Program-made: the position numbers and the translations under genes
The notes under the pieces: generated by a model
Told to the model about the DNA's origin: nothing
Seen by the model: only the letters and a program-made list of their open reading frames with translations
Databases searched by the model: none
NCBI RefSeq assembly: GCF_021117365.1
Contig: NZ_CP088262.1
Coordinates: forward strand, 3,164,501 to 3,228,500
Origin: Nocardioides sp. cx-173
GTDB lineage: Bacteria; Actinomycetota; Actinomycetes; Propionibacteriales; Nocardioidaceae
Direction: 5' to 3'
DNA: 64,000 bases
Part shown: one piece after another, positions 1 through 64,000 of the stretch
Layout of the letters: each line of letters starts with the position of its first letter
Numbering within the stretch: the stretch's first letter is position 1

Positions 1-81
1 CGAGAACTGATCCTCGACCCGAGCCGCGACTACCAGCCCACCGGAGCACCCAAAGGCCCCACCCGGCGAACCCCGAAATAA
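1..81 (+). CDS. C-terminal tail of a probable IS481-type transposase/integrase (partial)
   Basis: An open frame enters from the left edge and stops with TAA at 79-81, giving 26 residues. The tail contains LILDPSRDYQPTG, which resembles the last residues of actinobacterial IS481-family DDE transposases as I recall them. Only the extreme C terminus is visible, so no catalytic residues can be checked. It lies beside an initiator tRNA gene, and a strong hairpin follows at once. The family call rests on a short tail and is tentative. Confidence 0.42.
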   Translation, partial: RELILDPSRDYQPTGAPKGPTRRTPK

Positions 82-84
82 ACA

Positions 85-116
85 ACACCCGGACCTGCGT
101 TCGCAGGTCCGGGTGT
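85..116. terminator. Strong hairpin between convergent transposase tail and tRNA-fMet
   Basis: Perfect 15-bp inverted repeat (85-99 with 102-116) with a 2-nt loop, starting four bases after the plus-strand stop codon. It has no clear U-tract on either side, but its place between a plus-strand gene end and the 3' end of a minus-strand tRNA fits a bidirectional terminator. A smaller hairpin (121-126 with 131-136) lies between it and the tRNA. Confidence 0.7.
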
Positions 117-142
117 CGCCGATGTCCTGAGACATCACATTG

Positions 143-216
143 TAGCGGGGGCAGGATTTGAACCTGCGACCTCTGGGTTATGAGCCCAGCGAGCTACCGA
201 GCTGCTCCACCCCGCG
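143..216 (-). tRNA. tRNA-Met (CAU), initiator type
   Basis: The minus strand folds as a cloverleaf. The acceptor stem pairs 210-216 with 144-150, apart from the end pair. The anticodon CAU is at 180-182. The anticodon stem has three consecutive G:C pairs next to the loop, and the T-loop is TTCAAAT. The C1 mismatch at the acceptor end and the GGG/CCC anticodon stem are the known marks of bacterial initiator tRNA. CCA is not encoded (ACA follows). Confidence 0.93.
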
Positions 217-263
217 TCGGTAAGAAGAACGTTACCGGACGGGGTCAGCGGCTCCAAATCGGG

Positions 264-3233
264 TCACTCGGCAGGCTGCTCCTCCGCCGGGCTCGCCTCG
301 TCGGCCGCCGCGTCGCGCTGCTCGGCGAGGTCGATGGCCTGCTGGACGAGCTCCGAGGCGCGCTCGTTCTGCTCCTGGTAGGTGCCCAGGTCGTTGGCGG
401 CCAGTGCCTCGTCAGCCCGGTCGAAGGCCGCCTGCGCCTGGTCGAGCAGGTTGCGGATCCGCTGGTCCACCGAGAGGCTCGGATCCGGCGGGGTGTCAGG
501 GCCGGGGCTCGGCTTGGGCTCCTGACCGGCGATCTCGTCCACGTCGAGCACGTCCTTGAGCGCGTCGGTCATGGTGCCGCCGATGCCGACCTCGCCGCCG
601 TAGGAGGCGAGGACGAAGCGCAGGATCGGGTAGCCCGATGTCGACGAGCGGACGGCGTAGACCGGCTCCACGTAGATCAGGCCCTGGTCGACCGGCAGCG
701 TGAGCAGGTTGCCGAACTTCGGCGGCGAGTCGCCCGAGGTGTAGGGCAACAGCGCCTCGCGGACCTTCTCGTCGTTGCTGAACTCGTTGGCGATGAGGCC
801 GGGACCCTGGGTGTTCTGGTCGGTGAGCTCGCGCACGGTGATCTTGCCGTAGTCCGGCGAGGTCGCGTCGGAGTTGACCGACACGAAGGACGCGAGGTTC
901 TCCTTGCGGTACGGCACGAAGGTCGAGGTCAGCGACCAGGTCTCCTGCGTCGCCCCCTCCCCCTCGGCGGGTGCCTCGTCCACGAACAGCCGGTACGGCG
1001 GCTGCAGCAGGTCGCCCTTGGTGTTGGGGTCCTGCGGGACCTCCCAGCGGTCGTTGCCCTGGTACCAGTCGTTGGCGTCGGTGATGTGGTAGCGCGCGTA
1101 CTGGTAGCGCTGCACCTTGAACAGGTCCTCGGGGTAGCGCAGGTGCTTCATGAGCTCGTCGGAGATCTCCGACTTGTCCTCCACCGTGTCCGGGAAGGCG
1201 CCCATCCACGCCTTGAGCAGCGGGTCCTCCTCGTCCCACTCGTAGAGCGTCACCGTGCCGTCGTAGGCGTCGACGGTCGCCTTGACCGCGTTGCGCATGT
1301 AGTTGATCTCGTCGGTGGGCAGCGTGGCCAGGCCGTCGTCGTCCTGCAGCGAGTCGGTCGTCATCTCCTCGAAGGACTCGCGCTCGGCGCTGGGGTAGCG
1401 GTCCGTGGTGGTGTAGCCGTCGAGGATCCACACGACCTTGCCGTCGACGATGGCGGGATAGGCGTCCTCGTCGACGGTCAGCCACGGCGCGACCTTCTCG
1501 ACGCGCTCGCGCGGGGTGCGGTTGTAGAGCACCTGGCTGTTCTCGTGCACCCGCCCCGACAGCAGGAAGTTCGGCTCGCCGAACTTCACGGCGTACATGA
1601 GCTGGTTGAAGGTGGAGCCGATGTCGACCCCGCCCGCGCCGTCGTACGTCGTGGTCTGGTCCTCGTCCTCGGTGCCGCTGGACAGGCTCAGCTCGACGCT
1701 GCCGGCGTCCTCGGAGGCCTTGCCCACGACGGAGTAGTCCGGGCTGTCCTCGCCGAAGTAGATCCGGCTCTCGTAGCCGCCGGTCGCCTGGGTGAGGTCG
1801 TCCTGGCGGCTGCCGTCGCGATCCTCCTGGTTGCCCTCGGCCCACTGGATGTCGGTGCCGGGGCTGTTGTCGTCGGTCCCCCGCTGGTTGGCGTAGGCGG
1901 CGATGACGCCGTTGCCGTGCGTATAGACGGTGTGCAGGTTCGACCAGTTCTTGTCGGCGTCGTTGATCTCGTCCTGGTCGAGCTCGCGCACGCCGAGGAC
2001 GAGGGCGCGCTCGACGCCGTTCATCTCGTAGCGGTCGACGTCGAGCACCGGCGCGACCGAGTAGTAGGCGCGACCCTGCTGGTTCTGCTGGAAGGTCGCC
2101 CGCACCAGCTGCGGGTCGACGAGCGGCACCGATGCGGTCTGGCTGCTCAACGCGGAGGCCAGCTCCGGGTCGGCGCTGGAGTTGCTCGTGTAGGGCTCGC
2201 TCTCCACGTCGGTGAGGTCGTACGCCGCCCGGGTGGCCTCGATGTTGGCGGCGATGTACTCCGCCTCCTTGTCCGCCTCGGAGGGCTTGACCTGGAACTG
2301 CTGCACGATGCCGGGCCAGATCATGCCCAGGAGCACCGCCGACAGCGCGAGCAGCGCGAGGCCGACCGACGGCAGGGTCCAGGTGCGGCGCCAGACGTTG
2401 AGGAAGAACAGGACCGCGCAGATCAGCGCGATGCCCATGAGGATGCTCTTGGCGGGCAGGACCGCGTGGTCGTCGGTGTAGGTGATGCCGGTGATGAGGC
2501 GACCCGACTGGTTCACCAGGTCGAAGCGGTCGAGGTAGTAGTCCCCGGCCTTGACCAGGACGAACAGCCCGAGCAGGACCGACAGCTGGACCTGCGCCGC
2601 GCCCGAGAGGCGGTCCCGGCGCGCCTGCAGTCGCACCCCGCCGTACAGGTAGTGGGTGACCGCCGCCGCGAGCAGCGCGATCACGATCGTCGCCATCATG
2701 AAGTCGACGAGGTAGTGCAGGAAGGGCAGGTCGAAGACGTAGAAGCCGATGTCGCGGTTGAAGTAGGCGTCCTCGCTGCCGAACTCCTGGGAGTTGCGCC
2801 ACAGCAGGTAGTTGCGCCACTCCCCCGCGCCCGAGGTGCCGGCGAAGAGGCCGAGCAGCAGCGCGACCCCGACGACGATCCAGGTGCGGATAGGGGTGAC
2901 GGCGTCGCGGTAGCGGTCGAGACCACCCTGCTCCGGCGAGGTCGGGCGGAACAGCGGCCGGTAGCGGTAGGCGAGCACCACGTTGACCGCGACCACGAGA
3001 CCCATGAACGCGCCGAACGCGATGAACAGCCCGGTCCGGGTCCAGAACAGCGTGTTGAAGACGTTGCCGTAGCCCGACGAGCGGAACCACAGCCGATCGG
3101 TGTAGATCGCCGCGAACGTGGTGAGTCCGAAGAACGCGACGATGAGCACGACCGCCGAGACGATCAGCGCCCGCGAACGACGCGACGGCGCAGGGGCCGG
3201 GTCTCGGGGGTCGTCGTCGAACAGCTCACTCAC
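264..3233 (-). CDS. UPF0182 family integral membrane protein
   Basis: A 989-residue protein of the UPF0182 family. About seven hydrophobic helices occupy the first 310 residues (near 22-45, 68-92, 117-135, 178-200, 213-235, 262-280 and 286-310). A large soluble region of some 600 residues follows, and then an acidic helical C-terminal tail with many Asp, Glu, Ala and Gln. Length and layout match the family; the function is unknown. Its ATG overlaps the stop of the PPA1309-family gene upstream by four bases, so it is the last gene of a three-gene minus-strand operon (PDZ protease, PPA1309, UPF0182). The same PDZ/UPF0182 pairing occurs in mycobacteria (Rv3194c/Rv3193c). Confidence 0.96.
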   Translation of the reverse strand: MSELFDDDPRDPAPAPSRRSRALIVSAVVLIVAFFGLTTFAAIYTDRLWFRSSGYGNVFNTLFWTRTGLFIAFGAFMGLVVAVNVVLAYRYRPLFRPTSPEQGGLDRYRDAVTPIRTWIVVGVALLLGLFAGTSGAGEWRNYLLWRNSQEFGSEDAYFNRDIGFYVFDLPFLHYLVDFMMATIVIALLAAAVTHYLYGGVRLQARRDRLSGAAQVQLSVLLGLFVLVKAGDYYLDRFDLVNQSGRLITGITYTDDHAVLPAKSILMGIALICAVLFFLNVWRRTWTLPSVGLALLALSAVLLGMIWPGIVQQFQVKPSEADKEAEYIAANIEATRAAYDLTDVESEPYTSNSSADPELASALSSQTASVPLVDPQLVRATFQQNQQGRAYYSVAPVLDVDRYEMNGVERALVLGVRELDQDEINDADKNWSNLHTVYTHGNGVIAAYANQRGTDDNSPGTDIQWAEGNQEDRDGSRQDDLTQATGGYESRIYFGEDSPDYSVVGKASEDAGSVELSLSSGTEDEDQTTTYDGAGGVDIGSTFNQLMYAVKFGEPNFLLSGRVHENSQVLYNRTPRERVEKVAPWLTVDEDAYPAIVDGKVVWILDGYTTTDRYPSAERESFEEMTTDSLQDDDGLATLPTDEINYMRNAVKATVDAYDGTVTLYEWDEEDPLLKAWMGAFPDTVEDKSEISDELMKHLRYPEDLFKVQRYQYARYHITDANDWYQGNDRWEVPQDPNTKGDLLQPPYRLFVDEAPAEGEGATQETWSLTSTFVPYRKENLASFVSVNSDATSPDYGKITVRELTDQNTQGPGLIANEFSNDEKVREALLPYTSGDSPPKFGNLLTLPVDQGLIYVEPVYAVRSSTSGYPILRFVLASYGGEVGIGGTMTDALKDVLDVDEIAGQEPKPSPGPDTPPDPSLSVDQRIRNLLDQAQAAFDRADEALAANDLGTYQEQNERASELVQQAIDLAEQRDAAADEASPAEEQPAE

Positions 3234-3826
3234 GGGTTCTCCTCGGGTTCTGCGGATTCTGCGGTATCTGGCTCGTCGGTCAGGGTGGCGCCGAGCAGCG
3301 CGAGCAGCCCGGGCACCAGGTCGATGCCCCCGACGACCGACTGGTCGTCATCGTGGGCGCGCAGGCGCAGCGCACAGTACGTCGCGCCGTGGCGGGTGGC
3401 GCCCGCCACGATGCGCACTTCCTGCCGGTCGGGATGCTCGCGGGCGTAGCGCTGGGCCTCGGTCTCGTCCTCGGGGATCTGCGCGTCGGCGTCCGGCGGT
3501 AGCACCAGCCGCTCCACGACCGCCGCGCAGCCTAACACCTCCGGGGGCCAGCTGATCGTCTCGAGCGCCCGCTCCAGCTCGACCTCGGGGCTCAGCTGGT
3601 CCTGCTCGATCGCGGTCAGCGAGCCCTGCTCGGAGGCGTGGTCGAGGCCCATCGCCGCAGCCAGCGCCGGCTCGTGCGAGACCAGGCGGGCGGTGTCGAC
3701 GAGCGCGTAGAGGCGGGCCGGCTGGTCCCAGCCGTCCTGGGCGAGGTGGCTCTCGATCTCGAGGATCGCGGAGGCGAGTGCCGGGTCCGCGTCGAGCGGG
3801 TCGGCCGGCGGCTTGGTCTCGGTCAT
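3230..3826 (-). CDS. PPA1309 family protein
   Basis: A 198-residue soluble protein with no signal peptide or membrane segment, recognised as the PPA1309 family, which is conserved across Propionibacteriales and other Actinobacteria. The N-terminal half is rich in Leu, Glu and Ala and likely helical. The C-terminal half carries the family core (WPPEVLGCAAVVERLVLP, then RHGATYCALRLR). The biochemical function is not known. The start codon overlaps the stop of the PDZ protease gene (ATGA at 3823-3826) and its own stop overlaps the UPF0182 start, so the three genes are probably translationally coupled. Confidence 0.92.
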   Translation of the reverse strand: MTETKPPADPLDADPALASAILEIESHLAQDGWDQPARLYALVDTARLVSHEPALAAAMGLDHASEQGSLTAIEQDQLSPEVELERALETISWPPEVLGCAAVVERLVLPPDADAQIPEDETEAQRYAREHPDRQEVRIVAGATRHGATYCALRLRAHDDDQSVVGGIDLVPGLLALLGATLTDEPDTAESAEPEENP

Positions 3827-4899
3827 GCGGCATCCTCGCAGGAGGGAAGGTCCGCGTCGGGATCGGCGACCCAGTCCTCGATGGCCTCGCGGGCCTCGTG
3901 CATCGTCGTGGCGCGCACCAGTCTCATGTCGCCGGGGTCGGCGCCGAGGGCCTCGTCACAGTTGTCGGCGGGCACCAGGAACAGCTCGGCCCCGTCGTCG
4001 CGCGCGCCGGCGATCTTCTGCTGGATCCCGCCGATCGGCCCCACCTTGCCGGCCGGGTCGATCTCGCCGCTCCCGGCGACGACGTGGCCGCCGGTCAGGG
4101 AGCCGGGCGTCAGGGTGTCGTAGATCGACAGGGCGAACATCAGTCCCGCGCTGGGACCGCCGATGTTGGGGTCGATGTTGACCTTCACGTCGAAGGGGAA
4201 GACGAACCCGTTGCCGGGGGTGATCCCGATCATCTTCTGGCCCTTGACCGTGCGCGGCTCGATCTTCACGTCCAGCTCCGTGCGGTCGCGCCGGATCCGG
4301 AGGTCGACGCTCTCTCCGGGCTTGGTCGCCTTCACGGCGTCCTGGATCTGCTGGGCAGAGGTGACCTTCTCGCCGTTCACCTCGAGCAGGACGTCGCCCA
4401 CCAGCAGCTTGCCCTCCGCGGGCATCCCCTCCTCCACGAAGCTGACCTCCACGGCGCTGGTGAACTTCACCCCGAGCTCGCGCAGCGCGGCCGCGATCGC
4501 GGCGTCCTGCGAGGTCACCATCGACACGGCTCCCTCGCGGTCGTTGGACTCCTGCGTCTCGTCTTCGTCGTAGACAGCGTCGTAGGGGTAGACGGCGTCG
4601 TCGGGGCTGATCCACGCGGCCATCAGGTCGAAGAGGTTCTTGCGGCAGCCGCTGCCGCAGTCGCCGGCGTCGTCCTTCGGCAGCGAGACCAGGACCGTGG
4701 TCATCCGCAGCTCGCCGTCGTCGCGGTAGGCCTGGTGACCGTCGACCTGGATGATCTCCGAGCCGTCGGTCTCCGCGAGCACGTCCACGGTCTGGCCGGG
4801 CCGGTAGGTGACGTAGTCGAGCGGCAGGAACGCCGCCAGCACGAGCAGCACGAGCACCAGTGGTCCCGCGATCAACGCGGCCATCAGGCGCTGGCTCAT
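3823..4899 (-). CDS. Membrane-anchored PDZ/Lon-like serine protease (YlbL type)
   Basis: 358 residues. An N-terminal membrane anchor (about 9-30) is followed by an extracytoplasmic region, a PDZ domain (about 140-205) and a C-terminal S16 (Lon-type) proteolytic domain. The catalytic dyad is visible: Ser250 in GGPSAGLMF and Lys295 in GIQQKIAGA. There is no AAA ATPase domain, as is normal for this YlbL-like family, so it is an ATP-independent surface protease of unknown substrate. Two cysteine pairs in the ectodomain may form disulfides. It is the first gene of the operon with PPA1309 and UPF0182. Confidence 0.94.
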   Translation of the reverse strand: MSQRLMAALIAGPLVLVLLVLAAFLPLDYVTYRPGQTVDVLAETDGSEIIQVDGHQAYRDDGELRMTTVLVSLPKDDAGDCGSGCRKNLFDLMAAWISPDDAVYPYDAVYDEDETQESNDREGAVSMVTSQDAAIAAALRELGVKFTSAVEVSFVEEGMPAEGKLLVGDVLLEVNGEKVTSAQQIQDAVKATKPGESVDLRIRRDRTELDVKIEPRTVKGQKMIGITPGNGFVFPFDVKVNIDPNIGGPSAGLMFALSIYDTLTPGSLTGGHVVAGSGEIDPAGKVGPIGGIQQKIAGARDDGAELFLVPADNCDEALGADPGDMRLVRATTMHEAREAIEDWVADPDADLPSCEDAA

Positions 4900-4950
4900 G
4901 GCGCCAACCCTCTCATCCCGGCCAAGGTGCGACCGGCGCCGGGATCAGGC

Positions 4951-5265
4951 TCAGGACACGCGGCGCTGCGGGGGCTCCTCGGCCGGTGGCAGGGAGCGCA
5001 CCGGCGCGCTCGTGCGCGACGGGCGTACGGCGATCCCGGTGCTGCGGTCGCGCTCGCGGGTGCGCGACACGTAGCGCGGGACGCGCGACGGCCTCTCCAG
5101 CGCCTGCCCCAGGCGGCGTACGGCGACCTCCCGGTCGACCTCGCCCCGCCCCTCGCGCCCGAGCCAGCTCACCCAGAGCATCGCCAGCACCGTGACCACG
5201 GCGGGCGGCACGAGCCAGAGCAGGATCTCCACGCGTTCGAGCCTACGACGCGGGGCGGGGGTCAC
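4951..5265 (-). CDS. Small conserved membrane protein, unknown function
   Basis: Up to 104 residues with one hydrophobic helix near the N terminus (ILLWLVPPAVVTVLAMLWV) and a long basic, Arg-rich cytoplasmic tail. The annotated ATG at 5265 begins with a short basic stretch. An internal GTG at 5232, just before the hydrophobic segment, is a plausible alternative start and would give 93 residues. It sits between moaE and the PDZ protease. I do not recognise a named family. A short palindromic-repeat block separates it from moaE. Confidence 0.7.
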   Translation of the reverse strand: MTPAPRRRLERVEILLWLVPPAVVTVLAMLWVSWLGREGRGEVDREVAVRRLGQALERPSRVPRYVSRTRERDRSTGIAVRPSRTSAPVRSLPPAEEPPQRRVS

Positions 5266-5266
5266 C

Positions 5267-5384
5267 GGGTCTCGACACGCTCGCTGCCGCTCGCGGCTCG
5301 ACCACCGGGTCTCGACGCGCTCGTCCTGGCAGGGACTCGGTGGTCGAGCCGGGCGAGCGCCAGCGAGTCCGTGTCGAGACCCGG
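5267..5384. repeat. Nocardioides-type palindromic repeats (family A), two units
   Basis: Two adjacent GC-rich units begin GGGTCTCGAC and contain the inverse GGTGGTCGAG. The first (5267-5306) ends ACCACC. The second (5307-5384) reads outward and inward symmetrically and ends GTGTCGAGACCC. The same core words occur at 37313-37367, 41086-41450 and 42269-42307. The block fills the gap between moaE and the small membrane protein gene and abuts the moaE stop. Confidence 0.8.
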
Positions 5385-5388
5385 CGAG

Positions 5389-5817
5389 CTACGGCGCGCC
5401 CACCCACTCCTGGGTGCCGTCGTCGAAGACCTGGTGCTTCCAGATCGGCACCTCGTCCTTGAGCGTGTCGATCAGGTCCCGCGACGCGTCGAACGCCTGA
5501 CCCCGGTGCGCGGCGGCGGTGGCGACGACGACGGCGATGTCGCCGATGTCGAGGTGGCCGACGCGGTGCACCGCGGCGAGCCCGTGCACCTCGTGGCGCC
5601 CCGCGACCCGGTCGCACACCTCGCGGAGCCGGTCGAGGGCGCTGGGATGCGCGGAGTAGTCCAGGCCGGAGACCCCCTTGCCGCCGTCGTGGTCGCGCAC
5701 CCGGCCGATGAACACGGTGACGCCACCGTCGGTCGGGTCGTCGAGCACGCCGGTGACCTCCTCGACGCTCAGCGGCGTCTCGCGGAGGTCGACGAGGCGG
5801 ACAGCGGGATGGGCCAC
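5389..5817 (-). CDS. moaE: Molybdopterin synthase catalytic subunit MoaE
   Basis: 142 residues starting at GTG 5817. MoaE transfers sulfur from the thiocarboxylated MoaD tail to precursor Z to make molybdopterin. Family hallmarks are FIGRVRDHDGGKGVSGLDY near the N terminus, HRVGHLDIGD in the middle, and the active-site segment KDEVPIWKHQ near the C terminus with both conserved lysines. No MoaD gene is adjacent. The window also carries MoeZ (58.4-59.6 kb), which would activate MoaD, and a molybdenum hydroxylase (45.8-49.5 kb) that would use the cofactor. Confidence 0.95.
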   Translation of the reverse strand: MAHPAVRLVDLRETPLSVEEVTGVLDDPTDGGVTVFIGRVRDHDGGKGVSGLDYSAHPSALDRLREVCDRVAGRHEVHGLAAVHRVGHLDIGDIAVVVATAAAHRGQAFDASRDLIDTLKDEVPIWKHQVFDDGTQEWVGAP

Positions 5818-5859
5818 ACACCGACCCTACGGGTTGCCGGAGAGCAGTACCGTGGCCTC

Positions 5860-7185
5860 ATGAGCACAGGATCCGGAGATGGCTCCGGCGAAGGACCAGA
5901 CGAGGGCCAGAACCCCTTCAAGGGCACGCCGTTCGAGCAGTTCTTCAGCGGCATGACCGGCGGGCCGGGCGGCCCCGGCCTCGGGGGGATGCCCGACCTG
6001 AGCCAGGTCTTCGGCCAGATCCAGGCGATGATGCAGCCCTACGACGGCGCCCTCAACTGGCAGGTGGCCGAGGACGTCGCCCGCAAGACGGTGGCGCAGA
6101 GCCCGGACCCCTCCCCGACCCAGCGCCAGAAGGACGCCGTCGCCGACGCCGTGCGCCTGGCCGACCACTGGCTCGACGGCGTGACCGACATCCCCTCCGC
6201 GGTCACCTCGACCGCGGCCTGGAGCCGCGCCGAGTGGGTCGTCTCGACGCTCGACTCGTGGAAGGTGCTGGTCGAGCCCGTCGCCGAGCAGTCCGTGACG
6301 GGGATGGCCAAGGCCCTCCCGCCGGAGGCCCAGGCCGCTGCGGGGCCGATCATCGGCATCCTCGGCAAGGCCATCGGCGCGATGCTGGCCAACCAGGTCG
6401 GCTCGGGGCTCGGCAGCCTCGCCGGCGAGGTGCTCACCGCCTCCGACATCGGCCTGCCCCTGTCGGCGCGCGGCCACGCCGCCCTGATCCCGGCCAACAT
6501 CACGGCGTTCGCCGAAGGCCTGGACGTCGGCGAGGACGACGTCCTGCTCTACCTCGCGCTGCGCGAGGCCGCGCACCAGCGCCTGTTCGCCCACGCCCCG
6601 TGGCTCCGCGAGCACCTCGTGGGTGCGGTCACCCAGGTCGCGGGCGGCGTCGAGATCAACGTCGAGGGACTGCAGAGCCGCATCCAGGAGCAGATGAGCG
6701 GCCTGGACCCGACCAACCCCGAGTCGATGCAGCAGCTGCTCGAGGGCGGGCTGTTCGACCTGCCGCCGTCGCCGGCCCAGAAGGCGGCCCTCGAGCGCCT
6801 GGAGATCGCGCTCGCCCTGGTCGAGGGGTGGGTCGACGAGGTCGTCGGCCAGGCCACCGCCGAGCGGATGCCCACGGCGTCGCGCCTGCAGGAGGCCGTA
6901 CGCCGGCGCCGCGCCGCCGGCGGGCCGGCCGAGGAGACCTTCGCCGCGCTGGTGGGGCTGGAGCTGCGCCCGCGCCGGCTGCGCGACGCGTCCACCCTGT
7001 GGGGCTCCCTGCGCCAGCGCCAGGGCCAGGAGGCCCGCGACGGCGTGTGGCTGCACCCGGACCTGCTGCCGACCGCGGCGGACCTCGACGACCCGCTGGG
7101 CTTCCGCGAGGACGCCGCCGCGCCGAAGTCCCTCACCGAGGACGACTTCGACGCCGAGCTGCGCAAGCTGCTCGACGGCGAGTGA
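5860..7185 (+). CDS. DUF2342 / zincin-like zinc-dependent metalloprotease family protein
   Basis: 441 residues from ATG 5860; the frame is open far upstream, but this ATG begins the family-typical Gly-rich leader. It belongs to the DUF2342 (Zincin_2) family, annotated as zinc-dependent metalloprotease or putative hydrolase. The central helix bears the family motif ALREAAHQRLFAHAPWL, which replaces a canonical HExxH, so proteolytic activity should not be assumed. A membrane-like stretch IIGILGKAIGAMLANQVGSG precedes it. The mycobacterial counterpart is Rv3195, in the same neighbourhood next to the PDZ protease. The stop overlaps the start of the NUDIX gene (GTGA), suggesting coupling. Confidence 0.9.
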   Translation: MSTGSGDGSGEGPDEGQNPFKGTPFEQFFSGMTGGPGGPGLGGMPDLSQVFGQIQAMMQPYDGALNWQVAEDVARKTVAQSPDPSPTQRQKDAVADAVRLADHWLDGVTDIPSAVTSTAAWSRAEWVVSTLDSWKVLVEPVAEQSVTGMAKALPPEAQAAAGPIIGILGKAIGAMLANQVGSGLGSLAGEVLTASDIGLPLSARGHAALIPANITAFAEGLDVGEDDVLLYLALREAAHQRLFAHAPWLREHLVGAVTQVAGGVEINVEGLQSRIQEQMSGLDPTNPESMQQLLEGGLFDLPPSPAQKAALERLEIALALVEGWVDEVVGQATAERMPTASRLQEAVRRRRAAGGPAEETFAALVGLELRPRRLRDASTLWGSLRQRQGQEARDGVWLHPDLLPTAADLDDPLGFREDAAAPKSLTEDDFDAELRKLLDGE

Positions 7186-7802
7186 CCCTGCACGCCGACG
7201 CGCTGGCGAGCCTGCGCGGCTGGCCTGCGCCCTCGGCGGCGCAGGAGGCGCTGCGCCAGCGCTACCTCGCGCATCTCGAGGCCCACCCCGACGGCCTGCG
7301 CCGCGAGTGCCGTCCCGACCACCTGACCGCCAGCACCCTGGTCCTGAGCGCGGGGCTCGACCGGGTGCTGCTGACCCTGCACGCCAAGGCCCGGCGCTGG
7401 TTCCAGCTGGGCGGCCACTGCGAGCCCGGCGACGCCACCCTCGCCGGCGCGGCGCTGCGCGAGGCCGTCGAGGAGGGCGGCCTCGCGGATCTGCGCCTGG
7501 ACCCGGTGCCGGTGCAGCTCAGCGAGCACGCCGTGCCGTTCTGCGGTCCGGACCTGCCCGGCGGGCCGGTGCACCATCTCGACGTACGGTTCCTGGCGCT
7601 GGCGCGCCCGGATGCCGCACCGGCGGTCAGCGAGGAGTCGCTGGACGTCGCGTGGTGGCCGGTGGACGCGCTGCCCGACCCCGGACCCGACCTGGTCGAG
7701 CTGGTCGAGCTGGCGGTGTCACGGGCTCAGGCGTCCTCGACGCCGGGGAGCGCATCGAACGGGGCCTCGAGCTGGGCGGCGGCCGACCAGCCCTCGAGGT
7801 AG
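7182..7802 (+). CDS. NUDIX hydrolase
   Basis: 206 residues from GTG 7182, overlapping the previous stop by four bases. The Nudix box is intact: GGHCEPGDATLAGAALREA followed by VEEGGL, with the REAVEE metal-binding core. The substrate cannot be told from sequence; such proteins clear nucleoside diphosphate derivatives. The last about 25 codons (SSTPGSASNGASS onward) run antisense into the end of the convergent peptidase gene, and this tail looks non-conserved. The gene therefore overlaps its neighbour by 76 bases at the 3' end, which may mean loss of an earlier stop. Confidence 0.9.
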   Translation: MTLHADALASLRGWPAPSAAQEALRQRYLAHLEAHPDGLRRECRPDHLTASTLVLSAGLDRVLLTLHAKARRWFQLGGHCEPGDATLAGAALREAVEEGGLADLRLDPVPVQLSEHAVPFCGPDLPGGPVHHLDVRFLALARPDAAPAVSEESLDVAWWPVDALPDPGPDLVELVELAVSRAQASSTPGSASNGASSWAAADQPSR

Positions 7803-8266
7803 CCCTTGGCCTTCTCGGCCTGCGGGTAGCGGTCGACCCAGCCCCAGAACGCCGCGTCGTGGCCCGGCTCGATGAGGTGGGCGAGCTCGTGGACCAGCAC
7901 GTAGTCGACCACCCAGCCCGGCATCCCCTGCAGCCGCTCGGAGAGCCGGATCGTGCGGTCGCCGGGCGTGCAGGAACCCCACCGGGTCAGCTGGTTGTCC
8001 ACCCAGCGCACCGTGCTGGGCGCGGCCAGCCCGCCGAGGTACTCGTCGCTCAGGCTCCTGGACCGGGTCAACAGGTCCTCGTCGGTGAGCTGCCGCCGCT
8101 TCTCGGCCCGCTCGATCCGCTCGACCATCGTGCGGACCCACTCGGTCTCCTCGGCCCGGGTCAGCGAGGCCGGCACGAGCACCACGATCCGGTCGCCCTC
8201 GCGGTAGGCGGAGACCGTGCGGCGGCGCCGCTTGCTGCGGCGTACCTCCACCTCGGCCCCGGTCAT
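7727..8266 (-). CDS. YgjP-like (M48-type) zinc metallopeptidase domain protein
   Basis: 179 residues. The DUF45/YgjP domain is recognised from RWGSCTPGDRTIRLSERL and the zinc motif HELAH (126-130) with a third ligand in IEPGHDAAFW (His136). Basic N terminus and no signal peptide, so cytoplasmic. Proteins of this family are often linked to restriction or DNA-processing loci, but here it stands in the conserved core region opposite the NUDIX gene, and its role is unknown. It overlaps the 3' end of the NUDIX gene. Confidence 0.92.
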   Translation of the reverse strand: MTGAEVEVRRSKRRRRTVSAYREGDRIVVLVPASLTRAEETEWVRTMVERIERAEKRRQLTDEDLLTRSRSLSDEYLGGLAAPSTVRWVDNQLTRWGSCTPGDRTIRLSERLQGMPGWVVDYVLVHELAHLIEPGHDAAFWGWVDRYPQAEKAKGYLEGWSAAAQLEAPFDALPGVEDA

Positions 8267-8275
8267 GGGCCGAAT

Positions 8276-9307
8276 CTACTTCCGCGCCCACTCCAGTAGG
8301 CGCTCTTTCGGCCAGGTGTTGACGATCCGGTCGGGGTCGATGCCCGCCGCCTCGGCCCGCTCGCAGCCCAGGACCAGGAAGTCGAGCTGCCCGGGAGCGT
8401 GGGCGTCGCTGTCGATCGAGAACAGGCAACCGCTGTCGCGGGCGAGCTCGAGGAGCGCGGTCGGCGGGTCGCGGCGCTCGGGACGGGAGTTGATCTCCAC
8501 GGCGACGTCGTGCTCCGCGCACGCCTCGAAGACCGCCTTCGCGTCGAACTGCGACTGGCCGCGGGTGCCGCGCCCGCCGGTGACCAGGCGGCCGGTGCAG
8601 TGGCCCAGGACGTTGGTGCGGGGGTTGCGGACGGCGCCGATCATCCGCCGGGTCATCGCCGGGGCGTCCATCTTCAGCTTGGAGTGGACGCTCGCGACGC
8701 GCACGTCGAGGCGGGCCAGGAGCTCGTCGTCCTGGTCCAGGGAGCCGTTGTCGAGGATGTCCACCTCGATGCCCTTGAGCAGCGTGAACCCCCCGGCCAG
8801 GTGGTCGTTGACCGCCTCCACGACGCCCAGCTGGCGGGTGAGCCGCTCGGCGCTGAGCCCGTGGGCGATCGTGAGCCGTGGCGAGTGGTCGGTGAGCACC
8901 AAGTAGTCGTGGCCGAGCTCCATCGCGGTGATCGCCATCTCCTCGACCGGCGAGCCGCCGTCGGACCAGTCGGAGTGGGAGTGCAGGTCGCCCCGCAGCC
9001 GGGAGCGCAGCGCGGCGCCGCCGTCGGTCAGCGGGCCGGACAGCTCCGCCTCGGCCGTCGCCAGGCGATCGGGCAGCTCCCCGCGCACGGCCGCGGCGAT
9101 CACCTTCGCCGAGCTCGCGCCGACGCCCGGCAGGTCGGTCAGCGTGCCGTCCGCCACCCGGCGGACCAGCTCCTCCTCGGGCAGCGGCAGGATGGCGGCG
9201 GCCGCGCCGCGGAACGCCTTGACCTTGTAGGTGTCCTCCCGGGCTCGCTCCAGCAGGAACGAGATCCGGCGCAGCGCGGCGACCGGCCCGGCGTCGTACG
9301 AGGTCAT
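8276..9307 (-). CDS. PHP-domain phosphoesterase with N-terminal helix-hairpin-helix (PolX-like)
   Basis: 343 residues. The start at ATG 9307 is chosen because GGGAG lies about 8 bases upstream; an earlier ATG at 9370 lacks this. Residues 1-100 form a PolX-type helical region with a helix-hairpin-helix (TDLPGVGASSAKVI). From 107 a PHP metal-dependent phosphoesterase domain follows (DLHSHSDWSDG, LTDHSPR, KGIEVDI, VASVHSK, DSDAH). The nucleotidyltransferase palm of PolX is absent, so it is not a polymerase. Likely a nucleotide or DNA-end phosphoesterase; the substrate is unproven. It overlaps no neighbour. Confidence 0.9.
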   Translation of the reverse strand: MTSYDAGPVAALRRISFLLERAREDTYKVKAFRGAAAAILPLPEEELVRRVADGTLTDLPGVGASSAKVIAAAVRGELPDRLATAEAELSGPLTDGGAALRSRLRGDLHSHSDWSDGGSPVEEMAITAMELGHDYLVLTDHSPRLTIAHGLSAERLTRQLGVVEAVNDHLAGGFTLLKGIEVDILDNGSLDQDDELLARLDVRVASVHSKLKMDAPAMTRRMIGAVRNPRTNVLGHCTGRLVTGGRGTRGQSQFDAKAVFEACAEHDVAVEINSRPERRDPPTALLELARDSGCLFSIDSDAHAPGQLDFLVLGCERAEAAGIDPDRIVNTWPKERLLEWARK

Positions 9308-9465
9308 CCAGGCGCTCCCTCTTTGAGGTATTTCCCGAGAACTTTCCGTCCACACGCGGTGGAGGACCATCGTCGCAGGTCAGGGTGCCCACGGCGGCAG
9401 ATCCCGGGCGTGTCCTCCACAGGCCACTCCCGCCTGTCGGCCCCATGTCCACCGGTGGGTGCGGG

Positions 9466-9498
9466 TTGTCCACAGAGTTGTCCACAACCTTGTCCACA
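9466..9498 (+). promoter_or_regulatory. Three TTGTCCACA (DnaA-box-type) sites with 12-bp period
   Basis: TTGTCCACA occurs exactly at 9466-9474, 9478-9486 and 9490-9498, all in the same orientation and 12 bp apart. A weaker match (ATGTCCACC) lies at 9445-9453. TTGTCCACA is the preferred DnaA box of high-GC actinobacteria such as Streptomyces. Candidate DnaA binding or titration site, or DnaA control of the PHP gene downstream. No origin-like AT-rich region is present. Confidence 0.55.
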
Positions 9499-9556
9499 GG
9501 CGGGGGTCGGGACGCGTTGACCGGGGGCGGCCCGCTCTCTAGCGTTCGGGACGGAC

Positions 9557-9625
9557 GAGGCCCCCGGGCCGCGAACCGGCACTCGCAAGGGGAAGGCGAG
9601 TGGCGTGACGCGGCGCGGGGGCCTC
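9557..9625. repeat. Three-tier nested inverted repeat (possible 3' UTR structure/terminator)
   Basis: Three nested arm pairs: 9557-9566 with 9616-9625 (10 bp), 9568-9573 with 9609-9614 (6 bp), and 9580-9586 with 9596-9602 (7 bp). The loop is 9 nt. As minus-strand RNA this would form a long stem just downstream of the enoyl-CoA hydratase stop. No U-tract follows, so a rho-independent terminator is only one option; a structured RNA or 3' UTR element is another. Confidence 0.5.
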
Positions 9626-9638
9626 TTCCCGTCTCGGC

Positions 9639-10430
9639 TCAGCGGCCGGTGAACTCCGGCGGGCGCCGCTCGCGGCTGGCCCGGATGCCCTCCTGCAGGT
9701 CCGCCGTCGCGAGCGTGAGCGGCTGGGCCATGGCCTCCCACTGCAGACCGGCCTCCAGGTCGGCGTGGCCGTGGCGCAGCGCGAGGGTGGTGAGCCGGCT
9801 CGCGATTGGGGCGGTCGCCGCGATCCCGGCGGCGGTCTCCAGCACGTCCTCGAGGAACCTCTCGCGCCCGTGCACCCGCGAGACCAGGCCCAGGCCGAGC
9901 GCCTCCTCGGCCTCGACCACCCGGCCGGTGAGCAGCAGGTCCCGCGCGATCGCCGGGCCGACGACGTCGGGCAGCAGGTACGTCGCCGCCATGCCCGGGT
10001 GCATGCCGAGCCTGACGAAGGGCACGCCCAGCTTGGCGCCCGACGCGGCGTAGCGCAGGTCGCAGGCCAGCGCCAGGCACAGCCCCGCCCCGATCGCGGC
10101 GCCGTTGATCGCGGCGATCGTCGGGACCTCCAGGCGCCGCACCGAGAGCCAGGCGCGATAGAAGGGCAGCATCCGCTCGCGCAGCTCGTCGACCGTCGCG
10201 TCGGGCTCGCCGGCGATCCAGGACGTGTCGCCGCCGGAGCAGAACGCGCTGCCCTCCCCGGTCACGACGACGGCGCGCACGGAGCGGTCGGCGGCGAGCT
10301 CGTCGACGGCGGCGACCCAGGAGGACGTCATCTCCTCCGACATCGCGTTGCGCTGGTCGGGGTTGTCGAGGACCAGGAGGGCGACACCGGGAGCGGGTCG
10401 CTCGAGGCGCAGCTGGGTGAGATCGGGCAT
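9639..10430 (-). CDS. Enoyl-CoA hydratase/isomerase family protein
   Basis: 263 residues with the crotonase fold. Recognisable elements are LDNPDQRNAMS, the oxyanion-hole segment GSAFCSGGDTSWI, AAINGAAIGAGLCLALACDLR and LGMHPGMAATYLLP. A Glu at the first catalytic position is not obvious, so it may act as an isomerase, hydrolase or hydratase on a fatty-acyl or branched acyl-CoA. It is a single gene, divergent from the DUF5679 gene across 200 bp. Its transcript would end in the nested hairpin at 9557-9625. Confidence 0.9.
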   Translation of the reverse strand: MPDLTQLRLERPAPGVALLVLDNPDQRNAMSEEMTSSWVAAVDELAADRSVRAVVVTGEGSAFCSGGDTSWIAGEPDATVDELRERMLPFYRAWLSVRRLEVPTIAAINGAAIGAGLCLALACDLRYAASGAKLGVPFVRLGMHPGMAATYLLPDVVGPAIARDLLLTGRVVEAEEALGLGLVSRVHGRERFLEDVLETAAGIAATAPIASRLTTLALRHGHADLEAGLQWEAMAQPLTLATADLQEGIRASRERRPPEFTGR

Positions 10431-10630
10431 GGCCGCACCCTACTGAGCGCGGAGCGAGCGGTACGGCGGGCCACGGACCGATCTCAGGCGCGCGGGGCGC
10501 CTGTCACGCCCTCGCGCCCTCGTGCCGTAGGGTCGAGTCGGTTCGGTGGCACCCGCCGCCGAGCTTCCGGCGGGCTTCCCCATCATCCCCGCCGCGACGA
10601 CCGAGTGAGTAACTAGGCAAGGAGGCCGTC

Positions 10631-10789
10631 ATGGCGGAGACCTGGAGCGGCGAGTTCTACTGCGTGAAGTGCAAGGAGAAGCGCGAGGCTGAGGGCGAGG
10701 TGAAGGTGAACGACAAGGGCACCCGCATGGCCAAGGCCGTGTGCCCCGTGTGCAGCACCAACCTGAACCGCATTCTCGGCAAGGCGTGA
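10631..10789 (+). CDS. DUF5679 small zinc-ribbon protein
   Basis: 52 residues from ATG 10631, preceded by a near-perfect ribosome site (AAGGAGG, 5 bases upstream). Two CxxC knuckles (CVKC and CPVC) about 29 residues apart make a zinc ribbon, ending NRILGKA. It matches the DUF5679 family; the function is unknown. A perfect hairpin follows at 10818-10853. It lies just upstream of the orphan cyclodehydratase-like gene on the same strand. Confidence 0.88.
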   Translation: MAETWSGEFYCVKCKEKREAEGEVKVNDKGTRMAKAVCPVCSTNLNRILGKA

Positions 10790-10817
10790 TCCACGACTGA
10801 CACGCCCCACCCGCTGC

Positions 10818-10853
10818 GCGGCGGTGCCATCCCCTCGGGGGCGGCACCGCCGC
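10818..10853 (+). terminator. Hairpin terminator after DUF5679 gene
   Basis: Perfect 11-bp inverted repeat (10818-10828 with 10843-10853) starting 29 bases after the stop codon. Only a short T-poor tail follows (CTGGCATTTC). Confidence 0.7.
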
Positions 10854-10940
10854 CTGGCATTTCGGCCACCGCTCGGCTCTGGAGGGTGGGCCTGTGGAGA
10901 GGGACGACGACCGGGCCCGCGTCGGTGCGAGGCTCGGCAC

Positions 10941-11825
10941 ATGGCCGTCTCACCGCCCCTGCCCGGTCTGCCCGCCCGCCCCGTCCTGCGCCCGGGGATC
11001 GCGGTCGCGCGCCACGACGACCAGCACCTACGCGTGGGGACCGATCCGCCGCACCGCCTCGTCGTCGGTGACCGGCCCGTCGTACGCCGCCTGCTGGACG
11101 CGCTGAGCGAGGGCCGCCCACTCCCCGACCTCGACGGCGCCGCGTGGCTGGTGCTGCGCGGCCTGCACGACGCCGGCCTGCTCGTGGACGCCGACGTCCT
11201 GCAGCGGCTGCGCCCCGAGGACCCCGCACTGGTGGCCTGGACGCAGTTCGGCGCCTCGGCCGCCGAGCGCCTCGAGGCCCGTGCCACCGCCCGGGTGGGG
11301 GTCTGGGCAGCGCCGGAGGTCCGGGAGCCGGCGGCACGGCTGCTGCGCGACGCCGGTGTCGGCGTGCGCGAGCCCGGCGAGGAGGCCGACGTCTGGCTGG
11401 TGGTCTCCGAGGGCGAGCTGAGCCGGGCCGCGCTGGACGACCTCGTGCGCGACGGCGTCCCGCACCTCGCGATGGCCTCGTCGCTGGGCGCGGTGCGGCT
11501 CGGCCCGTTCGTGGCGCCCGGCACCACCGCGTGCCTGCGCTGCGTGGACGCGGCGCTGGCCGAGAGCGACCCGCGCCGCGCGCTGGTGGTCGAGCAGACC
11601 ACCCTGGAGCCCGGCGTCCCCGGTCCCCCGCGCGACCCGGCCCTCACCCACCTGGCCGTCGGTTGGGCGGTGCGCGACCTGCTGCGCTACGTCGAGGGCG
11701 AGTGCCCGTCCACCTGGTCGACCACCTACGACCTCGGCCCGCTCGCCGCGCCGCAGCCGCGCCGCTGGCCGCGCCACCCGCACTGCGGCTGCGCCTGGGA
11801 CGACCTGCTCACCGTCGCGATCTGA
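10941..11825 (+). CDS. Orphan TOMM cyclodehydratase-like / leader-peptide-binding (E1-superfamily) protein
   Basis: 294 residues from ATG 10941. It resembles the actinobacterial family labelled bacteriocin biosynthesis cyclodehydratase or TOMM precursor leader peptide-binding protein. Features are an N-terminal winged-helix-like region (RVGTDPPHRLVVGDRPVVRR), a Rossmann-like middle, the segment GPFVAPGTTACLRCVDAAL, and a C-terminal zinc site from WPRHPHCGCAWDD. The four cysteines (CLRC and CGC) probably bind one zinc. No YcaO partner, dehydrogenase or obvious precursor peptide is in the window, so it is an orphan. The family sits beside zincin and whiB7 genes in other Actinobacteria (compare Rv3196). 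Confidence 0.82.
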   Translation: MAVSPPLPGLPARPVLRPGIAVARHDDQHLRVGTDPPHRLVVGDRPVVRRLLDALSEGRPLPDLDGAAWLVLRGLHDAGLLVDADVLQRLRPEDPALVAWTQFGASAAERLEARATARVGVWAAPEVREPAARLLRDAGVGVREPGEEADVWLVVSEGELSRAALDDLVRDGVPHLAMASSLGAVRLGPFVAPGTTACLRCVDAALAESDPRRALVVEQTTLEPGVPGPPRDPALTHLAVGWAVRDLLRYVEGECPSTWSTTYDLGPLAAPQPRRWPRHPHCGCAWDDLLTVAI

Positions 11826-11841
11826 GGATCGTTGGCCCCGC

Positions 11842-12003
11842 TCACCAGTGCTCGCGGTCCAGCTTCGCCTCCATCGCGCGCAGGTGCTCGCGCGAGCACG
11901 TGTCGCAGTAGCGGCGGGTGACCCGGCCCTCGACGGAGGTGGTCCAGGTCAGGGTGGCGGAGGCGTCGGTCTCCCGACGCCCGCAGAAGTCGCACGTGAC
12001 CAT
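11842..12003 (-). CDS. Small CxxC/CxxC zinc-ribbon protein, unknown function
   Basis: 53 residues from ATG 12003 (MVTCDFCGRRE). Upstream codons in the same frame run through a perfect hairpin and are unlikely to be coding. CDFC and CDTC form a four-cysteine zinc ribbon. The middle (TLTWTTSVEGRVTRRY) looks like a beta hairpin, and the C terminus is a charged helix. It may bind nucleic acid or protein; I do not recognise a named family. It converges on the cyclodehydratase-like gene with 16 bases between stops. Confidence 0.75.
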   Translation of the reverse strand: MVTCDFCGRRETDASATLTWTTSVEGRVTRRYCDTCSREHLRAMEAKLDREHW

Positions 12004-12049
12004 GGGGACGAGGCTAGCGCCGCGGGCCCGGAGCCGGCCGAGACGGGAA

Positions 12050-12085
12050 GGAGCCGGGTACGACGAGTTCGTCGTACCCGGCTCC
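12050..12085 (-). terminator. Perfect 17-bp hairpin
   Basis: 12050-12066 pairs perfectly with 12069-12085. It lies in the gap between the 55-residue small protein (ending at 12136) and the zinc-ribbon gene starting at 12003, both minus strand. It likely terminates the whiB7/small-protein transcript. Confidence 0.75.
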
Positions 12086-12109
12086 GGGTTCACCCGCGAT
12101 CAGGGTGGC

Positions 12110-12128
12110 GGTGATCGAGACGATCACC
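12110..12128 (-). terminator. Second small hairpin downstream of the 55-residue protein
   Basis: GGTGATCG (12110-12117) pairs with CGATCACC (12121-12128) around a 3-nt loop, eight bases after the stop codon of the minus-strand small gene. It may act together with the larger hairpin at 12050-12085. Confidence 0.5.
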
Positions 12129-12135
12129 GGGGGTC

Positions 12136-12303
12136 CTACAGAGCGCGAGCGAGGGCGAGGCGTGCCTGCTGCGCGGCCAGCTCGGCCTTGCGGCTGAGCC
12201 GGCGGGCACGGGCAAGACGGCTGCCCATGCGCAACGATTGCGCCTCTCCCAGGCGCGCGGCCATATGCGCGCGCGCCAGGTCTTCGGTCAGGAGGTGGTT
12301 CAT
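12136..12303 (-). CDS. Small basic helical protein downstream of whiB7
   Basis: 55 residues from ATG 12303, chosen because GGAG lies 7 bases upstream; an in-frame ATG ten codons earlier (12333) has no such site. The sequence is almost wholly helical and rich in Ala, Arg and Leu (LARARRLSRKAELAAQQARL), with no cysteine and no membrane segment. It lies 83 bases downstream of whiB7 on the same strand and is followed by two hairpins, so it may be co-transcribed with whiB7. Function unknown. Confidence 0.65.
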   Translation of the reverse strand: MNHLLTEDLARAHMAARLGEAQSLRMGSRLARARRLSRKAELAAQQARLALARAL

Positions 12304-12386
12304 GTCGGTACTCCGGTTCTGATTCAGGTTCATGGATGGTGGTGGTGCTTTTCCGAGGCGGTGCTCTGGTCGGGACAGGCGGCCGC

Positions 12387-12734
12387 CTACGCGGCGGCCT
12401 CGTTCTTGCGGGGTCGGCCGCGCGGACGCTTGCGGGGGATCACTGCTCCCTGCAGGAACAGCTCGCCTCCCCAGACGCCCCAGGGCTCACGCCGGTCGAG
12501 GGCTCCGCTGAGGCACAGTGCCTGGACGGGACAGTCCTGGCACAGGGCCTTGGCGAACTCCACGTCGGTGGGCGACTCGGCGAACCACAGCTCGGGGTTG
12601 TTGACCCGGCAGGGCAGCCGCTCGTGGTCGACGTAACCGGCCTGGTCGTGCAGGTGGCCCAGGGTCGTCTCCGAGGAGAGCTCGTGGCCCGGCTCCTGCT
12701 GCCCGGCGGTGCGGTCGAGAACGCTGATGGTCAT
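12387..12734 (-). CDS. whiB7: WhiB7-type redox/antibiotic-response transcription factor
   Basis: 115 residues from ATG 12734, with AGGAGG 8 bases upstream. WhiB7 is an iron-sulfur protein that binds the main sigma factor and switches on intrinsic antibiotic resistance genes. The four cluster cysteines are visible (CRVNNPELWF, ALCQDC, ALC). GVWGGE is the turn that contacts sigma, and the basic C terminus has the AT-hook RGRPRK that identifies WhiB7 among the WhiB family. Upstream lie an AT-rich WhiB7-type promoter, a 77-codon leader ORF and a terminator-like attenuator, all listed separately. It is adjacent to uvrD2, as in mycobacteria. Confidence 0.95.
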   Translation of the reverse strand: MTISVLDRTAGQQEPGHELSSETTLGHLHDQAGYVDHERLPCRVNNPELWFAESPTDVEFAKALCQDCPVQALCLSGALDRREPWGVWGGELFLQGAVIPRKRPRGRPRKNEAAA

Positions 12735-12796
12735 CCATCTCACCTCCTGTCGGTGACCTGATCGCGGTGGGTGGTGCGGTGTGGCGGGGAGATCGA

Positions 12797-12819
12797 GGCC
12801 TTTGACAAACACAAAGGCC
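12797..12819 (-). promoter_or_regulatory. Alternative hairpin overlapping the whiB7 attenuator
   Basis: An 8-bp perfect inverted repeat (12797-12804 with 12812-12819) shares five bases with the descending arm of the terminator-like hairpin, so the two cannot form fully together. It is a possible competing structure in the whiB7 leader. Because it lies mostly downstream of the terminator, its regulatory role is uncertain. Confidence 0.45.
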
Positions 12820-12847
12820 GCGGATCCCTTGGTGGGTTCCGCGGCCT
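12815..12847 (-). terminator. Attenuator (intrinsic terminator) in the whiB7 leader
   Basis: A 14-bp inverted repeat with a single mismatch (12834-12847 with 12815-12828) and a 5-nt loop. On the minus strand it is followed directly by a U-rich run (TTTGTGTTTG). It starts 22 bases after the leader ORF stop and about 80 bases before whiB7. This is the arrangement known for actinobacterial whiB7: ribosome stalling in the leader ORF prevents termination and lets whiB7 be transcribed. Confidence 0.82.
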
Positions 12848-12869
12848 GGAGGTGAGCCAGTCTGTTATC

Positions 12870-13103
12870 TCAACAGGGTGGCGAACTCCAGGCGTGGGTC
12901 CCCGGGACGTAGGCGGCGGCGACGCGAGCCACCTGTCCCTTGACGACGGCGCGATCGCGGACGATCTCCATACCTCGAAGATCGACGGACCACCGGCCCG
13001 TCGCCGGGGTGGCGAAGGCGGCGTGGCCGCACATGGGCATGCCAAAGCCGGACGCCATCCCCTGGTTGGACGGGGTCGTCATCGTGATGGTGTTGGTGAT
13101 CAT
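12870..13103 (-). CDS. whiB7 leader ORF (77 residues)
   Basis: It begins at ATG 13103 with AAGGAGG about 9 bases upstream and ends at TGA 12870-12872, 22 bases before the attenuator. The peptide (MITNTITMTTPSNQGMAS onward) is rich in Thr, Met, Ala and Val and has no recognisable domain. Leader ORFs of mycobacterial whiB7 are known to sense ribosome-targeting drugs; this one is long for that role. It could be a real small protein as well as a sensor. The good ribosome site and the spacing to the terminator are direct observations; the sensing role is inference from the family. Confidence 0.7.
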   Translation of the reverse strand: MITNTITMTTPSNQGMASGFGMPMCGHAAFATPATGRWSVDLRGMEIVRDRAVVKGQVARVAAAYVPGTHAWSSPPC

Positions 13104-13177
13104 GCGGGCCACCTCCTTCAGTGCTTCGGGCGCCGGCCTTGTCAGGACCGTGGTGCGCGGCTTATTCGATGACGACG

Positions 13178-13217
13178 AAGTTACCGCCACCGCGATGTAA
13201 TGAGCAAACGATTTTAT
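13178..13217 (-). promoter_or_regulatory. WhiB7-type promoter for the whiB7 leader
   Basis: On the minus strand, an AT-rich patch (13211-13217) lies four bases before a -35-like TTGCTC (13202-13207). An 18-bp spacer then leads to a -10-like TAACTT (13178-13183). An AT-rich tract just upstream of -35 is the known WhiB7 AT-hook target, so autoregulation is likely. The predicted start near 13171 leaves a leader of about 430 nt. Confidence 0.65.
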
Positions 13218-13247
13218 GGCTATTTCCGGCATTTCCTGCGAACCGCT

Positions 13248-15287
13248 CTAGACCAGCAGCTCCAGGAGCTCCTCGCCATAGCGCTCGAGCTTGCTCTCGC
13301 CGACCCCGCTGATGCGCAGCAGCGCCTGCGGCGACCGGGGCCGGTGCTCCGCGATGAGCTGCAGCGTCGCGTCGGTGAAGATGACGAACGCCGGCACCTC
13401 GTCCTCGCCGGCGCGCTCCTTGCGCCACTCCCGCAGACGGTCGAACAGCGCCTCGTCGTAGGACGCCGGGCAGTCGGTGCAGCGGCCGCGCTTCTTCTCC
13501 GCGCCGGTGCGCAGCGGCTTGCCGCACTCGCGGCAGTTGGCCACCCTGCTGCGGCGAGCGGTCGCGGGCTCGCTGCGAACGGCGTCGGGAAGCAGGGGGT
13601 CGAGGAAGCGCGACGGCTTGCGGCGGGCGGCCTGGCCGGGGTTGCGGGCCTGCGCCCAGGAGAGGGCGAGGTCCACGCGGGCGCGGGTCATGCCGACGTA
13701 GAGCAGGCGGCGCTCCTCCTCGATCGCGGCCGGGGTGTCGGCGTAGACGATCGGGAGCGTGCCGTCCTGCAGACCGCACAGGAACACCGAGTCCCACTCC
13801 AGGCCCTTGGCCGCGTGGAAGGTGGCGAGGGTGACCCCTTCGGCGACCGGGGCATGCTGCTCGGCGGCGCGGCGGTCGAGGTCGTCCACGAACGTCCCCA
13901 GCGTGGCGCCCTCGCCCCGGGCGAACTGCTCGGCCTGGCTGACCAGCGCCTGCCAGGACTCCCAGCGGTCGCGGGTCTGGCCCCGCCCGGTGGGCGGCTC
14001 CGCGGTCCAGCCCATGCCGGCCAGGGTGGCGCGGACGACGTCGACCAGCTCGCCCACTCCCCCGTCGACCTCCGAGCTGCCCGAGCGGGCGGCGCCGCGC
14101 AGCCGGGTCACCGCCTCACGCACCTCGGGCCGGTCGAAGAAGCGGGCGGCGCCGCGGATGACGTACGGGATGGCGAGGTCGGACAGCGCCTCCTCGTAGG
14201 CCTCGGACTGGGCGTTGATGCGAAATAGCACCGCGATCTCCGACAGCGCCCGCCCGCTCCCCCGCAGGGCCTGGATGCGCCGGGCCACCTGGTGGGCCTC
14301 GGCGACCTCATCGGGCGCGGGGGTGAAGGTGACCGCGGGACCGGCCGGACGCTGGGCCCGCAGCTGGACCGACTGGGTGGCGGAGCCCGCGAGGAGCGTG
14401 TTGGCGGCCTCGACGACCTGCGGCGTGGAGCGGTAGTTGCGCACCAGCTCGACCGAGGTCGCGCCGGGGAACTTGGTGGTGAAGCCGGTGAGGTAGTCGG
14501 CGTTGGCGCCGGCGAAGGAGTAGATCGTCTGCGCCGGGTCGCCGACCACGCAGATCTCGTCGCGGCCGCCGAGCCACAGGTCCAGCAGCGCCGACTGCAG
14601 GGGCGAGACGTCCTGGAACTCGTCGACGACGAACCACTTGTACTGGCGGCGTACCTGCGCCGCCACCCGCTCGTCCTCGGCCAGGATGCCGGCGGTCAGC
14701 AGCAGCACGTCCTCCATGTCCATGCGGCCCTGGGCGCGCTTGACCTCCTCGTAGGCGGCGAAGACCCGGCCCACGGTCTCGGGGTCCTGGCCGGACACCG
14801 TGCGCCCGCGCGCCTCGGCGAGGCGGGCGTAGTCGTCGGGGTGCACGTTGCTGACCTTGGCCCACTCGATCTCCGAGGCGAGGTCGCGCAGCAGCGCCTG
14901 GTCCGAGCTGAGGCGCTGCCGGCGGGCGGCCGAGGCGAGCATCCCGATCTTGGACTCGATCAGCGTGGGCAGCTCGGTGCCGTGGACGTGGGGCCAGAAG
15001 TAGCGCAGCTGGCGCAGCGCCGCGGAGTGGAACGTGCGGGCCTGGACCCCGCCCGCGCCCAGTCCGCGAAGGCGCCCGCGCATCTCCCCGGCGGCGCGCG
15101 TCGTGAACGTCACCGCGAGCACCTCCGAGGGCGCGTAGACGCCGGTGGCCACGCCGTGCGCGATCCGGTGGGTGATCGCGCGGGTCTTGCCGGTGCCGGC
15201 GCCGGCGAGCACCCGCACGGGGCCGCGCAGCGCCTCCGCCACACGCCGCTGCTCGGGGTCGAGCGCGGCGAGCAGGTCGTGGGACAA
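13248..15287 (-). CDS. uvrD2: ATP-dependent DNA helicase UvrD2 with tetracysteine linker and HRDC domain
   Basis: 679 residues. It is an SF1A 3'-5' DNA helicase: Walker A GAGTGKT (about 29-35), DEFQD, GDPAQTIYSFAGA, RNYRSTPQ, the ATFHAAKGLEWDSVFL motif and LLYVGMTRAR. After the motor a four-cysteine element (CRECGKP and CTDCPASY, near 590-610) links to a C-terminal HRDC domain. This is the defining layout of actinobacterial UvrD2, where the tetracysteine element is known to couple ATPase to unwinding. It is divergent from mycoredoxin across 74 bp and next to whiB7, matching mycobacterial gene order. Confidence 0.96.
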   Translation of the reverse strand: MSHDLLAALDPEQRRVAEALRGPVRVLAGAGTGKTRAITHRIAHGVATGVYAPSEVLAVTFTTRAAGEMRGRLRGLGAGGVQARTFHSAALRQLRYFWPHVHGTELPTLIESKIGMLASAARRQRLSSDQALLRDLASEIEWAKVSNVHPDDYARLAEARGRTVSGQDPETVGRVFAAYEEVKRAQGRMDMEDVLLLTAGILAEDERVAAQVRRQYKWFVVDEFQDVSPLQSALLDLWLGGRDEICVVGDPAQTIYSFAGANADYLTGFTTKFPGATSVELVRNYRSTPQVVEAANTLLAGSATQSVQLRAQRPAGPAVTFTPAPDEVAEAHQVARRIQALRGSGRALSEIAVLFRINAQSEAYEEALSDLAIPYVIRGAARFFDRPEVREAVTRLRGAARSGSSEVDGGVGELVDVVRATLAGMGWTAEPPTGRGQTRDRWESWQALVSQAEQFARGEGATLGTFVDDLDRRAAEQHAPVAEGVTLATFHAAKGLEWDSVFLCGLQDGTLPIVYADTPAAIEEERRLLYVGMTRARVDLALSWAQARNPGQAARRKPSRFLDPLLPDAVRSEPATARRSRVANCRECGKPLRTGAEKKRGRCTDCPASYDEALFDRLREWRKERAGEDEVPAFVIFTDATLQLIAEHRPRSPQALLRISGVGESKLERYGEELLELLV

Positions 15288-15361
15288 AGGAACAACTCCT
15301 GCGTCGAGATGGTTGTATCGGCTGCAGTCACGACCCTAGACGCCGGAGGCGACAACCCCAC

Positions 15362-15607
15362 ATGAGCAGCTTCACGATGTACACGACTCCCTGGTGCGGC
15401 TACTGCCACCGGCTGAAGAGCCAGCTCGACCGCGAGGGCATCACCTACGACGTGGTCGACATCGAGCAGCAGCCCGAGGCCGTCAAGATCGTCGAGTCCG
15501 CCAACAACGGCAACCAGACCGTCCCCACGCTGGTCTACTCCGACGGCACTGCCCAGACCAACCCCTCCCTGGCCCAGGTCAAGGAGAAGGTCGCCTCCCT
15601 GGCCTGA
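15362..15607 (+). CDS. mrx1: Mycoredoxin (glutaredoxin-like, mycothiol-dependent)
   Basis: 81 residues, the standard length. A glutaredoxin fold with the active site WCGYC (Cys12, Cys15), the cis-Pro region TVPTLVYSDG, and a C-terminal helix. Mycoredoxin-1 reduces S-mycothiolated protein disulfides in Actinobacteria. It sits between uvrD2 and nudC as in M. tuberculosis (Rv3198A). A palindromic hairpin that follows the stop serves as its terminator. Confidence 0.94.
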   Translation: MSSFTMYTTPWCGYCHRLKSQLDREGITYDVVDIEQQPEAVKIVESANNGNQTVPTLVYSDGTAQTNPSLAQVKEKVASLA

Positions 15608-15611
15608 CCCA

Positions 15612-15648
15612 CCGCTGACCCGTCACAAACTTTCTGACGGGTCAGCGG
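15612..15648 (+). terminator. Terminator after mycoredoxin; copy 1 of palindrome family B
   Basis: CCGCTGACCCGTCA (15612-15625) pairs perfectly with 15635-15648, and CTTTT follows, so this copy works as an intrinsic terminator. Nearly the same palindrome occurs inside two coding regions (45331-45365 and 52578-52614). Confidence 0.85.
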
Positions 15649-15672
15649 CTTTTCCGTGCAGTTGGTGACGGG

Positions 15673-16587
15673 TCACCAGTGGCTGCCGGGAAGCGGGGCG
15701 CCGTACCAGTGCTCGACGAGGCTGCGACTGATCGAGACGCCGCTGGGGAGCAGGACGTCGCCGGCCTCGGCCTGCTCGCGCATCTCGGCCCGGGTGAACC
15801 AGCGGGCCTCCTCGATCTCGTCCCGGTCGACGACGATCTCGGTGGTCTCCGCGCGCCCGACCATGCCGAGCATCAGGCTCGCCGGCAGCGGCCAGGGCTG
15901 GTTGCCGAAGTAGCTCACCTCGCCGACTCGCACGCCCACCTCCTCGGCGACCTCACGCCGTACGGCGTCCTCGAGGGTCTCTCCCGGCTCGCAGAAGCCG
16001 GCGAGGGTGGAGAAGCGTCCCTCCGGCCAGACCGCCTGACGGCCCAGCAGGCAGCGCTCGTCGGCCGCGCCGGGCTCGCCGTCGGTGATCAGCATGATCA
16101 CGGCCGGGTCGGTGCGCGGGAACTGCGGGCGCCCACACGCGGTGCAGCGCAGCTCGTGGCCGGCCGCCTGGGGCTCGAGGGCCCCGCCGCAGCGCGGGCA
16201 GAACCGGGTGGCCCAGAGCCACTCGGCGAGGCCGAGCGCGTGGAAGACCAGCGGCGCCTCGTCGGTCGAGGCGCCGGCGAGGGCCGGGAGCAGCCCGCGC
16301 AGCGGGACCCAGGCGTCGGACTCCTCCGCGGCCAGGGCGCCGTCGGCGATGACCGCCCACCACGTCGTCGCGTCGCGCTCCCCGAGCAGCACCCGGGTGC
16401 CCTCGGGCGCCTCGGCCGGGGACACCCACTCCAGCGCGCCGTTGCGGGGCCGCACGCGGGTCCCGGCCACCACCAGCACCCGGGTCCCCGGCTCCGCCCA
16501 GCGCTCCGCCAGCCAGCTGTCGTCCTTGCGCTGCTGCCCGAGGCGGTCGTGGGCGGGTGAGGCGAGGCGCAGGTGGGGATATGTCAC
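15673..16587 (-). CDS. nudC: NAD(+) diphosphatase NudC
   Basis: 304 residues. NudC hydrolyses NAD(H) to NMN(H) and AMP, and in other bacteria removes NAD caps from RNA. It has an N-terminal domain, a four-cysteine zinc ribbon (CPRC and CTAC), the Nudix box [20 protein letters not shown], and the NADH-pyrophosphatase signature in the form [11 protein letters not shown]. Slight variation in the first residues of that signature (NQPWP for SQPWP) does not remove known catalytic residues. It is divergent from deoD with only 29 bp between starts. Confidence 0.95.
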
Positions 16588-16616
16588 GACCCGAAGTTAG
16601 TCCTAGGGTCCATGCC

Positions 16617-17333
16617 ATGAGCACCCACATCGCCGCCCAGCCCGGCGAGATCGCGCCCGTCGTCCTGATGCCCGGCGACCCGCTCCGCGCCAAGTGGATC
16701 GCCGAGACGTTCCTCGAGGACGCCCGGTGCTACACCGAAGTGCGCGGCATGTACGGCTTCACCGGCACCTGGCGCGGGCAGCGGGTCTCGGTGCAGGGCT
16801 CGGGCATGGGCCAGCCGTCGATGGCGATCTACCTCAACGAGCTGTTCACCGAGTACGACGTGCAGTCGGTCATCCGGGTCGGCTCCTGCGGCGCACTGAC
16901 CGAGCGCCTGGCGGTGCGCGACCTGGTGATCGCCTCCGGCGCGTGCACCGACTCCGCGATGAACCGGATCGCATTCGGCGGGCTGGACTACGCCCCGGTC
17001 GCCGACTTCTCGCTGTTGCGCGACGCGGCCGCCGCGGCCGAGGCCCTCGAGACCGAGGCATCGGTCCACGTCGGGCTGGTCTTCAGCAGTGACTCGTTCT
17101 ACCCCGCCCGTCCCGAGTTGTCGGCGCGGATGGTGGAGTACGGCGTCCTCGCCGTCGAGATGGAGGCGGCCGCGCTCTACACGCTCGCCGCCAAGCACGG
17201 CCGCAGGGCGCTGGCCGTCTGCACGGTGTCGGACCACGTCGTCACCGGCGAGGAGACCACCGCACAGGAGCGGGAGCAGACCTTCGGCGACATGGTGGAG
17301 ATCGCCCTCACCGCGGGGCTCGCCGAGCAATAA
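16617..17333 (+). CDS. deoD: Purine-nucleoside phosphorylase, DeoD type
   Basis: 238 residues from ATG 16617, the usual length for the hexameric DeoD family. It cleaves purine (deoxy)ribonucleosides with phosphate. Visible motifs are [14 protein letters not shown], the phosphate-site [20 protein letters not shown], the ribose-binding VEMEAAALY and [12 protein letters not shown], in which the Asp accepts 6-amino as well as 6-oxo purines. It is an apparent addition relative to the mycobacterial order at this point. The FAD monooxygenase gene starts 28 bases downstream. Confidence 0.94.
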
Positions 17334-17361
17334 CCAGCACTCCCCCGGCGTTGCAGCCGGT

Positions 17362-18408
17362 GTGGAGATCCTTGACGCGGTGGTGATCGGCGCCGGCCAG
17401 GCCGGTCTGTCGACGGCCTACCACCTGGGCCGTCGCGGCCTGTCGCACGTGGTGCTCGACGCCGACGAGGGCCCGGGCGGCGCCTGGCAGCACCGCTGGG
17501 ACTCGCTGACGATGCACGAGGTCCACGGCATCGCCGCGCTCCCGGACTCGGCCGCCCCGGGCGGCTCCGAGCGCCGCGCGAGCGACGTGCTGCCGGCGTA
17601 CTTCCGCGCCTACGAGGCCGCCCACGACATCCCCGTGCTGCGCCCGGTCCGCGTCGACCGGGTCACCGACGACGACGGCCTGCTCCTCACCCACGCCGGC
17701 GAGCGCACCTGGACCAGCCGGACCCTGGTCAACGCGACCGGCACCTGGAGCCACCCCTTCGTGCCCCGCTACCCCGGCATGGAGACCTTCGCCGGCGAGC
17801 AGCTCCACACCGCCGACTACCCCGGCGCCGAGCACTTCCGCGGCCGCCGCACGGTGGTGGTCGGCGGCGGCGCCTCCGCGGTCCAGCTGCTCGGCGAGAT
17901 CGCCCTGGTCACCGACACCCTCTGGGTCACCCGGCGCCCCCCGGTCTGGCGCACCGACGACTTCACCCCCGAGGCCGGACGGGCCGCGGTCGCGCTGGTC
18001 GAGGACCGGGTACGCCGCGGCCTGCCGCCGGCGAGCGTCGTCAGCGTCACCGGCCTGGCCCTGCGCGAGCAGGAGCAGGCGGCCGCCCGGCTCGGCGCCT
18101 ACGAGCGCCGCCCGATGTTCGCCTCGGTCGAGCCCGACGGCGTCCGCTTCGCCGACGGCGCCTTCGAGCCGGCCGAGGTCATCTTGTGGGCGACCGGCTT
18201 CCGCCCGGCGGTCACCCACCTCGGGCCGCTGCGCCTGCGCAGCCGGCACGGCGGGATCCGGCTGGACGGCACCACCGCGGTCGCGGACCCGCGGGTACAG
18301 CTCGTGGGCTACGGCCCCTCGGCCAGCACCATCGGCGCCAACCGGGCCGGCCGTACGGCGGCGCGAGGCGTGGCGGCCTGGGTCGACCGGGCGCAGGCTA
18401 CGGCCTGA
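17362..18408 (+). CDS. Flavin-containing monooxygenase-like FAD/NAD(P)-binding oxidoreductase
   Basis: 348 residues from GTG 17362. It has two Rossmann motifs: GAGQAGLSTAYHL for FAD at the N terminus and GGGASAVQLLGEI for NAD(P)H mid-protein. It also carries GGAWQHRWDSL (CzcO/YhiN-type substrate region) and the late WATGFRP motif typical of flavoprotein monooxygenases. Substrate unknown; relatives oxidise ketones, amines or sulfur compounds. It is probably co-transcribed with deoD and converges with adnB, overlapping it by 11 bases. Confidence 0.88.
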   Translation: MEILDAVVIGAGQAGLSTAYHLGRRGLSHVVLDADEGPGGAWQHRWDSLTMHEVHGIAALPDSAAPGGSERRASDVLPAYFRAYEAAHDIPVLRPVRVDRVTDDDGLLLTHAGERTWTSRTLVNATGTWSHPFVPRYPGMETFAGEQLHTADYPGAEHFRGRRTVVVGGGASAVQLLGEIALVTDTLWVTRRPPVWRTDDFTPEAGRAAVALVEDRVRRGLPPASVVSVTGLALREQEQAAARLGAYERRPMFASVEPDGVRFADGAFEPAEVILWATGFRPAVTHLGPLRLRSRHGGIRLDGTTAVADPRVQLVGYGPSASTIGANRAGRTAARGVAAWVDRAQATA

Positions 18409-21400
18409 GCAGCCGCTCCAGCTCGTCGCGACCCGGCAGGTCGTCGGGCTCCACGAGCAGGTCGCTGCGCACGTAGTAGAAGCCGGCGCGGACCTTCTCG
18501 AGCGGCACGCCGTGCAGCTCGGCCCACGCCAGCCGGTAGACCGCCAGCTGCAGGGGGTCGGCGTCGTGGCTGCGGCTGGTCTTCCAGTCGACCACCAGGA
18601 ACCCGCCGCCGGGCTCGTCATAGACGGCGTCGATGCGCCCGCGCACCACCTGTCCGTCGAGGACCAGCGCGAAGGCCGGCTCGACCACGTGCGGCACCCG
18701 GTCGGCGAAGCTGCCCTTCTCGAACAGCTCGACGAGCTCGGCCAGCTCGGCGTCGTCGGCCACATCGGCGTCGCCGCGCCCCGAGAGCTCGTCGGGGTCC
18801 AACAGCGACTGCTGGCCGAAGCGGGCCTCGACCCACGCGTGGAAGCGGGTGCCGAAGCGGGCCGCCGGCGACGGCTGGCGCGGCATCGGGCGCGCCAGCT
18901 CGCGGGCGAAGGCCTCGGGGTCGTCGCGCAGCCGGGCCAGCGCCGTGGCCGACAGGCTGGACGGCAGCGGGACCTCGACGTCGGCGGCCCGGTCCTGCCG
19001 GGCCTCGGTCAGCAGCCGGTCGATCTCGGCGTCCCAGTCGGCGACCTGCGCGGCCTGGACCATGTCCAGGCCCTCGTCCGGCGCGCCGGCGTCGGCGGCC
19101 CGCACGCGCGCAGCCGCGTCGAGGCGCAGCCGCGCCTCGACGCCGCGGTCGGTCGGCGGCCAGGGCCGGGCCGGGTCGAGCGCGTCGTAGGGGTTGGGAT
19201 CGCCCTTGACGGGCTTGTCGCGCCAGGTCTCGACCGGCTCGCCCCACGCGGCGAGCTGCTCGCGCACCACGCGCTGGTAGTCCGAGGGGCCGTAGGGCGT
19301 GGCCCGCGTGCCCCAGCAGTAGGAGGTCACCGAGAGCAGGTGCGCGGCGCGGGTGAAGGCGACGTACCCCAGTCGCAGCTCCTCCTCCGCGTCGTGGGCG
19401 CGGGTCGCGGCCCGGTAGGCGTCCAGGGCCGCCTTGTCGGAGCCCTGGAGCTGCGGCAGGTCCGCCGCGTCGCCGCGCAGCGGCGCGGGCAGCACCGAGG
19501 GCGAGGACGTCCACAGGGTCCGGGAGCGGTTGGAGGGGAAGCGGGACTCGCACACCCCGACCAGGAAGACCGAGGCCCACTCCAGGCCCTTGGCGCGATG
19601 GACGGTCAGCAGCTTGACCGAGTCGGCCTCGCTGGGCGTCGCGATGTCCAGGCCGTTGCCCTGGTCGTCCTCCGCGGTGAGGTAGGCCAGCAGCGCCGGC
19701 AGGGTCACGTCGCCGTCCACGGCCTGGAAGTCCGCCACGGCCTTGACGAAGAGGTCGAGGTTGTCGCGCCGCGCCGCCGCGGCCGGGCTGACCGCCGAGG
19801 CCAGCTCGACGTCGACCCCGGTGGTCTCCAGGATCCGGCGGACGACGTCCAGCAGCGGCTCGCCGATGTGGGTGCGCAGCTGCCGCAGCTCGGCGGCGAG
19901 CAGGGCGAAGCGCTCACGCGCCTCCGGGGAGTACGGCGCCTCGCCCGGGTCGGCGATCGCGTCGTCCAGGGCCGGGATCTCGGCGGGGTCGATGCCGTCG
20001 GCGATCTCGACGAGCTGCTCGCCGATCGACGGCGACTCGGCTCGCCGTAGGTGGCGCCCGGCGAGCTCCTGCGCGCGCCGGCTGAGCAGGCGCAGGTCGC
20101 GCGGGCCGATGGCCCAGCGCGGCCCGGTGAGCAGCGTGAGCATCGAGGCGTTGGACGTCACGTCGTGGAGCAGGTGCAGGGTCGCCACCACCTCCGCGAC
20201 CTCGGGGAGCCGGAGCAGCCCGGAGAGCCCGACGATCTCGACGGGGATGGAGGCCCGGGTCAGCGCGTCGAAGACGTCCTCGGCGTGTGCGTTGTCGCGG
20301 GTGAGCACCCCGATGTCGGACCAGGCGCCGGTGTGGGCGAGCTGCACGGCCGAGACCAGGTGCTCGAGCTCCTCGGCGTGGGTCTCGAAGACGGCCGTGC
20401 GGACCGTGCCGCGCTCGGCGCCGGGCTTGGCCAGCAGCGGTTGCACCTGGTCGTAGGCCTCGTAGAGCGGTGCCGCCAGCCGGTTGGCCACCTCGAGGAT
20501 CCGCTCGTCGGAGCGCCGGCTCACCGTCAGGTGGTACGTCGGACAGGTGCCGGCGGCGGCCGGGAAGGTGTCGGCGAAGTTGAGGATGTTGGACACCGAG
20601 GCGCCGCGCCAGCCGTAGATGGCCTGGTTGGGGTCGCCCACGGCGGTGACGGCGTGACCCAGGCCGGTGTCGGGGGTCGGGCCGGAGAAGAGCCGCGAGA
20701 GCATCGTCGCCTGGGCCACCGAGGTGTCCTGGTACTCGTCGAGCAGCACCACCTTGAACTTCACCCGCTCGGCGGCGCCGACGTCGGGCTGGTCCTCGGC
20801 GAGCCGGGCGCCGAGCTCGATCTGGTCGGAGAAGTCCATGAGCCCCAGGTCGCGCTTGAGCCGGCGGTAGCCGGCGACCAGCTGCAGGAGCTCCGCGCGG
20901 CGGTCGATCGCGGAGATCGCCTTCTCGCAGGCCTCGCGGTGCCCCTTGCGGTCCTTGCCGGCCCGCTCCTCGACGATCGCGCGCTCGAACCCGCGCCGCG
21001 CCTCCTCGTCGACGGCCCGCACGTCGGCGGCGCTGCGCAGGTGCTCGCTCATGGCGCCGTCGAGCGCGAGGAGGTTCTGGATGGCGGTGGCCGGATGGTC
21101 GGTGAGGTGGCGCACCTCCCCGGTGAAGCGGTCGACCACCCGCGCGCCCAGCTGGTAGCGGGCGGCGTCGGTGACGACCCGGGTGTCGGGCTCGTGCCCG
21201 ATGCGCAGGCCGTGCTCGGTGAGCAGGTTGGCGGCGTAGGCGTTGTAGGTCAGGACGGTGGGCTCGATCGGCTCCTCGTCGCCGTCGCGGACCGAGGCGT
21301 CCAGGGCGCCCGCCGCCACCAGGGCCTCGCGGATCTTGCGGCGCAGCTCGCTGGCGGCCTTGGTGGTGAACGTGAGGCCCAGGACCTCCTCGGGCCGGAC

Positions 21401-21601
21401 CTGGCCGGTCACGACGAGGTAGACGACCCGGGCCGCCATCAGCGTGGTCTTGCCCGAGCCGGCGCCCGCGATGACGACCGCGGGACTCAGCGGCGCGGAG
21501 ATCGCCGCCCACTGCTGGTCGCTGGGCGCGTAGGGCGTCCGCATCACCCGTTGCAGGTCCTCGGGCGTCTCGATGCGCAGCGGCTGCGAGGTCGTCGTCA
21601 C
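18398..21601 (-). CDS. adnB: AdnB-type helicase-nuclease subunit (UvrD-like motor plus RecB-like nuclease)
   Basis: 1067 residues from GTG 21601, overlapping the adnA stop (GTGA). AdnAB is the actinobacterial double-strand-break resection machine. The motor has Walker A GAGSGKT (46-52), FTTKAASELRRKI, DEYQDTS, GDPNQAIYGWRGAS and VHRAKGLEWASVFLVG. The C-terminal nuclease domain retains GTRFHAWVE, then VVDWKTSR (catalytic Asp and Lys near 1005-1007) and QLAVYRLAW. All motor and nuclease residues look intact. The frame is open far upstream of the chosen start, but the GTGA overlap and the N-terminal sequence favour 21601. Confidence 0.93.
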   Translation of the reverse strand: MTTTSQPLRIETPEDLQRVMRTPYAPSDQQWAAISAPLSPAVVIAGAGSGKTTLMAARVVYLVVTGQVRPEEVLGLTFTTKAASELRRKIREALVAAGALDASVRDGDEEPIEPTVLTYNAYAANLLTEHGLRIGHEPDTRVVTDAARYQLGARVVDRFTGEVRHLTDHPATAIQNLLALDGAMSEHLRSAADVRAVDEEARRGFERAIVEERAGKDRKGHREACEKAISAIDRRAELLQLVAGYRRLKRDLGLMDFSDQIELGARLAEDQPDVGAAERVKFKVVLLDEYQDTSVAQATMLSRLFSGPTPDTGLGHAVTAVGDPNQAIYGWRGASVSNILNFADTFPAAAGTCPTYHLTVSRRSDERILEVANRLAAPLYEAYDQVQPLLAKPGAERGTVRTAVFETHAEELEHLVSAVQLAHTGAWSDIGVLTRDNAHAEDVFDALTRASIPVEIVGLSGLLRLPEVAEVVATLHLLHDVTSNASMLTLLTGPRWAIGPRDLRLLSRRAQELAGRHLRRAESPSIGEQLVEIADGIDPAEIPALDDAIADPGEAPYSPEARERFALLAAELRQLRTHIGEPLLDVVRRILETTGVDVELASAVSPAAAARRDNLDLFVKAVADFQAVDGDVTLPALLAYLTAEDDQGNGLDIATPSEADSVKLLTVHRAKGLEWASVFLVGVCESRFPSNRSRTLWTSSPSVLPAPLRGDAADLPQLQGSDKAALDAYRAATRAHDAEEELRLGYVAFTRAAHLLSVTSYCWGTRATPYGPSDYQRVVREQLAAWGEPVETWRDKPVKGDPNPYDALDPARPWPPTDRGVEARLRLDAAARVRAADAGAPDEGLDMVQAAQVADWDAEIDRLLTEARQDRAADVEVPLPSSLSATALARLRDDPEAFARELARPMPRQPSPAARFGTRFHAWVEARFGQQSLLDPDELSGRGDADVADDAELAELVELFEKGSFADRVPHVVEPAFALVLDGQVVRGRIDAVYDEPGGGFLVVDWKTSRSHDADPLQLAVYRLAWAELHGVPLEKVRAGFYYVRSDLLVEPDDLPGRDELERLLRP

Positions 21602-24600
21602 TGGTCGGTCACCGACCCGGCGCTCTTGATCGGGCAGATCGGCACGAAGGAGCAGTCGCGGCACTGGCTCCCGGCGATCGCCGGGAACCGCTCGGTGCGC
21701 AGGAGCTCTGCGGCGCGCACGAGCTCGGAGCGCAGGGCGCCGCGGTAGGGCCCGTCGTCGGCCTGGGCGTCCTGGGTCTGCACGGCGGCGCTGGTCGAGT
21801 CGTCGAGGATGCCGAGCTGGACCAGCTCGGCTCCCCCGGCCCGGGCCTCGACACCCTCGGGGACCAGGTCCGCGACGGCGCCACGGTCGACGGCGTACTG
21901 GTACAGGCCGAGCTGGACGTGCTGCTCGACCGACTTGTCGCTCGGCTTGGCGCGCCCGGTCTTGAGGTCGACCACGACCACGGAGCCGTCGGAGGCCAGC
22001 TCGACCCGGTCGGCGTAGCCGGTGAGCTGCACCTCGACCGGCTCCTCGTCCTCGCCGCCCAGGGTGACCACCGCGGAGAAGGGGTGCTCGGTCGCGAGCA
22101 GCGTGCGGGTGTTGGCGTGGTGCCACTGCAAGAAGCGCGCCAGCGCCGCGCGCACCCGCTCGTGCTCGCGGGCCTTCGACCACGGCGTGCGGAACTCCAG
22201 GCGGTCCCACACCTCGTCGACGTGCGACATCAGCGCGTCGACGTCGCCGGGCCCGGCGTCGATCTCGCCGGAGGCGACCCGCTCGGCGAGCGCGTGGAGG
22301 AGCTGGCCGAGGTTGGCGGACTGGTGGGCCCGGGCGACCCCGCCGGCCTCACGCTCGAGGAACCACTGGGTCGGGCACACCATCAGCGACTCGAGCACGC
22401 TCGAGGAGACCGGGACGGGCAGGTCGGGGTCGCGCACGGGCTCCGGGGAGCGCGAGCGCGCGCGGGTGCCCCACCAGGTGCCGGGGTCGGCCTGCGGCAC
22501 GAGCGGCCGCGGACCGGCGGTCTCGTCGGAGAGCCGCGCCAGCCGGCGCGCCGCGGCGTCGCGCAGCGGCTCCGGCGTCTCCGGGTCGGCGAGGGTACGG
22601 CGCAGCTCGCCGACGAGCCCGCCGATCGAGAGCGGCCGCGCCGGACGCCCCACCACGTGGGCGACGTCGTTGACGCCGAGCTCCTCGAGGAAGCGCGAGG
22701 GCTGCTCCCCCTCGTCCTCGGGCGACTGGACCGCGGTGACGACCAGCCGCTCGCGGGCGCGCGTGCACGCGACGTAGAAGAGTCGGCGCTCCTCGAGGAG
22801 CAGCTCGCGGGCGGTCACGGGCGGCACCAGCCCGTCAGTGCCGATCCGGTCGGCCTGCAGGAGCGTCGTACGCCGGCGCAGGTCGGGCCAGGCGTCCTGC
22901 TGGACGTGGGCGACGACCACCAGGCGCCACTCGAGCCCCTTGGCACGGTGGGCGGTCAGCAGCCGCACCGCGGCGCCGCGGGCGCCGCGCTCGGCCAGCG
23001 TGTCGGCCGGGATCTGCTGGGCGGTCAGCGTCGCCAGCAGGTCCGCGACGCCGAGGTGGACGCGCTGCTCCTCGGCCCGGGCGACGACCTCGAACAGCGC
23101 GCAGATCGAGTCCAGGTCGCGGTGCGCCCGCCGCGCGGCACCGCCGCCTGCCTCCACCGAGCGCCGCAGCCGCTGGGGCCAGGAGGTCCCGGCCCACAGG
23201 TGCCACAGCACCTCCTCCGCGGAGGCGCCCTCGTCGAGGGTGGCCCGCGCCCCGGCCAGCAGCTGGCCCAGCGTCCGGGCGCGGGTGATCTCGGGGCCGT
23301 GGAGCCCGTCGAGGTAGGACGGGTCGACGACCGCGCGGCGCACCAGCTCGCGCGAGGGCGCCGGCGAGGTGGCGTCGGCGTGGGCCCGCTCCTTGGCGCG
23401 GACCCGCAGCGCACGGGCCAGGCGGCGTACGTCGCCGGAGTCGAGGCCGCCGAGCGGACCCAGCAGCAGCGCCTCGGCGCGGGTGGGGTGGAGGTAGTCG
23501 ACGTGGTCGGGGTCGTCGTTGTCGAGGTTGACCACCGCCAGCATGGCGTCGAGCAGCGGCAGCACCGCGGGGTCGCGGACCAGCGGCACCTCGTCGCTGG
23601 CGACCTCCACGGGCACGCCGGCGGCGCCGAGCGCCCGGCGCAGCGGCGGGATCGAGGTCCGGCCCGAGCGCACCAGGACCGCCATGTCGTCCCACGCGAC
23701 GCCGTCCTCGAGGTGGGCGCGGCGCAGCAGGTCGGCGAGGTGCTCGGCCTCGGCGCGGTCGGTGTCGAAGGTGCGGACCACGACCTTGCCGTTGCCCAGC
23801 CCCGGCGCGTCCGCGAGGGGCTCGAGGAACGCCTGCTTGGCGGTGTCGGGGATCGAGCCCGGCAGCGCCAGCCGGGAGGCCACGCGCTGGGAGGCGAGCA
23901 GCAGGTGCGGTCCGAAGCGGCGGGTGGTGCGCAGCGCGACGACGTCGGCCGGCCTGCCGTCGGCGTGCGGGAAGGCGGCCGGGAAGTCGAGGATGCCGCG
24001 CACCTCGGCGCCCCGGAAGCCGTAGATCGACTGGTGCGGGTCGCCGACGACGGTCAGGTCGCGGCCGTCGCCGGCGAGCTGGCGCAGCAGCGCGACCTGG
24101 CCGGGGTCGGTGTCCTGGTACTCGTCGACGAAGACGTGCCGGTAGGCCGCGCGCAGCTCGTCGCGGTGCTCGGCCGCCTCGATGGTCGCGCGCCGGATCA
24201 GGTCGGAGTAGTCGGTGGCGCCGACGTAGTCGAGGTTGGTGAGGTACTGCTCGAGGAAGAGGCCGGCGGCCACGAACTCCGGCAGGTCGTGCTCCTCCCC
24301 CAGCGCCTTGAGATCGGCGCCGTCCTTGCCCTTCTCTCGGGCGCGAGAGAGCACCGCGTTGACCTCGCGGGCGAAGCCGCGGGTGCCCAGCGCGCGGTGC
24401 AGCGACTCCGGCCACGACACCGACTCGGGATGGTCGCTGAGCAGCTCGCGCAGCACGACGTCCTGCTCCGGGGCGGAGAGCAGCCGCAGCGGGGCGGCGT
24501 AGATCTCGGCCGGCGCGTAGCGGCGCACGAGGCCGTAGGCGAAGGAGTGGAACGTCGCGCACAGGCTGGTCGCCATCGTGCGCCCCAGGCGCGCGGTGAC

Positions 24601-24846
24601 CCGGTCGCGCAGCTGCTCGGCCGCCTTCCGCGAGAACGTCAGCGCCAGGATCTCGTCGGGGCGGGCGCCGTCCTCGACGCGGCGCACGATCGCCTCGACC
24701 AGGGTCGTGGTCTTGCCGGTGCCGGGGCCGGCGAGGACCAGCAGCGGCCCGCCGGGGTGGTCGACCACGCGCTGCTGCTGCTCGTCCAGGCGGGGCACGT
24801 CGACGCGCGCCTCCTGCCGGACGAGGTGGTAGGTCGGCGCGCTCAC
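21598..24846 (-). CDS. adnA: AdnA-type helicase-nuclease subunit with Fe-S cysteine cluster
   Basis: 1082 residues from GTG 24846. A second UvrD-like motor with Walker A GPGTGKT (40-46), FSRKAAEQLRDRV, DEYQDTDPGQ, GDPHQSIYGFRGA and AHRAKGLEWRLVVV, then LFYVACTRARERL. The C-terminal RecB-family nuclease domain has VVVVDLKTGR and QLGLYQYAV. Four cysteines, one in VCPTQWFLE and three in CRDCSFVPIC at the C terminus, form the iron-staple seen in AddB- and AdnA-type nucleases. It partners with AdnB, with which it is translationally coupled. The accessory region begins just upstream of this gene. Confidence 0.93.
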   Translation of the reverse strand: MSAPTYHLVRQEARVDVPRLDEQQQRVVDHPGGPLLVLAGPGTGKTTTLVEAIVRRVEDGARPDEILALTFSRKAAEQLRDRVTARLGRTMATSLCATFHSFAYGLVRRYAPAEIYAAPLRLLSAPEQDVVLRELLSDHPESVSWPESLHRALGTRGFAREVNAVLSRAREKGKDGADLKALGEEHDLPEFVAAGLFLEQYLTNLDYVGATDYSDLIRRATIEAAEHRDELRAAYRHVFVDEYQDTDPGQVALLRQLAGDGRDLTVVGDPHQSIYGFRGAEVRGILDFPAAFPHADGRPADVVALRTTRRFGPHLLLASQRVASRLALPGSIPDTAKQAFLEPLADAPGLGNGKVVVRTFDTDRAEAEHLADLLRRAHLEDGVAWDDMAVLVRSGRTSIPPLRRALGAAGVPVEVASDEVPLVRDPAVLPLLDAMLAVVNLDNDDPDHVDYLHPTRAEALLLGPLGGLDSGDVRRLARALRVRAKERAHADATSPAPSRELVRRAVVDPSYLDGLHGPEITRARTLGQLLAGARATLDEGASAEEVLWHLWAGTSWPQRLRRSVEAGGGAARRAHRDLDSICALFEVVARAEEQRVHLGVADLLATLTAQQIPADTLAERGARGAAVRLLTAHRAKGLEWRLVVVAHVQQDAWPDLRRRTTLLQADRIGTDGLVPPVTARELLLEERRLFYVACTRARERLVVTAVQSPEDEGEQPSRFLEELGVNDVAHVVGRPARPLSIGGLVGELRRTLADPETPEPLRDAAARRLARLSDETAGPRPLVPQADPGTWWGTRARSRSPEPVRDPDLPVPVSSSVLESLMVCPTQWFLEREAGGVARAHQSANLGQLLHALAERVASGEIDAGPGDVDALMSHVDEVWDRLEFRTPWSKAREHERVRAALARFLQWHHANTRTLLATEHPFSAVVTLGGEDEEPVEVQLTGYADRVELASDGSVVVVDLKTGRAKPSDKSVEQHVQLGLYQYAVDRGAVADLVPEGVEARAGGAELVQLGILDDSTSAAVQTQDAQADDGPYRGALRSELVRAAELLRTERFPAIAGSQCRDCSFVPICPIKSAGSVTDQ

Positions 24847-24949
24847 GGGACCACCTAACCAGGGGCCACCGACACCGGGTTGGACCGACCTGGCCAGCCG
24901 GCGTTGGAGCGCGGCAGCTCCGCACGGGCGCCGAGCTCGGTGGCGCCGT

Positions 24950-26314
24950 TCAGACCGCGTCCTCGACCGGGCGCTCGGCCTCGCGGCGGGCCGCCGTGTG
25001 CCGGTTCTCCGGGATCGACAGCCCCAGGTTGCCGCGCAGGGTGTCGGCCTCGTACTCGGTGCGGAACAGGCCGCGCTCCTGGAGGATCGGGACCACCTCC
25101 TGGGTGAAGCGGCGGAACGTCGCGGGGTGGGAGTAGTCGATGTTGAAGCCGTCGGCCGCGCGGGCCTCGAACCACTCCTGCAGCCGGTCGGCCACCGTCG
25201 CCGCGGAGCCGACGAACTCACCGGTGGGACGCCGCCGGCTGGCCAGCACCGTCTCGCGCAGCGTCAGCCCCTGCTCCTGGGCCAGCTGGGTGACCTTCTG
25301 CGCCTGGGTGAAGAAGCTGCGCTCGGCGTGCTTGAGCGCCTCGGCGGGGAACGGCGCGTCGAGGTCGTGGGCGCGGAAGTCGTACCAGCCGAAGGAGCGC
25401 GACATGTCCGAGAGCGAGTGGTCGAAGCCGTGGTCGGTCTCGCGGTAGTGCTGCTCGAGCTCGCGGGCCTCCGCGTCGGTGTCCGCGACCACAGTGGTGA
25501 TCCCGGGCATGATGACGACGTCCTCGTCGCGCCGGCCGAGCCGTCGCGCCCGGCCCTTGAGGTCGTCGTAGAACGCCTGACCTGCCTGGACGCTGGGCGC
25601 GAACGTGAAGATGCCCTCGCCGATGCGCGCCCCCAGGTCGCGACCGGCGTCGGAGTCGCCGGCCTGGAACACCACGGGCTGGCCCTGGGCCGAGCGGGAG
25701 ATGTTGAGTGGCCCGGCGACCTTGAAGTACTCCCCGTCGTGGTGCAGCGCGTGCTGCCTGGTCGCGTCGAGGAACACCCCGGACTCCCGGTCGCGCACGA
25801 ACGCGTCGTCCTCGTAGGAGTCCCACAGGCCGCGGAGCAGGTCGACGTACTCCTGGGCCCGTCCGTAGCGGGTGGCGTAGTCGAAGTGCTCCTCGAGCCC
25901 GAAGTTGCCGGCGGCGCCGGGGTCGCCGCTGGTCACGACGTTCCACCCGGCGCGGCCGCGGCTGATCAGGTCGAGCGAGGCGAACCGGCGGGCCAGGTTG
26001 AACGGCGAGTTGAACGACGTCGTCGCGGTGCCGACCAGGCCGAGGTGCGTGGTGGTCGCGGACAGGGCCGAGAGCAGGGTGAGCGGCTCCAGCCGGTTGA
26101 GGTAATGGGGCGGGGAGCTGGGGGTGATGAACTGGCTGTCGACGATGAAGACCAGGTCGAACCGCGCGTCCTCCGCCTCTCGCGCCACCCGTGCGAACCA
26201 GTCGATGTCGACCGAGGCGTCGCCCGGGATCTCCGGGTCGCGCCAGAGCTCGTAGGAGCCGGGGCCGCCGACGCCGTAGGGGATGACGCCCAGCTTGATC
26301 TTGCGCTCGGTCAC
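24950..26314 (-). CDS. LLM-class FMN-dependent monooxygenase (NtaA/SnaA/DszA group)
   Basis: 454 residues from GTG 26314, with GAGGAG 8 bases upstream. It is a flavin-dependent TIM-barrel monooxygenase of the long-chain group: DLVFIVDSQF, SRGRAGWNVVTS, ATRYGRAQEYVDLLRGLWDS, and GQPVVFQAGDSDAGRDLGAR are characteristic. Relatives use FMNH2 from a separate reductase to oxidise nitrilotriacetate, sulfonates, sulfones or N-heterocycles. No flavin reductase is adjacent. An imperfect AT-rich palindrome lies 47 bases upstream. The substrate is unknown; pyrimidine (RutA-like) chemistry is possible only by distant analogy. Confidence 0.92.
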   Translation of the reverse strand: MTERKIKLGVIPYGVGGPGSYELWRDPEIPGDASVDIDWFARVAREAEDARFDLVFIVDSQFITPSSPPHYLNRLEPLTLLSALSATTTHLGLVGTATTSFNSPFNLARRFASLDLISRGRAGWNVVTSGDPGAAGNFGLEEHFDYATRYGRAQEYVDLLRGLWDSYEDDAFVRDRESGVFLDATRQHALHHDGEYFKVAGPLNISRSAQGQPVVFQAGDSDAGRDLGARIGEGIFTFAPSVQAGQAFYDDLKGRARRLGRRDEDVVIMPGITTVVADTDAEARELEQHYRETDHGFDHSLSDMSRSFGWYDFRAHDLDAPFPAEALKHAERSFFTQAQKVTQLAQEQGLTLRETVLASRRRPTGEFVGSAATVADRLQEWFEARAADGFNIDYSHPATFRRFTQEVVPILQERGLFRTEYEADTLRGNLGLSIPENRHTAARREAERPVEDAV

Positions 26315-26360
26315 GACGGTGCTCCTCGGGTTCGGCCGGGACGATCCCGGGCCCATTGTG

Positions 26361-26382
26361 TGGTAATCCTACTGAATCACCA
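26361..26382 (-). promoter_or_regulatory. Imperfect palindrome in AT-rich promoter region of the LLM monooxygenase
   Basis: TGGTAATCCTACTGAATCAC plus CA reads as an inverted repeat with outer TGGT/ACCA and inner AT matches. It sits in an unusually AT-rich patch (26359-26390) 47 bases before the GTG start. It may be a regulator site overlapping the promoter; no regulator is assigned. Confidence 0.4.
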
Positions 26383-26433
26383 TACTTAAAGACGACAGGA
26401 GACCACGGTTGGTCGCGGCGCGCCGCGACTGGG

Positions 26434-27537
26434 CTAGCCGAGGTCGACGATCGCGGCGACCGGACCGCCGCCGTCGGGTCCCTGGTGGGCCGCCGACACC
26501 GACACGAACACCGCCGGATCCCCCGTCACCGCGGCGGTGACACCGCCGACCGCGGCCTTGATCTGGCGGTGCCAGTGGACGTCGGAGTCGTCGAGCATCG
26601 CGTTGCGGCGACCGCGGACCTGGCCGTCCTGCGAGACCTCGCACTTGAGGAAGACGTTGACCAGCCGGCCGTCGAGGTCCTCGGTGCGGGGGCGCTCGGG
26701 CAGGTCGAGGCCGGCGGAGCGGATCGCCTCCCAGATGCCGTCCTGGTCCAGCGCGTCCTTCATCACCGAGTGGCCCACCCGGTAGCGCCCGCCGACGCCG
26801 GTCGCGTTGCCGACGACCACCACCTGCGCCTGGTCCAGCTCGACGCCCGACGAGCAGGACGCCACCGCCGAGAACAGGTCGCGGTTGTGCATGACGTCGG
26901 CGTCGGTGGGCATCTCGATCTCGCCGAGCGCGACCGCGATCCCCAGCGCCGTACAGCCGTTGGAGAGGTCCATCGACTCGTGGGTGTGCTCGGTCCACAC
27001 CGTCTTTCCGCGTGACTTGGCGTCGCGGATGGTGTGCACCGTCAGCAGGGGGGTCTTGGTCTGGACGTAGTGGACGTCGGCGACGTCGGTGATGCCGGCG
27101 CGCTCCATCGCGACCTGCACGGCGTCGGCCACCTTGGTCACCATGGCCACTCGGCCGATGTCCTCGGGGAGCAGCGTCTCGCTCATCGCGAAGCCGACGG
27201 TGAGGCGCGGCTCGTCCGTGGGCTCGACGTCCTCGTCCGGGACGGTGGCGAAGATCGTGGCGTGCGGGCTGATGACGCCGTCGGTGCCGCCGGACCACAC
27301 GATCGGGATCTGCTTCACCTGCTCGGCCGGGGCACCCTTCTCGACGAGCACCTCGCGGAAGGCCCGGTCGCTGATGATGCGGGTGTAGTCGTTGACCCCG
27401 CCGTTGCCCTCGGTCTTGCCGATGATCGCGATGACCCGGTCCGCCGCCATGACCCCGTCGTCGATGAGCCTGGCGAGCTCGCTCGCGTCGGCGACGGAGT
27501 GGATCGGGACCTTGCGCACTTCGATGGCGGAGGGCAT
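26434..27537 (-). CDS. Barbiturase / cyanuric acid amidohydrolase family ring-opening amidohydrolase
   Basis: 367 residues, the family length. The AtzD/barbiturase fold is built from three repeats, each with a Ser-Lys pair. Visible anchors are [16 protein letters not shown] (first Lys), the SGGTDG serine motif, VQTKTPLLT with the second Lys, [25 protein letters not shown], and [10 protein letters not shown] near the end. Family members hydrolyse barbiturate to ureidomalonate or cyanuric acid to carboxybiuret; the two are hard to separate by eye. Context (19 bases after a carbamate kinase gene, and a uracil/xanthine-type permease and Mo hydroxylase in the same region) favours barbiturase. No biuret hydrolase gene is seen. 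Confidence 0.9.
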
Positions 27538-27555
27538 GGGATGTCCTTTCGAGGC

Positions 27556-28488
27556 CTACGCGGGTACGACGACGGTGCCGGACCCACCGTCCACGGCCCG
27601 GTCGATGTTGTCCAGGCTCGTGATCACGGCGCGTCGCCCGGTGCGCTCGACGAAGCGGCACACGGCGTCGACCTTGGGACCCATCGAGCCGCTCGCGAAG
27701 TGCCCCTCCCTGGCGTGGCCGCGCAGCTCGGCCACCCTCACCCGGCCGAGCTCCACGGCATCCGGCCGGCCGTAGCGCAGCACCGCATGAGGTACGTCGG
27801 TCGCCACCACCAGGACGTCGGCCCGCACCGTCTCGGCCAGCAGGGCCGCCGCGAGGTCCTTGTCGATGACCGCCTCCACCCCGCGCAAGCGCCCGTCCTC
27901 GCGCACGACCGGGATCCCGCCGCCGCCGCCCGCGACGACGACGTACCCGGCCTCGATCAGCGAGAGCGCCGCGGGCGCGTCGAGGATCTCGCGCGGCTCG
28001 GGCGAGGCCACGACCCGGCGCCAGCCCCTGTCGCCGCGGTCCTCCCACACCTCGCCGTGCCCCTGCAGCAGGGCCGCCGCCCCCGCCGGCAGGAACCGGC
28101 CGATCGGCTTGGTCGGGTGGGTGAAGCCGGGGTCGTCGCCGTCGACGAGGGTGCGGGTCACAAGCGCCGCCGCGGGCCGGGCGAGCCCGCGCGCGGCGAG
28201 CGCCGCCTCGAGCGCGTTCATGAGCACGAACCCCAGCGTCGCCTGGGTCTGCGCTCCGCACCAGTCCAGCGGCACCGGCGGCACGACCGCGGCGGCGAGC
28301 TCGTTCTTGACCAGGAGGTTGCCGACCTGCGGGCCGTTGCCGTGGGTGAGCACGACCTCGACGTCGTGGCTCAGCAGGTCGGCGACCGCGGCCATCGCCA
28401 CCTCGGCCGCGGCGATCTGGTCCTCCGGGCGGGCGCGCCCGTCGGCGCCGGTCATGGCGTTGCCGCCCAGCGCGAGCAGGACCCTCAT
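27556..28488 (-). CDS. arcC: Carbamate kinase
   Basis: 310 residues, typical length. It catalyses carbamoyl phosphate + ADP to carbamate + ATP in the catabolic direction. Motifs include LLALGGNAM, LTHGNGPQVGNLLV, DWCGAQTQA, VVAGGGGGIPVV, GVEAVIDKDLAAALLA (catalytic lysine region), FASGSMGPKVDA and the Gly-rich end. No arginine deiminase or ornithine carbamoyltransferase gene is nearby, so the carbamoyl phosphate must come from elsewhere. The AllFGH-like operon at 51.0-54.5 kb is a natural source. It lies between the SLC13 permease and the barbiturase gene on the same strand. Confidence 0.95.
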   Translation of the reverse strand: MRVLLALGGNAMTGADGRARPEDQIAAAEVAMAAVADLLSHDVEVVLTHGNGPQVGNLLVKNELAAAVVPPVPLDWCGAQTQATLGFVLMNALEAALAARGLARPAAALVTRTLVDGDDPGFTHPTKPIGRFLPAGAAALLQGHGEVWEDRGDRGWRRVVASPEPREILDAPAALSLIEAGYVVVAGGGGGIPVVREDGRLRGVEAVIDKDLAAALLAETVRADVLVVATDVPHAVLRYGRPDAVELGRVRVAELRGHAREGHFASGSMGPKVDAVCRFVERTGRRAVITSLDNIDRAVDGGSGTVVVPA

Positions 28489-28528
28489 GCGCCGACCCTA
28501 GGCCTCCCGTCGCGCGGCGGCGAGCGCG

Positions 28529-29821
28529 CTAGATCACGAAGTACCGCAGCCAGACGTAGAGCCACGCGACGCACAGCGACGCGAACGTGACCACGAGGCC
28601 GTACTTGGTGAAGCGCCAGAAGCTGATCGGCTCACCGGCCTTGTGGGCGATGCCGAGCACGACGACGTTGGCGCCGGCCGCGACCGCGGTGGTGTTGCCC
28701 CCCAGGTCCGCGCCGAGGGCGAAGGCCCACCACAGCGGGTTGCCCGACCCGGGGTTGCCCGAGCCGGCCACCAGGTCCTGCACGATCGGCACCATCGCCG
28801 CCGTGTAGGGGATGTTGTCGACGAACCCGCCGACGATGGCGGACCCGAACAGCAGACTGCTGGCCGCGAGCAGATCCTGACCGCCGAAGGCCGCCGCGGC
28901 CCGCTCGCCCAGCTCGCCGATCACGCCGACCTCGACCAGCCCGCCGACGAGGACGAAGAGCGCCATGAAGAACACCAGCGTGCCCCACTCAACCTCCTCG
29001 AGGAACTCCTGCGAGGAGGTGCGGCTCACCAGCACCATCGCGCCGGCACCGAGCATCGCGACGACCGACGGGTCCAGGTGCAGCACCGTGTGCAGACCGA
29101 AGGCGAGCATCACGATGCTCAGCACCACCAGGCACGACGTGAGCCTGCGGCGGTCGGTGATGGCCGCCCCCGGGTCGACCTCCTGCATGGCCGCGGCGGC
29201 GAGCTCGCCGACCTCGCCCAGCTGGCGGCGGAACAGCAGGCGGCACAGCAGGACCAGCCCGGCGACGATCAGCACGGTCACGGGCAGGGTGTGCACCAGG
29301 AAGTCGTTGAAGGACAGCCCGGCGCGACTGGCGATGATGATGTTGGGCGGGTCGCCGATCAGCGTGGCGGTGCCGCCGATGTTGGAGGCGAAGACCAGCG
29401 AGATCAGGTACGGCGCGGAGGGCAGCCCGAGCCGCCGGCACACCGACAGCGTGACCGGCGCGACGAGCAGCACCGTGGTGACGTTGTCCAGCAGCGCGGA
29501 CGCCGTCGCCGTGACGATGATCAGCAGCGTCAGCAGACGTGCCGGGCGGCCGCGCGACGCCCTGGCCGACCACAGCGCGAGGTACTCGAACAGCCCCGTC
29601 TGCTTGAGGATGCTGACGATCACCATCATCCCAAACAGCAGGAAGATGACGTTCCAGTCGACGCCGGTCTCGTGGTCGAAGAACGCGCTGTCGGCGTCCA
29701 CCAGCCCGAGGACGGTCATGGCCGCGACACCCCCCAGCGCGGCGGCGACGCGGTCGATCCTCTCGGTGGCGATGAAGGCGTAGGCCACCAGGAAGATGGC
29801 GACCGCGGCGCTGACGATCAA
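28529..29821 (-). CDS. SLC13/ArsB-NhaD superfamily permease
   Basis: 430 residues with about 11-12 membrane helices. Superfamily signatures are DNVTTVLLVAPVT in the first half, SNIGGTATLIGDPPNII, GGFVDNIPYTAAMVP and GADLGGNTTAVAAGAN in the second, showing the two inverted repeats. Members move dicarboxylates, sodium/protons or arsenite; no arsenic genes are nearby. A dicarboxylate such as malonate is attractive given the barbiturase downstream, but this is inference. Its ATG overlaps the antiporter stop (ATGA at 29818-29821), and carbamate kinase follows after 40 bases, so it joins the two halves of the operon. Confidence 0.88.
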   Translation of the reverse strand: MIVSAAVAIFLVAYAFIATERIDRVAAALGGVAAMTVLGLVDADSAFFDHETGVDWNVIFLLFGMMVIVSILKQTGLFEYLALWSARASRGRPARLLTLLIIVTATASALLDNVTTVLLVAPVTLSVCRRLGLPSAPYLISLVFASNIGGTATLIGDPPNIIIASRAGLSFNDFLVHTLPVTVLIVAGLVLLCRLLFRRQLGEVGELAAAAMQEVDPGAAITDRRRLTSCLVVLSIVMLAFGLHTVLHLDPSVVAMLGAGAMVLVSRTSSQEFLEEVEWGTLVFFMALFVLVGGLVEVGVIGELGERAAAAFGGQDLLAASSLLFGSAIVGGFVDNIPYTAAMVPIVQDLVAGSGNPGSGNPLWWAFALGADLGGNTTAVAAGANVVVLGIAHKAGEPISFWRFTKYGLVVTFASLCVAWLYVWLRYFVI

Positions 29822-31323
29822 GCGGAGCTCCGTTCGGGGAGGTCGATGTACCAGCCCGCCAGGCGACCGTGGTCGCTGACCGCGCGAAGACGTCGCTCGA
29901 TGGCGGCGTGGTCGTCGCGGGCGGCGGCGACCAGGACGTGGTCGCCGACCCGCAGGACGGCGGTGGGACCGGGGGCGGTGATGGTGCCGTCGCGCAGCAG
30001 CAGCGAGACCGCCGAGCCCGCCGGCAGCCGCAGCTCGGCGACCTCCACGCCGGCCAGGCGGGAGCCGGGCGGCACCGTGAACTGCAGCAGCGTCGCCCCC
30101 AGCTCCTCCAGCGGCGCGGACTCGATCGGGAGGTCACGGGGCTGCTCCCCCGCCGCGGCACCCAGCCGTCGTGCGACCCAGGGCAGCGTGGGGCCCTGCA
30201 CGAGCGTGAAGATGACGACCAGCAGGAACACCACGTCGAAGACCCGCTCCGCCGACGGCAGCCCGACGCTCATCGGGATGGTGGCCAGCACGATCGGCAC
30301 GGCTCCGCGCAGGCCGGCCCAGCTGATGAACGCCTGGTCGCGCCAGGGCACCCGGAACGGCGTCGCGCAGAGCACCACCGAGAGCGGCCTGGCCACCAGC
30401 GTCAGCACCCCGCCGACCAGCAGCGCGTAGGGCAGCGCGTCCCAGAGCCGGGCCGGGCTGGCCAGCAGCCCCAGCAGCACGAACAGCCCGATCTGCGAGA
30501 GCCAGGCCAGCCCCTCCACGAAGCTGCCCGTGGCCGTGCGGTGCGGCAGGTCGGCGTTGCCCAGCGTCAGCCCGGCGACGTAGATCGCCATGAGCGCGCT
30601 GGCTCCTGCGACTCCGGCCACCGCGAAGCCGAGGACGGCGATGGCGAGGGTGGCGATGGGATACAGCCCCGAGGCCGGCAGGGCGCTGCGCACGAGCACC
30701 CACAGCCCGAGGCGGGCGACGACGTACCCGAGGACCACGCCGAGCACCAGCTGGTAGACGACCTGGCCGAGGATGCCGAGCCCACTCGAGTCGGCCCAGG
30801 CGCTCGAGGTGACGACGGTGACCAGGATGATGACCGGCGGGTCGTTGAAGCCGGACTCCGCCTCCACGGTCGCCCGCAGCCGGCCGCGGATCGGCATCGA
30901 GCGGAGCACCGCGAACACCGCGGCCGCGTCGGTGGACGAGGCGACAGCGCCGAGCAGGATCGCCGTGCGCAGGTCGACGTCGAGCACGAGGTAGACCAGG
31001 CCCGACGTCACCGCGACGGAGATCGCGACACCGACGGTGGCCAGCACGCCGGCCAGGGGCGCGACGGGTCGCACGACCTTCCAGTCGGTGGTGAAGCCGC
31101 CCTCGGCCAGGATCACCGCCAGCGCGGCGGTGCCGAGGATCTGGGTGAGGTCGGCGTCCTCGAACTGCAGGCCGAGGCCGGACTCGCCCAGCACCAGGCC
31201 CAGGGCGAGGTACACGAGCAGGCTGGGCAGCCCGGCCCGGGTGGAGATGCGGACGGCGGCCACGGCCGCCAGGAGAACACCCGCCCCCACGAGCAGGGCG
31301 AGGTTCAGGTCAGCCGGATCCAC
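29818..31323 (-). CDS. Potassium/proton (CPA-type) antiporter with C-terminal TrkA-C domain
   Basis: 501 residues from GTG 31323. Some 12 membrane helices occupy the first 390 residues, with ILAEGGFTTDW, SSTDAAAVFAVLRS and ESGFNDPPVIILV typical of NhaP2/CvrA-type antiporters. Residues from about 410 form a soluble TrkA-C (RCK_C) regulatory domain (LAGVEVAELRLPAGSAVSLL), usually a nucleotide or ligand sensor. The final about 60 residues are charged and soluble. The gene overlaps the SPFH-like gene upstream by 14 bases and the SLC13 permease downstream by 4, so the three are likely coupled. Confidence 0.9.
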   Translation of the reverse strand: MDPADLNLALLVGAGVLLAAVAAVRISTRAGLPSLLVYLALGLVLGESGLGLQFEDADLTQILGTAALAVILAEGGFTTDWKVVRPVAPLAGVLATVGVAISVAVTSGLVYLVLDVDLRTAILLGAVASSTDAAAVFAVLRSMPIRGRLRATVEAESGFNDPPVIILVTVVTSSAWADSSGLGILGQVVYQLVLGVVLGYVVARLGLWVLVRSALPASGLYPIATLAIAVLGFAVAGVAGASALMAIYVAGLTLGNADLPHRTATGSFVEGLAWLSQIGLFVLLGLLASPARLWDALPYALLVGGVLTLVARPLSVVLCATPFRVPWRDQAFISWAGLRGAVPIVLATIPMSVGLPSAERVFDVVFLLVVIFTLVQGPTLPWVARRLGAAAGEQPRDLPIESAPLEELGATLLQFTVPPGSRLAGVEVAELRLPAGSAVSLLLRDGTITAPGPTAVLRVGDHVLVAAARDDHAAIERRLRAVSDHGRLAGWYIDLPERSSA

Positions 31324-31855
31324 GGGCCGCCGTGACGCTCGTGGAGGGCACGAGCAGGACGTCGAGCTCGACGAGCTCCAGGTCGACCACGCGGACTCCG
31401 CGCGGACGGGTGACGGCGTCGGCGGCCGCGACCAGGGACGGCCAGGACTGCGTGAGCTCCTCGGCCAGGTCGGCGACCGCACGACGCCGTACCGCCTCGG
31501 CGAGCACCCGCTGGGCCGCCACCTCCGCGGAGGCGAGCGGCTCGACGAAGCGCTCGAGGGGGCTCGGCGGCACCAGCGTGACGCGGGCCAGCACGAGCAG
31601 GCGTACGTCGCGTCCGTCGGCCGTGTCAGCACGCACGACCAACGGGAGCTCCTGCGGGGCGACGGGGACGACCTCTGCCCGGTCGACTCCCGGCCACCGC
31701 AGGCGCAGCCCAGCCCCGGTGACCCGCGAGACGATCCCCCGCCGGATCACCACGAGCACGTGCCCTTCGGGCACCCACCGGACCGAGACCGTCGCGAGGA
31801 GAGCGAGGAGCGGCACTCCCAGGAGAGCCACCATGGGGACCTGGTACTCATCCAC
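31310..31855 (-). CDS. Short SPFH/band-7-like membrane protein
   Basis: 181 residues from GTG 31855, with GAGGAGG 5 bases upstream. One N-terminal hydrophobic helix (VALLGVPLLALLATVSV) is followed by a beta-rich segment starting VPEGHVLVVIRRG and VTGAGLRLRWPGVDRAEVVP, then a helical part (EVAAQRVLAEAVRRRAVADL), like a minimal stomatin/SPFH domain. The C-terminal coiled region of normal stomatins is missing. It may be an antiporter partner or membrane scaffold; function unproven. It is divergent from the histidine kinase gene. Confidence 0.7.
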   Translation of the reverse strand: MDEYQVPMVALLGVPLLALLATVSVRWVPEGHVLVVIRRGIVSRVTGAGLRLRWPGVDRAEVVPVAPQELPLVVRADTADGRDVRLLVLARVTLVPPSPLERFVEPLASAEVAAQRVLAEAVRRRAVADLAEELTQSWPSLVAAADAVTRPRGVRVVDLELVELDVLLVPSTSVTAARGSG

Positions 31856-31916
31856 GTGACCCTCCTCGCTCTGCTCGTCGACACCTCCAGTGTCGGCTGC
31901 GGCGCGCTCGCGGACC

Positions 31917-31934
31917 ATGGGTGCTACCACCCAT
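31917..31934. promoter_or_regulatory. 18-bp perfect palindrome between divergent SPFH and histidine kinase genes
   Basis: ATGGGTG-CTAC-CACCCAT: 7-bp perfect arms with a 4-bp centre, 61 bp before the kinase start and 62 bp before the SPFH start. Size and symmetry suit a dimeric LuxR/NarL-type regulator such as the one encoded at 32948. Candidate autoregulatory operator controlling both directions. Confidence 0.5.
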
Positions 31935-31994
31935 CTCCCCGCCAGGGCGGCCGCCCGCGTGGACTCCGTGCGCCGAGTCCGGGAGGGTGAGGGC

Positions 31995-32951
31995 GTGGCC
32001 TGGCAACCGTCGCTCTTCTGGAAGGTCTTCCTCACCAACGGGGTCGTCTTCGTCGTGGGCACCCTGACCCTCGTGCTGTCGCCCGCCAGCGTCTCTCGGC
32101 AGCCGCTGCTGTCCGAGGTGCTGGTGCTCACCGTCGGGCTCGGCCTCATGCTGCTGGCCGACGCGGTGTTTCTGCGCCGCAGCCTGACCCCGGTGGACCG
32201 CGTCGTCGCCCAGATGGCGACCGTCGAGCTGCTCAAGCCGGGCCACCGGCTCGCCGAGCCCTCCGGCGGACCCGGCGCGCAGCTGGTGCGCGGCTACAAC
32301 GCCATGCTCGACCGCCTCGAGGCCGAGCGCAGCGCGAGCAACGCCCAGGCGCTGGCCGCCCAGGAGGCAGAGCGGCACCGGATCGCCCAGGAGCTGCACG
32401 ACCAGGTCGGGCAGAGCCTCACCGTCGTCCTGCTGGGGCTCAAGCAGGTGCAGGCCCAGGCGCCCCCGGAGCTGGCCGAGGAGCTCGGGCTGGTCCGCGA
32501 GAGCGTGCGCGCCGGCCTCGACGACATCCGCCGGGTGGCGCGCGAGCTGCGCCCCGGCGTACTCGAGGACCTGGGGCTGCACAGCGCGCTCGCCGCCCTC
32601 GCCTCCGACTTCTCGGCCCACTCCGGCACCCACGTACGGCGCACGGTCGCCCGCGGCCTGCCGGCGCTGTCGCCGCAGGCCGAGCTGGTCGTCTACCGGG
32701 TCGCCCAGGAGGCGCTGACGAACGTGGCCCGCCACGCCGACGCCCAGCAGGTCACGCTCTCGCTGACCCGGCTCGGTGACCGGGTGGTGTTGGAGGTCTC
32801 CGACGACGGCCGGGGCACCGACGGCAGCCACCCCGGCACCGGGCTGCTCGGGATGCGGGAGCGGGCCCTGCTCGTCGGGGGCGAGGTCACCGTCACCGGG
32901 GGGCCGGGTCTCGGCACGACCGTCCGGCTCGCCGTACCGGTGCCCTCGTGA
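31995..32951 (+). CDS. Membrane sensor histidine kinase (HisKA_3, NarL/LiaS type)
   Basis: 318 residues from GTG 31995; longer in-frame starts exist back to 31890 but would run through the palindromic operator. Two membrane helices (about 9-29 and 40-60) with almost no periplasmic loop imply an intramembrane sensor. A HAMP-like linker (60-110) follows, then the dimerisation motif ERHRIAQELHDQVGQ with phospho-acceptor His135, and an ATPase domain with VYRVAQEALTNVARHA, VSDDGRGTDG and GTGLLGMRERA. It is coupled to its response regulator through a GTGA overlap. The signal is unknown. Confidence 0.92.
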   Translation: MAWQPSLFWKVFLTNGVVFVVGTLTLVLSPASVSRQPLLSEVLVLTVGLGLMLLADAVFLRRSLTPVDRVVAQMATVELLKPGHRLAEPSGGPGAQLVRGYNAMLDRLEAERSASNAQALAAQEAERHRIAQELHDQVGQSLTVVLLGLKQVQAQAPPELAEELGLVRESVRAGLDDIRRVARELRPGVLEDLGLHSALAALASDFSAHSGTHVRRTVARGLPALSPQAELVVYRVAQEALTNVARHADAQQVTLSLTRLGDRVVLEVSDDGRGTDGSHPGTGLLGMRERALLVGGEVTVTGGPGLGTTVRLAVPVPS

Positions 32952-33592
32952 TCAGGATCCTGCTCGTCGACGACCACGCGCTGGTGCGGCGCGGCGTACG
33001 GCTGATCCTGGAGCAGGAGCCGGACCTGACGGTCGTCGGCGAGGCCGGCGACGGCGCCGAGGCGGTCGCCGCGCTGCGCGACCTCGAGGTGGACCTGGTC
33101 GTGCTCGACATCGCGATGCCGCGCATGACCGGCCTGCAGGCGGCGCGCGAGATGACCCGCCTCCGCAGGCCACCCAAGATCCTGATGCTGTCGATGCACG
33201 ACAACGAGCAGTACTTCTTCGAGTCGCTCAAGGTCGGCGCCAGCGGCTACGTGCTCAAGTCGGTCGCCGACGAGGACCTGGTCGGCGCCGTCCGCGCCGC
33301 CATGCGCGGCGAGGCGTTCGTCTACCCCGGTGCGATGGGCGCCCTGGCCCGCGACTACCTCGACCGGCTGCGCCGCGGCGAGAGCGTCCCCGCGACGGTG
33401 CTGACCGAGCGCGAGGACGAGGTGCTCAAGCTGATCGCCGAGGGACAGTCGTCCAAGGAGATCGCGCGCGCGCTCACGATCAGCATCAAGACCGTCGAGC
33501 GCCACCGCGCGAACATCCTCGCCAAGCTCGGCATGCGCGACCGCACCCAGCTCACCCGCTACGCCATCCGCGCCGGCCTGATCGAGCCCTGA
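32948..33592 (+). CDS. LuxR/NarL-family response regulator
   Basis: 214 residues from GTG 32948. The receiver domain has the acidic pocket (VDDH), the phospho-acceptor Asp54 (VVLDIAMP), and Lys in YVLKSVADED. The C-terminal LuxR helix-turn-helix contains LTEREDEVLKLIAEGQSSKE and IKTVERHRANILAKLGM. It pairs with the preceding kinase. The 18-bp palindrome at 31917-31934 is its likely binding site. It converges with the methyltransferase gene, with only 2 bases between stops. Confidence 0.95.
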   Translation: MIRILLVDDHALVRRGVRLILEQEPDLTVVGEAGDGAEAVAALRDLEVDLVVLDIAMPRMTGLQAAREMTRLRRPPKILMLSMHDNEQYFFESLKVGASGYVLKSVADEDLVGAVRAAMRGEAFVYPGAMGALARDYLDRLRRGESVPATVLTEREDEVLKLIAEGQSSKEIARALTISIKTVERHRANILAKLGMRDRTQLTRYAIRAGLIEP

Positions 33593-33594
33593 GG

Positions 33595-34407
33595 TCAGGT
33601 GCGACGGGCGGTGACGAGCAGGTACTCCCAGCGCATCAGCCCGTCGCCCTCGTCGAAGTCCCGGGCCAGGGCGGCGAGGTCCTCGTCCAGCGCTGCGGCC
33701 CGCGCCTCGTCCAGGCCGCGGTAGACCGCGATGGTCGGGCCGTAGCAGGCCTTGAAGTAGTCGCGGAACGCCACGGCCGTCGCGAAGCCGTCCACGGTGA
33801 CCGTGCGCCGTACGGCGGTGAGGTCGACCACCTGCTCGGCGAGCAGGTCGCGGACATGGGCCTCGTCGCCCCAGAGAGGCGGCGGCTGGGCGCCGGGAGG
33901 CGGCGCGGGGGCGTACGGCCTCATGGTGGCGAACATCCGCCCGATGAACCCCTCAGGCGTCCAGGCGATCAGCCCGATCCGCGCTCCCGAGCGGGCCACC
34001 CGCAGCAGCTCTGCGGCCGCCACCCGGTGGAACGGCGCGAACATCACGCCCACGCAGGACATGACGACGTCGAACGACGCGTCGCCGTACGGCAGCGCCT
34101 CGGCGTCGCCGACCTCCCAGGAGAGCGAGACGTCGTCGGCCTCGGCGCGGGCGCGGCCGGCCTCGAGCAGCTCGGGCGTCAGGTCGCTGGCGGTCACGTC
34201 GGCGCCGGCGAGCGCGGCGGGGACGCTGGCGTTGCCGGACCCGGCCGCGACGTCGAGCACCCGGTCGCCGGCGGCGATGCCGCAGGCTTCGACGAGGGCC
34301 TGGCCCAGGTCGGGGATCACGGTCGCGGCGACGTCGGGGTAGTCGCCCAGCGCCCACAGGGCACGGTGCCTCGCCTTCAGGTCGGGAGGTACGGCGGTGT
34401 TCGTCAT
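33595..34407 (-). CDS. Class I SAM-dependent methyltransferase
   Basis: 270 residues. A Rossmann-fold methyltransferase with motif I VLDVAAGSGNASVPAA, then TASDLTPELLEAGR, EVGDAEALPYGDASFDVV and the post-motif region VARSGARIGLIAWTPEG. It resembles the UbiE/Coq5-like group that methylates small molecules; the substrate is unknown. It is divergent from the HxlR regulator across 126 bp containing a pair of direct repeats, so the regulator probably controls it. Confidence 0.9.
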   Translation of the reverse strand: MTNTAVPPDLKARHRALWALGDYPDVAATVIPDLGQALVEACGIAAGDRVLDVAAGSGNASVPAALAGADVTASDLTPELLEAGRARAEADDVSLSWEVGDAEALPYGDASFDVVMSCVGVMFAPFHRVAAAELLRVARSGARIGLIAWTPEGFIGRMFATMRPYAPAPPPGAQPPPLWGDEAHVRDLLAEQVVDLTAVRRTVTVDGFATAVAFRDYFKACYGPTIAVYRGLDEARAAALDEDLAALARDFDEGDGLMRWEYLLVTARRT

Positions 34408-34466
34408 GATGGCTCCTTCGCTCGGGACTCCAGGCTCCCCGCCGCGCGCCCCTGCCTCCAGTGCCG

Positions 34467-34501
34467 GATCTGCACCGGGAGCGGTTCACGATCTGTACTG
34501 G
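34467..34501. promoter_or_regulatory. Direct-repeat pair, candidate HxlR operator
   Basis: GATCTGCACCGG (34467-34478) and GATCTGTACTGG (34490-34501) match at 10 of 12 bases and start 23 bp apart, about two helical turns. They lie between the divergent methyltransferase and HxlR genes, 33 bp before the HxlR start. Confidence 0.4.
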
Positions 34502-34533
34502 CCACCGCGACCGGAGGGGCGTCTACTGGTCCC

Positions 34534-35214
34534 ATGTCGACCTACGGTCAGTTCTGCCCCGTGGCCAAGGCCATGGAGGTGCTCGACGAGCGATGGACGC
34601 TGCTCGTCGTACGCGAGCTGCTCGCCGGGAGCAGCCACTTCAACGAGCTGCGGCGCGGGGTGCCCCGGATGTCGCCCGCGCTGCTGTCCAAGCGGCTGCG
34701 CACCCTGGAGCGAGCCGGCGTCGTACGCCGCTCGGAGGACGGCGGGCGCACCTCCTACGCGCTCACCGAGAGCGGGCGCGAGCTGCACGGGATCGTCGAG
34801 GCGCTCGGGGTGTGGGGGGTCCGGTGGATCGGGCAGCTGGGCGCGGAGGACCTCGACCCCCACCTTCTGCTGTGGGACATGAAGCGCACCGTCCCGCTCG
34901 ACGCGTGGCCACGCTCGCGCACGGTGCTGGCGATCGAGTTCGACGACGTAGACACCCGCGCCGCGCGCTGGTGGATCGTGGTCTCCGGCGACGAGGTCGA
35001 CGTGTGCGACTACGACCCCGGTTTCGACGTGACCGCCACCCTCCACACCGGCCTGCGCGCGCTCACTCGCCTGTGGCGCGGCGACCTCGACTGGCCGCAG
35101 CTGCTCGCCAGCGGCGAGTGCAGGGTGGAGGGTCCCTCCGAGGTACGCCGCGAGCTCCCCCGCTGGCTCGGCCGGTCCACGCTGGCCGCGGTCCCCCGGG
35201 CGGTCCCGGCCTAG
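34534..35214 (+). CDS. HxlR-family winged-helix regulator with C-terminal SCP2-like domain
   Basis: 226 residues from ATG 34534. Residues 1-100 form the HxlR/MarR-like winged helix (CPVAKAMEVLDERWTLLVVRE, SHFNELRRGVPRMSPALLSK, GVVRRSEDGGRTSYALTESG). Residues 120-226 form an SCP2/sterol-carrier-like domain (LAIEFDDVDTRAARWWIVVS, then DVTATLHTGLRALTRLWRGDLDW), which is a known extension in actinobacterial HxlR proteins and could bind a hydrophobic effector. It is divergent from the methyltransferase, its likely target. Its 3' end overlaps hyuB by 4 bases in convergent orientation. Confidence 0.9.
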   Translation: MSTYGQFCPVAKAMEVLDERWTLLVVRELLAGSSHFNELRRGVPRMSPALLSKRLRTLERAGVVRRSEDGGRTSYALTESGRELHGIVEALGVWGVRWIGQLGAEDLDPHLLLWDMKRTVPLDAWPRSRTVLAIEFDDVDTRAARWWIVVSGDEVDVCDYDPGFDVTATLHTGLRALTRLWRGDLDWPQLLASGECRVEGPSEVRRELPRWLGRSTLAAVPRAVPA

Positions 35215-37115
35215 CGGACGTCCAGCGCCGCGTACGCCGCCCCGCCGGCCAGCGCCGCGTAGCCCGGGCCCCGGTCGAAGAACGCCTCGCTCGCGGCGGG
35301 TCGCGCCGCCCGCTCGGCCGCGGTCGCGTCGGCGTCGAAGCCCAGGTCGTCGCCCTCGCCGGTGAGCACCACGCCGTACGCCGCCAGCGCGGCCTCGGGC
35401 GAGACCTTGTGCCAGCGCACGTCGCGCACGACCAGCTCCGGGTCGCGCGCCCGGGGGTCGCCCCATCCGCCGCCCCCGGTGGTGCGGATCCGGATGACCT
35501 CGCCGGCCTTGACCGGCTCGGCGTCGGCCAGCGCGTCGACCTCCCGCTCGGCCGGGCCGCCGGGGTCGATGACGACCGAGAACGGCTGGCCCGCCCGGCC
35601 GCCGCGTACCCCCCAGCAGGCCAGGATCGAGCGGTCCGCGATGGACATGAAGTGGCCGTCCTTGAGCATCCGGATGTGCTTCTCGTAGCCGAGTCCGCCG
35701 CGGAACTGCCCGGCGCCGCCACTGTCGACGGCCAGGGACAGGGACTCGACCCGGAACGGGAAGCGCGCCTCGGTGAACTCGCTGGGCAGGTTGCGCGAGT
35801 CGGGCACGACGTGGATGGTGTCCTCGCCGTCGGCGTAGTGGCGCCCGCCGGAGCCGCCGCCGAGGACCTCGCGCATCAGGTAAGGCAGCCCGTTCAGGTC
35901 CTCGCCGTAGACGCCGGTGTAGCGGATCGTCTCCTGGTCGGCCGGCATCCTCCCGTCGACCGCCTTGGCGAGCACGCCGGCCAGCACACCCAGCAGCCGC
36001 AGGATCACGAACGTGCGGGCGTTGGTGGGTGCCGGGAACACCGGCGTCAACAGCGTGCCCGGCTCCGGGAAGCGCATCTCGATCAGCGGCACGACGCCCT
36101 CGTTGACGTCGAGCTCGGCCATCCGCTCCGGCGACTCCGCGAGGTTGCGCAGGATCGGCGCGAGCCACTTCTTGAGGAACACGCCGTCGCTGTAGTCGCC
36201 GCAATGGTTGATCGGGCCCTTCGCCTGCGGCGAGGTGCCGTCGAAGTCCAGGACGATCCGCTCGCCCTCCGTGTCGTCTGCGGGCGTGCGGGTCAGCGTG
36301 ATCCGCTGGGTGTGCAGCCTCGGCTCGTCGACGCCGTCGTGCTCGGCGTAGTCCTCCCACACCCAGGTGCCGACCGGGATCTGGCTGAGGATCTCGCGCC
36401 GGTACGTCGTGGTCGTGCGGTCGATGATCGCGTCGAAGCAGGAGTCCACGACCGCGACGCCGTACCGGTCGAACAGCTCGCCGAGCCGCCGCGCGCCCAT
36501 CAGGCAGGCCGAGCACTCGGCGTCGAGGTCGGCGGCGAGCGACTCCGGCATCCGGGAGTTGCGGGTCATGATCGCGAGCGCCGCGCGGTTGGGCACGCCG
36601 GCGTCCCAGAGCTTGATCGGCGGCACCATCAGGCCCTCGGAGAAGACGCTGGTGGCGTTGCTCGGCATCGACCCGGGCACGGCGCCCCCGATGTCGTCGT
36701 GGTGGCCGAACGCCTGCACGAACGCGACCACCCGACCCTCGCTGAAGACGGGCACCGTCACGCACAGGTCGGGCAGGTGGCCGATGCCGCCCTCCGAGCG
36801 GTAGACGTCGTTGTGGAAGAACACGTCGCCGGGTCGCATCTGCTCGATCGGGAAGTCGCGGGCGACCGGGTGCACCAGGGCGGAGTACGAGCGTCCGGTC
36901 AGCTTACGCAGCAGCCGGTCGTGGATGCCGGCTCGGAAGTCGTGGGCGTCGCGGATCATCGGGCTGCGGCTGGTGCGCCCGATCGCGGTCTCCACCTCCA
37001 GCTCCACGCTGGCCAGGGATCCCTGGACGATCTCGACCAGGACCGGGTCGGCGCTCGCCCCCGCGTCGTCGGTGAGGTGTCCGAAGGGGAACTGCGTGGG
37101 CGCTCGCCTGCTCAT
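35211..37115 (-). CDS. hyuB: Hydantoinase/oxoprolinase subunit B (HyuB family)
   Basis: 634 residues from ATG 37115, overlapping the hyuA stop (ATGA). Signatures are DPVLVEIVQGSLASVELEV, RPGDVFFHNDVYRSEGGIGH, VFSEGRVVAFVQAFGHHDDI, DFDGTSPQAKGPINHCGDYS and the C-terminal TTGGGGWGDP. With HyuA it would form an ATP-dependent amidohydrolase or carboxylase complex (N-methylhydantoinase, 5-oxoprolinase, caprolactamase and acetone/acetophenone carboxylase families). The substrate is unknown. It is the last gene of a likely GNAT-plsC-hyuA-hyuB transcript. Confidence 0.92.
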   Translation of the reverse strand: MSRRAPTQFPFGHLTDDAGASADPVLVEIVQGSLASVELEVETAIGRTSRSPMIRDAHDFRAGIHDRLLRKLTGRSYSALVHPVARDFPIEQMRPGDVFFHNDVYRSEGGIGHLPDLCVTVPVFSEGRVVAFVQAFGHHDDIGGAVPGSMPSNATSVFSEGLMVPPIKLWDAGVPNRAALAIMTRNSRMPESLAADLDAECSACLMGARRLGELFDRYGVAVVDSCFDAIIDRTTTTYRREILSQIPVGTWVWEDYAEHDGVDEPRLHTQRITLTRTPADDTEGERIVLDFDGTSPQAKGPINHCGDYSDGVFLKKWLAPILRNLAESPERMAELDVNEGVVPLIEMRFPEPGTLLTPVFPAPTNARTFVILRLLGVLAGVLAKAVDGRMPADQETIRYTGVYGEDLNGLPYLMREVLGGGSGGRHYADGEDTIHVVPDSRNLPSEFTEARFPFRVESLSLAVDSGGAGQFRGGLGYEKHIRMLKDGHFMSIADRSILACWGVRGGRAGQPFSVVIDPGGPAEREVDALADAEPVKAGEVIRIRTTGGGGWGDPRARDPELVVRDVRWHKVSPEAALAAYGVVLTGEGDDLGFDADATAAERAARPAASEAFFDRGPGYAALAGGAAYAALDVR

Positions 37116-39196
37116 ACCGTCGCCTCCCGCGTCACGATGAGGTTGAGGTACTCGTCCACGCGGGCGGTGAACCCGGGGTGGATGGGCACCGTCGAGCCGA
37201 ACTCCTCGATGACCACCGGTCCGGCCACGATCGTCCCGGGCGGCAGGTCCGTACGCTGCACGACCGGCGTCGCGACGTACCCGTCCCCCGCGTCGAAGCA
37301 CACCTGCCTCTCGGTGGTTGAGGTGTGAGCGGAGCGAGCCTCGAAACCACTCTCGACCACCGGGTGGCGCGCGATCTCCGGCCGCCGGATGGGGCCGATC
37401 CCCGAGACCCGCAGGTTGACCCACTCGACCTGCTGGGTGGCGTCGGTGGAGAAGTCGTAGCCGTAGAGCGCGCGATGCGCGGCGTGGAACGCGCCCGCGA
37501 CGTCGGCGAGCACGGCGACGTCGACGACCCCGTCGGGCACCGGCACCCGCACCTCGAAGGCCTGGCCGAAGTAGCGCAGGTCGGCGGTGCGGACGAAGCG
37601 GTGCTGCGCGGACGCGAACCCCTCGGTCCTCAGCGCCCGTGCGGCCTGCTCGGTCAGGTCGTCGTAGATCCCGGCCACCGTGGCCGCCTCGAGCTGGTCG
37701 GCCAGCGCGACGTGGGTCTGCACGTAGTCGTTCTTCACGTCCACGGTCAGCAGCCCGAACGCCGACACGTTGCCTGGGTTCGGCGGCACCAGGACGGTCG
37801 GGATCCCGAGCACGTCCATCAGCCGGCAGAGCAGCAGCGAGCCCGAGCCGCCGAAGGTCGTCAGCGTGAAGTCGCGGACGTCGAGCCCGCGCTTGACCGT
37901 GACCTGACGCAGCGCGTTGGCCTGGTTCCACGCGGAGATCTCCAGCACCCCGGCCGCGCACGCCTCCGGGCTCAGCCCGAGCTCCGCGGCCAGCGCGCGT
38001 ACGCCGGTCGCCGCGGCCTCGACGTCCAGCGTGATCTCCCCTCCGAGCAGGTGCGGGGGGATCCGGCCGAGGAAGACATGGGCGTCGGTGATCGTGACCT
38101 CGCGCCCGCCCTTGCCGTAGCAGATCGGCCCGGGGTCGGCGCCCGCCGACTGCGGCCCCACCTTGAGCGTCCCCTCGGGCGAGAGCCAGGCGATGGAGCC
38201 GCCGCCGGCGCCGACGGTGACCACGTCGATCATCGGGATCTTCGACGGGAAGGCGCCGACCGAGCCCTCGGTGGTCAGCGTCGGCTCGCCGTGGATCACG
38301 ACCGAGACGTCGGTCGACGTACCGCCGCCGTCGCTGGTGAGCACGTGGTCGAAGCCGGCCACCTTGGCGATCATCGCGGCGCCCAGCGCGCCGGCCGCGG
38401 GTCCGGAGAGCACGGTCGTGATCGGCTGGTGCACGACCTCGTCGGCCGAGAGCACGCCGCCGTTGGACTTCATCACGTAGAACGGCAGGTCGCCGTAGTC
38501 CGTCAGGCGGCTCTTGATGTTCGTGACGTACGCCGACAGTCGGGGCTTGACGGCCGCGTCGACGAGGGTGGTCATGGCTCGCTCGTACTCGCGGTACTCG
38601 CGCAGCACCTGGCTGCTCACCGACACCACGCACTCGGGGTGCTCCTGCGCCAGGACCGCGCGCATGCGCTCCTCGTGCTCGGCGTTGGCGTAGGAGTGCA
38701 GGAAGCAGATGCCGAGCGTGTTGACGCCGCGGCCGCGGAACCACCGCGCGACCTCGCGTGCGCCGGCCTCGTCGAAGGGCCGCACCTCGGCACCGGTGAC
38801 GTCGAGGCGGCCCTCGACGCCCTTCACGAGGTCGCGCGGCACGATCCGGTCGGGCTTGACCCAGAAGTAGGAGTTGCCGTAGCCGTCGGGCACCGACTGC
38901 CGGGCGATCTCGAGCATCGCCTCGTAGCCGGTGTTGGTGATGAAGCCGAGCCGGTCGACCTTGCCCTCGAGCAGCTGGTTGGTGGCGACCGTCGTGCCGT
39001 GGCTGACCGACGCGACGTCGGCGCCCTTCGCCCCCGCCAGGGCGAGCACCTTCTCGATCCCCTCGAGGAAGCCGTCGGCCGGGTTGCTCGGCGTCGACGG
39101 GGTCTTGGTCGTGACCAGCGCTCCGGACTCCTCGTCGAAGGCGACGACGTCCGTGAAGGTGCCGCCGGTGTCGATCCCGATCCTGATCCGACCCAT
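37112..39196 (-). CDS. hyuA: Hydantoinase/oxoprolinase subunit A (HyuA family) with embedded repeat
   Basis: 694 residues from ATG 39196; a TTG four codons upstream is also possible. It has an ASKHA-type ATPase fold: GIDTGGTFTDVVAFDE at the N terminus, VSHGTTVATNQLLEGK, MKSNGGVLSADEV, SGPAAGALGAAMIAK and SDGGGTSTDVSVV. It supplies the ATP-dependent step to HyuB. Near the C terminus (residues about 610-628, DNA 37313-37367) the reading frame passes through a palindromic repeat of family A, giving HPVVESGFEARSAHTSTTER, a stretch that does not look like family sequence. The frame stays open, so the protein may tolerate the insertion. Confidence 0.92.
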   Translation of the reverse strand: MGRIRIGIDTGGTFTDVVAFDEESGALVTTKTPSTPSNPADGFLEGIEKVLALAGAKGADVASVSHGTTVATNQLLEGKVDRLGFITNTGYEAMLEIARQSVPDGYGNSYFWVKPDRIVPRDLVKGVEGRLDVTGAEVRPFDEAGAREVARWFRGRGVNTLGICFLHSYANAEHEERMRAVLAQEHPECVVSVSSQVLREYREYERAMTTLVDAAVKPRLSAYVTNIKSRLTDYGDLPFYVMKSNGGVLSADEVVHQPITTVLSGPAAGALGAAMIAKVAGFDHVLTSDGGGTSTDVSVVIHGEPTLTTEGSVGAFPSKIPMIDVVTVGAGGGSIAWLSPEGTLKVGPQSAGADPGPICYGKGGREVTITDAHVFLGRIPPHLLGGEITLDVEAAATGVRALAAELGLSPEACAAGVLEISAWNQANALRQVTVKRGLDVRDFTLTTFGGSGSLLLCRLMDVLGIPTVLVPPNPGNVSAFGLLTVDVKNDYVQTHVALADQLEAATVAGIYDDLTEQAARALRTEGFASAQHRFVRTADLRYFGQAFEVRVPVPDGVVDVAVLADVAGAFHAAHRALYGYDFSTDATQQVEWVNLRVSGIGPIRRPEIARHPVVESGFEARSAHTSTTERQVCFDAGDGYVATPVVQRTDLPPGTIVAGPVVIEEFGSTVPIHPGFTARVDEYLNLIVTREATV
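37313..37367. repeat. Family A palindromic repeat inside hyuA
   Basis: It begins GGTGGTTGAGGTGTGAGCGG and ends CTCGACCACCGGGTGG, with inner arms GAGCGGAGCGAGC. It shares core words with the intergenic copies at 5267 and 41086. It is read in frame without a stop in the hyuA direction. Confidence 0.78.
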
Positions 39197-39215
39197 GCGT
39201 CGATCCAAGCAGAGA

Positions 39216-39884
39216 TCAGGCCTCCGGGGAGCGCTCGTTGTAGACGCCTGCGGGCTCCTGGCCGGACAGCTCCTGGATGGCCGTCATGATCTGGTCGGTG
39301 ACCTCGCGACGGGCCCGGCCCAGCGGGACGCCGTCGTAGCGTCCGACGACCTGGATCGGCCTGCCGAACGACACCGTCACGGGCACCACCTTGGGTCGCG
39401 ACGAGCCGACCGGCTGCAGCTTGTCGGTGCCGATGAGACCGACGGGCACGACCGGGACGCCGGCGGTGAGGGCGAGGTGTGCGACGCCGGTGCGACCGCG
39501 GTAGAGCCGGCCGTCGCGCGAGCGGGTGCCCTCGGGGTAGATCCCGAACGCCTCGCCGCGGCGCAGCACCGAGAGCGCGGTGTCGAGGCTGGCGATCGCG
39601 GCCTTGCTGTCGTCGCGGTCCACCGGCAGCATGCCCATGCCCTCGAACCACATCCGGGAGAGGGCGCCCTTGAGGCCGGTGCCGGTGAAGTAGTCGGACT
39701 TCGCCAGGAACGCCACCCGCCGCGGCGCCACGATCGGGATGACCATGGAGTCGGCGAAGCTCAGGTGGTTGCTGGCCAGGATCACCCCGCCCGTGCGCGG
39801 GATGTTGTCCACGCCGTTGACCGTCGGTCGCCAGATCGCCTTGGCGAGCGGCGGGACGACGGTGTGGAGCACCCGGTAGAGCAT
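39216..39884 (-). CDS. plsC: 1-acyl-glycerol-3-phosphate acyltransferase (PlsC family)
   Basis: 222 residues from ATG 39884. The acyltransferase motif NHLSFADS (NHxxxxD), the FEGMGMLPVDRDD region and the phosphate-binding YPEGTRSRDG are intact, with VPVVPVGLIGTD as the fourth block. It is a peripheral membrane enzyme that acylates lysophosphatidate or a related acceptor. It lies 20 bases after the GNAT gene and 19 before hyuA on the same strand, so it is probably in one operon with them, although no metabolic link is obvious. Confidence 0.92.
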   Translation of the reverse strand: MLYRVLHTVVPPLAKAIWRPTVNGVDNIPRTGGVILASNHLSFADSMVIPIVAPRRVAFLAKSDYFTGTGLKGALSRMWFEGMGMLPVDRDDSKAAIASLDTALSVLRRGEAFGIYPEGTRSRDGRLYRGRTGVAHLALTAGVPVVPVGLIGTDKLQPVGSSRPKVVPVTVSFGRPIQVVGRYDGVPLGRARREVTDQIMTAIQELSGQEPAGVYNERSPEA

Positions 39885-39904
39885 GGCCCGATCGTAGGGG
39901 GAGC

Positions 39905-40690
39905 TCAGCCGCGCCACACGTACGGCGTCGTGGTGGTCACCGCGCGCAGTCCCGAGCGCTCCAGGATCGGTCGCGACATGGCGGTGCAGTCGCTGTGCAG
40001 GTGGCGCACCCCATGCTGCAGCGCCGACTCCGCGCGGGCCGCGGTGAGCGCGCGGTAGATGCCGCGACCACGCCACTGCGGCAGCGTCACGCCGCCCCAG
40101 AGACCTGCGCACTCGGTGCCTGGCACGACCTCCAGCCGCCCGGCGGAGACGACCACTCCGTCGGCCTCGGCCACCCAGACCTCGGTGTTGCCCTCGCTGC
40201 GCTCGACGCGGGCGAGGAGCTCGGCTCCGTCGCCCCCATATCCGAAGACGGCCGCCTGCAGGTCCGCCGCCGCATCGAGCAGCGCCGCACGGTCCGGGAG
40301 GGCGTCGACGCGCCGCACCACCACGCCGTCGGGTGGCGCCGGCGCGTCGGCGAGGTGGGCCGCCTCGCCGAGCATCACGGTCTCGACCTCCTCCGCGACG
40401 AAGCCCAGGCTCTCCAGCCACCCGGGCAGTTCGGCCGGCCGGTCGTGCCCCCGGGTCTTCCACTCGACCGTCGCCACCTCGGGGTCGGCGGCGAAGTGGT
40501 CGAGGCTCACGCGCACGAGGCCCGCCACCGCCGCACGGTCGAGGCCGGCCAAGCTGCGGTACGACACCAGGCCGTGGTCGCCGAACGCCCCCATCCACAG
40601 GGGGCCGGACCGCTCCCAGCTGCGGGCGCCGACCACCTCGGCGCTGCCGCGCAGCTGGTCGTCGTACACGGCGAGCAGGGGGTCGGTCAT
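39905..40690 (-). CDS. GNAT-family N-acetyltransferase
   Basis: 261 residues from ATG 40690; upstream codons in frame run through a perfect hairpin and are unlikely to be coding. The GNAT core lies in the C-terminal half: WVAEADGVVVSAGRLEVVPG, then the acetyl-CoA loop LPQWRGRGIYRALTAARAES (Q/RxxGxG/A as QWRGRGIY). The N-terminal half may be a degenerate second GNAT-like domain. Substrate unknown. A perfect 15-bp hairpin stands in its 5' leader. Confidence 0.88.
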   Translation of the reverse strand: MTDPLLAVYDDQLRGSAEVVGARSWERSGPLWMGAFGDHGLVSYRSLAGLDRAAVAGLVRVSLDHFAADPEVATVEWKTRGHDRPAELPGWLESLGFVAEEVETVMLGEAAHLADAPAPPDGVVVRRVDALPDRAALLDAAADLQAAVFGYGGDGAELLARVERSEGNTEVWVAEADGVVVSAGRLEVVPGTECAGLWGGVTLPQWRGRGIYRALTAARAESALQHGVRHLHSDCTAMSRPILERSGLRAVTTTTPYVWRG

Positions 40691-40714
40691 CGCGGTTCCT
40701 CGTGGGAAATAGGT

Positions 40715-40751
40715 GAAGGGCCCTTGTGAGTATGAGTCACAAGGGCCCTTC
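40715..40751 (-). promoter_or_regulatory. Perfect 15-bp hairpin in the leader of the GNAT-plsC-hyuAB operon
   Basis: 40715-40729 pairs perfectly with 40737-40751 (7-nt loop); the arm is GAAGGGCCCTTGTGA. It ends 24 bases before the GNAT start codon. In the minus-strand transcript the hairpin is followed by CACCTATTTCC, too weak for a clear U-tract. It could be a terminator of upstream transcription, an attenuator, or a protein-bound operator. Confidence 0.6.
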
Positions 40752-41085
40752 GGTTTGACCGGTCCGATGGTGTGTCCCGATCGACAGCTCTTCTCCTCCG
40801 GTCCCAGTAGCCTCACCATCCGGCTGCCGCGACAAGTTCCCAGCAAGCTGGTCCCCCGTCATCTGGACCCTCGTCTCCGAGCTGTCCCGCTCTCCCCGGG
40901 GGGAGTGCGTGGGTCAGTTCTATGCCCGCCCGATTCCCCCGCGCAAGACCTTCGCGCCACAAACCCTCGGTTCCACCGGAACTCCCCCTCCCTCCACAGC
41001 CCGACCCCCTCTCTCCACCACACCCGCCCCGTTTCCACAGCCTTATCCACCGTCCCTGTGGAGAAGTCACCCACTGGTCCAGACC

Positions 41086-41450
41086 GCAGCGACGAGCCTC
41101 GAGACCCGAAGCAGCCACATGTTCTCGGTGGTCGAGGTGCGAGGAGCGCGCGGGCGGGCCCTTTCGGTGGTCGAGGTGCGAGGAGCGCCAGCGCTTGTCC
41201 TGAGGTGCGAGCGCAGCGAGCCTCGAAGGGACGAGCCTCGAGACCCGGTGACCCGAGAAGCAGCCCCGGGGTACGGCGGTCGGTCGCCGGGGCCCGCGCC
41301 ATCTCGGTGGTCGAGGTGCGAGGAGCGCCAGCGACGAGCCTCGAGACCCAATGAGCCGAGAAGCAAACCCGGGGTACGGCGGTCAGGCCGCGGGGGTCTC
41401 GAGGCTCAGGCGTTGCACGCCTTCACACCTCGACCACCGAAGGGGTCGAG
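41086..41450. repeat. Cluster of family A palindromic repeats
   Basis: Repeats share GGTGGTCGAGGTGCGAGGAG and CGAGCCTCGAGACCC. Clear units include 41087-41107 (partial), 41126-41160, 41167-41248 and 41306-41349, and an inverted unit at 41397-41444. Spacers also repeat: GAGAAGCA, CCGGGGTACGGCGGTC at about 41259-41291 and 41349-41384. This suggests local tandem duplication of repeat plus spacer. Confidence 0.82.
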
Positions 41451-41465
41451 AAGTGCTCAGAGCCC

Positions 41466-41474
41466 TGTGGACAA
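41466..41474 (-). promoter_or_regulatory. TTGTCCACA (DnaA-box-type) site upstream of DUF222/HNH gene
   Basis: TGTGGACAA on the plus strand, the exact complement of the TTGTCCACA seen three times at 9466-9498. It lies 51 bp before the HNH gene start; a related TTATCCACC is at 41043-41051. It may be chance in a region with many CCACA words. Confidence 0.4.
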
Positions 41475-41524
41475 AGGGCATTCTCGGACCCCCGACTGTC
41501 GGTGGCGGGTGCTTGAGTAGTCCT

Positions 41525-42871
41525 ATGCCCAGCACCCCCGCCGACCTCCTGCAGGTCATGCGCGCCACCACCGCGACCGCGGTCGCGGTCGAGCTGGAGC
41601 GGCTGCACGCGGCGCTGGACTGGTGCGAGATCCACGCCACCGACGACGAAGACGACGCCGCGTTCGGCGACCACGGCATCCCGCTCGCCGGACCCGGGGC
41701 ACCCATGGTCAGCGAGTTCGCGGTCATGGAGCTCGGCGCCGCCCTGGGCATGTCGACCGACTCCGCCAAGCGCTACGTCGGCGCCGCCCTCGAGATCAAG
41801 TACCGCCTCCCACGGATCTGGGCACGCGTCGAAGCCGGTCAGCTCGGGTTCTGGAAAGCCCGCTGGATCGCCGAGCACACCAAGTGCCTGCCCATGGCGG
41901 GTGCGGCGTTCGTCGATGCCCGCCTCGGGTTCTGCGCGCACAAGGTGTCCTACGCCGAGGTCGAACGACAGATCACCACCGCGATCGCCCGGTTCGACCC
42001 CGAGCAGGCCGAGAAGCTACGCCGCCAAGCCGCCGACGGGCGCAAGCTCGACGTACACACCCACGACCTGACCCTCGAGGGCACGATCGAGGTATCCGGG
42101 ACTCTGGATGCGCAGGACGCCCTCGACCTCGATGCCGCGATCAGCCGCCTCGCCGCAGACCGCAAGGCCGCCGGCTCCACCGAGTCACTGGATGTGCGAC
42201 GCGCCCAGGCCGCCGGTGACCTCGCCCGCGGCCAAGACACGCTGCCCTTCGGTGACCAGGACGGTGAGGGTGGTTTCGAGACAGGACTTCGTCCTTCCTC
42301 AACCACCGAGAGCATCAAGATCACCCGGGTGATCGACCTGCACGTCCACGAGGCCGGCGTGTTCGGCGACCCGAACGCCACCGTCGGCAGAAGCGGCCGC
42401 AAGCCGGTGCTCGTCGAGACCATCCGCGAGTGGTGCGGCGCACCCGGCACCACAGTCATCAACGTCAAGCCCGTCAGAGACCTCGCCGAGCACATTCACG
42501 TCGCCGGCTACGAGCACCCGACCCGCCTCATCGAGCAGGACGACCTGGTCGACCACCACTGCGTGTTCCCCTGGTGCACCCGGCCAGCCGAACGCTGCGA
42601 CCACGACCACGTCACCCCCTACCACCAGGGCGGACCGACCTGCTCCTGCAACTCCGCACCCCTGTGTCGCGGGCACCATCGCCTGAAAACGCACGGCCGC
42701 TGGACCTACGACGTCCTGGACCGCGGCACCTATGTCTGGCACTCACCCCACGGCCACACCTACCGCCGCGACCACACCGGCACCGAGCCGATCCCACCAC
42801 CCGCGGGGCCACCGGCATGTCACCAGGGCGGTCGACGAGCCGACCCCGCTAGCGTGGGGTCCTCGCACTAG
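41525..42871 (+). CDS. DUF222 / HNH endonuclease family protein with embedded repeat
   Basis: 448 residues from ATG 41525. The N-terminal DUF222 domain is about 300 residues and mostly helical. The C-terminal HNH nuclease domain contains HHCVFPWC, CDHDHVTPYHQGGPT, NSAPLCRGHHRLK and THGRWTY, with paired cysteines for a structural zinc. These proteins are multi-copy in Nocardioides and related genera and behave like mobile-element ORFs. Residues about 249-261 (GFETGLRPSSTTE) are encoded by a family A-like palindrome (42269-42307) lying in a low-conservation linker before the nuclease domain. Confidence 0.9.
   Translation: MPSTPADLLQVMRATTATAVAVELERLHAALDWCEIHATDDEDDAAFGDHGIPLAGPGAPMVSEFAVMELGAALGMSTDSAKRYVGAALEIKYRLPRIWARVEAGQLGFWKARWIAEHTKCLPMAGAAFVDARLGFCAHKVSYAEVERQITTAIARFDPEQAEKLRRQAADGRKLDVHTHDLTLEGTIEVSGTLDAQDALDLDAAISRLAADRKAAGSTESLDVRRAQAAGDLARGQDTLPFGDQDGEGGFETGLRPSSTTESIKITRVIDLHVHEAGVFGDPNATVGRSGRKPVLVETIREWCGAPGTTVINVKPVRDLAEHIHVAGYEHPTRLIEQDDLVDHHCVFPWCTRPAERCDHDHVTPYHQGGPTCSCNSAPLCRGHHRLKTHGRWTYDVLDRGTYVWHSPHGHTYRRDHTGTEPIPPPAGPPACHQGGRRADPASVGSSH
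42269..42307. repeat. Family A-like palindrome inside the DUF222/HNH gene
   Basis: GGTGGTTTCGAGACAGGACT at the left and CCTTCCTCAACCACC at the right. The outer GGTGGTT/AACCACC arms match perfectly and the centre AGGACTTCGTCCT is itself palindromic. It is read in frame. Confidence 0.72.
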
Positions 42872-42885
42872 GGACGGGACCCGCC

Positions 42886-43062
42886 ATGTACTTCGACAAC
42901 TCGCCGTGCCGCGTCTGTGGAGCCGAGGTCGAGCTCCGGGCGCACGACGCGTCCGAGGTGCGCCACGGCAAGAACCCGGACGGCACCGTCGACCTCCGGG
43001 TCTGCAGCAACCCCGACTGCCCGACCAACGCGACCTCCCCTGCGGACACGCCGACTCCCTGA
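42886..43062 (+). CDS. Small four-cysteine zinc-ribbon protein
   Basis: 58 residues from ATG 42886, 14 bases after the HNH gene stop. CRVC near the N terminus and a CSNPDC motif near the C terminus form a probable zinc site. The middle, VRHGKNPDGTVDLRV, looks like a beta hairpin, and the last 13 residues are Pro/Thr-rich. I do not recognise a named family, though small zinc-ribbon ORFs of this type are common in Nocardioides. It may share the HNH transcript. Confidence 0.72.
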   Translation: MYFDNSPCRVCGAEVELRAHDASEVRHGKNPDGTVDLRVCSNPDCPTNATSPADTPTP

Positions 43063-43111
43063 GACCGCAGCAAGGGGTCGATCTCGGTCCGGAGCTCCTG
43101 AACCACTTGGA

Positions 43112-43741
43112 TCAGAGCTGCTCGGTCAGACGAGCGAGGCCTGGGCCGGAGAGGGCCAGCAGGCCGGCGGGGCGTCCCGAGACCGCGAGCAGCAGGTCGA
43201 GGTCGGTGCCGCGGACCGCCGCCCCGTGACCGTAGGACCAACCGGTGTCCGTGGACACGACCCGCAGCCCCCTGAGGCGCTTCGGCGCCCCCACGAACCT
43301 GTTCGTGGCGACGTAGGCCAGCGACGCCGCCACCACGTCGGGTGGTGAGGTGTGGACGAGACCGAGCGGGCGGGCGATGTCCTGGGCGTGGATGACGAGG
43401 TCCATGAGCGGGTCCATCCGGCTGCTGCCGGGCGTACGACGAGTGGAGGCCGCGCTCTCGCGCAGCATCTGGACGAGCTCCGCGGTCGAGTGCCGGGCCG
43501 CGCGCCGCGCCGCCCGGTCCACCTCCATCCGGTCGAAGCTGCCCCGGGCCCGCACCGCCGCGACCAGGATCGTGCCCAGGCCGTCGCGCGTGGTGCCGGT
43601 CAGGTGGGCGACGACGTCGCGGACCGTCCACGCGCCGCACAGGGAGGGAGTGGCCCACTGCCTGTCGTCCAGGTGGGCGACCAGATCGGCGAGGGCGACG
43701 CGCTCGGCACTCACCGCGCCGTCGATCGAGGCGTTGTCCAT
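43112..43741 (-). CDS. Mycothiol-dependent maleylpyruvate isomerase-family (DinB-like) protein
   Basis: 209 residues from ATG 43741; an alternative ATG at 43774, three bases after a GAGAGG, would add 11 residues. The MDMPI/DinB four-helix bundle is recognised from ALADLVAHLDDRQWATPSLC, WTVRDVVAHLTG (metal-binding His) and DLVIHAQDIARPLG (second His pair). The family includes mycothiol-dependent isomerases and transferases of unknown substrate. It follows the amidase gene closely on the same strand. Confidence 0.85.
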   Translation of the reverse strand: MDNASIDGAVSAERVALADLVAHLDDRQWATPSLCGAWTVRDVVAHLTGTTRDGLGTILVAAVRARGSFDRMEVDRAARRAARHSTAELVQMLRESAASTRRTPGSSRMDPLMDLVIHAQDIARPLGLVHTSPPDVVAASLAYVATNRFVGAPKRLRGLRVVSTDTGWSYGHGAAVRGTDLDLLLAVSGRPAGLLALSGPGLARLTEQL

Positions 43742-43781
43742 GCCGGTTCGACAGGTCGGAGGCGCGGGACTCATCGGCCTC

Positions 43782-45173
43782 TCAGGCGTCACGTGCCGCC
43801 TCGAACGCCGCGGCGACCTCGAGCAGCCGCCGCTCGGCGCCGTGCGGCGCGACGATCTGGACCCCGACCGGCAGCCCGGAGGGCGTGTGACCGGCGGGCA
43901 CCGAGATCGCCGGGCAGCCGGTGACGGTGATGAAGTAAGCCGAGCGCATCCAGTCGAGGTACGACTCCATCTCGACGCCGTTGATCGCCGTCGGGAACTC
44001 CTGGTCGGCGGGGAACGGCGGTACCTGCGAGACCGGCAGCACCAGCACGTCGTACTGGGCGAAGAACAACCGCATGCGCTCCCCCAGTGCCGTGCGCCGC
44101 GCGTAGGCGGTCGCGACGTCGGCGCCGGTGAGCGACTCCCCGGCGCGGATGTTGTCGGCGAGCGACTGCTTGAACGACCCCGGGTGCCGCGCGAGCAGCT
44201 CCCCGAAGCGCGCCTGGAAGTGCCAGGCACGCAGGGTCCGGAACGTCTCGTCGGCCTCGCCGAGGTCCGGATGGTCGCCGAAGACCCGGGCACCCGAGCT
44301 CGCCAGCAGCCGCCCGGCGTCCTCCACGACGGTCGCGACCTCGTGGTCCACCTCGAACGCGCCACCGAGGTCCCGCGACCAGGCCACCCGCAGCCCGTGC
44401 AGCGTGCCGGTCACCGGGGGCGCGAAGGCCGACCCGTGCTCCCCCAGGGCCAGCGGTACGCGCGGGTCCGGACCGGCGAGCACCGACAGCAGGAGCGCCA
44501 CGTCGCCGACGTTGCGAGCGAGCGGACCACTGACCGAGGTCGTCTCCCACTGGTTGGCCAGCGGCCACCCCGGCACCCGTCCCAGGGAGGGGCGCAGGCC
44601 CACGACGCCGCAGAACGAGGCGGGGTTCCGCAGCGAGCCGCCCATGTCGGAGCCGTCGGCGAGCGGCACCATGCCCGAGGCGAGCGCCGCGGCCGCTCCC
44701 CCGCTCGAGCCGCCGGCCGACCGGCTCGGGTCGACCGGGTTGAGGGTGGTGCCGAAGACCGTGTTGAAGGTGTGGGAGCCGGCGGCGAACTCGGGCACGT
44801 TGGTCTTGCCGAGCAGTACGACGCCGGCCCGGCGGATCCGCTCGACGACCAGGTCGTCGGCGTCCGGCACGTGGTCGGCGAACAGCGGCGAGCCGTAGGT
44901 GGTGCGCCAGCCCGCGACGGCGTGGGTGTCCTTGACCGCGAACGGCAGTCCGTGGAGCGCGCCGACCGGCCCGCCCGAGGCGAGGTGCTGGTCGGCCGCG
45001 GCCGCTCCGGCCATGGCCCGGTCGGCGTCGAGCGAGACGATCGCGTTGAGCTCGCCGTTGCGGCTCTCGATGCGCGCCAGGTGCAGCTCGAGCAGCTCGC
45101 GCGCCGAGATCCGCCGCTCCCGGATCGCTGCGGCCTGCTCCCGCGCGGTGGACTCGACCGTCAGCTCGCTCAT
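43782..45173 (-). CDS. Amidase-signature family amidohydrolase
   Basis: 463 residues from ATG 45173. The Ser-cisSer-Lys triad is intact: Lys in GLPFAVKDTHAVAG, then SAGGSSGGAAAALASG and GSDMGGSLRNPASFCG carrying the two serines. Specificity is not readable from motifs; relatives include GatA, AtzE/AtzF, allophanate hydrolase and ureidomalonase-type enzymes. It lies 4 bases after the CoxG-like gene in the Mo hydroxylase cluster, so it likely acts on the same pathway, for example hydrolysing malonamate or ureidomalonate. This is inference. No C-terminal allophanate-hydrolase extension is present. Confidence 0.93.
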   Translation of the reverse strand: MSELTVESTAREQAAAIRERRISARELLELHLARIESRNGELNAIVSLDADRAMAGAAAADQHLASGGPVGALHGLPFAVKDTHAVAGWRTTYGSPLFADHVPDADDLVVERIRRAGVVLLGKTNVPEFAAGSHTFNTVFGTTLNPVDPSRSAGGSSGGAAAALASGMVPLADGSDMGGSLRNPASFCGVVGLRPSLGRVPGWPLANQWETTSVSGPLARNVGDVALLLSVLAGPDPRVPLALGEHGSAFAPPVTGTLHGLRVAWSRDLGGAFEVDHEVATVVEDAGRLLASSGARVFGDHPDLGEADETFRTLRAWHFQARFGELLARHPGSFKQSLADNIRAGESLTGADVATAYARRTALGERMRLFFAQYDVLVLPVSQVPPFPADQEFPTAINGVEMESYLDWMRSAYFITVTGCPAISVPAGHTPSGLPVGVQIVAPHGAERRLLEVAAAFEAARDA

Positions 45174-45177
45174 GCGG

Positions 45178-45789
45178 TCATGATCGCCGACGGCCGAAGA
45201 GGCCCCCGACCAGACCCTGCGCGACGACCCCCAGCAGCACCAGCCCGGCGCCCACCGCGACGCCCCTGAGGAAGTCCTCCTGCGACGCCGCCGCGCCGGC
45301 CCTCGGCGCGCTGAACACCTCACCCGGCACCGCTGACCCGTCAGAAACTTTCTGACGGGTCAGCGTGTCGCCCACGTTGCTGAAGAACTCGCCGGCCATG
45401 CGCTTGGAGACCGAGCCGAGCATCCGCTGGCCCACGCCGCCCACCATCCCGCCGACGACGGCGTCCGCGTCCCACGTCACCTGCGTGCCCTCGGGCACCT
45501 CCTCGAAGCGCACCGCGACGGTCGCGTCCACCGTCCCGGGAGCGCCCGCGCCCTGTAGGCGCATCGTCAGCGACTCGTGCTCGGCGAGCTCCGACAGCGC
45601 GCACGACCCGTCGTAGGTGCCCTTGATCGCAGCCACCCCGGCCGTGACCGTCATGGCGTAGGCGTGCTCGCCCGTGGCCTCGAGCCGGGAGCAGCCCGGG
45701 ATGCTCTGCACGAGGACGGCCGGGTCCAGGACGGCGTCCCAGACCGCGTCGAGGGGCAGGGGGATGACGTTCGAGCCGCTGATCTTCAC
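45178..45789 (-). CDS. coxG: CoxG-like SRPBCC protein with C-terminal membrane anchor and embedded palindrome
   Basis: 203 residues from GTG 45789 (GAGGAG 5 bases upstream), overlapping the large-subunit stop (GTGA). The SRPBCC/CoxG domain covers residues 1-140 (GSNVIPLPLDAVWDAVLDP, IPGCSRLEATGEHAY, VTWDADAVVGGMVGGVGQRM). A hydrophobic C terminus (GVAVGAGLVLLGVVAQGLVGG) probably anchors it to the membrane. CoxG helps recruit or mature molybdenum hydroxylases at the membrane. Residues 142-153 (TLTRQKVSDGSA) are encoded by a near-perfect copy of palindrome family B (45331-45365), inserted between domain and anchor without breaking the frame. Confidence 0.9.
   Translation of the reverse strand: MKISGSNVIPLPLDAVWDAVLDPAVLVQSIPGCSRLEATGEHAYAMTVTAGVAAIKGTYDGSCALSELAEHESLTMRLQGAGAPGTVDATVAVRFEEVPEGTQVTWDADAVVGGMVGGVGQRMLGSVSKRMAGEFFSNVGDTLTRQKVSDGSAVPGEVFSAPRAGAAASQEDFLRGVAVGAGLVLLGVVAQGLVGGLFGRRRS
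45331..45365. repeat. Palindrome family B, copy 2, inside coxG
   Basis: Perfect 17-bp arms (45331-45347 with 45349-45365) around one base: CGCTGACCCGTCAGAAA and its complement. It is nearly identical to the terminator after mycoredoxin at 15612-15648. Confidence 0.88.
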
Positions 45790-48187
45790 GAGGTCTCCTC
45801 GGCGTGCGCGAGTCGGAGGTGGAAGAGCTCGGAGGGAGAGATCGGCATCGCCGTGATCGTCAGACCAGGTGAGCTGAGCCCCTCGGCATCCTCGATCGCG
45901 GAGGCGAACACCGCCGCCGACGGGATCACCCCGGCCTCGCCCGCGCCCTTGATGCCGAGCGGGTTGAGCGGCGAGGGGGTCTCGAGGTGGTCGATGTCGA
46001 TGCCGTCGGGGACCTCGGTGACGTAGGGCATCAGGAAGTCCATGAACGAGGCGTTGAGCAGCTGCCCCGACTCGTCGTAGACCATCCGCTCGTAGAGCGC
46101 CCCCGCGACTCCCTGCGCGACGCCGCCGTGGATCTGCCCCTCCACGATCATCGGGTTGATCAGCCTGCCGCAGTCGTGGACGACGGCGTACTTCAGGATC
46201 GTGATCTCGGCGGTCAGCGGGTCGGTCTCGACGATCACCGCGTGCATGCCCGAGGCGAACGTCGAGCGCTCGGGCGAGTAGAAGTCGGTGCCCTCGAGCC
46301 CCGGCTCCTCGTCCTCGGGCACCGGCGGCTTCCCGGGGTCGCCGACCGTGAACTGGGTGGCCGCCTTGGACGCCTCGTCGAAGGCGTAGCGCAGCGGGTT
46401 GGACAGCACCGCCACCGTGCCCAGGTCGATCGCCGCGCCGGGCGAGCCCTTGACCGACACGACGCCGTCCACGACCTGCAGGTCGTCGGGCGAGGCCTCG
46501 AGCGCCTCGGCGGCGATCCGGAGGACCTTCTCCTTGGTCTTCCTGGCCGCCAGGTGGATCGCCGAGCCGCTCATCACCGCGGCCCGCGAGGCGAAGGTGC
46601 CGACGGCGTACGGCATCCGGCGGGTGTCGCCGGTGACCACCTCGACGTCGTCGAAGCGGCAGCCGAGCTCGTCGGCGACCAGCTGCGCGAAGACCGTCGC
46701 GTGCCCCTGCCCCTGGGTGGTGAGACCGGTGGCGACCTTGACCTTGCCGGAGGTCTCGATGTGCACGTGCGCGCCCTCGTAGGGGCCCACGCCGGTGCCC
46801 TCGACGTAGCAGGCCAGGCCGATGCCGACCCGCCGTCCCTGCGCGGCCATCTCCGCGCGGAACGCCGGGAAGTCGTCCCACCCGACCAGCGTCTTGATCT
46901 TCTCCAGCAGGGCCGGGTAGTCGCCGCTGTCGTACTCCAGCTCGCGGCCGTCCTGGAAGATCAGGCCCTGGTCGAAGGGGAACTCGTCGGGCTGGATGAA
47001 GTTGACCGCCCGCACCTCGGTGCGGTCCCGACCGAGCTCGGCGGCGATCGCGTCCATCGTGCGCTCCATCGCGAAGCAGCCCTGCGGCCGCCCGGCGCCG
47101 CGGTACGGCGTGACCATCACCGTGTTGGTGTAGAGCGACTCGAACACCACCCGGTAGACGTCCGGCTTGTAGGGCCCGAGCAGCTGGGTGGAGGTGATGA
47201 TCGGGACGATCAGCCCGTACGGCGTGTAGGCGCCGTGGTCGTGCCAGAACCTCACGTCGAGGGCCAGCAGCCGCCCCTCGTCGTCGAAGCCGACCTCGAT
47301 GTGGTGGATCTGCCCGCGCTCGTGGGCCGAGGAGACGAAGTGCTCGCGGCGGTCCTCGATGAACTTCACGGTACGGCGCAGGGTGCGCGCCGCGAGCGGC
47401 ACCAGCAGCTCCTCGGGCCAGGGATGGTTGATCTTCACGCCGAACCCGCCGCCGACGTCGGGGGTGATCACGTCGACCTGGCGCAGGTCGAGCCCCAGCT
47501 TGACGGCGACGACCGCGCGCACGCCGGTCGAGGTCTGGGTGGAGGTCCACACCTGCAGCCGGTCGCTGTCGGGGTCCCAGCGGGCGACGGTGCCGCGCCC
47601 CTCCAGCGGCATGCTGGCGCTGCGCTCCACGTCGAGGTCGAGGGTGAGCCGGCGCGGGGCCGCGGCGAGCGCCGCCTCGACGTCGCCGGTGCTCTGCTCC
47701 ATCCGGGCGCCGACGTTGCCCGGCACGTCCTCGTGCACCAGCCGGTCGGCGGCGCGGGCGGCCTCGACGCCGACCACGGGCGGCAGGACGTCGTAGGTGA
47801 CCCTGATCCGCCCGACCGCGTCCTCGGCGACGTAGCGGTCCTCGGCCACGACGAACGCGACGGCCTCGCCGACGTAGTTGACCTCGTCCTTGGCCAGCGC
47901 GTACTGCGTGCGGCCGTGGGTCAGCGCCGGGTGCGGGATCAGCAGGGGCAGCGGGTCGGCCATCGGCCCGGTCAGGTCGTCGTAGGTCCACACCGCGTGG
48001 ACCCCCTCGACGTCGAGCACGTCGGCCACGTCGATGTCGACGATGCGCGCGTGCGCGTGTGGCGAGCGGAGCACGGCGGCGTGCAGCGTGGCCGGGTCGA
48101 CCGCGATGTCGTCGGCGTAGCGGCCCCGACCCCTGAGGAACCGCTGGTCCTCGACGCGCTGGACGCCCGTGCCCATCAGCCTGGTGG

Positions 48188-48191
<4 letters not shown>
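45786..48191 (-). CDS. Molybdenum hydroxylase large (Mo-cofactor) subunit, CoxL form II/XDH type
   Basis: 801 residues from ATG 48191, overlapping the small-subunit stop. It has the two aldehyde-oxidase/xanthine-dehydrogenase domains: GRGRYADDI, LRSPHAHARI, DVGGGFGVKIN, the active loop TPYRGAGRPQG, GQGHATVFAQLVADELG and GIKGAGEAGVIPSA with the catalytic Glu. The loop reads YRGAGR, the form II type, not the AYxCSFR of true CO dehydrogenase, so CO oxidation is unlikely. Candidate substrates are N-heterocycles such as uracil, xanthine or nicotinate; the neighbouring NCS2 permease argues for uracil or xanthine. It works with the Fe-S and FAD subunits encoded just upstream. Confidence 0.94.
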
Positions 48192-48659
<468 letters not shown>

Positions 48660-48667
<8 letters not shown>

Positions 48668-49472
48668 CGCCCGTCGCCTCCCGCACGACCCGCTCGGTGA
48701 GCACCCGGACGAGCTGGGCGCGGTAGGCCGCCGTGGCGTGGATGTCGCCGGCCGGCTCCAGCCGCGCGAGCGCGGCCTCGCCCAGGTCCTTGACCGGCAC
48801 GCCGGAGAGGTCCACCACGACGGGTACGTCGCTCACGGACACGTAGCCGACCTTCACGGTCCCACCCTCCACCAGCGCGGCCGCGCCGACCAGGGCGTAG
48901 TCGCCGTGGCGACGCGCGATCTCGGCGAAGGCCACCCGCCCACCCGGCGCCAGGGCCGGGAAGCTCGCCGACGTGGCGATCTCGTCGTGCGCCAGGCTCG
49001 ACTCGAGCGGACCGACGTACAGCTCGGAGGCGGGGATGGTGCGGGTGCCGGACGGCCCGACCACCTCGACCGAGCCCCCGAGCAGCGTGAGCACCATCGG
49101 CAGCTCCGCGGCCGAGTCGGCGTGCACGATCGAGCCCACCGTCGTGCCGCGGTTGCGGATGGTCGCATGGGCCACGTGCGACAGCGCGAGCCGCAGCAGT
49201 GGCTGCACCCGCGCCGCCTCCTCGTGCGTCAGGACGTCGGCGTGCCGCGCCAGCGCGCCCACGCGAACCCCGCCGGGGCTCACCGTCACCTCGTCCAGCC
49301 CGGGCAGGCCGTTGATGTCGACCAGCCTCGAGGGCGCCGCGAGGCGCATCGACAGCAGCGGTACCAGCGACTGACCCCCCGCGAGCACCTTCGCGCCCGG
49401 GTCGCCGGACAGGGCGGCCAGCGCGTCCTCCAGCGAGCCGGGGCGGACGTAGTCGAAGGGGGCGGGCTTCAC
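48660..49472 (-). CDS. Molybdenum hydroxylase FAD-binding subunit
   Basis: 270 residues from GTG 49472, overlapping the permease stop (GTGA). CoxM/XdhB-type FAD domain: VLAGGQSLVPLLSMRLAAPS, RNRGTTVGSIVHADSAAELP, and the C-terminal domain ending VVREATGDE. It completes the heterotrimeric enzyme. Being coupled to an NCS2 nucleobase permease gene is strong context for a nucleobase substrate. Confidence 0.94.
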
Positions 49473-50893
49473 AGCGCTCGGGTGACCTCGTCCGCTCCTC
49501 GATGGACGCTCGGGCGGTGCCCGCGGCCGACGAGGTGGAAGTAGACGATGACCAGGATCGTGCCGAGCGCGATGCCGCTCAGCTCGAAGTCGTCGGTGAT
49601 GGCCAGCGTGACGCCGCCGATGCCGGCGATGATGCCGGCGGCCAGCCCCACGAGGTTGACCGGGTTGCCGAAGTCGACCCGGTTCTCGACCCAGATCTTG
49701 GCGCCGACCAGGCCGATCATGCCGTAGAGCACCACCGTGATCCCGCCGAGCACCCCGCCGGGGGTCGCGCTGACGATCGCCCCGAACTTCGGGCACAGCC
49801 CCAGCAGGATCGCGACGAGCGCGGCGACGTAGTAGGCGGCGGTGGAGTAGACCCGGGTGGCCCCCATGACGCCGATGTTCTCGGCGTACGTCGTGGTCGG
49901 CGAGCCGCCGAACGCGCTCGCCAGGGCGGTGGCGAACCCGTCGGCGCCGATCGCGCGGCCCATGTAGGGGTCGAGGTTCTCGCCGGTCATCTCGGCGACC
50001 GCCTTGACGTGCCCGGTGTTCTCCGCGATCAGCGCGATGACGCCGGGGAGCACGAGCAGGATGAAGGTCAGGGAGAAGCTCGGCCCGTGGACGACGCTGA
50101 CGCCGTCGCCGAGCGTGCCGCTGGGCACCCCGATCCAGTCGGCCGCCTTGACGCCGGCCCACGTGACGCGGTCGTGGTCGAACGCCGTGGCGACGCAGTA
50201 GGTCCCCTCCGTCGTGCAGGGCTCGCCGTTCTGGTCCAGCAGGTTGGCGCCGGGCAGCACCGAGTTGACGGTGCCGAACACCTTGTCGGCGCCCCACGAG
50301 ACCAGGTAGCCGAAGATGAGCGCCAGGAAGACCGCGACCCGGGACCAGAACCCAGGGAACAGCACGGCGGCGGCGACGAGGAAGGTGGCCGTCAGCAGGG
50401 CCACCCACTGGTCCTGCGGCCAGTAGACGCCGGCGACGACGGGCGCGAGGTTGAAGCCGATGAGCATCACGACGGCGCCGGTCACGGCGGGCGGCAGGAT
50501 GCGGTGGATCACCGAGGAGCCGGCGAAGTGGACCAGGACCCCCACGAGCAGCAGCACGAGGCCCGCCACCATGATCGCGCCGGTGACGTCCGCGGAGTCG
50601 CCGCCCTGGCCGCGGATCGCGGCGACGCTGGCCACGAAGGACGCACTGGTGCCCAGGTAGCTCGGCACCTTGTTGTTGCAGATCAGCAGGAACAGGATCG
50701 TGCAGATGCCGGAGAACATGATGGCGAGGTTCGGGTCGAGCCCCATGACCAGCGGGAACACGAACGTCGCCCCGAACATCGCGACCACGTGCTGGGCGCC
50801 GAGCCCGGCGGTCTTGCCCCAGCCGAGGCGCTGGTGCGGGCCGACCGCCTCGCCGGGAGCGGGGTCGATCTTCTCCCAGGTGAACAACGACAT
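49469..50893 (-). CDS. NCS2 (uracil/xanthine) family nucleobase permease
   Basis: 474 residues from ATG 50893, with AGGAGG 7 bases upstream; an ATG 16 codons earlier lacks a site. Twelve to fourteen membrane helices. NCS2 signatures are GAQHVVAMFGATFVFPLVMG, the YLGTSASFVASVAAI helix, LIAENTGHVKAVAEMTG (substrate-site Glu) and SPTTTYAENIGVMGATRV. UraA/RutG-like sequences carry this TYAENIGV motif, which tends towards uracil rather than xanthine; this is suggestive, not decisive. It is the first gene of the minus-strand catabolic operon and divergent from the AllH homologue across 106 bp. Confidence 0.93.
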   Translation of the reverse strand: MSLFTWEKIDPAPGEAVGPHQRLGWGKTAGLGAQHVVAMFGATFVFPLVMGLDPNLAIMFSGICTILFLLICNNKVPSYLGTSASFVASVAAIRGQGGDSADVTGAIMVAGLVLLLVGVLVHFAGSSVIHRILPPAVTGAVVMLIGFNLAPVVAGVYWPQDQWVALLTATFLVAAAVLFPGFWSRVAVFLALIFGYLVSWGADKVFGTVNSVLPGANLLDQNGEPCTTEGTYCVATAFDHDRVTWAGVKAADWIGVPSGTLGDGVSVVHGPSFSLTFILLVLPGVIALIAENTGHVKAVAEMTGENLDPYMGRAIGADGFATALASAFGGSPTTTYAENIGVMGATRVYSTAAYYVAALVAILLGLCPKFGAIVSATPGGVLGGITVVLYGMIGLVGAKIWVENRVDFGNPVNLVGLAAGIIAGIGGVTLAITDDFELSGIALGTILVIVYFHLVGRGHRPSVHRGADEVTRAL

Positions 50894-50970
50894 CGGTGGC
50901 CTCCTCGGCGGTGCGCGATCCACGAGAGCCCTATGACACACCCTCCGGGCCCTGACGGACAGGACCTACG

Positions 50971-50984
50971 CCGCAAAGTTGCGG
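50971..50984. promoter_or_regulatory. 14-bp palindrome between divergent catabolic operons
   Basis: CCGCAA-AG-TTGCGG, perfect 6-bp arms, located in the 106-bp gap between the NCS2 permease start (50893) and the DUF2877 start (51000). It is well placed as an operator coordinating both operons, but no regulator gene adjoins the gap. Confidence 0.4.
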
Positions 50985-50999
50985 AGTAGCGTCTGGCCT

Positions 51000-51653
51000 G
51001 TGACCCGGCCTCGACCGATCCCGGCCGCCGCCCCGGCCCGCGTGGCAGCGCGGCTACGTGACGCGCCCGACGGCCCGCTGCCGCTGCTCCACACCGGGCG
51101 GCACGCCGTGTACGTCGCGCTCGGCGAGCGCGCGCTGGGCGTGGTCGCGCGGCACGCGTGGCAGGTGCCCTGCGCGTTGCGCACCCGCCTGCCCGCACTG
51201 CCCGACGTCCGCTCCGCCTCGGTCCTCGCCGGGGTCCTGCACCTCGACGCGGCGCCGGTCGTGGTGGGCCGACTGGTCCAGACCAGCGTCACGGTGCGGA
51301 GCCTGCGACTCGCCGCGGACCGCGTCGACCCCGCGGCTCTGGTGGGCGGCGGCGGCGGGCTCACGCCGTACGGAGACGACGTGCTGTGCGGCTACCTCGC
51401 CGCCCTCCGGGCCGCCGGCCACCCCACCGAGCGCCTCGACGCCGAGGTCATGCGGCTGCTGCCCCGGACCACCGTCCTGTCGGCGACGCTGCTGGAGTGC
51501 GCACTGCGCGGCGAGGTCCTGCCGGAGGTCGCGGCCCTCCTGGCGGCCTGGGGCACGCCCGCGGCGGCCGCCGCCGAGGCGGCCCTGCTGCGCGTCGGCA
51601 GCTCGTCGGGCGCCGGACTGCTCGAGGGCGCCCGTCTGGCGCTGGCCGCATGA
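51000..51653 (+). CDS. allH: DUF2877 protein, AllH (YlbF) homologue
   Basis: 217 residues from GTG 51000; a TTG seven codons upstream is an alternative. It matches the DUF2877 family by GVVARHAWQVPCALR, the central GGGGGLTPYGDDVLCGYLAAL motif and the C-terminal SSSGAGLLEGARL. In E. coli the DUF2877 protein YlbF is encoded with FdrA and YlbE and is assigned to the oxamate carbamoyltransferase complex (AllFGH) that phosphorolyses oxalurate. It is the first gene of a three-gene operon with ATGA overlaps, divergent from the Mo hydroxylase operon. Confidence 0.85.
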   Translation: MTRPRPIPAAAPARVAARLRDAPDGPLPLLHTGRHAVYVALGERALGVVARHAWQVPCALRTRLPALPDVRSASVLAGVLHLDAAPVVVGRLVQTSVTVRSLRLAADRVDPAALVGGGGGLTPYGDDVLCGYLAALRAAGHPTERLDAEVMRLLPRTTVLSATLLECALRGEVLPEVAALLAAWGTPAAAAAEAALLRVGSSSGAGLLEGARLALAA

Positions 51654-53083
51654 GCAGCCACGTCGAGCTCCGCCCGGGCGCGTACGCCGACTCGGTGACC
51701 CTGCTCCAGGTGAGCCGCACCGTCGCCGGGCTGCCCGGCGTGGCCGCGGCCCAGGTGGCGATGGCGACCCCGCTCAACATCGAGGTGCTCGAGGGCATGG
51801 GCTTCGCCGTCCCGGCCGAGGCGGGGGTCAACGACCTGGTCGTCGCCGTACGCCTCGACGACCCGGCGGCCCTCGACGCGGTCCTCGCCGGAGTCGACCG
51901 GGCGCTCGACGACAGCAGCCGCCGCCCCACAGGCGCCGCCGAGGTGGCGCCGCACCGCACCACCGCCGCCGCGCTGCGAGACGCCGGCGACGCCCTCGTC
52001 CTGGTGTCCGTGCCCGGGCCCAGCGCCGTCGTCGAGGCGATGGACGCCGTCGAGGCCGGGCGCGACGTGATGGTCTTCAGCGACCACGTGCCGGTCGAGC
52101 ACGAGGTGGCGCTCAAGCGCGCGGCCGAGGCGGCCGGCGTCCTGGTCATGGGCCCCGACTGCGGCACGGCGATCGTGGATGGCGTCGGCCTCGGCTTCGC
52201 CAACGTCGTGTCCCCCGGCCCGGTCGGCATCGTCGCCGCGTCCGGCACCGGCTGCCAGCAGCTGCTCGCGCTCCTCGACCACGCCGGTGTCGGCGTCACC
52301 TCGGCGCTCGGTGTCGGCGGCCGCGACCTCACCGCCGAGGTCGGTGGCCTCGCCACCCGCGAGGCCCTGCGCCGCCTCGACGCCGACGACCGCGTCGAGC
52401 TCATCGTCGTGGTCTCCAAGCCGCCCGCGCCCGAGGTCGCCACCGCGATCGAGGAGTACGCCGCCGGCCTGGCCACCCCGGTCGAGCTCGCCCTCCTCGG
52501 GCCCGGCCGGCCCGATCTGACCGCCGCCGCCGAGCGCGTCCTGCGACGCCTCTCCCGCGCTCTCCCGGACCTGTCCCCCGCTGACCCGTCAGAAACTTCG
52601 CGACGGGTCGGCGGGGAGCTGCTGCGCGGGCTGTTCGTGGGCGGCACCCTCGCCGGCGAGGCGCGACAGATCGCCGCCGAGACCCTCGGCGTGGTGGGCA
52701 GCGCGCTGGCGGACCTGCACGGCGAGGGACACGGCGTCGTGGACTTCGGCGACGACGCCTACACCTCGGGGCGCGCGCACCCGATGATCGACCCGACCCT
52801 GCGACTGGAGCACCTCGCCCGAGCCGCCGCGGACCCGCACACCGGCGTCATCCTGCTCGACGTCGTGCTCGGCCATGGCGCCGAGCCCGACCCCGCGGCG
52901 CTCCTGGCCACGGCCCTGGCCGAGGTCAGCCAGCCGGTCGTCGCCTGCGTGGTCGGCACCGCCCAGGACCCGCAGGACCTGGACCGACAGGTCCGACTGC
53001 TCGCGGAGGCCGGCGCCGAGGTCCACCTCTCCAACGCCGGCGCGACCCGGCGCGCCCTCGAGATCCTGGGAGCCGGCCGATGA
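51650..53083 (+). CDS. allF: FdrA-family protein, AllF homologue, with embedded palindrome
   Basis: 477 residues from ATG 51650, overlapping the DUF2877 stop. The FdrA family has a succinyl-CoA-synthetase-like fold: VELRPGAYADSVTLLQVSR, GPDCGTAIVDGVGLGFANVV, VGIVAASGTGCQQLLALLDH, GGRDL, and later LLDVVLGHGAEPDP. By homology it is a subunit of a carbamoyltransferase acting on an N-carbamoyl amide and phosphate. The linker between its two halves (residues about 310-322, ADPSETSRRVGG) is encoded by a degenerate copy of palindrome family B (52578-52614). Slightly shorter than E. coli FdrA. Confidence 0.9.
   Translation: MSSHVELRPGAYADSVTLLQVSRTVAGLPGVAAAQVAMATPLNIEVLEGMGFAVPAEAGVNDLVVAVRLDDPAALDAVLAGVDRALDDSSRRPTGAAEVAPHRTTAAALRDAGDALVLVSVPGPSAVVEAMDAVEAGRDVMVFSDHVPVEHEVALKRAAEAAGVLVMGPDCGTAIVDGVGLGFANVVSPGPVGIVAASGTGCQQLLALLDHAGVGVTSALGVGGRDLTAEVGGLATREALRRLDADDRVELIVVVSKPPAPEVATAIEEYAAGLATPVELALLGPGRPDLTAAAERVLRRLSRALPDLSPADPSETSRRVGGELLRGLFVGGTLAGEARQIAAETLGVVGSALADLHGEGHGVVDFGDDAYTSGRAHPMIDPTLRLEHLARAAADPHTGVILLDVVLGHGAEPDPAALLATALAEVSQPVVACVVGTAQDPQDLDRQVRLLAEAGAEVHLSNAGATRRALEILGAGR
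52578..52614. repeat. Palindrome family B, copy 3, inside the fdrA homologue
   Basis: The left arm CGCTGACCCGTCAGAAACTT (52579-52598) is identical to the copy in coxG over 20 bases. The right arm (CGACGGGTCGGCGGG) has diverged but still pairs for most of its length. Confidence 0.8.
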
Positions 53084-54477
53084 GGGTCGTGACCGCCGGA
53101 GCCGACCTGCTGGCCGACGCGGTCCAGGCCCAGGCCGTCGACGTCACCCGCGTCGACTGGCGCCCTCCCCTGCCCGGCACCGAGGCCGACCTGACCGCGG
53201 TCGCCCTCGACCCCCGTCGCTCCGAGGCCAACGCGCGCGCCGGCGCCGCGATGCTCGCCGTCACCGCCCACCTCGTCGACGTCGGCCCGGCCTCCGAGGT
53301 GCTGGGGCTGCAGCGCGGCGAGTTCCTGCACGCCGGGCCACCGATCACCTGGGACCGCGCCTCCGGTCCGCTGCGCGGCGGGCTCATGGCGGGCGCCGCC
53401 CTCGAGGGCCTGGTCGACGACCCGGAGGACGCCGTCGCGCTGTTCGAGTCCGGCGACACCGTCTCCCTCGAGCCCTGTCACCACCGGGGCACGGTCGGCC
53501 CGATGGCCGGCGTGGTCACGCCGAGCATGTGGATGTTCGTGCTCGAGGACCGGGCCACCGGGCGGCGTACCCACTGCTCGCTCAACGAGGGCCTCGGCAA
53601 GGTGCTGCGCTACGGCGCCTACTCCCCCGACGTCCTCGCCCGCCTGCGTTGGATGGGCGACGTCCTCGGCCCCGCGCTGCGTACGGCGGTCCGGGCCACG
53701 GTGGACGACACGGGGCCCGTCGACGTCACCGGCATCCTCACGCAGATGCTGCAGATGGGCGACGAGGCCCACAACCGCAACCGCGCCGGCACCCTGATGC
53801 TGCTGCGCGACCTCGCCCCGGCGCTCGCGAGCAGCGGCATCGACGCGGGCGACGTCGCCGAGGTGCTGCGGTTCGTGGGCGGCAACGACCACTTCTTCCT
53901 CAACCTGGCGATGCCGGCCTGCAAGCTCGCGCTCGACGCGGCCCGCGACGTGCCGGGCTCGACGATGGTGGTCGCGATGGCGCGCAACGGCACCGACTTC
54001 GGCATCCAGGTCTCGGGCACGGGCGACGAGTGGTTCACCGGCCCCGCGCAGGTCGCCGAGGGCCTCTACCTCGGCGACTACGGCCCCGACGACGCCAACC
54101 CCGACATCGGCGACTCCGCCATCACCGAGACCGCCGGGCTCGGCGGCTTCGCGATGGCGACCGCCCCGGCGATCGTGCGCCTGGTGGGCGGCAGCGTGCC
54201 CGACGCCCTCGCCACGACCCGCCGCATGCACGAGATCACGCTCACCGAGAACCCCCGCTGGTCGGTGCCGGTGCTGGAGTTCCAGGGGACGCCCACGGGC
54301 ATCGACGTGACCCGGGTGTGTCGCACCGGGATCCTGCCGCAGATCAACACCGGCATGGCCGGGAGGCTCGCCGGCGTGGGGCAGGTCGGCGCCGGCCTGG
54401 TCACGCCGCCGGCCGCGATCTTCCCCCAGGCCCTGGTCCGGCTCGCCGAGCTGAGTACCCAGGCTCAGCACGCCTGA
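53080..54477 (+). CDS. allG: DUF1116 protein, AllG (YlbE) homologue
   Basis: 465 residues from ATG 53080, overlapping the FdrA stop (ATGA). DUF1116 family: DWRPPLPGTEADLTAV, VLGLQRGEFLHAGPPITWDR, SLEPCHHRGTVGPMAGVV, CSLNEGLGKVLRYGAYS, GNDHFFLNLAMPACKLALDA and RNGTDFGIQVSGTG are all typical. With the AllF and AllH homologues it should form a complete carbamoyltransferase. The substrate is not fixed by sequence; oxalurate and ureidomalonate are both plausible. A downstream carbamate kinase is not in this operon but lies at 27.6-28.5 kb. Confidence 0.9.
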   Translation: MRVVTAGADLLADAVQAQAVDVTRVDWRPPLPGTEADLTAVALDPRRSEANARAGAAMLAVTAHLVDVGPASEVLGLQRGEFLHAGPPITWDRASGPLRGGLMAGAALEGLVDDPEDAVALFESGDTVSLEPCHHRGTVGPMAGVVTPSMWMFVLEDRATGRRTHCSLNEGLGKVLRYGAYSPDVLARLRWMGDVLGPALRTAVRATVDDTGPVDVTGILTQMLQMGDEAHNRNRAGTLMLLRDLAPALASSGIDAGDVAEVLRFVGGNDHFFLNLAMPACKLALDAARDVPGSTMVVAMARNGTDFGIQVSGTGDEWFTGPAQVAEGLYLGDYGPDDANPDIGDSAITETAGLGGFAMATAPAIVRLVGGSVPDALATTRRMHEITLTENPRWSVPVLEFQGTPTGIDVTRVCRTGILPQINTGMAGRLAGVGQVGAGLVTPPAAIFPQALVRLAELSTQAQHA

Positions 54478-54525
54478 GCCCGTCGCCACGCGCGACGCGA
54501 GTGCCCGAGCGGGCTGACTGGGGGC

Positions 54526-56931
54526 ATGACCCGTTACGGCGACCCCTCCGCCTGCCCTGACTGCCGCGCCAGCCTGCCCACGGGCGCCGAGCGCTGCCCC
54601 TCGTGCGACCTGCCGCTGACCCACCCGGTCGCCGCCGAGCTGCTCGCCACCCTGACCTACGCCGACCATCTGCTCGCCCGGCTGCGCGCCGTCGGCGCGG
54701 TCCCGGTCGCGGCGTCGTTCGTGCCGCCCGTGGCCCCGATGCCGCGCGCGGCCGCACCTGCTCGCCGTACCGGCGTCCGGGCGGCGTCGGTGCCCAAGAT
54801 CCTGCTCGGCCTCGGCGCCTTCTGCCTGCTCGTCGCGGCCGTGATCTTCCTGGCCGTGGCCTGGTCGTGGCTCGGCGTCGGGGGCCGTACGGCGGTCCTG
54901 GTCACGCTGACCGCCGCGGCCGGCGCCGCCGGCGCCTGGTTCGCCCACCGCGGCCTGCGGGTGGCCGGGGAGGCGCTCACGGCGGTGTCGCTCGGTCTGC
55001 TGGTCCTCGACGTGGTCGGTGCCGACAATGCGGGCTGGCTCGGCGAGCGCCCCGCATCCGGCCTGGCGCTGGTCGTGGGGGCCACCGTGGCGGTCGTGTC
55101 GCTCGGGCTGGCGCTCCTCCCCACCCGCCTGGTCGCCCCGCAGCTAGCGACCGTGGCGGGCGCCGGAGTGGCTGCGATGGCGGCGTTCGACCTCACCGAC
55201 GGGTCGCTGTGGCTGGCTGCGGCCGCGGTGCTGGTCTTCGCCGGGCTGGCCGGTCTCGGCCAGCGCACGACCCTGGCCCCGCTGATGTGGGCGGCCGCCG
55301 CGGGCGCCAGCGTCTCGTGGATCGTCCTCACCTCGTCCGCGTTGTCGGCCACCGCCACGGACACTGGCGTCATCACGTTCACCTCTGTCTGGGCCGGTCC
55401 CGGCTGGGCGCTCCTGGCCGCCTCCGCGTTCGTGCTGCTGCCGCTGGTCGTGCATCGCGCCCGCGAGACAGTCGTCGTCGCCGTCGCATCGGCCGCGTCG
55501 ATGCTGTCGCTGACCCTCGCCGTGCCGTTCGTCGACGACGGCGTCACCACGGTCGCGGTGGTCGCGCTCGGTCTCCTGGTGACCTGGACCGGCCTCTCCC
55601 TCGCACTCCCGCGTGCGTGGTCGGTCGTCGCGCGCGTCCCGGCGACACTCGCGGCCGTCCCGGTCGCGGTCGTCGCGGCCGCGCTCGCCGCCGAGGCCGC
55701 GCTGCGGACTCTCGAGGCCGGGCAGAGCGAGGGTGCCGATGTCCTGCTCGGCGACGCCGCTCCGTGGGCCCACCCGGCCGTCCTGCTGCCGTCGGTCGCC
55801 GCCCTCCTCGTCCTCGTCGCGGCCTGGATCCCGCGCACGCGGGGCACCGCGGGCCTGGTGACCGCCGCCGCTGCCCTCGCCGCGGCGAGCGTGGCCACCC
55901 TCGCGCTCTGCCCGGTCCCGCTGTGGACCGTCGTGGCGGCGCTCGCCCTGGCCGGAGCGGTGCTCGTCGCCGACTCGCTGCGGCGTGAGACCGGAGCGCC
56001 CGAGACCCTGGTCGGTCTGGGAGGCCTGGCTGTGTCACTGGTGGCGGGGCGAGGCAGCGAGGTGCTGGTCACCGTGGACCTCGGTCTGCTCACGGCCGCC
56101 GCCGTCGCCCTCCTGGCGCTGGGCTGGGCACCGGCGTCCCGCCCGCTCGGCGACCTGCTGTTGCCGGGCGTCCTCGCGGCGCTGATCTGGTCGGGCGCCG
56201 GGCTGGGCGGCATCGAGGTCCTCGACCGGGCCGTCCCGATCCTCGTCGTGGTGGGCCTGCTCGCGATCGCGCGCCCGCACGTGGAGCTCGAGGCCTCCGC
56301 CGCCGTCGCGGCGGCCGCGGCCGCCGGCGCGAGCGTCCTGGCCGCCCATGACACCGCCACGGCCGCGAGCCTGCACCTCACCGTCGCGGGCGTGCTGGTC
56401 ACGGCGTCCAGCCTGGTGCACGAGCGGCGCCGCGCCCTGGCCGTCCCCGGTGGCGCCCTGCTGCTGCTCGCGACCTGGGTGCGCCTCGCCGACCTCGGCG
56501 TCGAGGCGCCCGAGGCCTACACGCTGCCGCTCGCGGCGGTCCTCGTCCTCGTCGGCCTGCGCCGGGTGCGGCGCGACCCGGCGGCGTCCACCGGCGCCTC
56601 GCTCACCCCCGGTCTGGTGCTGGCCACGGTCCCCTCGCTGCTGTGGGTCCTGGCCGGCGACCCGGTCTCGCCCCGCGCGGTGCTGCTGGGCGCCGGGTGC
56701 CTGACCCTGGTCCTCGCCGGCACCCGGCTGCGCTGGAGCGCCCCGCTCGTCGTCGGCGCCACGGTCGGCGCCGTCCTGGCCGCCCGCGAGCTCGCGCCGT
56801 ACGTCGCCGAGACGCCGCAGTGGGTGGTGCTCGGCGTCGCCGGAGTGCTGCTCACGGTCGTGGGCGTGACCTGGGAGCGTCGCCTGGTCGAGCTGCGCCA
56901 GGCCTCGGCCTACCTCGAGCGCCTGCGCTGA
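54526..56931 (+). CDS. Large polytopic membrane protein with N-terminal zinc ribbon (SCO7613 C-terminal-type)
   Basis: 801 residues from ATG 54526. The N terminus has a four-cysteine zinc ribbon (CPDCRAS and CPSCDLP). After a Pro/Ala-rich linker it carries over 20 predicted hydrophobic helices rich in Ala, Val and Leu to the C terminus. It resembles actinobacterial proteins annotated SCO7613 C-terminal domain-containing membrane protein; the function is unknown. It overlaps the ATL gene by 22 bases at the 3' ends. Low-complexity composition makes distant homology unreliable. Confidence 0.85.
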   Translation: MTRYGDPSACPDCRASLPTGAERCPSCDLPLTHPVAAELLATLTYADHLLARLRAVGAVPVAASFVPPVAPMPRAAAPARRTGVRAASVPKILLGLGAFCLLVAAVIFLAVAWSWLGVGGRTAVLVTLTAAAGAAGAWFAHRGLRVAGEALTAVSLGLLVLDVVGADNAGWLGERPASGLALVVGATVAVVSLGLALLPTRLVAPQLATVAGAGVAAMAAFDLTDGSLWLAAAAVLVFAGLAGLGQRTTLAPLMWAAAAGASVSWIVLTSSALSATATDTGVITFTSVWAGPGWALLAASAFVLLPLVVHRARETVVVAVASAASMLSLTLAVPFVDDGVTTVAVVALGLLVTWTGLSLALPRAWSVVARVPATLAAVPVAVVAAALAAEAALRTLEAGQSEGADVLLGDAAPWAHPAVLLPSVAALLVLVAAWIPRTRGTAGLVTAAAALAAASVATLALCPVPLWTVVAALALAGAVLVADSLRRETGAPETLVGLGGLAVSLVAGRGSEVLVTVDLGLLTAAAVALLALGWAPASRPLGDLLLPGVLAALIWSGAGLGGIEVLDRAVPILVVVGLLAIARPHVELEASAAVAAAAAAGASVLAAHDTATAASLHLTVAGVLVTASSLVHERRRALAVPGGALLLLATWVRLADLGVEAPEAYTLPLAAVLVLVGLRRVRRDPAASTGASLTPGLVLATVPSLLWVLAGDPVSPRAVLLGAGCLTLVLAGTRLRWSAPLVVGATVGAVLAARELAPYVAETPQWVVLGVAGVLLTVVGVTWERRLVELRQASAYLERLR

Positions 56932-57227
56932 GCCTTCGGCGACCAGAAGGCCGCCACGATGTCGATGCTGCCGGAGCCGCGCATCGGGGTGCCCTCCTCC
57001 AGGTAGCACTGCCGGGCCTCGCCCTCGTGGCTGTGCGGCAGCGAGCCGTCGGCGCGCACCACCCGCCACCAGGGCACCGGCCCACCGTGGCGCGACATGA
57101 TGGCGCCGACCTGGCGCGGCCCGCCGCCCACCACGTCGGCGATCGCGCCGTACGTCGTCACCCGGCCGCGCGGGATCCGCTCGACGACGCGCAGCACCGC
57201 CTCGGCGTACTCCTCGGCGTCCGGCAT
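56910..57227 (-). CDS. Alkyltransferase-like (ATL) MGMT-family protein
   Basis: 105 residues from ATG 57227. The DNA-binding domain of O6-alkylguanine-DNA alkyltransferase is present (IPRGRVTTYGAIADVVGGG, GAIMSRH). The active-site PCHR is replaced by PWWRVVRADG, with Trp for the acceptor Cys. This is the mark of ATL proteins, which bind alkylated guanine and flag it for excision repair instead of repairing it. The mycobacterial counterpart Rv3204 lies at the same place next to the adn region, so this gene marks the return to conserved gene order. Confidence 0.92.
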   Translation of the reverse strand: MPDAEEYAEAVLRVVERIPRGRVTTYGAIADVVGGGPRQVGAIMSRHGGPVPWWRVVRADGSLPHSHEGEARQCYLEEGTPMRGSGSIDIVAAFWSPKAQRRRSR

Positions 57228-57258
57228 GGACGGCAACCTATCTGTGGGTGGAAGGGCA

Positions 57259-57290
57259 GTGGCCCCGTCCGCCGAGACGGACGGGGCCAC
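57259..57290 (-). terminator. Terminator after secreted protease gene
   Basis: Perfect 13-bp inverted repeat (57259-57271 with 57278-57290) 29 bases downstream of the protease stop (minus strand). Both arms are GC-rich and no long U-tract follows. Confidence 0.75.
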
Positions 57291-57319
57291 TCAGTGTCAC
57301 CCCCGTCGGTGGGTCCTCG

Positions 57320-58231
57320 TCAGAGGATCGGAGAGAACGGCTCCGTGCCGTGGGCCAGCGCGAGGCCGGAGAGGGAGCCGTGCTGCTGGGCGTAGGCGAG
57401 CTCGCGGCCCAGGTCGCCCACGCCGTTGGAGGCGGGCAGCGGGGCGAGCGCGAGCGTCGAGAGCGTGCCGAGCGCCTTGCCCTCGTCGTCGAGGAACGCC
57501 GACCCGGAGTCGCCGGGAACGCCCGGGGTCAGCGTGTAGACCGAGTGGGTCCAGCCGCCACCGTCGGCGCCGAGGCTGACGCCGGCCTTGGGTCCGAGCT
57601 GCTCGATGCCGGCGCGGATGCCGGAGTTGCCGAAGCTGTAGACGTGGTCCCCGGTCGCGGTGCCGGCGGTGTTGATGCCGTTCGGGCCGCCCCAGAAGGG
57701 GATGGACGGGTTGACCTTGTCGACGTCGCCGGCGTCGACCCTCACCAGGGCGAAGTCGTTGTAGGCGCAGGTGTCGGGGTCGGACTCCTCGCGGGCCTGC
57801 ATCGTCAGCCAGCTGCTGTAGACCAGGGTGCCGGCGCCGACCTGCTCACCGGCGCCCACGAGCGAGCCTCCTCGGTTGAAGGTGACCCGGGTGCCCACGG
57901 GCAGCGACTGCGCCAGGCAGCCGTCGGTGTCGGTGGCCTCGCCGGTGCTGGCGCAGTGCGCAGCCTGGCCGACGTAGACGCTGCCGGCGGCGTCGGTGAA
58001 GACGAAGTTGGCCGTGCACTGACCGCTGCCGGCGGTGTTGGTCTGCACACCGGGGGTGATGGCCGCGGTGTCGGCCGGGGCCCAGGCGACGGCAACCGAG
58101 CCGTCAGCGCCCTCGGGAGCGGCCTGAGCGGTGGGGGTGGTGCTCATCGCGGCGGCCAGCACGGCGCTGGCCACGGCGGCGCCCAGCGCGGTGAGCCGCC
58201 TGGTCCGGGTGGTCCGGGTGGCGATCTTCAT
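57320..58231 (-). CDS. Secreted trypsin-like (S1 family) serine protease
   Basis: 303 residues from ATG 58231 (AGGAGG 6 bases upstream). A signal peptide is clear: basic RTTRTRRL, a hydrophobic core and a cleavage site after PTAQA near residue 37. The chymotrypsin-fold triad is visible as GQAAHCAS, NDFALVRVD and GVPGDSGSAF. Four cysteines likely form two disulfides. It is extracellular and probably not autoinhibited by a long propeptide. Substrate unknown. Confidence 0.92.
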   Translation of the reverse strand: MKIATRTTRTRRLTALGAAVASAVLAAAMSTTPTAQAAPEGADGSVAVAWAPADTAAITPGVQTNTAGSGQCTANFVFTDAAGSVYVGQAAHCASTGEATDTDGCLAQSLPVGTRVTFNRGGSLVGAGEQVGAGTLVYSSWLTMQAREESDPDTCAYNDFALVRVDAGDVDKVNPSIPFWGGPNGINTAGTATGDHVYSFGNSGIRAGIEQLGPKAGVSLGADGGGWTHSVYTLTPGVPGDSGSAFLDDEGKALGTLSTLALAPLPASNGVGDLGRELAYAQQHGSLSGLALAHGTEPFSPIL

Positions 58232-58308
58232 CGGGTCCTCCTGGGCGTTCGGCGACGGCGCCGAGAGCTGGTGTCCCCGGTCCAACGCCGGACCCCCCGA
58301 ACGGGTTA

Positions 58309-58340
58309 CGCCCGGGTAGTCATTTCTGACTACCCGGGCG
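58309..58340 (-). terminator. Terminator after moeZ
   Basis: Perfect 14-bp inverted repeat (58309-58322 with 58327-58340), TTTC loop, 21 bases after the moeZ stop on the minus strand. Confidence 0.8.
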
Positions 58341-58360
58341 CAGGTCCCGCAGCGGAGGAC

Positions 58361-59587
58361 TCAGTACGAGGGCTGGCTCGGGTCGATCTGGTCGACCCAG
58401 GCCACGACGCCGCCGCCGACGTGCACGGCGTCGGCGTACCCGGCGCCCTTCACGATGGCCAGCGTCTCCGCCGAGCGCACCCCGGACTTGCAGTGCATGA
58501 CGACCTGCTTGCCGGCGTCGACCGGGGGGAGCTGCTCGAGCGCGCTGCCGTTGAGGAAGTCGCCCTTGGGGATGAGCACGGAGCCGGGGATCCGGTTGAT
58601 CTCGTACTCGTTGGGCTCGCGCACGTCCACCAGCACGAAGTCGCGGGTGCCCTCCTCGCGCTCCTTGAGCATGTGCTCGAGCTGGACGACCGAGATCGTC
58701 GAGCCGACGGCCGCGTCGGCGGCCTCGTCCGAGATGGCGCCGCAGAAGGCGTCGTAGTCGATCAGCTCGGTGACCGTCGCGTGCTCGCCGCAGAGCGCGC
58801 AGTTGGGGTCGCGGCGCACCTTGAGCTTGCGCCACTCCAGCTCCAGGGCGTCGTAGATGACGAGCTTGCCGACGGCCGGGTCACCGATGCCGGTCAGGAC
58901 CTTGATCGCCTCGTTGACCTGGATCGACCCGATCTGGGCGCACAGCACGCCGAGCACGCCGCCCTCCGCGCAGCTCGGGACCATGCCCGGCGGCGGGGGC
59001 TCGGGGTAGAGGCAGCGGTAGCAGGGTGCGTCGACGCTCTCGCCGTTCTCGTCGGTGGCGTGCGGCCAGAAGACCGACGCCTGGCCGTCGAAGCGGTAGA
59101 TCGAGCCCCACACGTAGGGGATCTTCAGGAAGTACGCCGCGTCGTTGACCATGTAGCGCGTGGCGAAGTTGTCGGTGCCGTCGACGATCAGGTCGTAGCC
59201 CTCGAAGACCTGCATCACGTTGTCGTTGTCGAGGCGCTCCTCGTGCAGGACGACCTTGACGTAGGGGTTGATCTCGGCGATCGACTCCTTGGCCGACTGG
59301 CCCTTGGGCTTGTCGATGTCGCTCACGCCGTGGATCACCTGGCGCTGCAGGTTGGACTCGTCAACGGTGTCGAACTCGGCGATGCCGAGGGTGCCGACGC
59401 CGGCCGCGGCGAGGTAGAGCAGGGCAGGGCTGCCGAGGCCGCCGGCGCCGATCACGAGGACCTTGGCGTTCTTCAGCCGCTTCTGCCCGGTCATGCCCAC
59501 GTCCGGGATGATCAGGTGCCGGCTGTAGCGACGGACCTCGTCGATGCTCAGCTCGTCGGCAGGCTCGACCAGCGCGGGAAAACTCAC
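58361..59587 (-). CDS. moeZ: MoeZ/MoeBR: adenylyltransferase-sulfurtransferase
   Basis: 408 residues from GTG 59587 (GAGGAG 7 bases upstream). The N-terminal ThiF/MoeB domain has GAGGLGSPALLYLAAAGVG, DNFATRYMVND, paired zinc CxxC motifs (CYRC and CALC) and a conserved Cys in GVLGVLCAQIG. The C-terminal rhodanese domain carries the persulfide Cys in MHCKSGVRSA. It adenylates and thiocarboxylates small ubiquitin-like carriers such as MoaD, CysO or ThiS. It is the counterpart of mycobacterial moeB1 (Rv3206c) and divergent from the TetR gene. Confidence 0.95.
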   Translation of the reverse strand: MSFPALVEPADELSIDEVRRYSRHLIIPDVGMTGQKRLKNAKVLVIGAGGLGSPALLYLAAAGVGTLGIAEFDTVDESNLQRQVIHGVSDIDKPKGQSAKESIAEINPYVKVVLHEERLDNDNVMQVFEGYDLIVDGTDNFATRYMVNDAAYFLKIPYVWGSIYRFDGQASVFWPHATDENGESVDAPCYRCLYPEPPPPGMVPSCAEGGVLGVLCAQIGSIQVNEAIKVLTGIGDPAVGKLVIYDALELEWRKLKVRRDPNCALCGEHATVTELIDYDAFCGAISDEAADAAVGSTISVVQLEHMLKEREEGTRDFVLVDVREPNEYEINRIPGSVLIPKGDFLNGSALEQLPPVDAGKQVVMHCKSGVRSAETLAIVKGAGYADAVHVGGGVVAWVDQIDPSQPSY

Positions 59588-59772
59588 GGCGTACTCCTCG
59601 GTGCAGTTTGGGGGGTGCTCTCGGCCCAACGCCGGGGCCTCCTGCCATGTTCCCCGTCCAACCTGAGCGGGCCCGACCGCGTCCCGTCATCCGGACCCCG
59701 GGCACCGGCGGGTACGCTCGCCTCGTCGATGAACTCGACGTCTCGGCACCAAGCGGCAAGAGGGAGCACGCG

Positions 59773-60411
59773 GTGAGCTCAGGGCAGTACGACGTCGCCG
59801 GGCCGCGCCCCCGGGGTGCCCGGATGCCGCGGCGCGAGCGCCGCGCCCAGCTGCTGTCCTCCGCGCTCGAGGTCTTCGTCGCGCAGGGTTACCACGCGGC
59901 CGCGATGGACGACATCGCCGAGCGGGCGGGGGTCTCCAAGCCGGTGCTCTACCAGCACTTCCCCGGCAAGCTCGACCTCTACCTCGCGCTGCTCGACGTG
60001 TCCTGCGACCAGATCATCGACAACTGCCGGGTGGCGCTGGAGTCCACGCAGGACAACAAGCTGCGCGTCGGCGCGGCCGTCGACGCGTTCTTCGAGTACG
60101 TCGCCAACGACAGCGGCGCGTTCCGGCTGGTGTTCGAGTCCGACCTGACCAACGAGCCGGCGGTGCGCGAGCACGTCGACCGGGTCACCTCCGAGTGCGC
60201 CGCGCTGATCGCCCACGTCATCCACGACGACACCGGCCTGCCCGACCCTGCGTCGCGTCTGCTGGCCGTGTCCCTGGTGGGAATGGCCCAGGTCAGCGCC
60301 CGGTTCTGGCTGAGCGAGGCTGGCGACATCGGCCGCAGCGAGGCCGCCGCCCTCGTGTCCGCCCTCGCCTGGCGCGGCATCCGCGGCTACCCCAAGACCG
60401 ACGAGCACTGA
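59773..60411 (+). CDS. TetR-family transcriptional regulator
   Basis: 212 residues from GTG 59773, with GAGGGAG about 6 bases upstream. The N-terminal helix-turn-helix reads RRAQLLSSALEVFVAQGYHA, MDDIAERAGVSKPVLYQHF, GKLDLYLALL. The C-terminal ligand-binding domain is helical. It is the equivalent of Rv3208 next to DUF3107. Target and ligand unknown; the divergent moeZ or the downstream DUF3107 gene are the nearest candidates. Confidence 0.93.
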   Translation: MSSGQYDVAGPRPRGARMPRRERRAQLLSSALEVFVAQGYHAAAMDDIAERAGVSKPVLYQHFPGKLDLYLALLDVSCDQIIDNCRVALESTQDNKLRVGAAVDAFFEYVANDSGAFRLVFESDLTNEPAVREHVDRVTSECAALIAHVIHDDTGLPDPASRLLAVSLVGMAQVSARFWLSEAGDIGRSEAAALVSALAWRGIRGYPKTDEH

Positions 60412-60454
60412 GTCCCACGAACAACTGAGAAGCACGAGCAGAAGGAGACGACCT

Positions 60455-60676
60455 GTGGAGGTCAAGATCGGCGTCCAGTACGCATCCCGTGAGTTGGTCG
60501 TGGAGACCGACGAGACCACCGAGGCGGTCGAGAAGCTCGTCGCCGACGCGATCTCGGGCGACGGGGTCTTCGCGCTGAACGACACGAAGGGCCGCCGCAT
60601 CATCGTCCCCGGCGCCAAGCTCGCCTACGTCGAGATCGGCCGCTCCACCACCGGCCACGTGGGGTTCCGCAGCTGA
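60455..60676 (+). CDS. DUF3107 family small protein
   Basis: 73 residues from GTG 60455 (GAAGGAGA 8 bases upstream), the family length. It begins EVKIGVQYASRELVVETDE and ends YVEIGRSTTGHVGFRS, matching DUF3107 (mycobacterial TB9.4, Rv3208A). ATP-binding is suggested for the family, but the function is unknown. Its last codons and stop are repeated 103 bp downstream at the far side of a palindromic block. Confidence 0.92.
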   Translation: MEVKIGVQYASRELVVETDETTEAVEKLVADAISGDGVFALNDTKGRRIIVPGAKLAYVEIGRSTTGHVGFRS

Positions 60677-60791
60677 GCTGACCGAGCGAAGCGAGGTCAG
60701 GTCAGCTAGGAGGAAGATCGAGCGGCGCCCGCGACTGAGGAACGAAGTCGCGACGGCGCCTGTCGAGACCCGCAGCTGAGCTGACCGAGCG
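60668..60791. repeat. Palindromic block flanked by a 21-bp direct repeat
   Basis: CGCAGCTGAGCTGACCGAGCG occurs at 60668-60688 and again at 60771-60791 (21 bases, identical). The first copy includes the DUF3107 stop codon. Between them are an inverted repeat (CTGACC/GGTCAG words at 60678-60705) and a second with arms GGCGCC...GCGACT and AGTCGC...GGCGCC (60724-60760), then GTCGAGACCC as in family A. Confidence 0.75.
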
Positions 60792-60860
60792 TCGCGACGA
60801 CTGGCTCGGCCCCGACCGGGTACCGCACTCCGTTAGTCACTCCTAGCGGAAGGCTCCGTC

Positions 60861-61157
60861 ATGCTCTGGACGATCATCGTCACCATCGTGGCCGGCACCA
60901 TCATCGGTCTGCTCGGCAAGCTGGTCGCGCCCGGCGACCGCGACAACATCCCGCTCTGGCTCACGATCCTGTGCGGCATCGGGGGCTGCCTGATCGGCAG
61001 CTACCTGTACGCCGCGCTGTTCGACTGCAGCGACATGAACAACTGCACCAACGGCGTCGACTGGTGGCGCCACGTCTGGCAGATCGGCGTCGCCGCGCTC
61101 CTGGTGATGATCGCCGCCGCGGTCACCGGCCGCAGCGGGACGCCGGCGCGCCGCTGA
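60861..61157 (+). CDS. GlsB/YeaQ/YmgE-type small membrane stress protein
   Basis: 98 residues with three hydrophobic helices (TIIVTIVAGTIIGLLGKLVA, LTILCGIGGCLIGSYLYAAL, IGVAALLVMIAAAVTG). The Gly-rich GIIGG-like pattern and position of helices match the transglycosylase-associated (GlsB/YeaQ/YmgE) family. The loop between helices 2 and 3 has two extra cysteines (DCSDMNNC). Role in envelope stress is assumed from the family. Monocistronic. Confidence 0.88.
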   Translation: MLWTIIVTIVAGTIIGLLGKLVAPGDRDNIPLWLTILCGIGGCLIGSYLYAALFDCSDMNNCTNGVDWWRHVWQIGVAALLVMIAAAVTGRSGTPARR

Positions 61158-61172
61158 GCCGTCCGCCGAGAC

Positions 61173-61886
61173 CTAGCTCGCGAGCCCCAGGTCGGCCATG
61201 CGCTCGGCGTGGCGCTCGGTGAGGCGGGTGAACATCCGCCCGATGCTGGCCAGGTCGAGGCCGGGGCGGTCGACGCCGCCGGCGAGCAGGGCGGTCAGCG
61301 CGTCGCGCTCGGCGGCGACCCCCTGGGCCTGGATCAGCGCCTCCCCCATCAGTCGCCGCCCCCACAGGGCCAGCCGGCCGCCGAGGCGGTGGTCGGCCGC
61401 GATGGCCTCGCGGACCCGGTCGACCACGAACGCGGCGTTGCCGGCGGTGTCGACCGAGGACACGACGAGGTCGCGCGTGGCCGGGTCGAGGTAGGCGGCG
61501 ATCTCGCGGTAGAAGTCGTTGGCCAGGCCGTCGCCGACGTAGGCCTTGACCAGGCCCTCGTACCAGTCCGACGGCGCGGTGTGGGCGTGGAAGAGATCGA
61601 GCGGCACGCGGAACGGCGCCATGGCGGCGAACGGGTCGCCGCCCAGCTCGACGATGCGGCCGTGGAGCAGCGCGACCTTGCCCAGCTCGGTCGAGGCCAT
61701 CTCGGCGAGGGCCAGCTTGTCCTCGAGGCTGGGGGCGAGCTTGGAGTCCTCGGCCAGGCGCTCGAAGGCCGAGATCTCGCCGTAGGACACCACGCCGAGC
61801 AGGTCGATGACCGCCTCGCGGTAGACGGGGTCGTCGAACGCGACCGACAGGTCGGGGTCGGTCGGCTCGACCGGAGATGCGGGCAT
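61173..61886 (-). CDS. Ferritin-like-fold protein (MiaE_2 type)
   Basis: 237 residues. It matches the actinobacterial ferritin-like fold-containing family (Rv3210c type). Helical throughout, with EISAFERLAED, MASTELGKVALLHGRI, YEGLVKAYVGDGLANDFYRE and SVDTAGNAAFVVDRV. Some Glu/His positions for a di-iron site are present (EISAFE, ELGKVALLH), but the full ligand set is not certain by eye. Related to tRNA hydroxylase MiaE in fold only; function unknown. Divergent from rhlE. Confidence 0.88.
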   Translation of the reverse strand: MPASPVEPTDPDLSVAFDDPVYREAVIDLLGVVSYGEISAFERLAEDSKLAPSLEDKLALAEMASTELGKVALLHGRIVELGGDPFAAMAPFRVPLDLFHAHTAPSDWYEGLVKAYVGDGLANDFYREIAAYLDPATRDLVVSSVDTAGNAAFVVDRVREAIAADHRLGGRLALWGRRLMGEALIQAQGVAAERDALTALLAGGVDRPGLDLASIGRMFTRLTERHAERMADLGLAS

Positions 61887-61956
61887 GGCCGCACCCTACC
61901 GATAGACTTGACCCAGCAGCGCCGCCTGACGGCGGCCCGTATGTGCGCGGCTGAGT

Positions 61957-63531
61957 GTGAATTGGCCGCAACCGACATCGACTCGGCTACCGGCTGATCC
62001 CACACGAAAGCGAAAGACACTGACCACCACCACCTTCCGCGAGCTCGGCGTCCTGCCCGAGATCTGCGACGCCCTCGAGCGCGCCGGCATCACCACCCCC
62101 TTCGCCATCCAGGAGATGACCCTCTCCGTGGCGCTCATGGGCACCGACCTGATCGGCCAGGCCCGCACGGGCACGGGCAAGACCCTCGCGTTCGGCATCC
62201 CGGTGCTGCAGCGCAGCGTCGTGTCGACCGACCCGGCCTACGCCGACCTGCCGCAGGGCAAGCCCCAGGCGCTGATCGTCGCCCCGACCCGCGAGCTCGC
62301 GCTCCAGGTCTCCAACGACCTGCACCTGGCCTCCAAGGACCTGGGCCTGCGGGTCCTGACCGTCTACGGCGGCGTCGGCTACGACACCCAGCTCGACACC
62401 CTCGAGTCCGGCGTCGACATCGTCGTCGGCACTCCCGGCCGGCTGATCGACCTGGCCAACCGCAAGGCGCTCGACCTCTCCCACGTCCACGCCGTCGTGC
62501 TCGACGAGGCGGACGAAATGCTCGACCTCGGCTTCCTTCCCGACGTGCAGCGGCTGCTGAGCATGACCCCCGAGACCCGGCAGACGATGCTGTTCTCGGC
62601 GACCATGCCGGCCGCGATCGTGGCGCTGGCGCGCACCCACATGCGCCACCCGATGAACATCCGCGCCGAGTCGTCGTACGACACCACGATGGTGCCTGCG
62701 ACCGCGCAGTTCATCTACCAGGCCCACGACCTCGACAAGCCGGAGATCATCGGCCGCATCCTGCAGGCCGAGGACGCCGGCAAGATCATCGTCTTCACGC
62801 GCACCAAGCGGCAGGCCCAGCGCGTCGCCGACGACCTGGCCGAGCGCGGCTTCAGCGCCAGCCCCCTGCACGGCGACATGGCGCAGGTGGCGCGCGAGAA
62901 GGCGCTCGCGAAGTTCCGCGAGGACAAGATCCGGGTGCTCGTGGCGACCGATGTCGCGGCCCGCGGCATCGACGTCGCCGGCGTCTCCCACGTCATCAAC
63001 TACACCTGCCCCGAGGACGACAAGACCTACGTCCACCGGATCGGCCGCACCGGTCGCGCCGGCGCCTCGGGCATCGCGATCACCTTCGTGGACTGGGCGG
63101 ACCTGCACCGCTGGAAGATGATCAACAAGACGCTCGACCTGCCGTTCGACGAGCCGCAGGAGACGTACTCGACCTCCGAGCACCTCTACCACGACCAGGG
63201 CATCCCGCCGGGCACGAAGGGCCGCATCGTCGACCCGGCGCCGGTGGAGCGCAAGCCCCGCGAGGACCGCGGTGAGCGCGGCGAGCGTCGCAGCAGCGGC
63301 GACCGCCCCGCGCGCAACCGCGACCGCAACCGGACGCGGACCCGCACCCGCAGCGGCGGCGCCGAGGAGCAGGGCGCGACCGCGCCGGCCGAGTCCGGCG
63401 AGGCACCCGCGACCGCCGGCGCGTCCGAGGAGACCTCCGCCGCGCCGCGCAGCCGCAACCGGCGCCGGCGCTCGCGCGGTGGCGGCGGTGGCGGGAACGC
63501 CGCCGGCGACGCCTCGCAGCAGCCCGTCTGA
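61957..63531 (+). CDS. rhlE: DEAD-box RNA helicase (RhlE type)
   Basis: 524 residues if GTG 61957 is used. The family-conserved protein begins around TTTTFRELGVL, and a CTG at 62020, preceded by GAAAGCGAAAGACA, may be the true start (503 residues). Motifs: Q-motif (FAIQEMTL), I (ARTGTGKT), Ia (PTRELA), DEAD as DEADE (II), SAT (III), VATDVAARGIDVAG (V) and HRIGRTGRAG (VI). The C-terminal about 110 residues are disordered, rich in Arg, Gly, Asp and Glu, and probably bind RNA. Role in RNA remodelling or ribosome assembly. Counterpart of Rv3211. Confidence 0.94.
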   Translation: MNWPQPTSTRLPADPTRKRKTLTTTTFRELGVLPEICDALERAGITTPFAIQEMTLSVALMGTDLIGQARTGTGKTLAFGIPVLQRSVVSTDPAYADLPQGKPQALIVAPTRELALQVSNDLHLASKDLGLRVLTVYGGVGYDTQLDTLESGVDIVVGTPGRLIDLANRKALDLSHVHAVVLDEADEMLDLGFLPDVQRLLSMTPETRQTMLFSATMPAAIVALARTHMRHPMNIRAESSYDTTMVPATAQFIYQAHDLDKPEIIGRILQAEDAGKIIVFTRTKRQAQRVADDLAERGFSASPLHGDMAQVAREKALAKFREDKIRVLVATDVAARGIDVAGVSHVINYTCPEDDKTYVHRIGRTGRAGASGIAITFVDWADLHRWKMINKTLDLPFDEPQETYSTSEHLYHDQGIPPGTKGRIVDPAPVERKPREDRGERGERRSSGDRPARNRDRNRTRTRTRSGGAEEQGATAPAESGEAPATAGASEETSAAPRSRNRRRRSRGGGGGGNAAGDASQQPV

Positions 63532-63559
63532 CCCCATCCTCGAGCACTCGGGAGACCTC

Positions 63560-63799
63560 ATGGCCACCTACGACGCCCACCTCCAAGCCGCGGTCGACGC
63601 CACCTCGGTGGCCAAGTCCATCGGTGAGACCGATCTGGTCGCCTACCTGCGCGAGCAGCTCGCCGAGCGCGACATCGAGACCGCCGACGAGGCCTGGCTG
63701 CAGCACATGGTCGAGCAGATCCACGCGGACCCGAACTTCATGATCGACCGCGAGCCCGACGACTACGAGCGGCCCGAGAGCACGCTGCCCCGCGAGTAG
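63560..63799 (+). CDS. Small acidic helical protein, unknown
   Basis: 79 residues from ATG 63560 with GGGAG 6 bases upstream, 28 bases after rhlE. Helical and acidic (VDATSVAKSIGETDLVAYLR, ADEAWLQHMVEQIHADPNFM), with no cysteine or membrane segment. Likely co-transcribed with rhlE. I do not recognise a family. Confidence 0.7.
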   Translation: MATYDAHLQAAVDATSVAKSIGETDLVAYLREQLAERDIETADEAWLQHMVEQIHADPNFMIDREPDDYERPESTLPRE

Positions 63800-63813
63800 G
63801 GCACGGCCGGCAG

Positions 63814-64000
63814 TCAGCCCAACGGGGCGAGCTGACGGCGTAGGACGACCGGCAGTCGTCGCTCCCCCGGGCCGCTCAGCATGAGCACCTGCTCCACGGT
63901 GAGCACACGAGGCGCGGTGTCCGCGTCGACGCGGAAGACGACGCTGCCGTAGGAGTCGTGCGCGTCTGCCTCCAGCCCGTCCCGACGTACCGGCTGCGCG
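63814..64000 (-). CDS. C-terminal part of an unidentified protein (partial)
   Basis: A minus-strand frame enters from the right edge and stops with TGA at 63814-63816, giving 61 residues. The sequence is coherent (DSYGSVVFRVDADTAPRVLT, then GPGERRLPVVLRRQL) with normal high-GC third positions, so it is likely the end of a real gene. No family recognised. It converges with the small acidic protein gene, 14 bases apart. Confidence 0.55.
   Translation of the reverse strand, partial: AQPVRRDGLEADAHDSYGSVVFRVDADTAPRVLTVEQVLMLSGPGERRLPVVLRRQLAPLG

Follow-up and report, generated by a model that had tools for sequence, protein, structure and literature searches.

A candidate ATP-yielding branch of oxidative uracil catabolism that combines AllFGH with carbamate kinase

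A gene cluster of Nocardioides sp. cx-173 probably encodes an oxidative uracil pathway with a phosphorolytic third step, in which the AllFGH complex would act on ureidomalonate and carbamate kinase (CK) would conserve the energy as ATP. The known oxidative uracil route ends in urea by hydrolysis; within our sample, we saw the hydrolytic gene set only in Rhodococcus and its family. We found no description of an ATP-yielding uracil branch in the open-licence literature; subscription papers could still contain one.

The E. coli AllFGH complex converts oxalurate to and from oxamate and carbamoyl phosphate; ureidomalonate is oxalurate with one extra CH2. In the reactions that we infer from the gene content, the NCS2 permease would import the nucleobase, the Mo hydroxylase would convert uracil to barbiturate, and barbiturase would open the barbiturate ring to give ureidomalonate. 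AllF-AllG-AllH would then use phosphate to cleave ureidomalonate into malonamate and carbamoyl phosphate. Carbamate kinase would use carbamoyl phosphate to make ATP from ADP, releasing NH3 and CO2, and malonamate would be converted by the amidase to malonate and NH3. Thymine is possibly an additional substrate. If this scheme is true, it provides a function for genes annotated as 'acyl-CoA synthetase FdrA' and 'DUF1116', and it accounts for the carbamate kinase next to barbiturase. It would also predict that bacteria gain ATP when they obtain nitrogen from pyrimidines or, with plasmid-borne genes, from cyanuric acid, the shared intermediate of s-triazine herbicides.

Gene content of the cluster

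The window analysed here is a stretch of 64,000 nucleotides (Table 1). The first-pass annotation had listed an NCS2 permease, a three-subunit Mo hydroxylase, a CoxG-like protein, an amidase and a DUF2877-FdrA-DUF1116 set. All of these were recovered by profile matches where it had placed them, as were the barbiturase-family gene and the carbamate kinase at 26.4–28.5 kb. The head-to-head arrangement was also confirmed: the genes from NCS2 to the amidase on the minus strand face AllH-FdrA-AllG on the plus strand. Every gene of that inventory is present, but it had overlooked hydantoinase A and B, which are part of the same conserved cluster and lie (35.2–39.2 kb) between carbamate kinase-barbiturase and the block formed by the two facing gene sets.

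Table 1. Features of the candidate uracil cluster, in window coordinates
Feature	Position	Strand	Evidence and remarks
Barbiturase (AtzD/TrzD/barbiturase-family ring-opening amidohydrolase)	26434..27537	-	PF09663 479 bits; active-site signature
Carbamate kinase	27556..28488	-	NF009007 311 bits (cut-off 266); TIGR00746 336 bits (below cut-off 358)
CitMHS-type transporter	28529..29821	-	adjoins carbamate kinase
Hydantoinase B (ATP-dependent N-methylhydantoinase/caprolactamase type)	~35211..37112, start uncertain	-	
Hydantoinase A	37112..39208	-	PF01968 302 bits
Amidase, candidate malonamate amidohydrolase (rival: ureidomalonase)	43782..45173	-	PF01425 364 bits; NF005686 472 bits; start by inspection
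CoxG-like protein	45178..45789	-	PF06240 73 bits; GTG at 45789
Mo hydroxylase large subunit, candidate uracil dehydrogenase	45786..48191	-	NF040766 1498 bits; motif PYRGAGR
Mo hydroxylase 2Fe-2S subunit	48188..48667	-	PF01799 (Fer2_2) 105 bits
Mo hydroxylase FAD subunit	48660..49472	-	PF00941 142 bits
NCS2 nucleobase permease, RutG/uracil-permease-like	49469..50893	-	PF00860 233 bits; RutG model 341 bits (below cut-off 759)
NCS2/AllH divergent intergenic region	50894..50999	.	presumed promoters, from sequence and gene starts
AllH (DUF2877)	51000..51653	+	PF11392 74 bits; GTG start
FdrA (AllF)	51650..53083	+	NF004760 383 bits (below cut-off 433); PDB 3dmy 'Protein fdrA' 228 bits
AllG (DUF1116)	53080..54477	+	PF06545 316 bits; PDB 3clq 355 bits; barbiturase-genome AllG clade

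On the minus strand, five adjacent gene pairs overlap by 4–8 bases or sit 4 bases apart, so that these genes look like one operon; the gap between carbamate kinase and barbiturase is 18 bases. The three-subunit AllFGH set (FdrA, DUF1116, DUF2877) is encoded together, 22–27 kb away from carbamate kinase-barbiturase. FdrA overlaps both AllH and AllG by 4 bases, and the likely starts are 50893 for NCS2, 51000 for AllH, 51650 for FdrA and 53080 for AllG. In an alignment of 17 FdrA sequences, E. coli included, 68 positions are invariant. Hydantoinase A matched the N-methylhydantoinase PDB 7hk5 with 466 bits and hydantoinase B with 196 bits; the scores against NCBIfam CapA (495 bits) and CapB (177 bits) were both below the cut-off of 1000.

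The NCBIfam label of the ring-opener, 'cyanuric acid amidohydrolase', is misleading, since similarity and active-site signature identify a barbiturase. The protein scored 677 bits against PDB 5hwe 'Barbiturase' versus 324 bits against the best cyanuric acid hydrolase. An excerpt of PMC3758960 gives the barbiturase (Toblerone-fold group VI) signature as Asn, His, Lys, Val and Ser/Ala at AtzD positions 195, 321, 325, 345 and 346, where AtzD has Arg, Thr, Arg, Gly and Gly. The window protein carries N193, H323, K327, V347 and S348, and the cyanuric acid hydrolase signature RTRGG is absent at these five AtzD-equivalent positions. Of 105 loci, 101 have NHKV, and the fifth residue in these is S in 84, A in 8 and G in 9. 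Given its similarity to a solved barbiturase and the complete signature, ring-opening is the surest of the predicted reactions.

For the Mo hydroxylase, we set aside a true CO dehydrogenase despite the NCBIfam name CODH_aero_grp5. The loop motif of the form I large subunit of aerobic CO dehydrogenase is AYxCSFR; it is absent from the window large subunit, which has PYRGAGR there.

Association of AllG with barbiturase

We surveyed 396 genomes of the phylum for AllG and the AtzD/barbiturase family. AllG occurred in 49, the AtzD family in 27 and both in 22, where chance would give 3.3 (Fisher p = 4e-18). Counted over 237 genera, the numbers were 34, 20 and 15 (p = 9e-11). These p values treat species as independent, and kinship makes them overstate certainty. 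The survey was thus strongly positive, and the absence of co-occurrence beyond chance that the first-pass annotation had named as counting against its proposal did not occur. In 17 of the 22 genomes the pair shares one contig, 3.7–44 kb apart. All 20 ring-openers read from these 22 genomes (G086 and G326 left out) carry the barbiturase signature. It is absent in AtzD genomes without AllG, which show RTRGG (G050, G191) or F-GGG (G181, G297); in a fifth such genome, G192, the sequence ends early, after an F. AtzD is missing from 27 of the 49 genomes with AllG, so that AllG also serves other functions.

The AllG tree reflects this association. The best AllG of all 22 barbiturase and AllG genomes fall in one clade (support 100/97), with E. 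coli AllG and the AllG of genomes without AtzD (14 of the 27 were taken in) outside. The 53 rows of the clade come from barbiturase genomes only, L028 (= G118, a barbiturase genome) included: the phylum sample supplied 22, genomes selected for their barbiturase 30 (of 46), and a plasmid search L190. Second copies of G405, G419, G398, G436, G437, G028 and G386 and a broken match in G424 were left out of the tree.

It is conceivable that AllFGH acts simply as the oxamate carbamoyltransferase of an allantoin pathway and lies close to uracil genes by coincidence. Oxamate carbamoyltransferase activity is known from E. coli AllFGH (PMC11326118); Nocardioides sp. cx-173 encodes one allantoinase over the cut-off (535 bits), and an Ldh_2 gene (PF02615, AllD-type, oxalurate-forming) occurs in 6 of the 22 barbiturase and AllG genomes. 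However, the co-occurrence and linkage with barbiturase and a clade separate from E. coli AllG make this reading highly improbable. Moreover, 16 of the 22 genomes have no Ldh_2; in Nocardioides sp. cx-173 it is absent by a search in which the E. coli control matched, and the allantoinase is more than 2 Mb away. As far as a genome can be checked, allantoin genes do not weigh against the uracil reading in the way the first-pass annotation had considered, and with Ldh_2/AllD lacking and the AllG clade differing, we set oxalurate aside as the AllFGH substrate here. The same search can recognize the allantoin type, since Ldh_2 lies about 5 kb from AllG in two AllG genomes without AtzD. Urease was found in 6 of the 22 genomes, Nocardioides sp. 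cx-173 among them (one of the six is a 22.6-bit match), so that urea would be usable there; urease did not discriminate, and the idea that AllFGH is the choice of bacteria lacking urease fails here.

The neighbourhood counts that follow cover the best 80 of 536 confirmed barbiturase loci; being the nearest 80, they describe close relatives. In 77 of these 80, a carbamate kinase gene lies no more than 3 kb from barbiturase; two have an amidase there instead (both Rhodococcus) and one has neither. The same 80 loci contained HydA in 47 and HydB in 59, counts that are limited by flank length, and a CitMHS-type transporter gene in 7. Among those of the best 80 that show CoxG, 20 of 23 have an amidase more than 50% identical to that of the window. 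We found AllG in 46 of 48 genomes searched from the best 80 of 536 loci, both exceptions being the two Rhodococcus. The carbamate kinase search covered 15 of these 48; a true carbamate kinase is absent from the two Rhodococcus genomes (best match 38.7 bits), and the 13 others all scored at least 323 bits.

Relatives show most of the window's cluster order uninterrupted (reported gene orders include reference genes only). In the distant lineages L031, L034, L036 and L037, we could observe a single operon, barbiturase-NCS2-CK-AllH-FdrA-AllG-MoM-MoS-MoL-CoxG(-amidase), in which carbamate kinase directly precedes AllH-FdrA; in L036 and L037 other ORFs separate AllG and MoM. An Arachnia locus (L123) has AllG and no carbamate kinase beside barbiturase; there, carbamate kinase lies about 4 kb from a second AllG. 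A PucR gene was confirmed by Pfam in L143 and in one representative (L036) of a 13-locus group.

The ureidomalonate step in Rhodococcus and its alternatives

The best evidence for the phosphorolytic branch is a natural replacement in Rhodococcus. An amidase follows barbiturase in 17 of 20 loci fetched from the Rhodococcus family (two loci from G687), and none of these 17 shows CK, FdrA or AllG within the fetched 11–20 kb. A replacement of the ureidomalonate step would predict just what the two Rhodococcus genomes show, namely the loss of AllG and carbamate kinase and another kind of amidase next to barbiturase. A hydrolytic ureidomalonase has reportedly been described in Rhodococcus erythropolis, and we infer that the amidase after barbiturase is this enzyme. 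One member of the family, G460, has CK instead of the amidase, and its AllH-FdrA-AllG-amidase set faces a Mo cluster about 14–28 kb away. In G503, neither CK nor the Rhodococcus amidase was found within the 100 kb read. With 39% identity to the window protein and RERGG as its signature, L241 was rejected as a barbiturase.

The Rhodococcus-type amidase is not beside the window barbiturase, where CK stands instead. Its nearest homologue in this genome is the window amidase (39%, 319 bits; next protein 146), and both belong to the same NCBIfam subfamily, so that hydrolysis of ureidomalonate could occur alongside the phosphorolytic step. The window amidase is only distantly related to malonamidase E2 (87 bits), and its malonamate role therefore rests on chemistry and context; the protein is a candidate malonamate amidohydrolase or ureidomalonate hydrolase. 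In the latter case it would form malonate and urea, as the Rhodococcus pathway does, leaving AllFGH and carbamate kinase to serve another acylurea formed within the cluster, for example by hydantoinase A/B. This fits the presence of hydantoinase A/B in the cluster and three genomes without AtzD (L054-L056) in which FdrA-AllG occur together with hydantoinase A/B and Mo hydroxylase; the window hydantoinase B matches HydB of L054 at 72% (tblastn). Nevertheless, such a division of labour seems unlikely. It leaves aside the frequent CK beside barbiturase (77 of the best 80 of 536 loci) and the fact that CK and AllG are both missing in the two genomes where the Rhodococcus-type amidase adjoins. Furthermore, distant-lineage operons join AllFGH to barbiturase with no hydantoinase A/B in the stretch covered: 2 of 21 AtzD loci in this set show HydA and HydB, namely L046 (a same-class genome) and L190 (Embleya).

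The complex might also cleave the other amide of ureidomalonate to yield malonyl phosphate or malonyl-CoA plus urea, given that FdrA resembles succinyl-CoA synthetase. Its match to the CoA-ligase domain reached 110 bits, whereas that to the CoA-binding domain was weak (20.7 bits, below the cut-off). A malonyl-CoA-synthase-like gene adjoins barbiturase in L035 (446 bits, below the cut-off of 558), the only locus showing one. We consider this cleavage highly improbable: the closely linked carbamate kinase would then have nothing to act on, and carbamoyl phosphate is used by E. coli AllFGH (excerpt of PMC11326118). PF05292 (malonyl-CoA decarboxylase) had no match in the searched genomes and none in the control genomes either.

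The phosphorolytic branch, as the first-pass annotation had proposed it, thus gains support from the co-occurrence and from the Rhodococcus alternation, with a chemistry that is predicted from sequence; hydantoinase A/B has no place in its scheme.

Comparison with known systems

AllFGH is found in barbiturase, cyanuric acid hydrolase (with carbamate kinase), hydantoinase and allantoin clusters. Because of this range, AllF-AllG-AllH may be a general acylurea phosphorylase (H2N-CO-NH-CO-R + phosphate giving carbamoyl phosphate + amide) with carbamate kinase making ATP, a reading to which we give roughly even chances. Its substrates would be oxalurate (R = COO-), ureidomalonate (CH2COO-), biuret (NH2) and carboxybiuret (NHCOO-), and the module would have been built into pathways for uracil, cyanuric acid, allantoin and possibly hydantoin. 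If true, Actinomycetota and the plasmid-borne s-triazine pathways of Pseudomonadota would conserve energy while scavenging nitrogen from ring ureides.

Cyanuric acid hydrolase (AtzD/TrzD) pathways have a homologous ring-opener, which occurs on plasmids with AllF, AllG, AllH and carbamate kinase. One such plasmid enzyme scored 810 bits against PDB 5t13, which we take to be TrzD, and another 582 bits against 6bum, presumably the Moorella enzyme. In contrast to NHKVS in the window, their signature is RTRGG, and their acylurea would be biuret or carboxybiuret. A Klebsiella plasmid with cyanuric acid hydrolase also carries the allophanate hydrolase atzF. A cyanuric-acid-linked AllFGH is found in Aminobacter.

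In the published oxidative pathway, pyrimidine is converted to barbiturate, and barbiturase and ureidomalonase then produce malonate and urea (PMC3758960). The barbiturase of R. erythropolis is 84% identical to that of the window (NBRC 15567, L143), and NCS2 (62–63%) and Mo hydroxylase (large subunit 62%) adjoin it. The Rhodococcus system differs in that the two genomes searched have no AllG or true carbamate kinase and that an amidase directly follows barbiturase.

In nitrifiers, allFGHK lies beside a biuret hydrolase, no atzD was found and the complex was assigned to oxalurate (excerpt of PMC12625717). As in the window, AllFGH and carbamate kinase stand beside a ureide hydrolase, and the upstream genes of allantoin use are absent, but the excerpted text mentions neither barbiturase nor barbiturate.

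The E. coli AllFGH-AllK system shares the three subunits, the carbamate kinase partner and the invariant residues common to FdrA; the excerpt of PMC11326118 describes its assay in the reverse direction, with oxamate and carbamoyl phosphate. Allantoin genes adjoin the E. coli set, whereas uracil/barbiturate genes adjoin the window set, and the AllG proteins of the two belong to separate clades.

Gene arrangement around the window barbiturase

Domain searches in the window (C1:3164501-3228500, 72.9% GC; the genome is one contig of 4.45 Mb) recovered every gene named in the first-pass annotation, which had overlooked two, those for hydantoinases A and B (HydA/HydB). The AllH-FdrA-AllG run starts from a 106-base gap. 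A second carbamate kinase over the cut-off (366 bits) lies elsewhere in the genome (C1:4243078-4243974).

Positions of the genes discussed, in the window and on plasmids
Feature	Position	Strand	Arrangement or content
NCS2 permease, Mo hydroxylase FAD, 2Fe-2S and large subunits (MoM, MoS, MoL), CoxG, amidase		minus	in that order; neighbours overlap by 4-8 bases or leave a 4-base gap
AllH, FdrA, AllG		opposite to the NCS2-amidase run	each overlaps the next by 4 bases
Carbamate kinase (CK) and barbiturase	26.4-28.5 kb	minus	18 bases between them
CitMHS-type transporter	28529-29821	minus	adjoins CK
HydB	about 35211-37112	minus	between amidase and CK-barbiturase
HydA	37112-39208	minus	between amidase and CK-barbiturase
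Aminobacter sp. SR38 pSR8 cluster	L185 12340-24759		cyanuric acid hydrolase, FdrA, AllG, CK, amidohydrolase, BMP-type ABC transporter genes, AllH
Klebsiella quasipneumoniae pKqs_SB610_3 cluster	L191 6268-22703		same gene types as L185; atzF upstream
Citrobacter freundii plasmid cluster, IS26-flanked	L189 11928-20719		ring-opener, NCS2, AllH, FdrA, AllG, CK, LysR

The NCBIfam label of the window ring-opener, cyanuric acid hydrolase, was rejected: the protein scores 677 bits against barbiturase 5hwe and at most 324 against cyanuric acid hydrolases. Judged by its sequence, it is a barbiturase, and the active-site signature defined for barbiturases in the accessible text of PMC3758960 is complete. 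This signature, allowing S, A or G as its final residue, was found in 101 out of 105 sequences; RTRGG, the cyanuric acid type, marks the remaining four (three from plasmids, one from genome G050). In the known route, as outlined in the same accessible text, pyrimidines are converted to barbiturate, from which barbiturase and ureidomalonase form malonate and urea. We propose a branch in which AllFGH (FdrA, AllG and AllH) would phosphorolyse ureidomalonate to malonamate and carbamoyl phosphate, which CK would use to make ATP. The amidase may produce malonate from either malonamate or ureidomalonate.

A scan of named genomes confirmed 536 barbiturase loci, of which the best 80 (84-95% identity) were used. 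The closest are from Nocardioides (95%), in a list that may omit records of the window genome or a very near one. The CitMHS-type transporter, kept in 7 of these best 80, could carry barbiturate, malonate or malonamate. HydA/HydB are closest to ATP-dependent N-methylhydantoinase and caprolactamase, and a second, ATP-dependent ring-opener is possible. The pair is conserved between amidase and CK-barbiturase in Nocardioides and relatives, where the reference genes run MoL-CoxG-amidase-HydA-HydB-CK-barbiturase. Exactly this order appears inside the flanks of 13 of the best 80; further loci add genes at the ends or are ended by the flank, and the window keeps it on one strand with other genes interspersed. 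A HydA match also follows CoxG in Rhodococcus erythropolis (L143), where a class III aminotransferase (12768-13991) lies between amidase and NCS2. Loci L054-L056, from genomes without an AtzD-family match, combine FdrA and AllG with a Mo hydroxylase and hydantoinase A/B (L055 and L056 also with amidase and an AMP-binding ligase); hydantoinase A/B may be the ring-opener of a related pathway there.

Co-occurrence and possible replacement

The association of FdrA/DUF1116/DUF2877 with barbiturase suspected in the first-pass annotation was borne out in 396 genomes of the phylum, searched for AllG (DUF1116; 49 genomes) and the AtzD family, which includes barbiturase (27). Both occur together in 22, where 3.3 are expected (p = 4e-18 by genome, 9e-11 by genus), on the same contig in 17, 3.7 to 44 kb apart, and on separate contigs in five. 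Every ring-opener read, in 20 of these 22 genomes, was of barbiturase type. Of the five AtzD genomes lacking AllG, G050 and G191 show RTRGG, G181 and G297 show F-GGG, and the sequence of G192 is cut short; barbiturase is therefore demonstrated in none. Distant lineages hold barbiturase, NCS2, CK, AllH, FdrA, AllG, MoM, MoS, MoL, CoxG and sometimes the amidase in a single operon, and two genomes of the same class as the window genome (G062, G085) share its split layout. Among AtzD-family loci from genomes without AllG, L257 and L259 (F-GGG) and L258 (cut short) each have an amidase nearby (37-38% to that of the window), one also a Mo hydroxylase; they possibly belong to another ring-opening pathway.

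CK lies within 3 kb of barbiturase in 77 of the best 80 of 536 named loci. Two (L137, Rhodococcus sp. IEGM 1409; L143, R. erythropolis NBRC 15567) have a Rhodococcus-type amidase instead, and one (L123) has neither within that distance. AllG is present in 46 of the 48 genomes searched from these best 80 and was not found in the two Rhodococcus. CK, searched in 15, reached at least 323 bits in 13; the two Rhodococcus gave only weak kinase paralogues (38.7 bits) and no true CK. In the R. erythropolis family, 35 of 301 genomes carry an AtzD-family gene. Among 20 loci fetched, barbiturase is followed by the Rhodococcus amidase in 17 (from 16 genomes), where the 11-20 kb fetched show no CK, FdrA or AllG. 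Of the others, G460 has CK in place of this amidase, and about 14-28 kb off its Mo cluster faces AllH-FdrA-AllG-amidase as in the window; neither CK nor the amidase turned up in the 100 kb read for G503; and the ring-opener of L241 belongs to a type other than barbiturase. This alternation fits the exchange of a hydrolytic third step for a phosphorolytic one.

Clusters with other ring-openers

On the Aminobacter and Klebsiella plasmids, FdrA, AllG, CK and AllH stand together with a ring-opener scoring 810 bits against cyanuric acid hydrolase 5t13. With its allophanate hydrolase gene atzF, the Klebsiella plasmid encodes hydrolysis as well. The cyanuric acid hydrolase-like ring-opener of L189 scores 582 bits against cyanuric acid hydrolase 6bum; among 40 plasmid matches listed, 36 share an identity of 46.2%, with L189 as the one examined. 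AllFGH and CK thus occur with cyclic-ureide hydrolases of two kinds, spread over two phyla, and a bolder reading, for this reason, is that AllFGH is a general acylurea phosphorylase. An 809-kb plasmid of Peptoclostridium acidaminophilum (L186 5727-16330) carries PucR, two xanthine permeases, cysteine hydrolase, AllH, FdrA, AllG and CK.

Ureidomalonate as a candidate substrate of AllFGH

In E. coli, AllFGH links oxalurate to oxamate and carbamoyl phosphate, an activity measured in the reverse direction according to the accessible text of PMC11326118. Ureidomalonate and oxalurate differ by one CH2. The core chemistry of FdrA is probably kept, since 68 positions are invariant across 17 sequences, that of E. 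coli among them. In the AllG tree, all barbiturase genomes included have their best AllG in one clade (100/97), separate from E. coli plus G380 (100/99), the cyanuric-acid plasmid type and the hydantoinase type. The energy yield of the proposed branch would follow by analogy with E. coli and from general chemistry. A search of open-licence literature found no description of a phosphorolytic uracil branch.

Ldh_2, the AllD-type dehydrogenase family taken to make oxalurate in allantoin breakdown, was not found in the window genome, whose one allantoinase over the cut-off lies more than 2 Mb away. It is absent from 16 of the 22 genomes with barbiturase and AllG and present in six. G380 and G388, which have AllG and no AtzD-family gene, carry Ldh_2 about 5 kb from AllG, much as allD lies near fdrA in E. 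coli.
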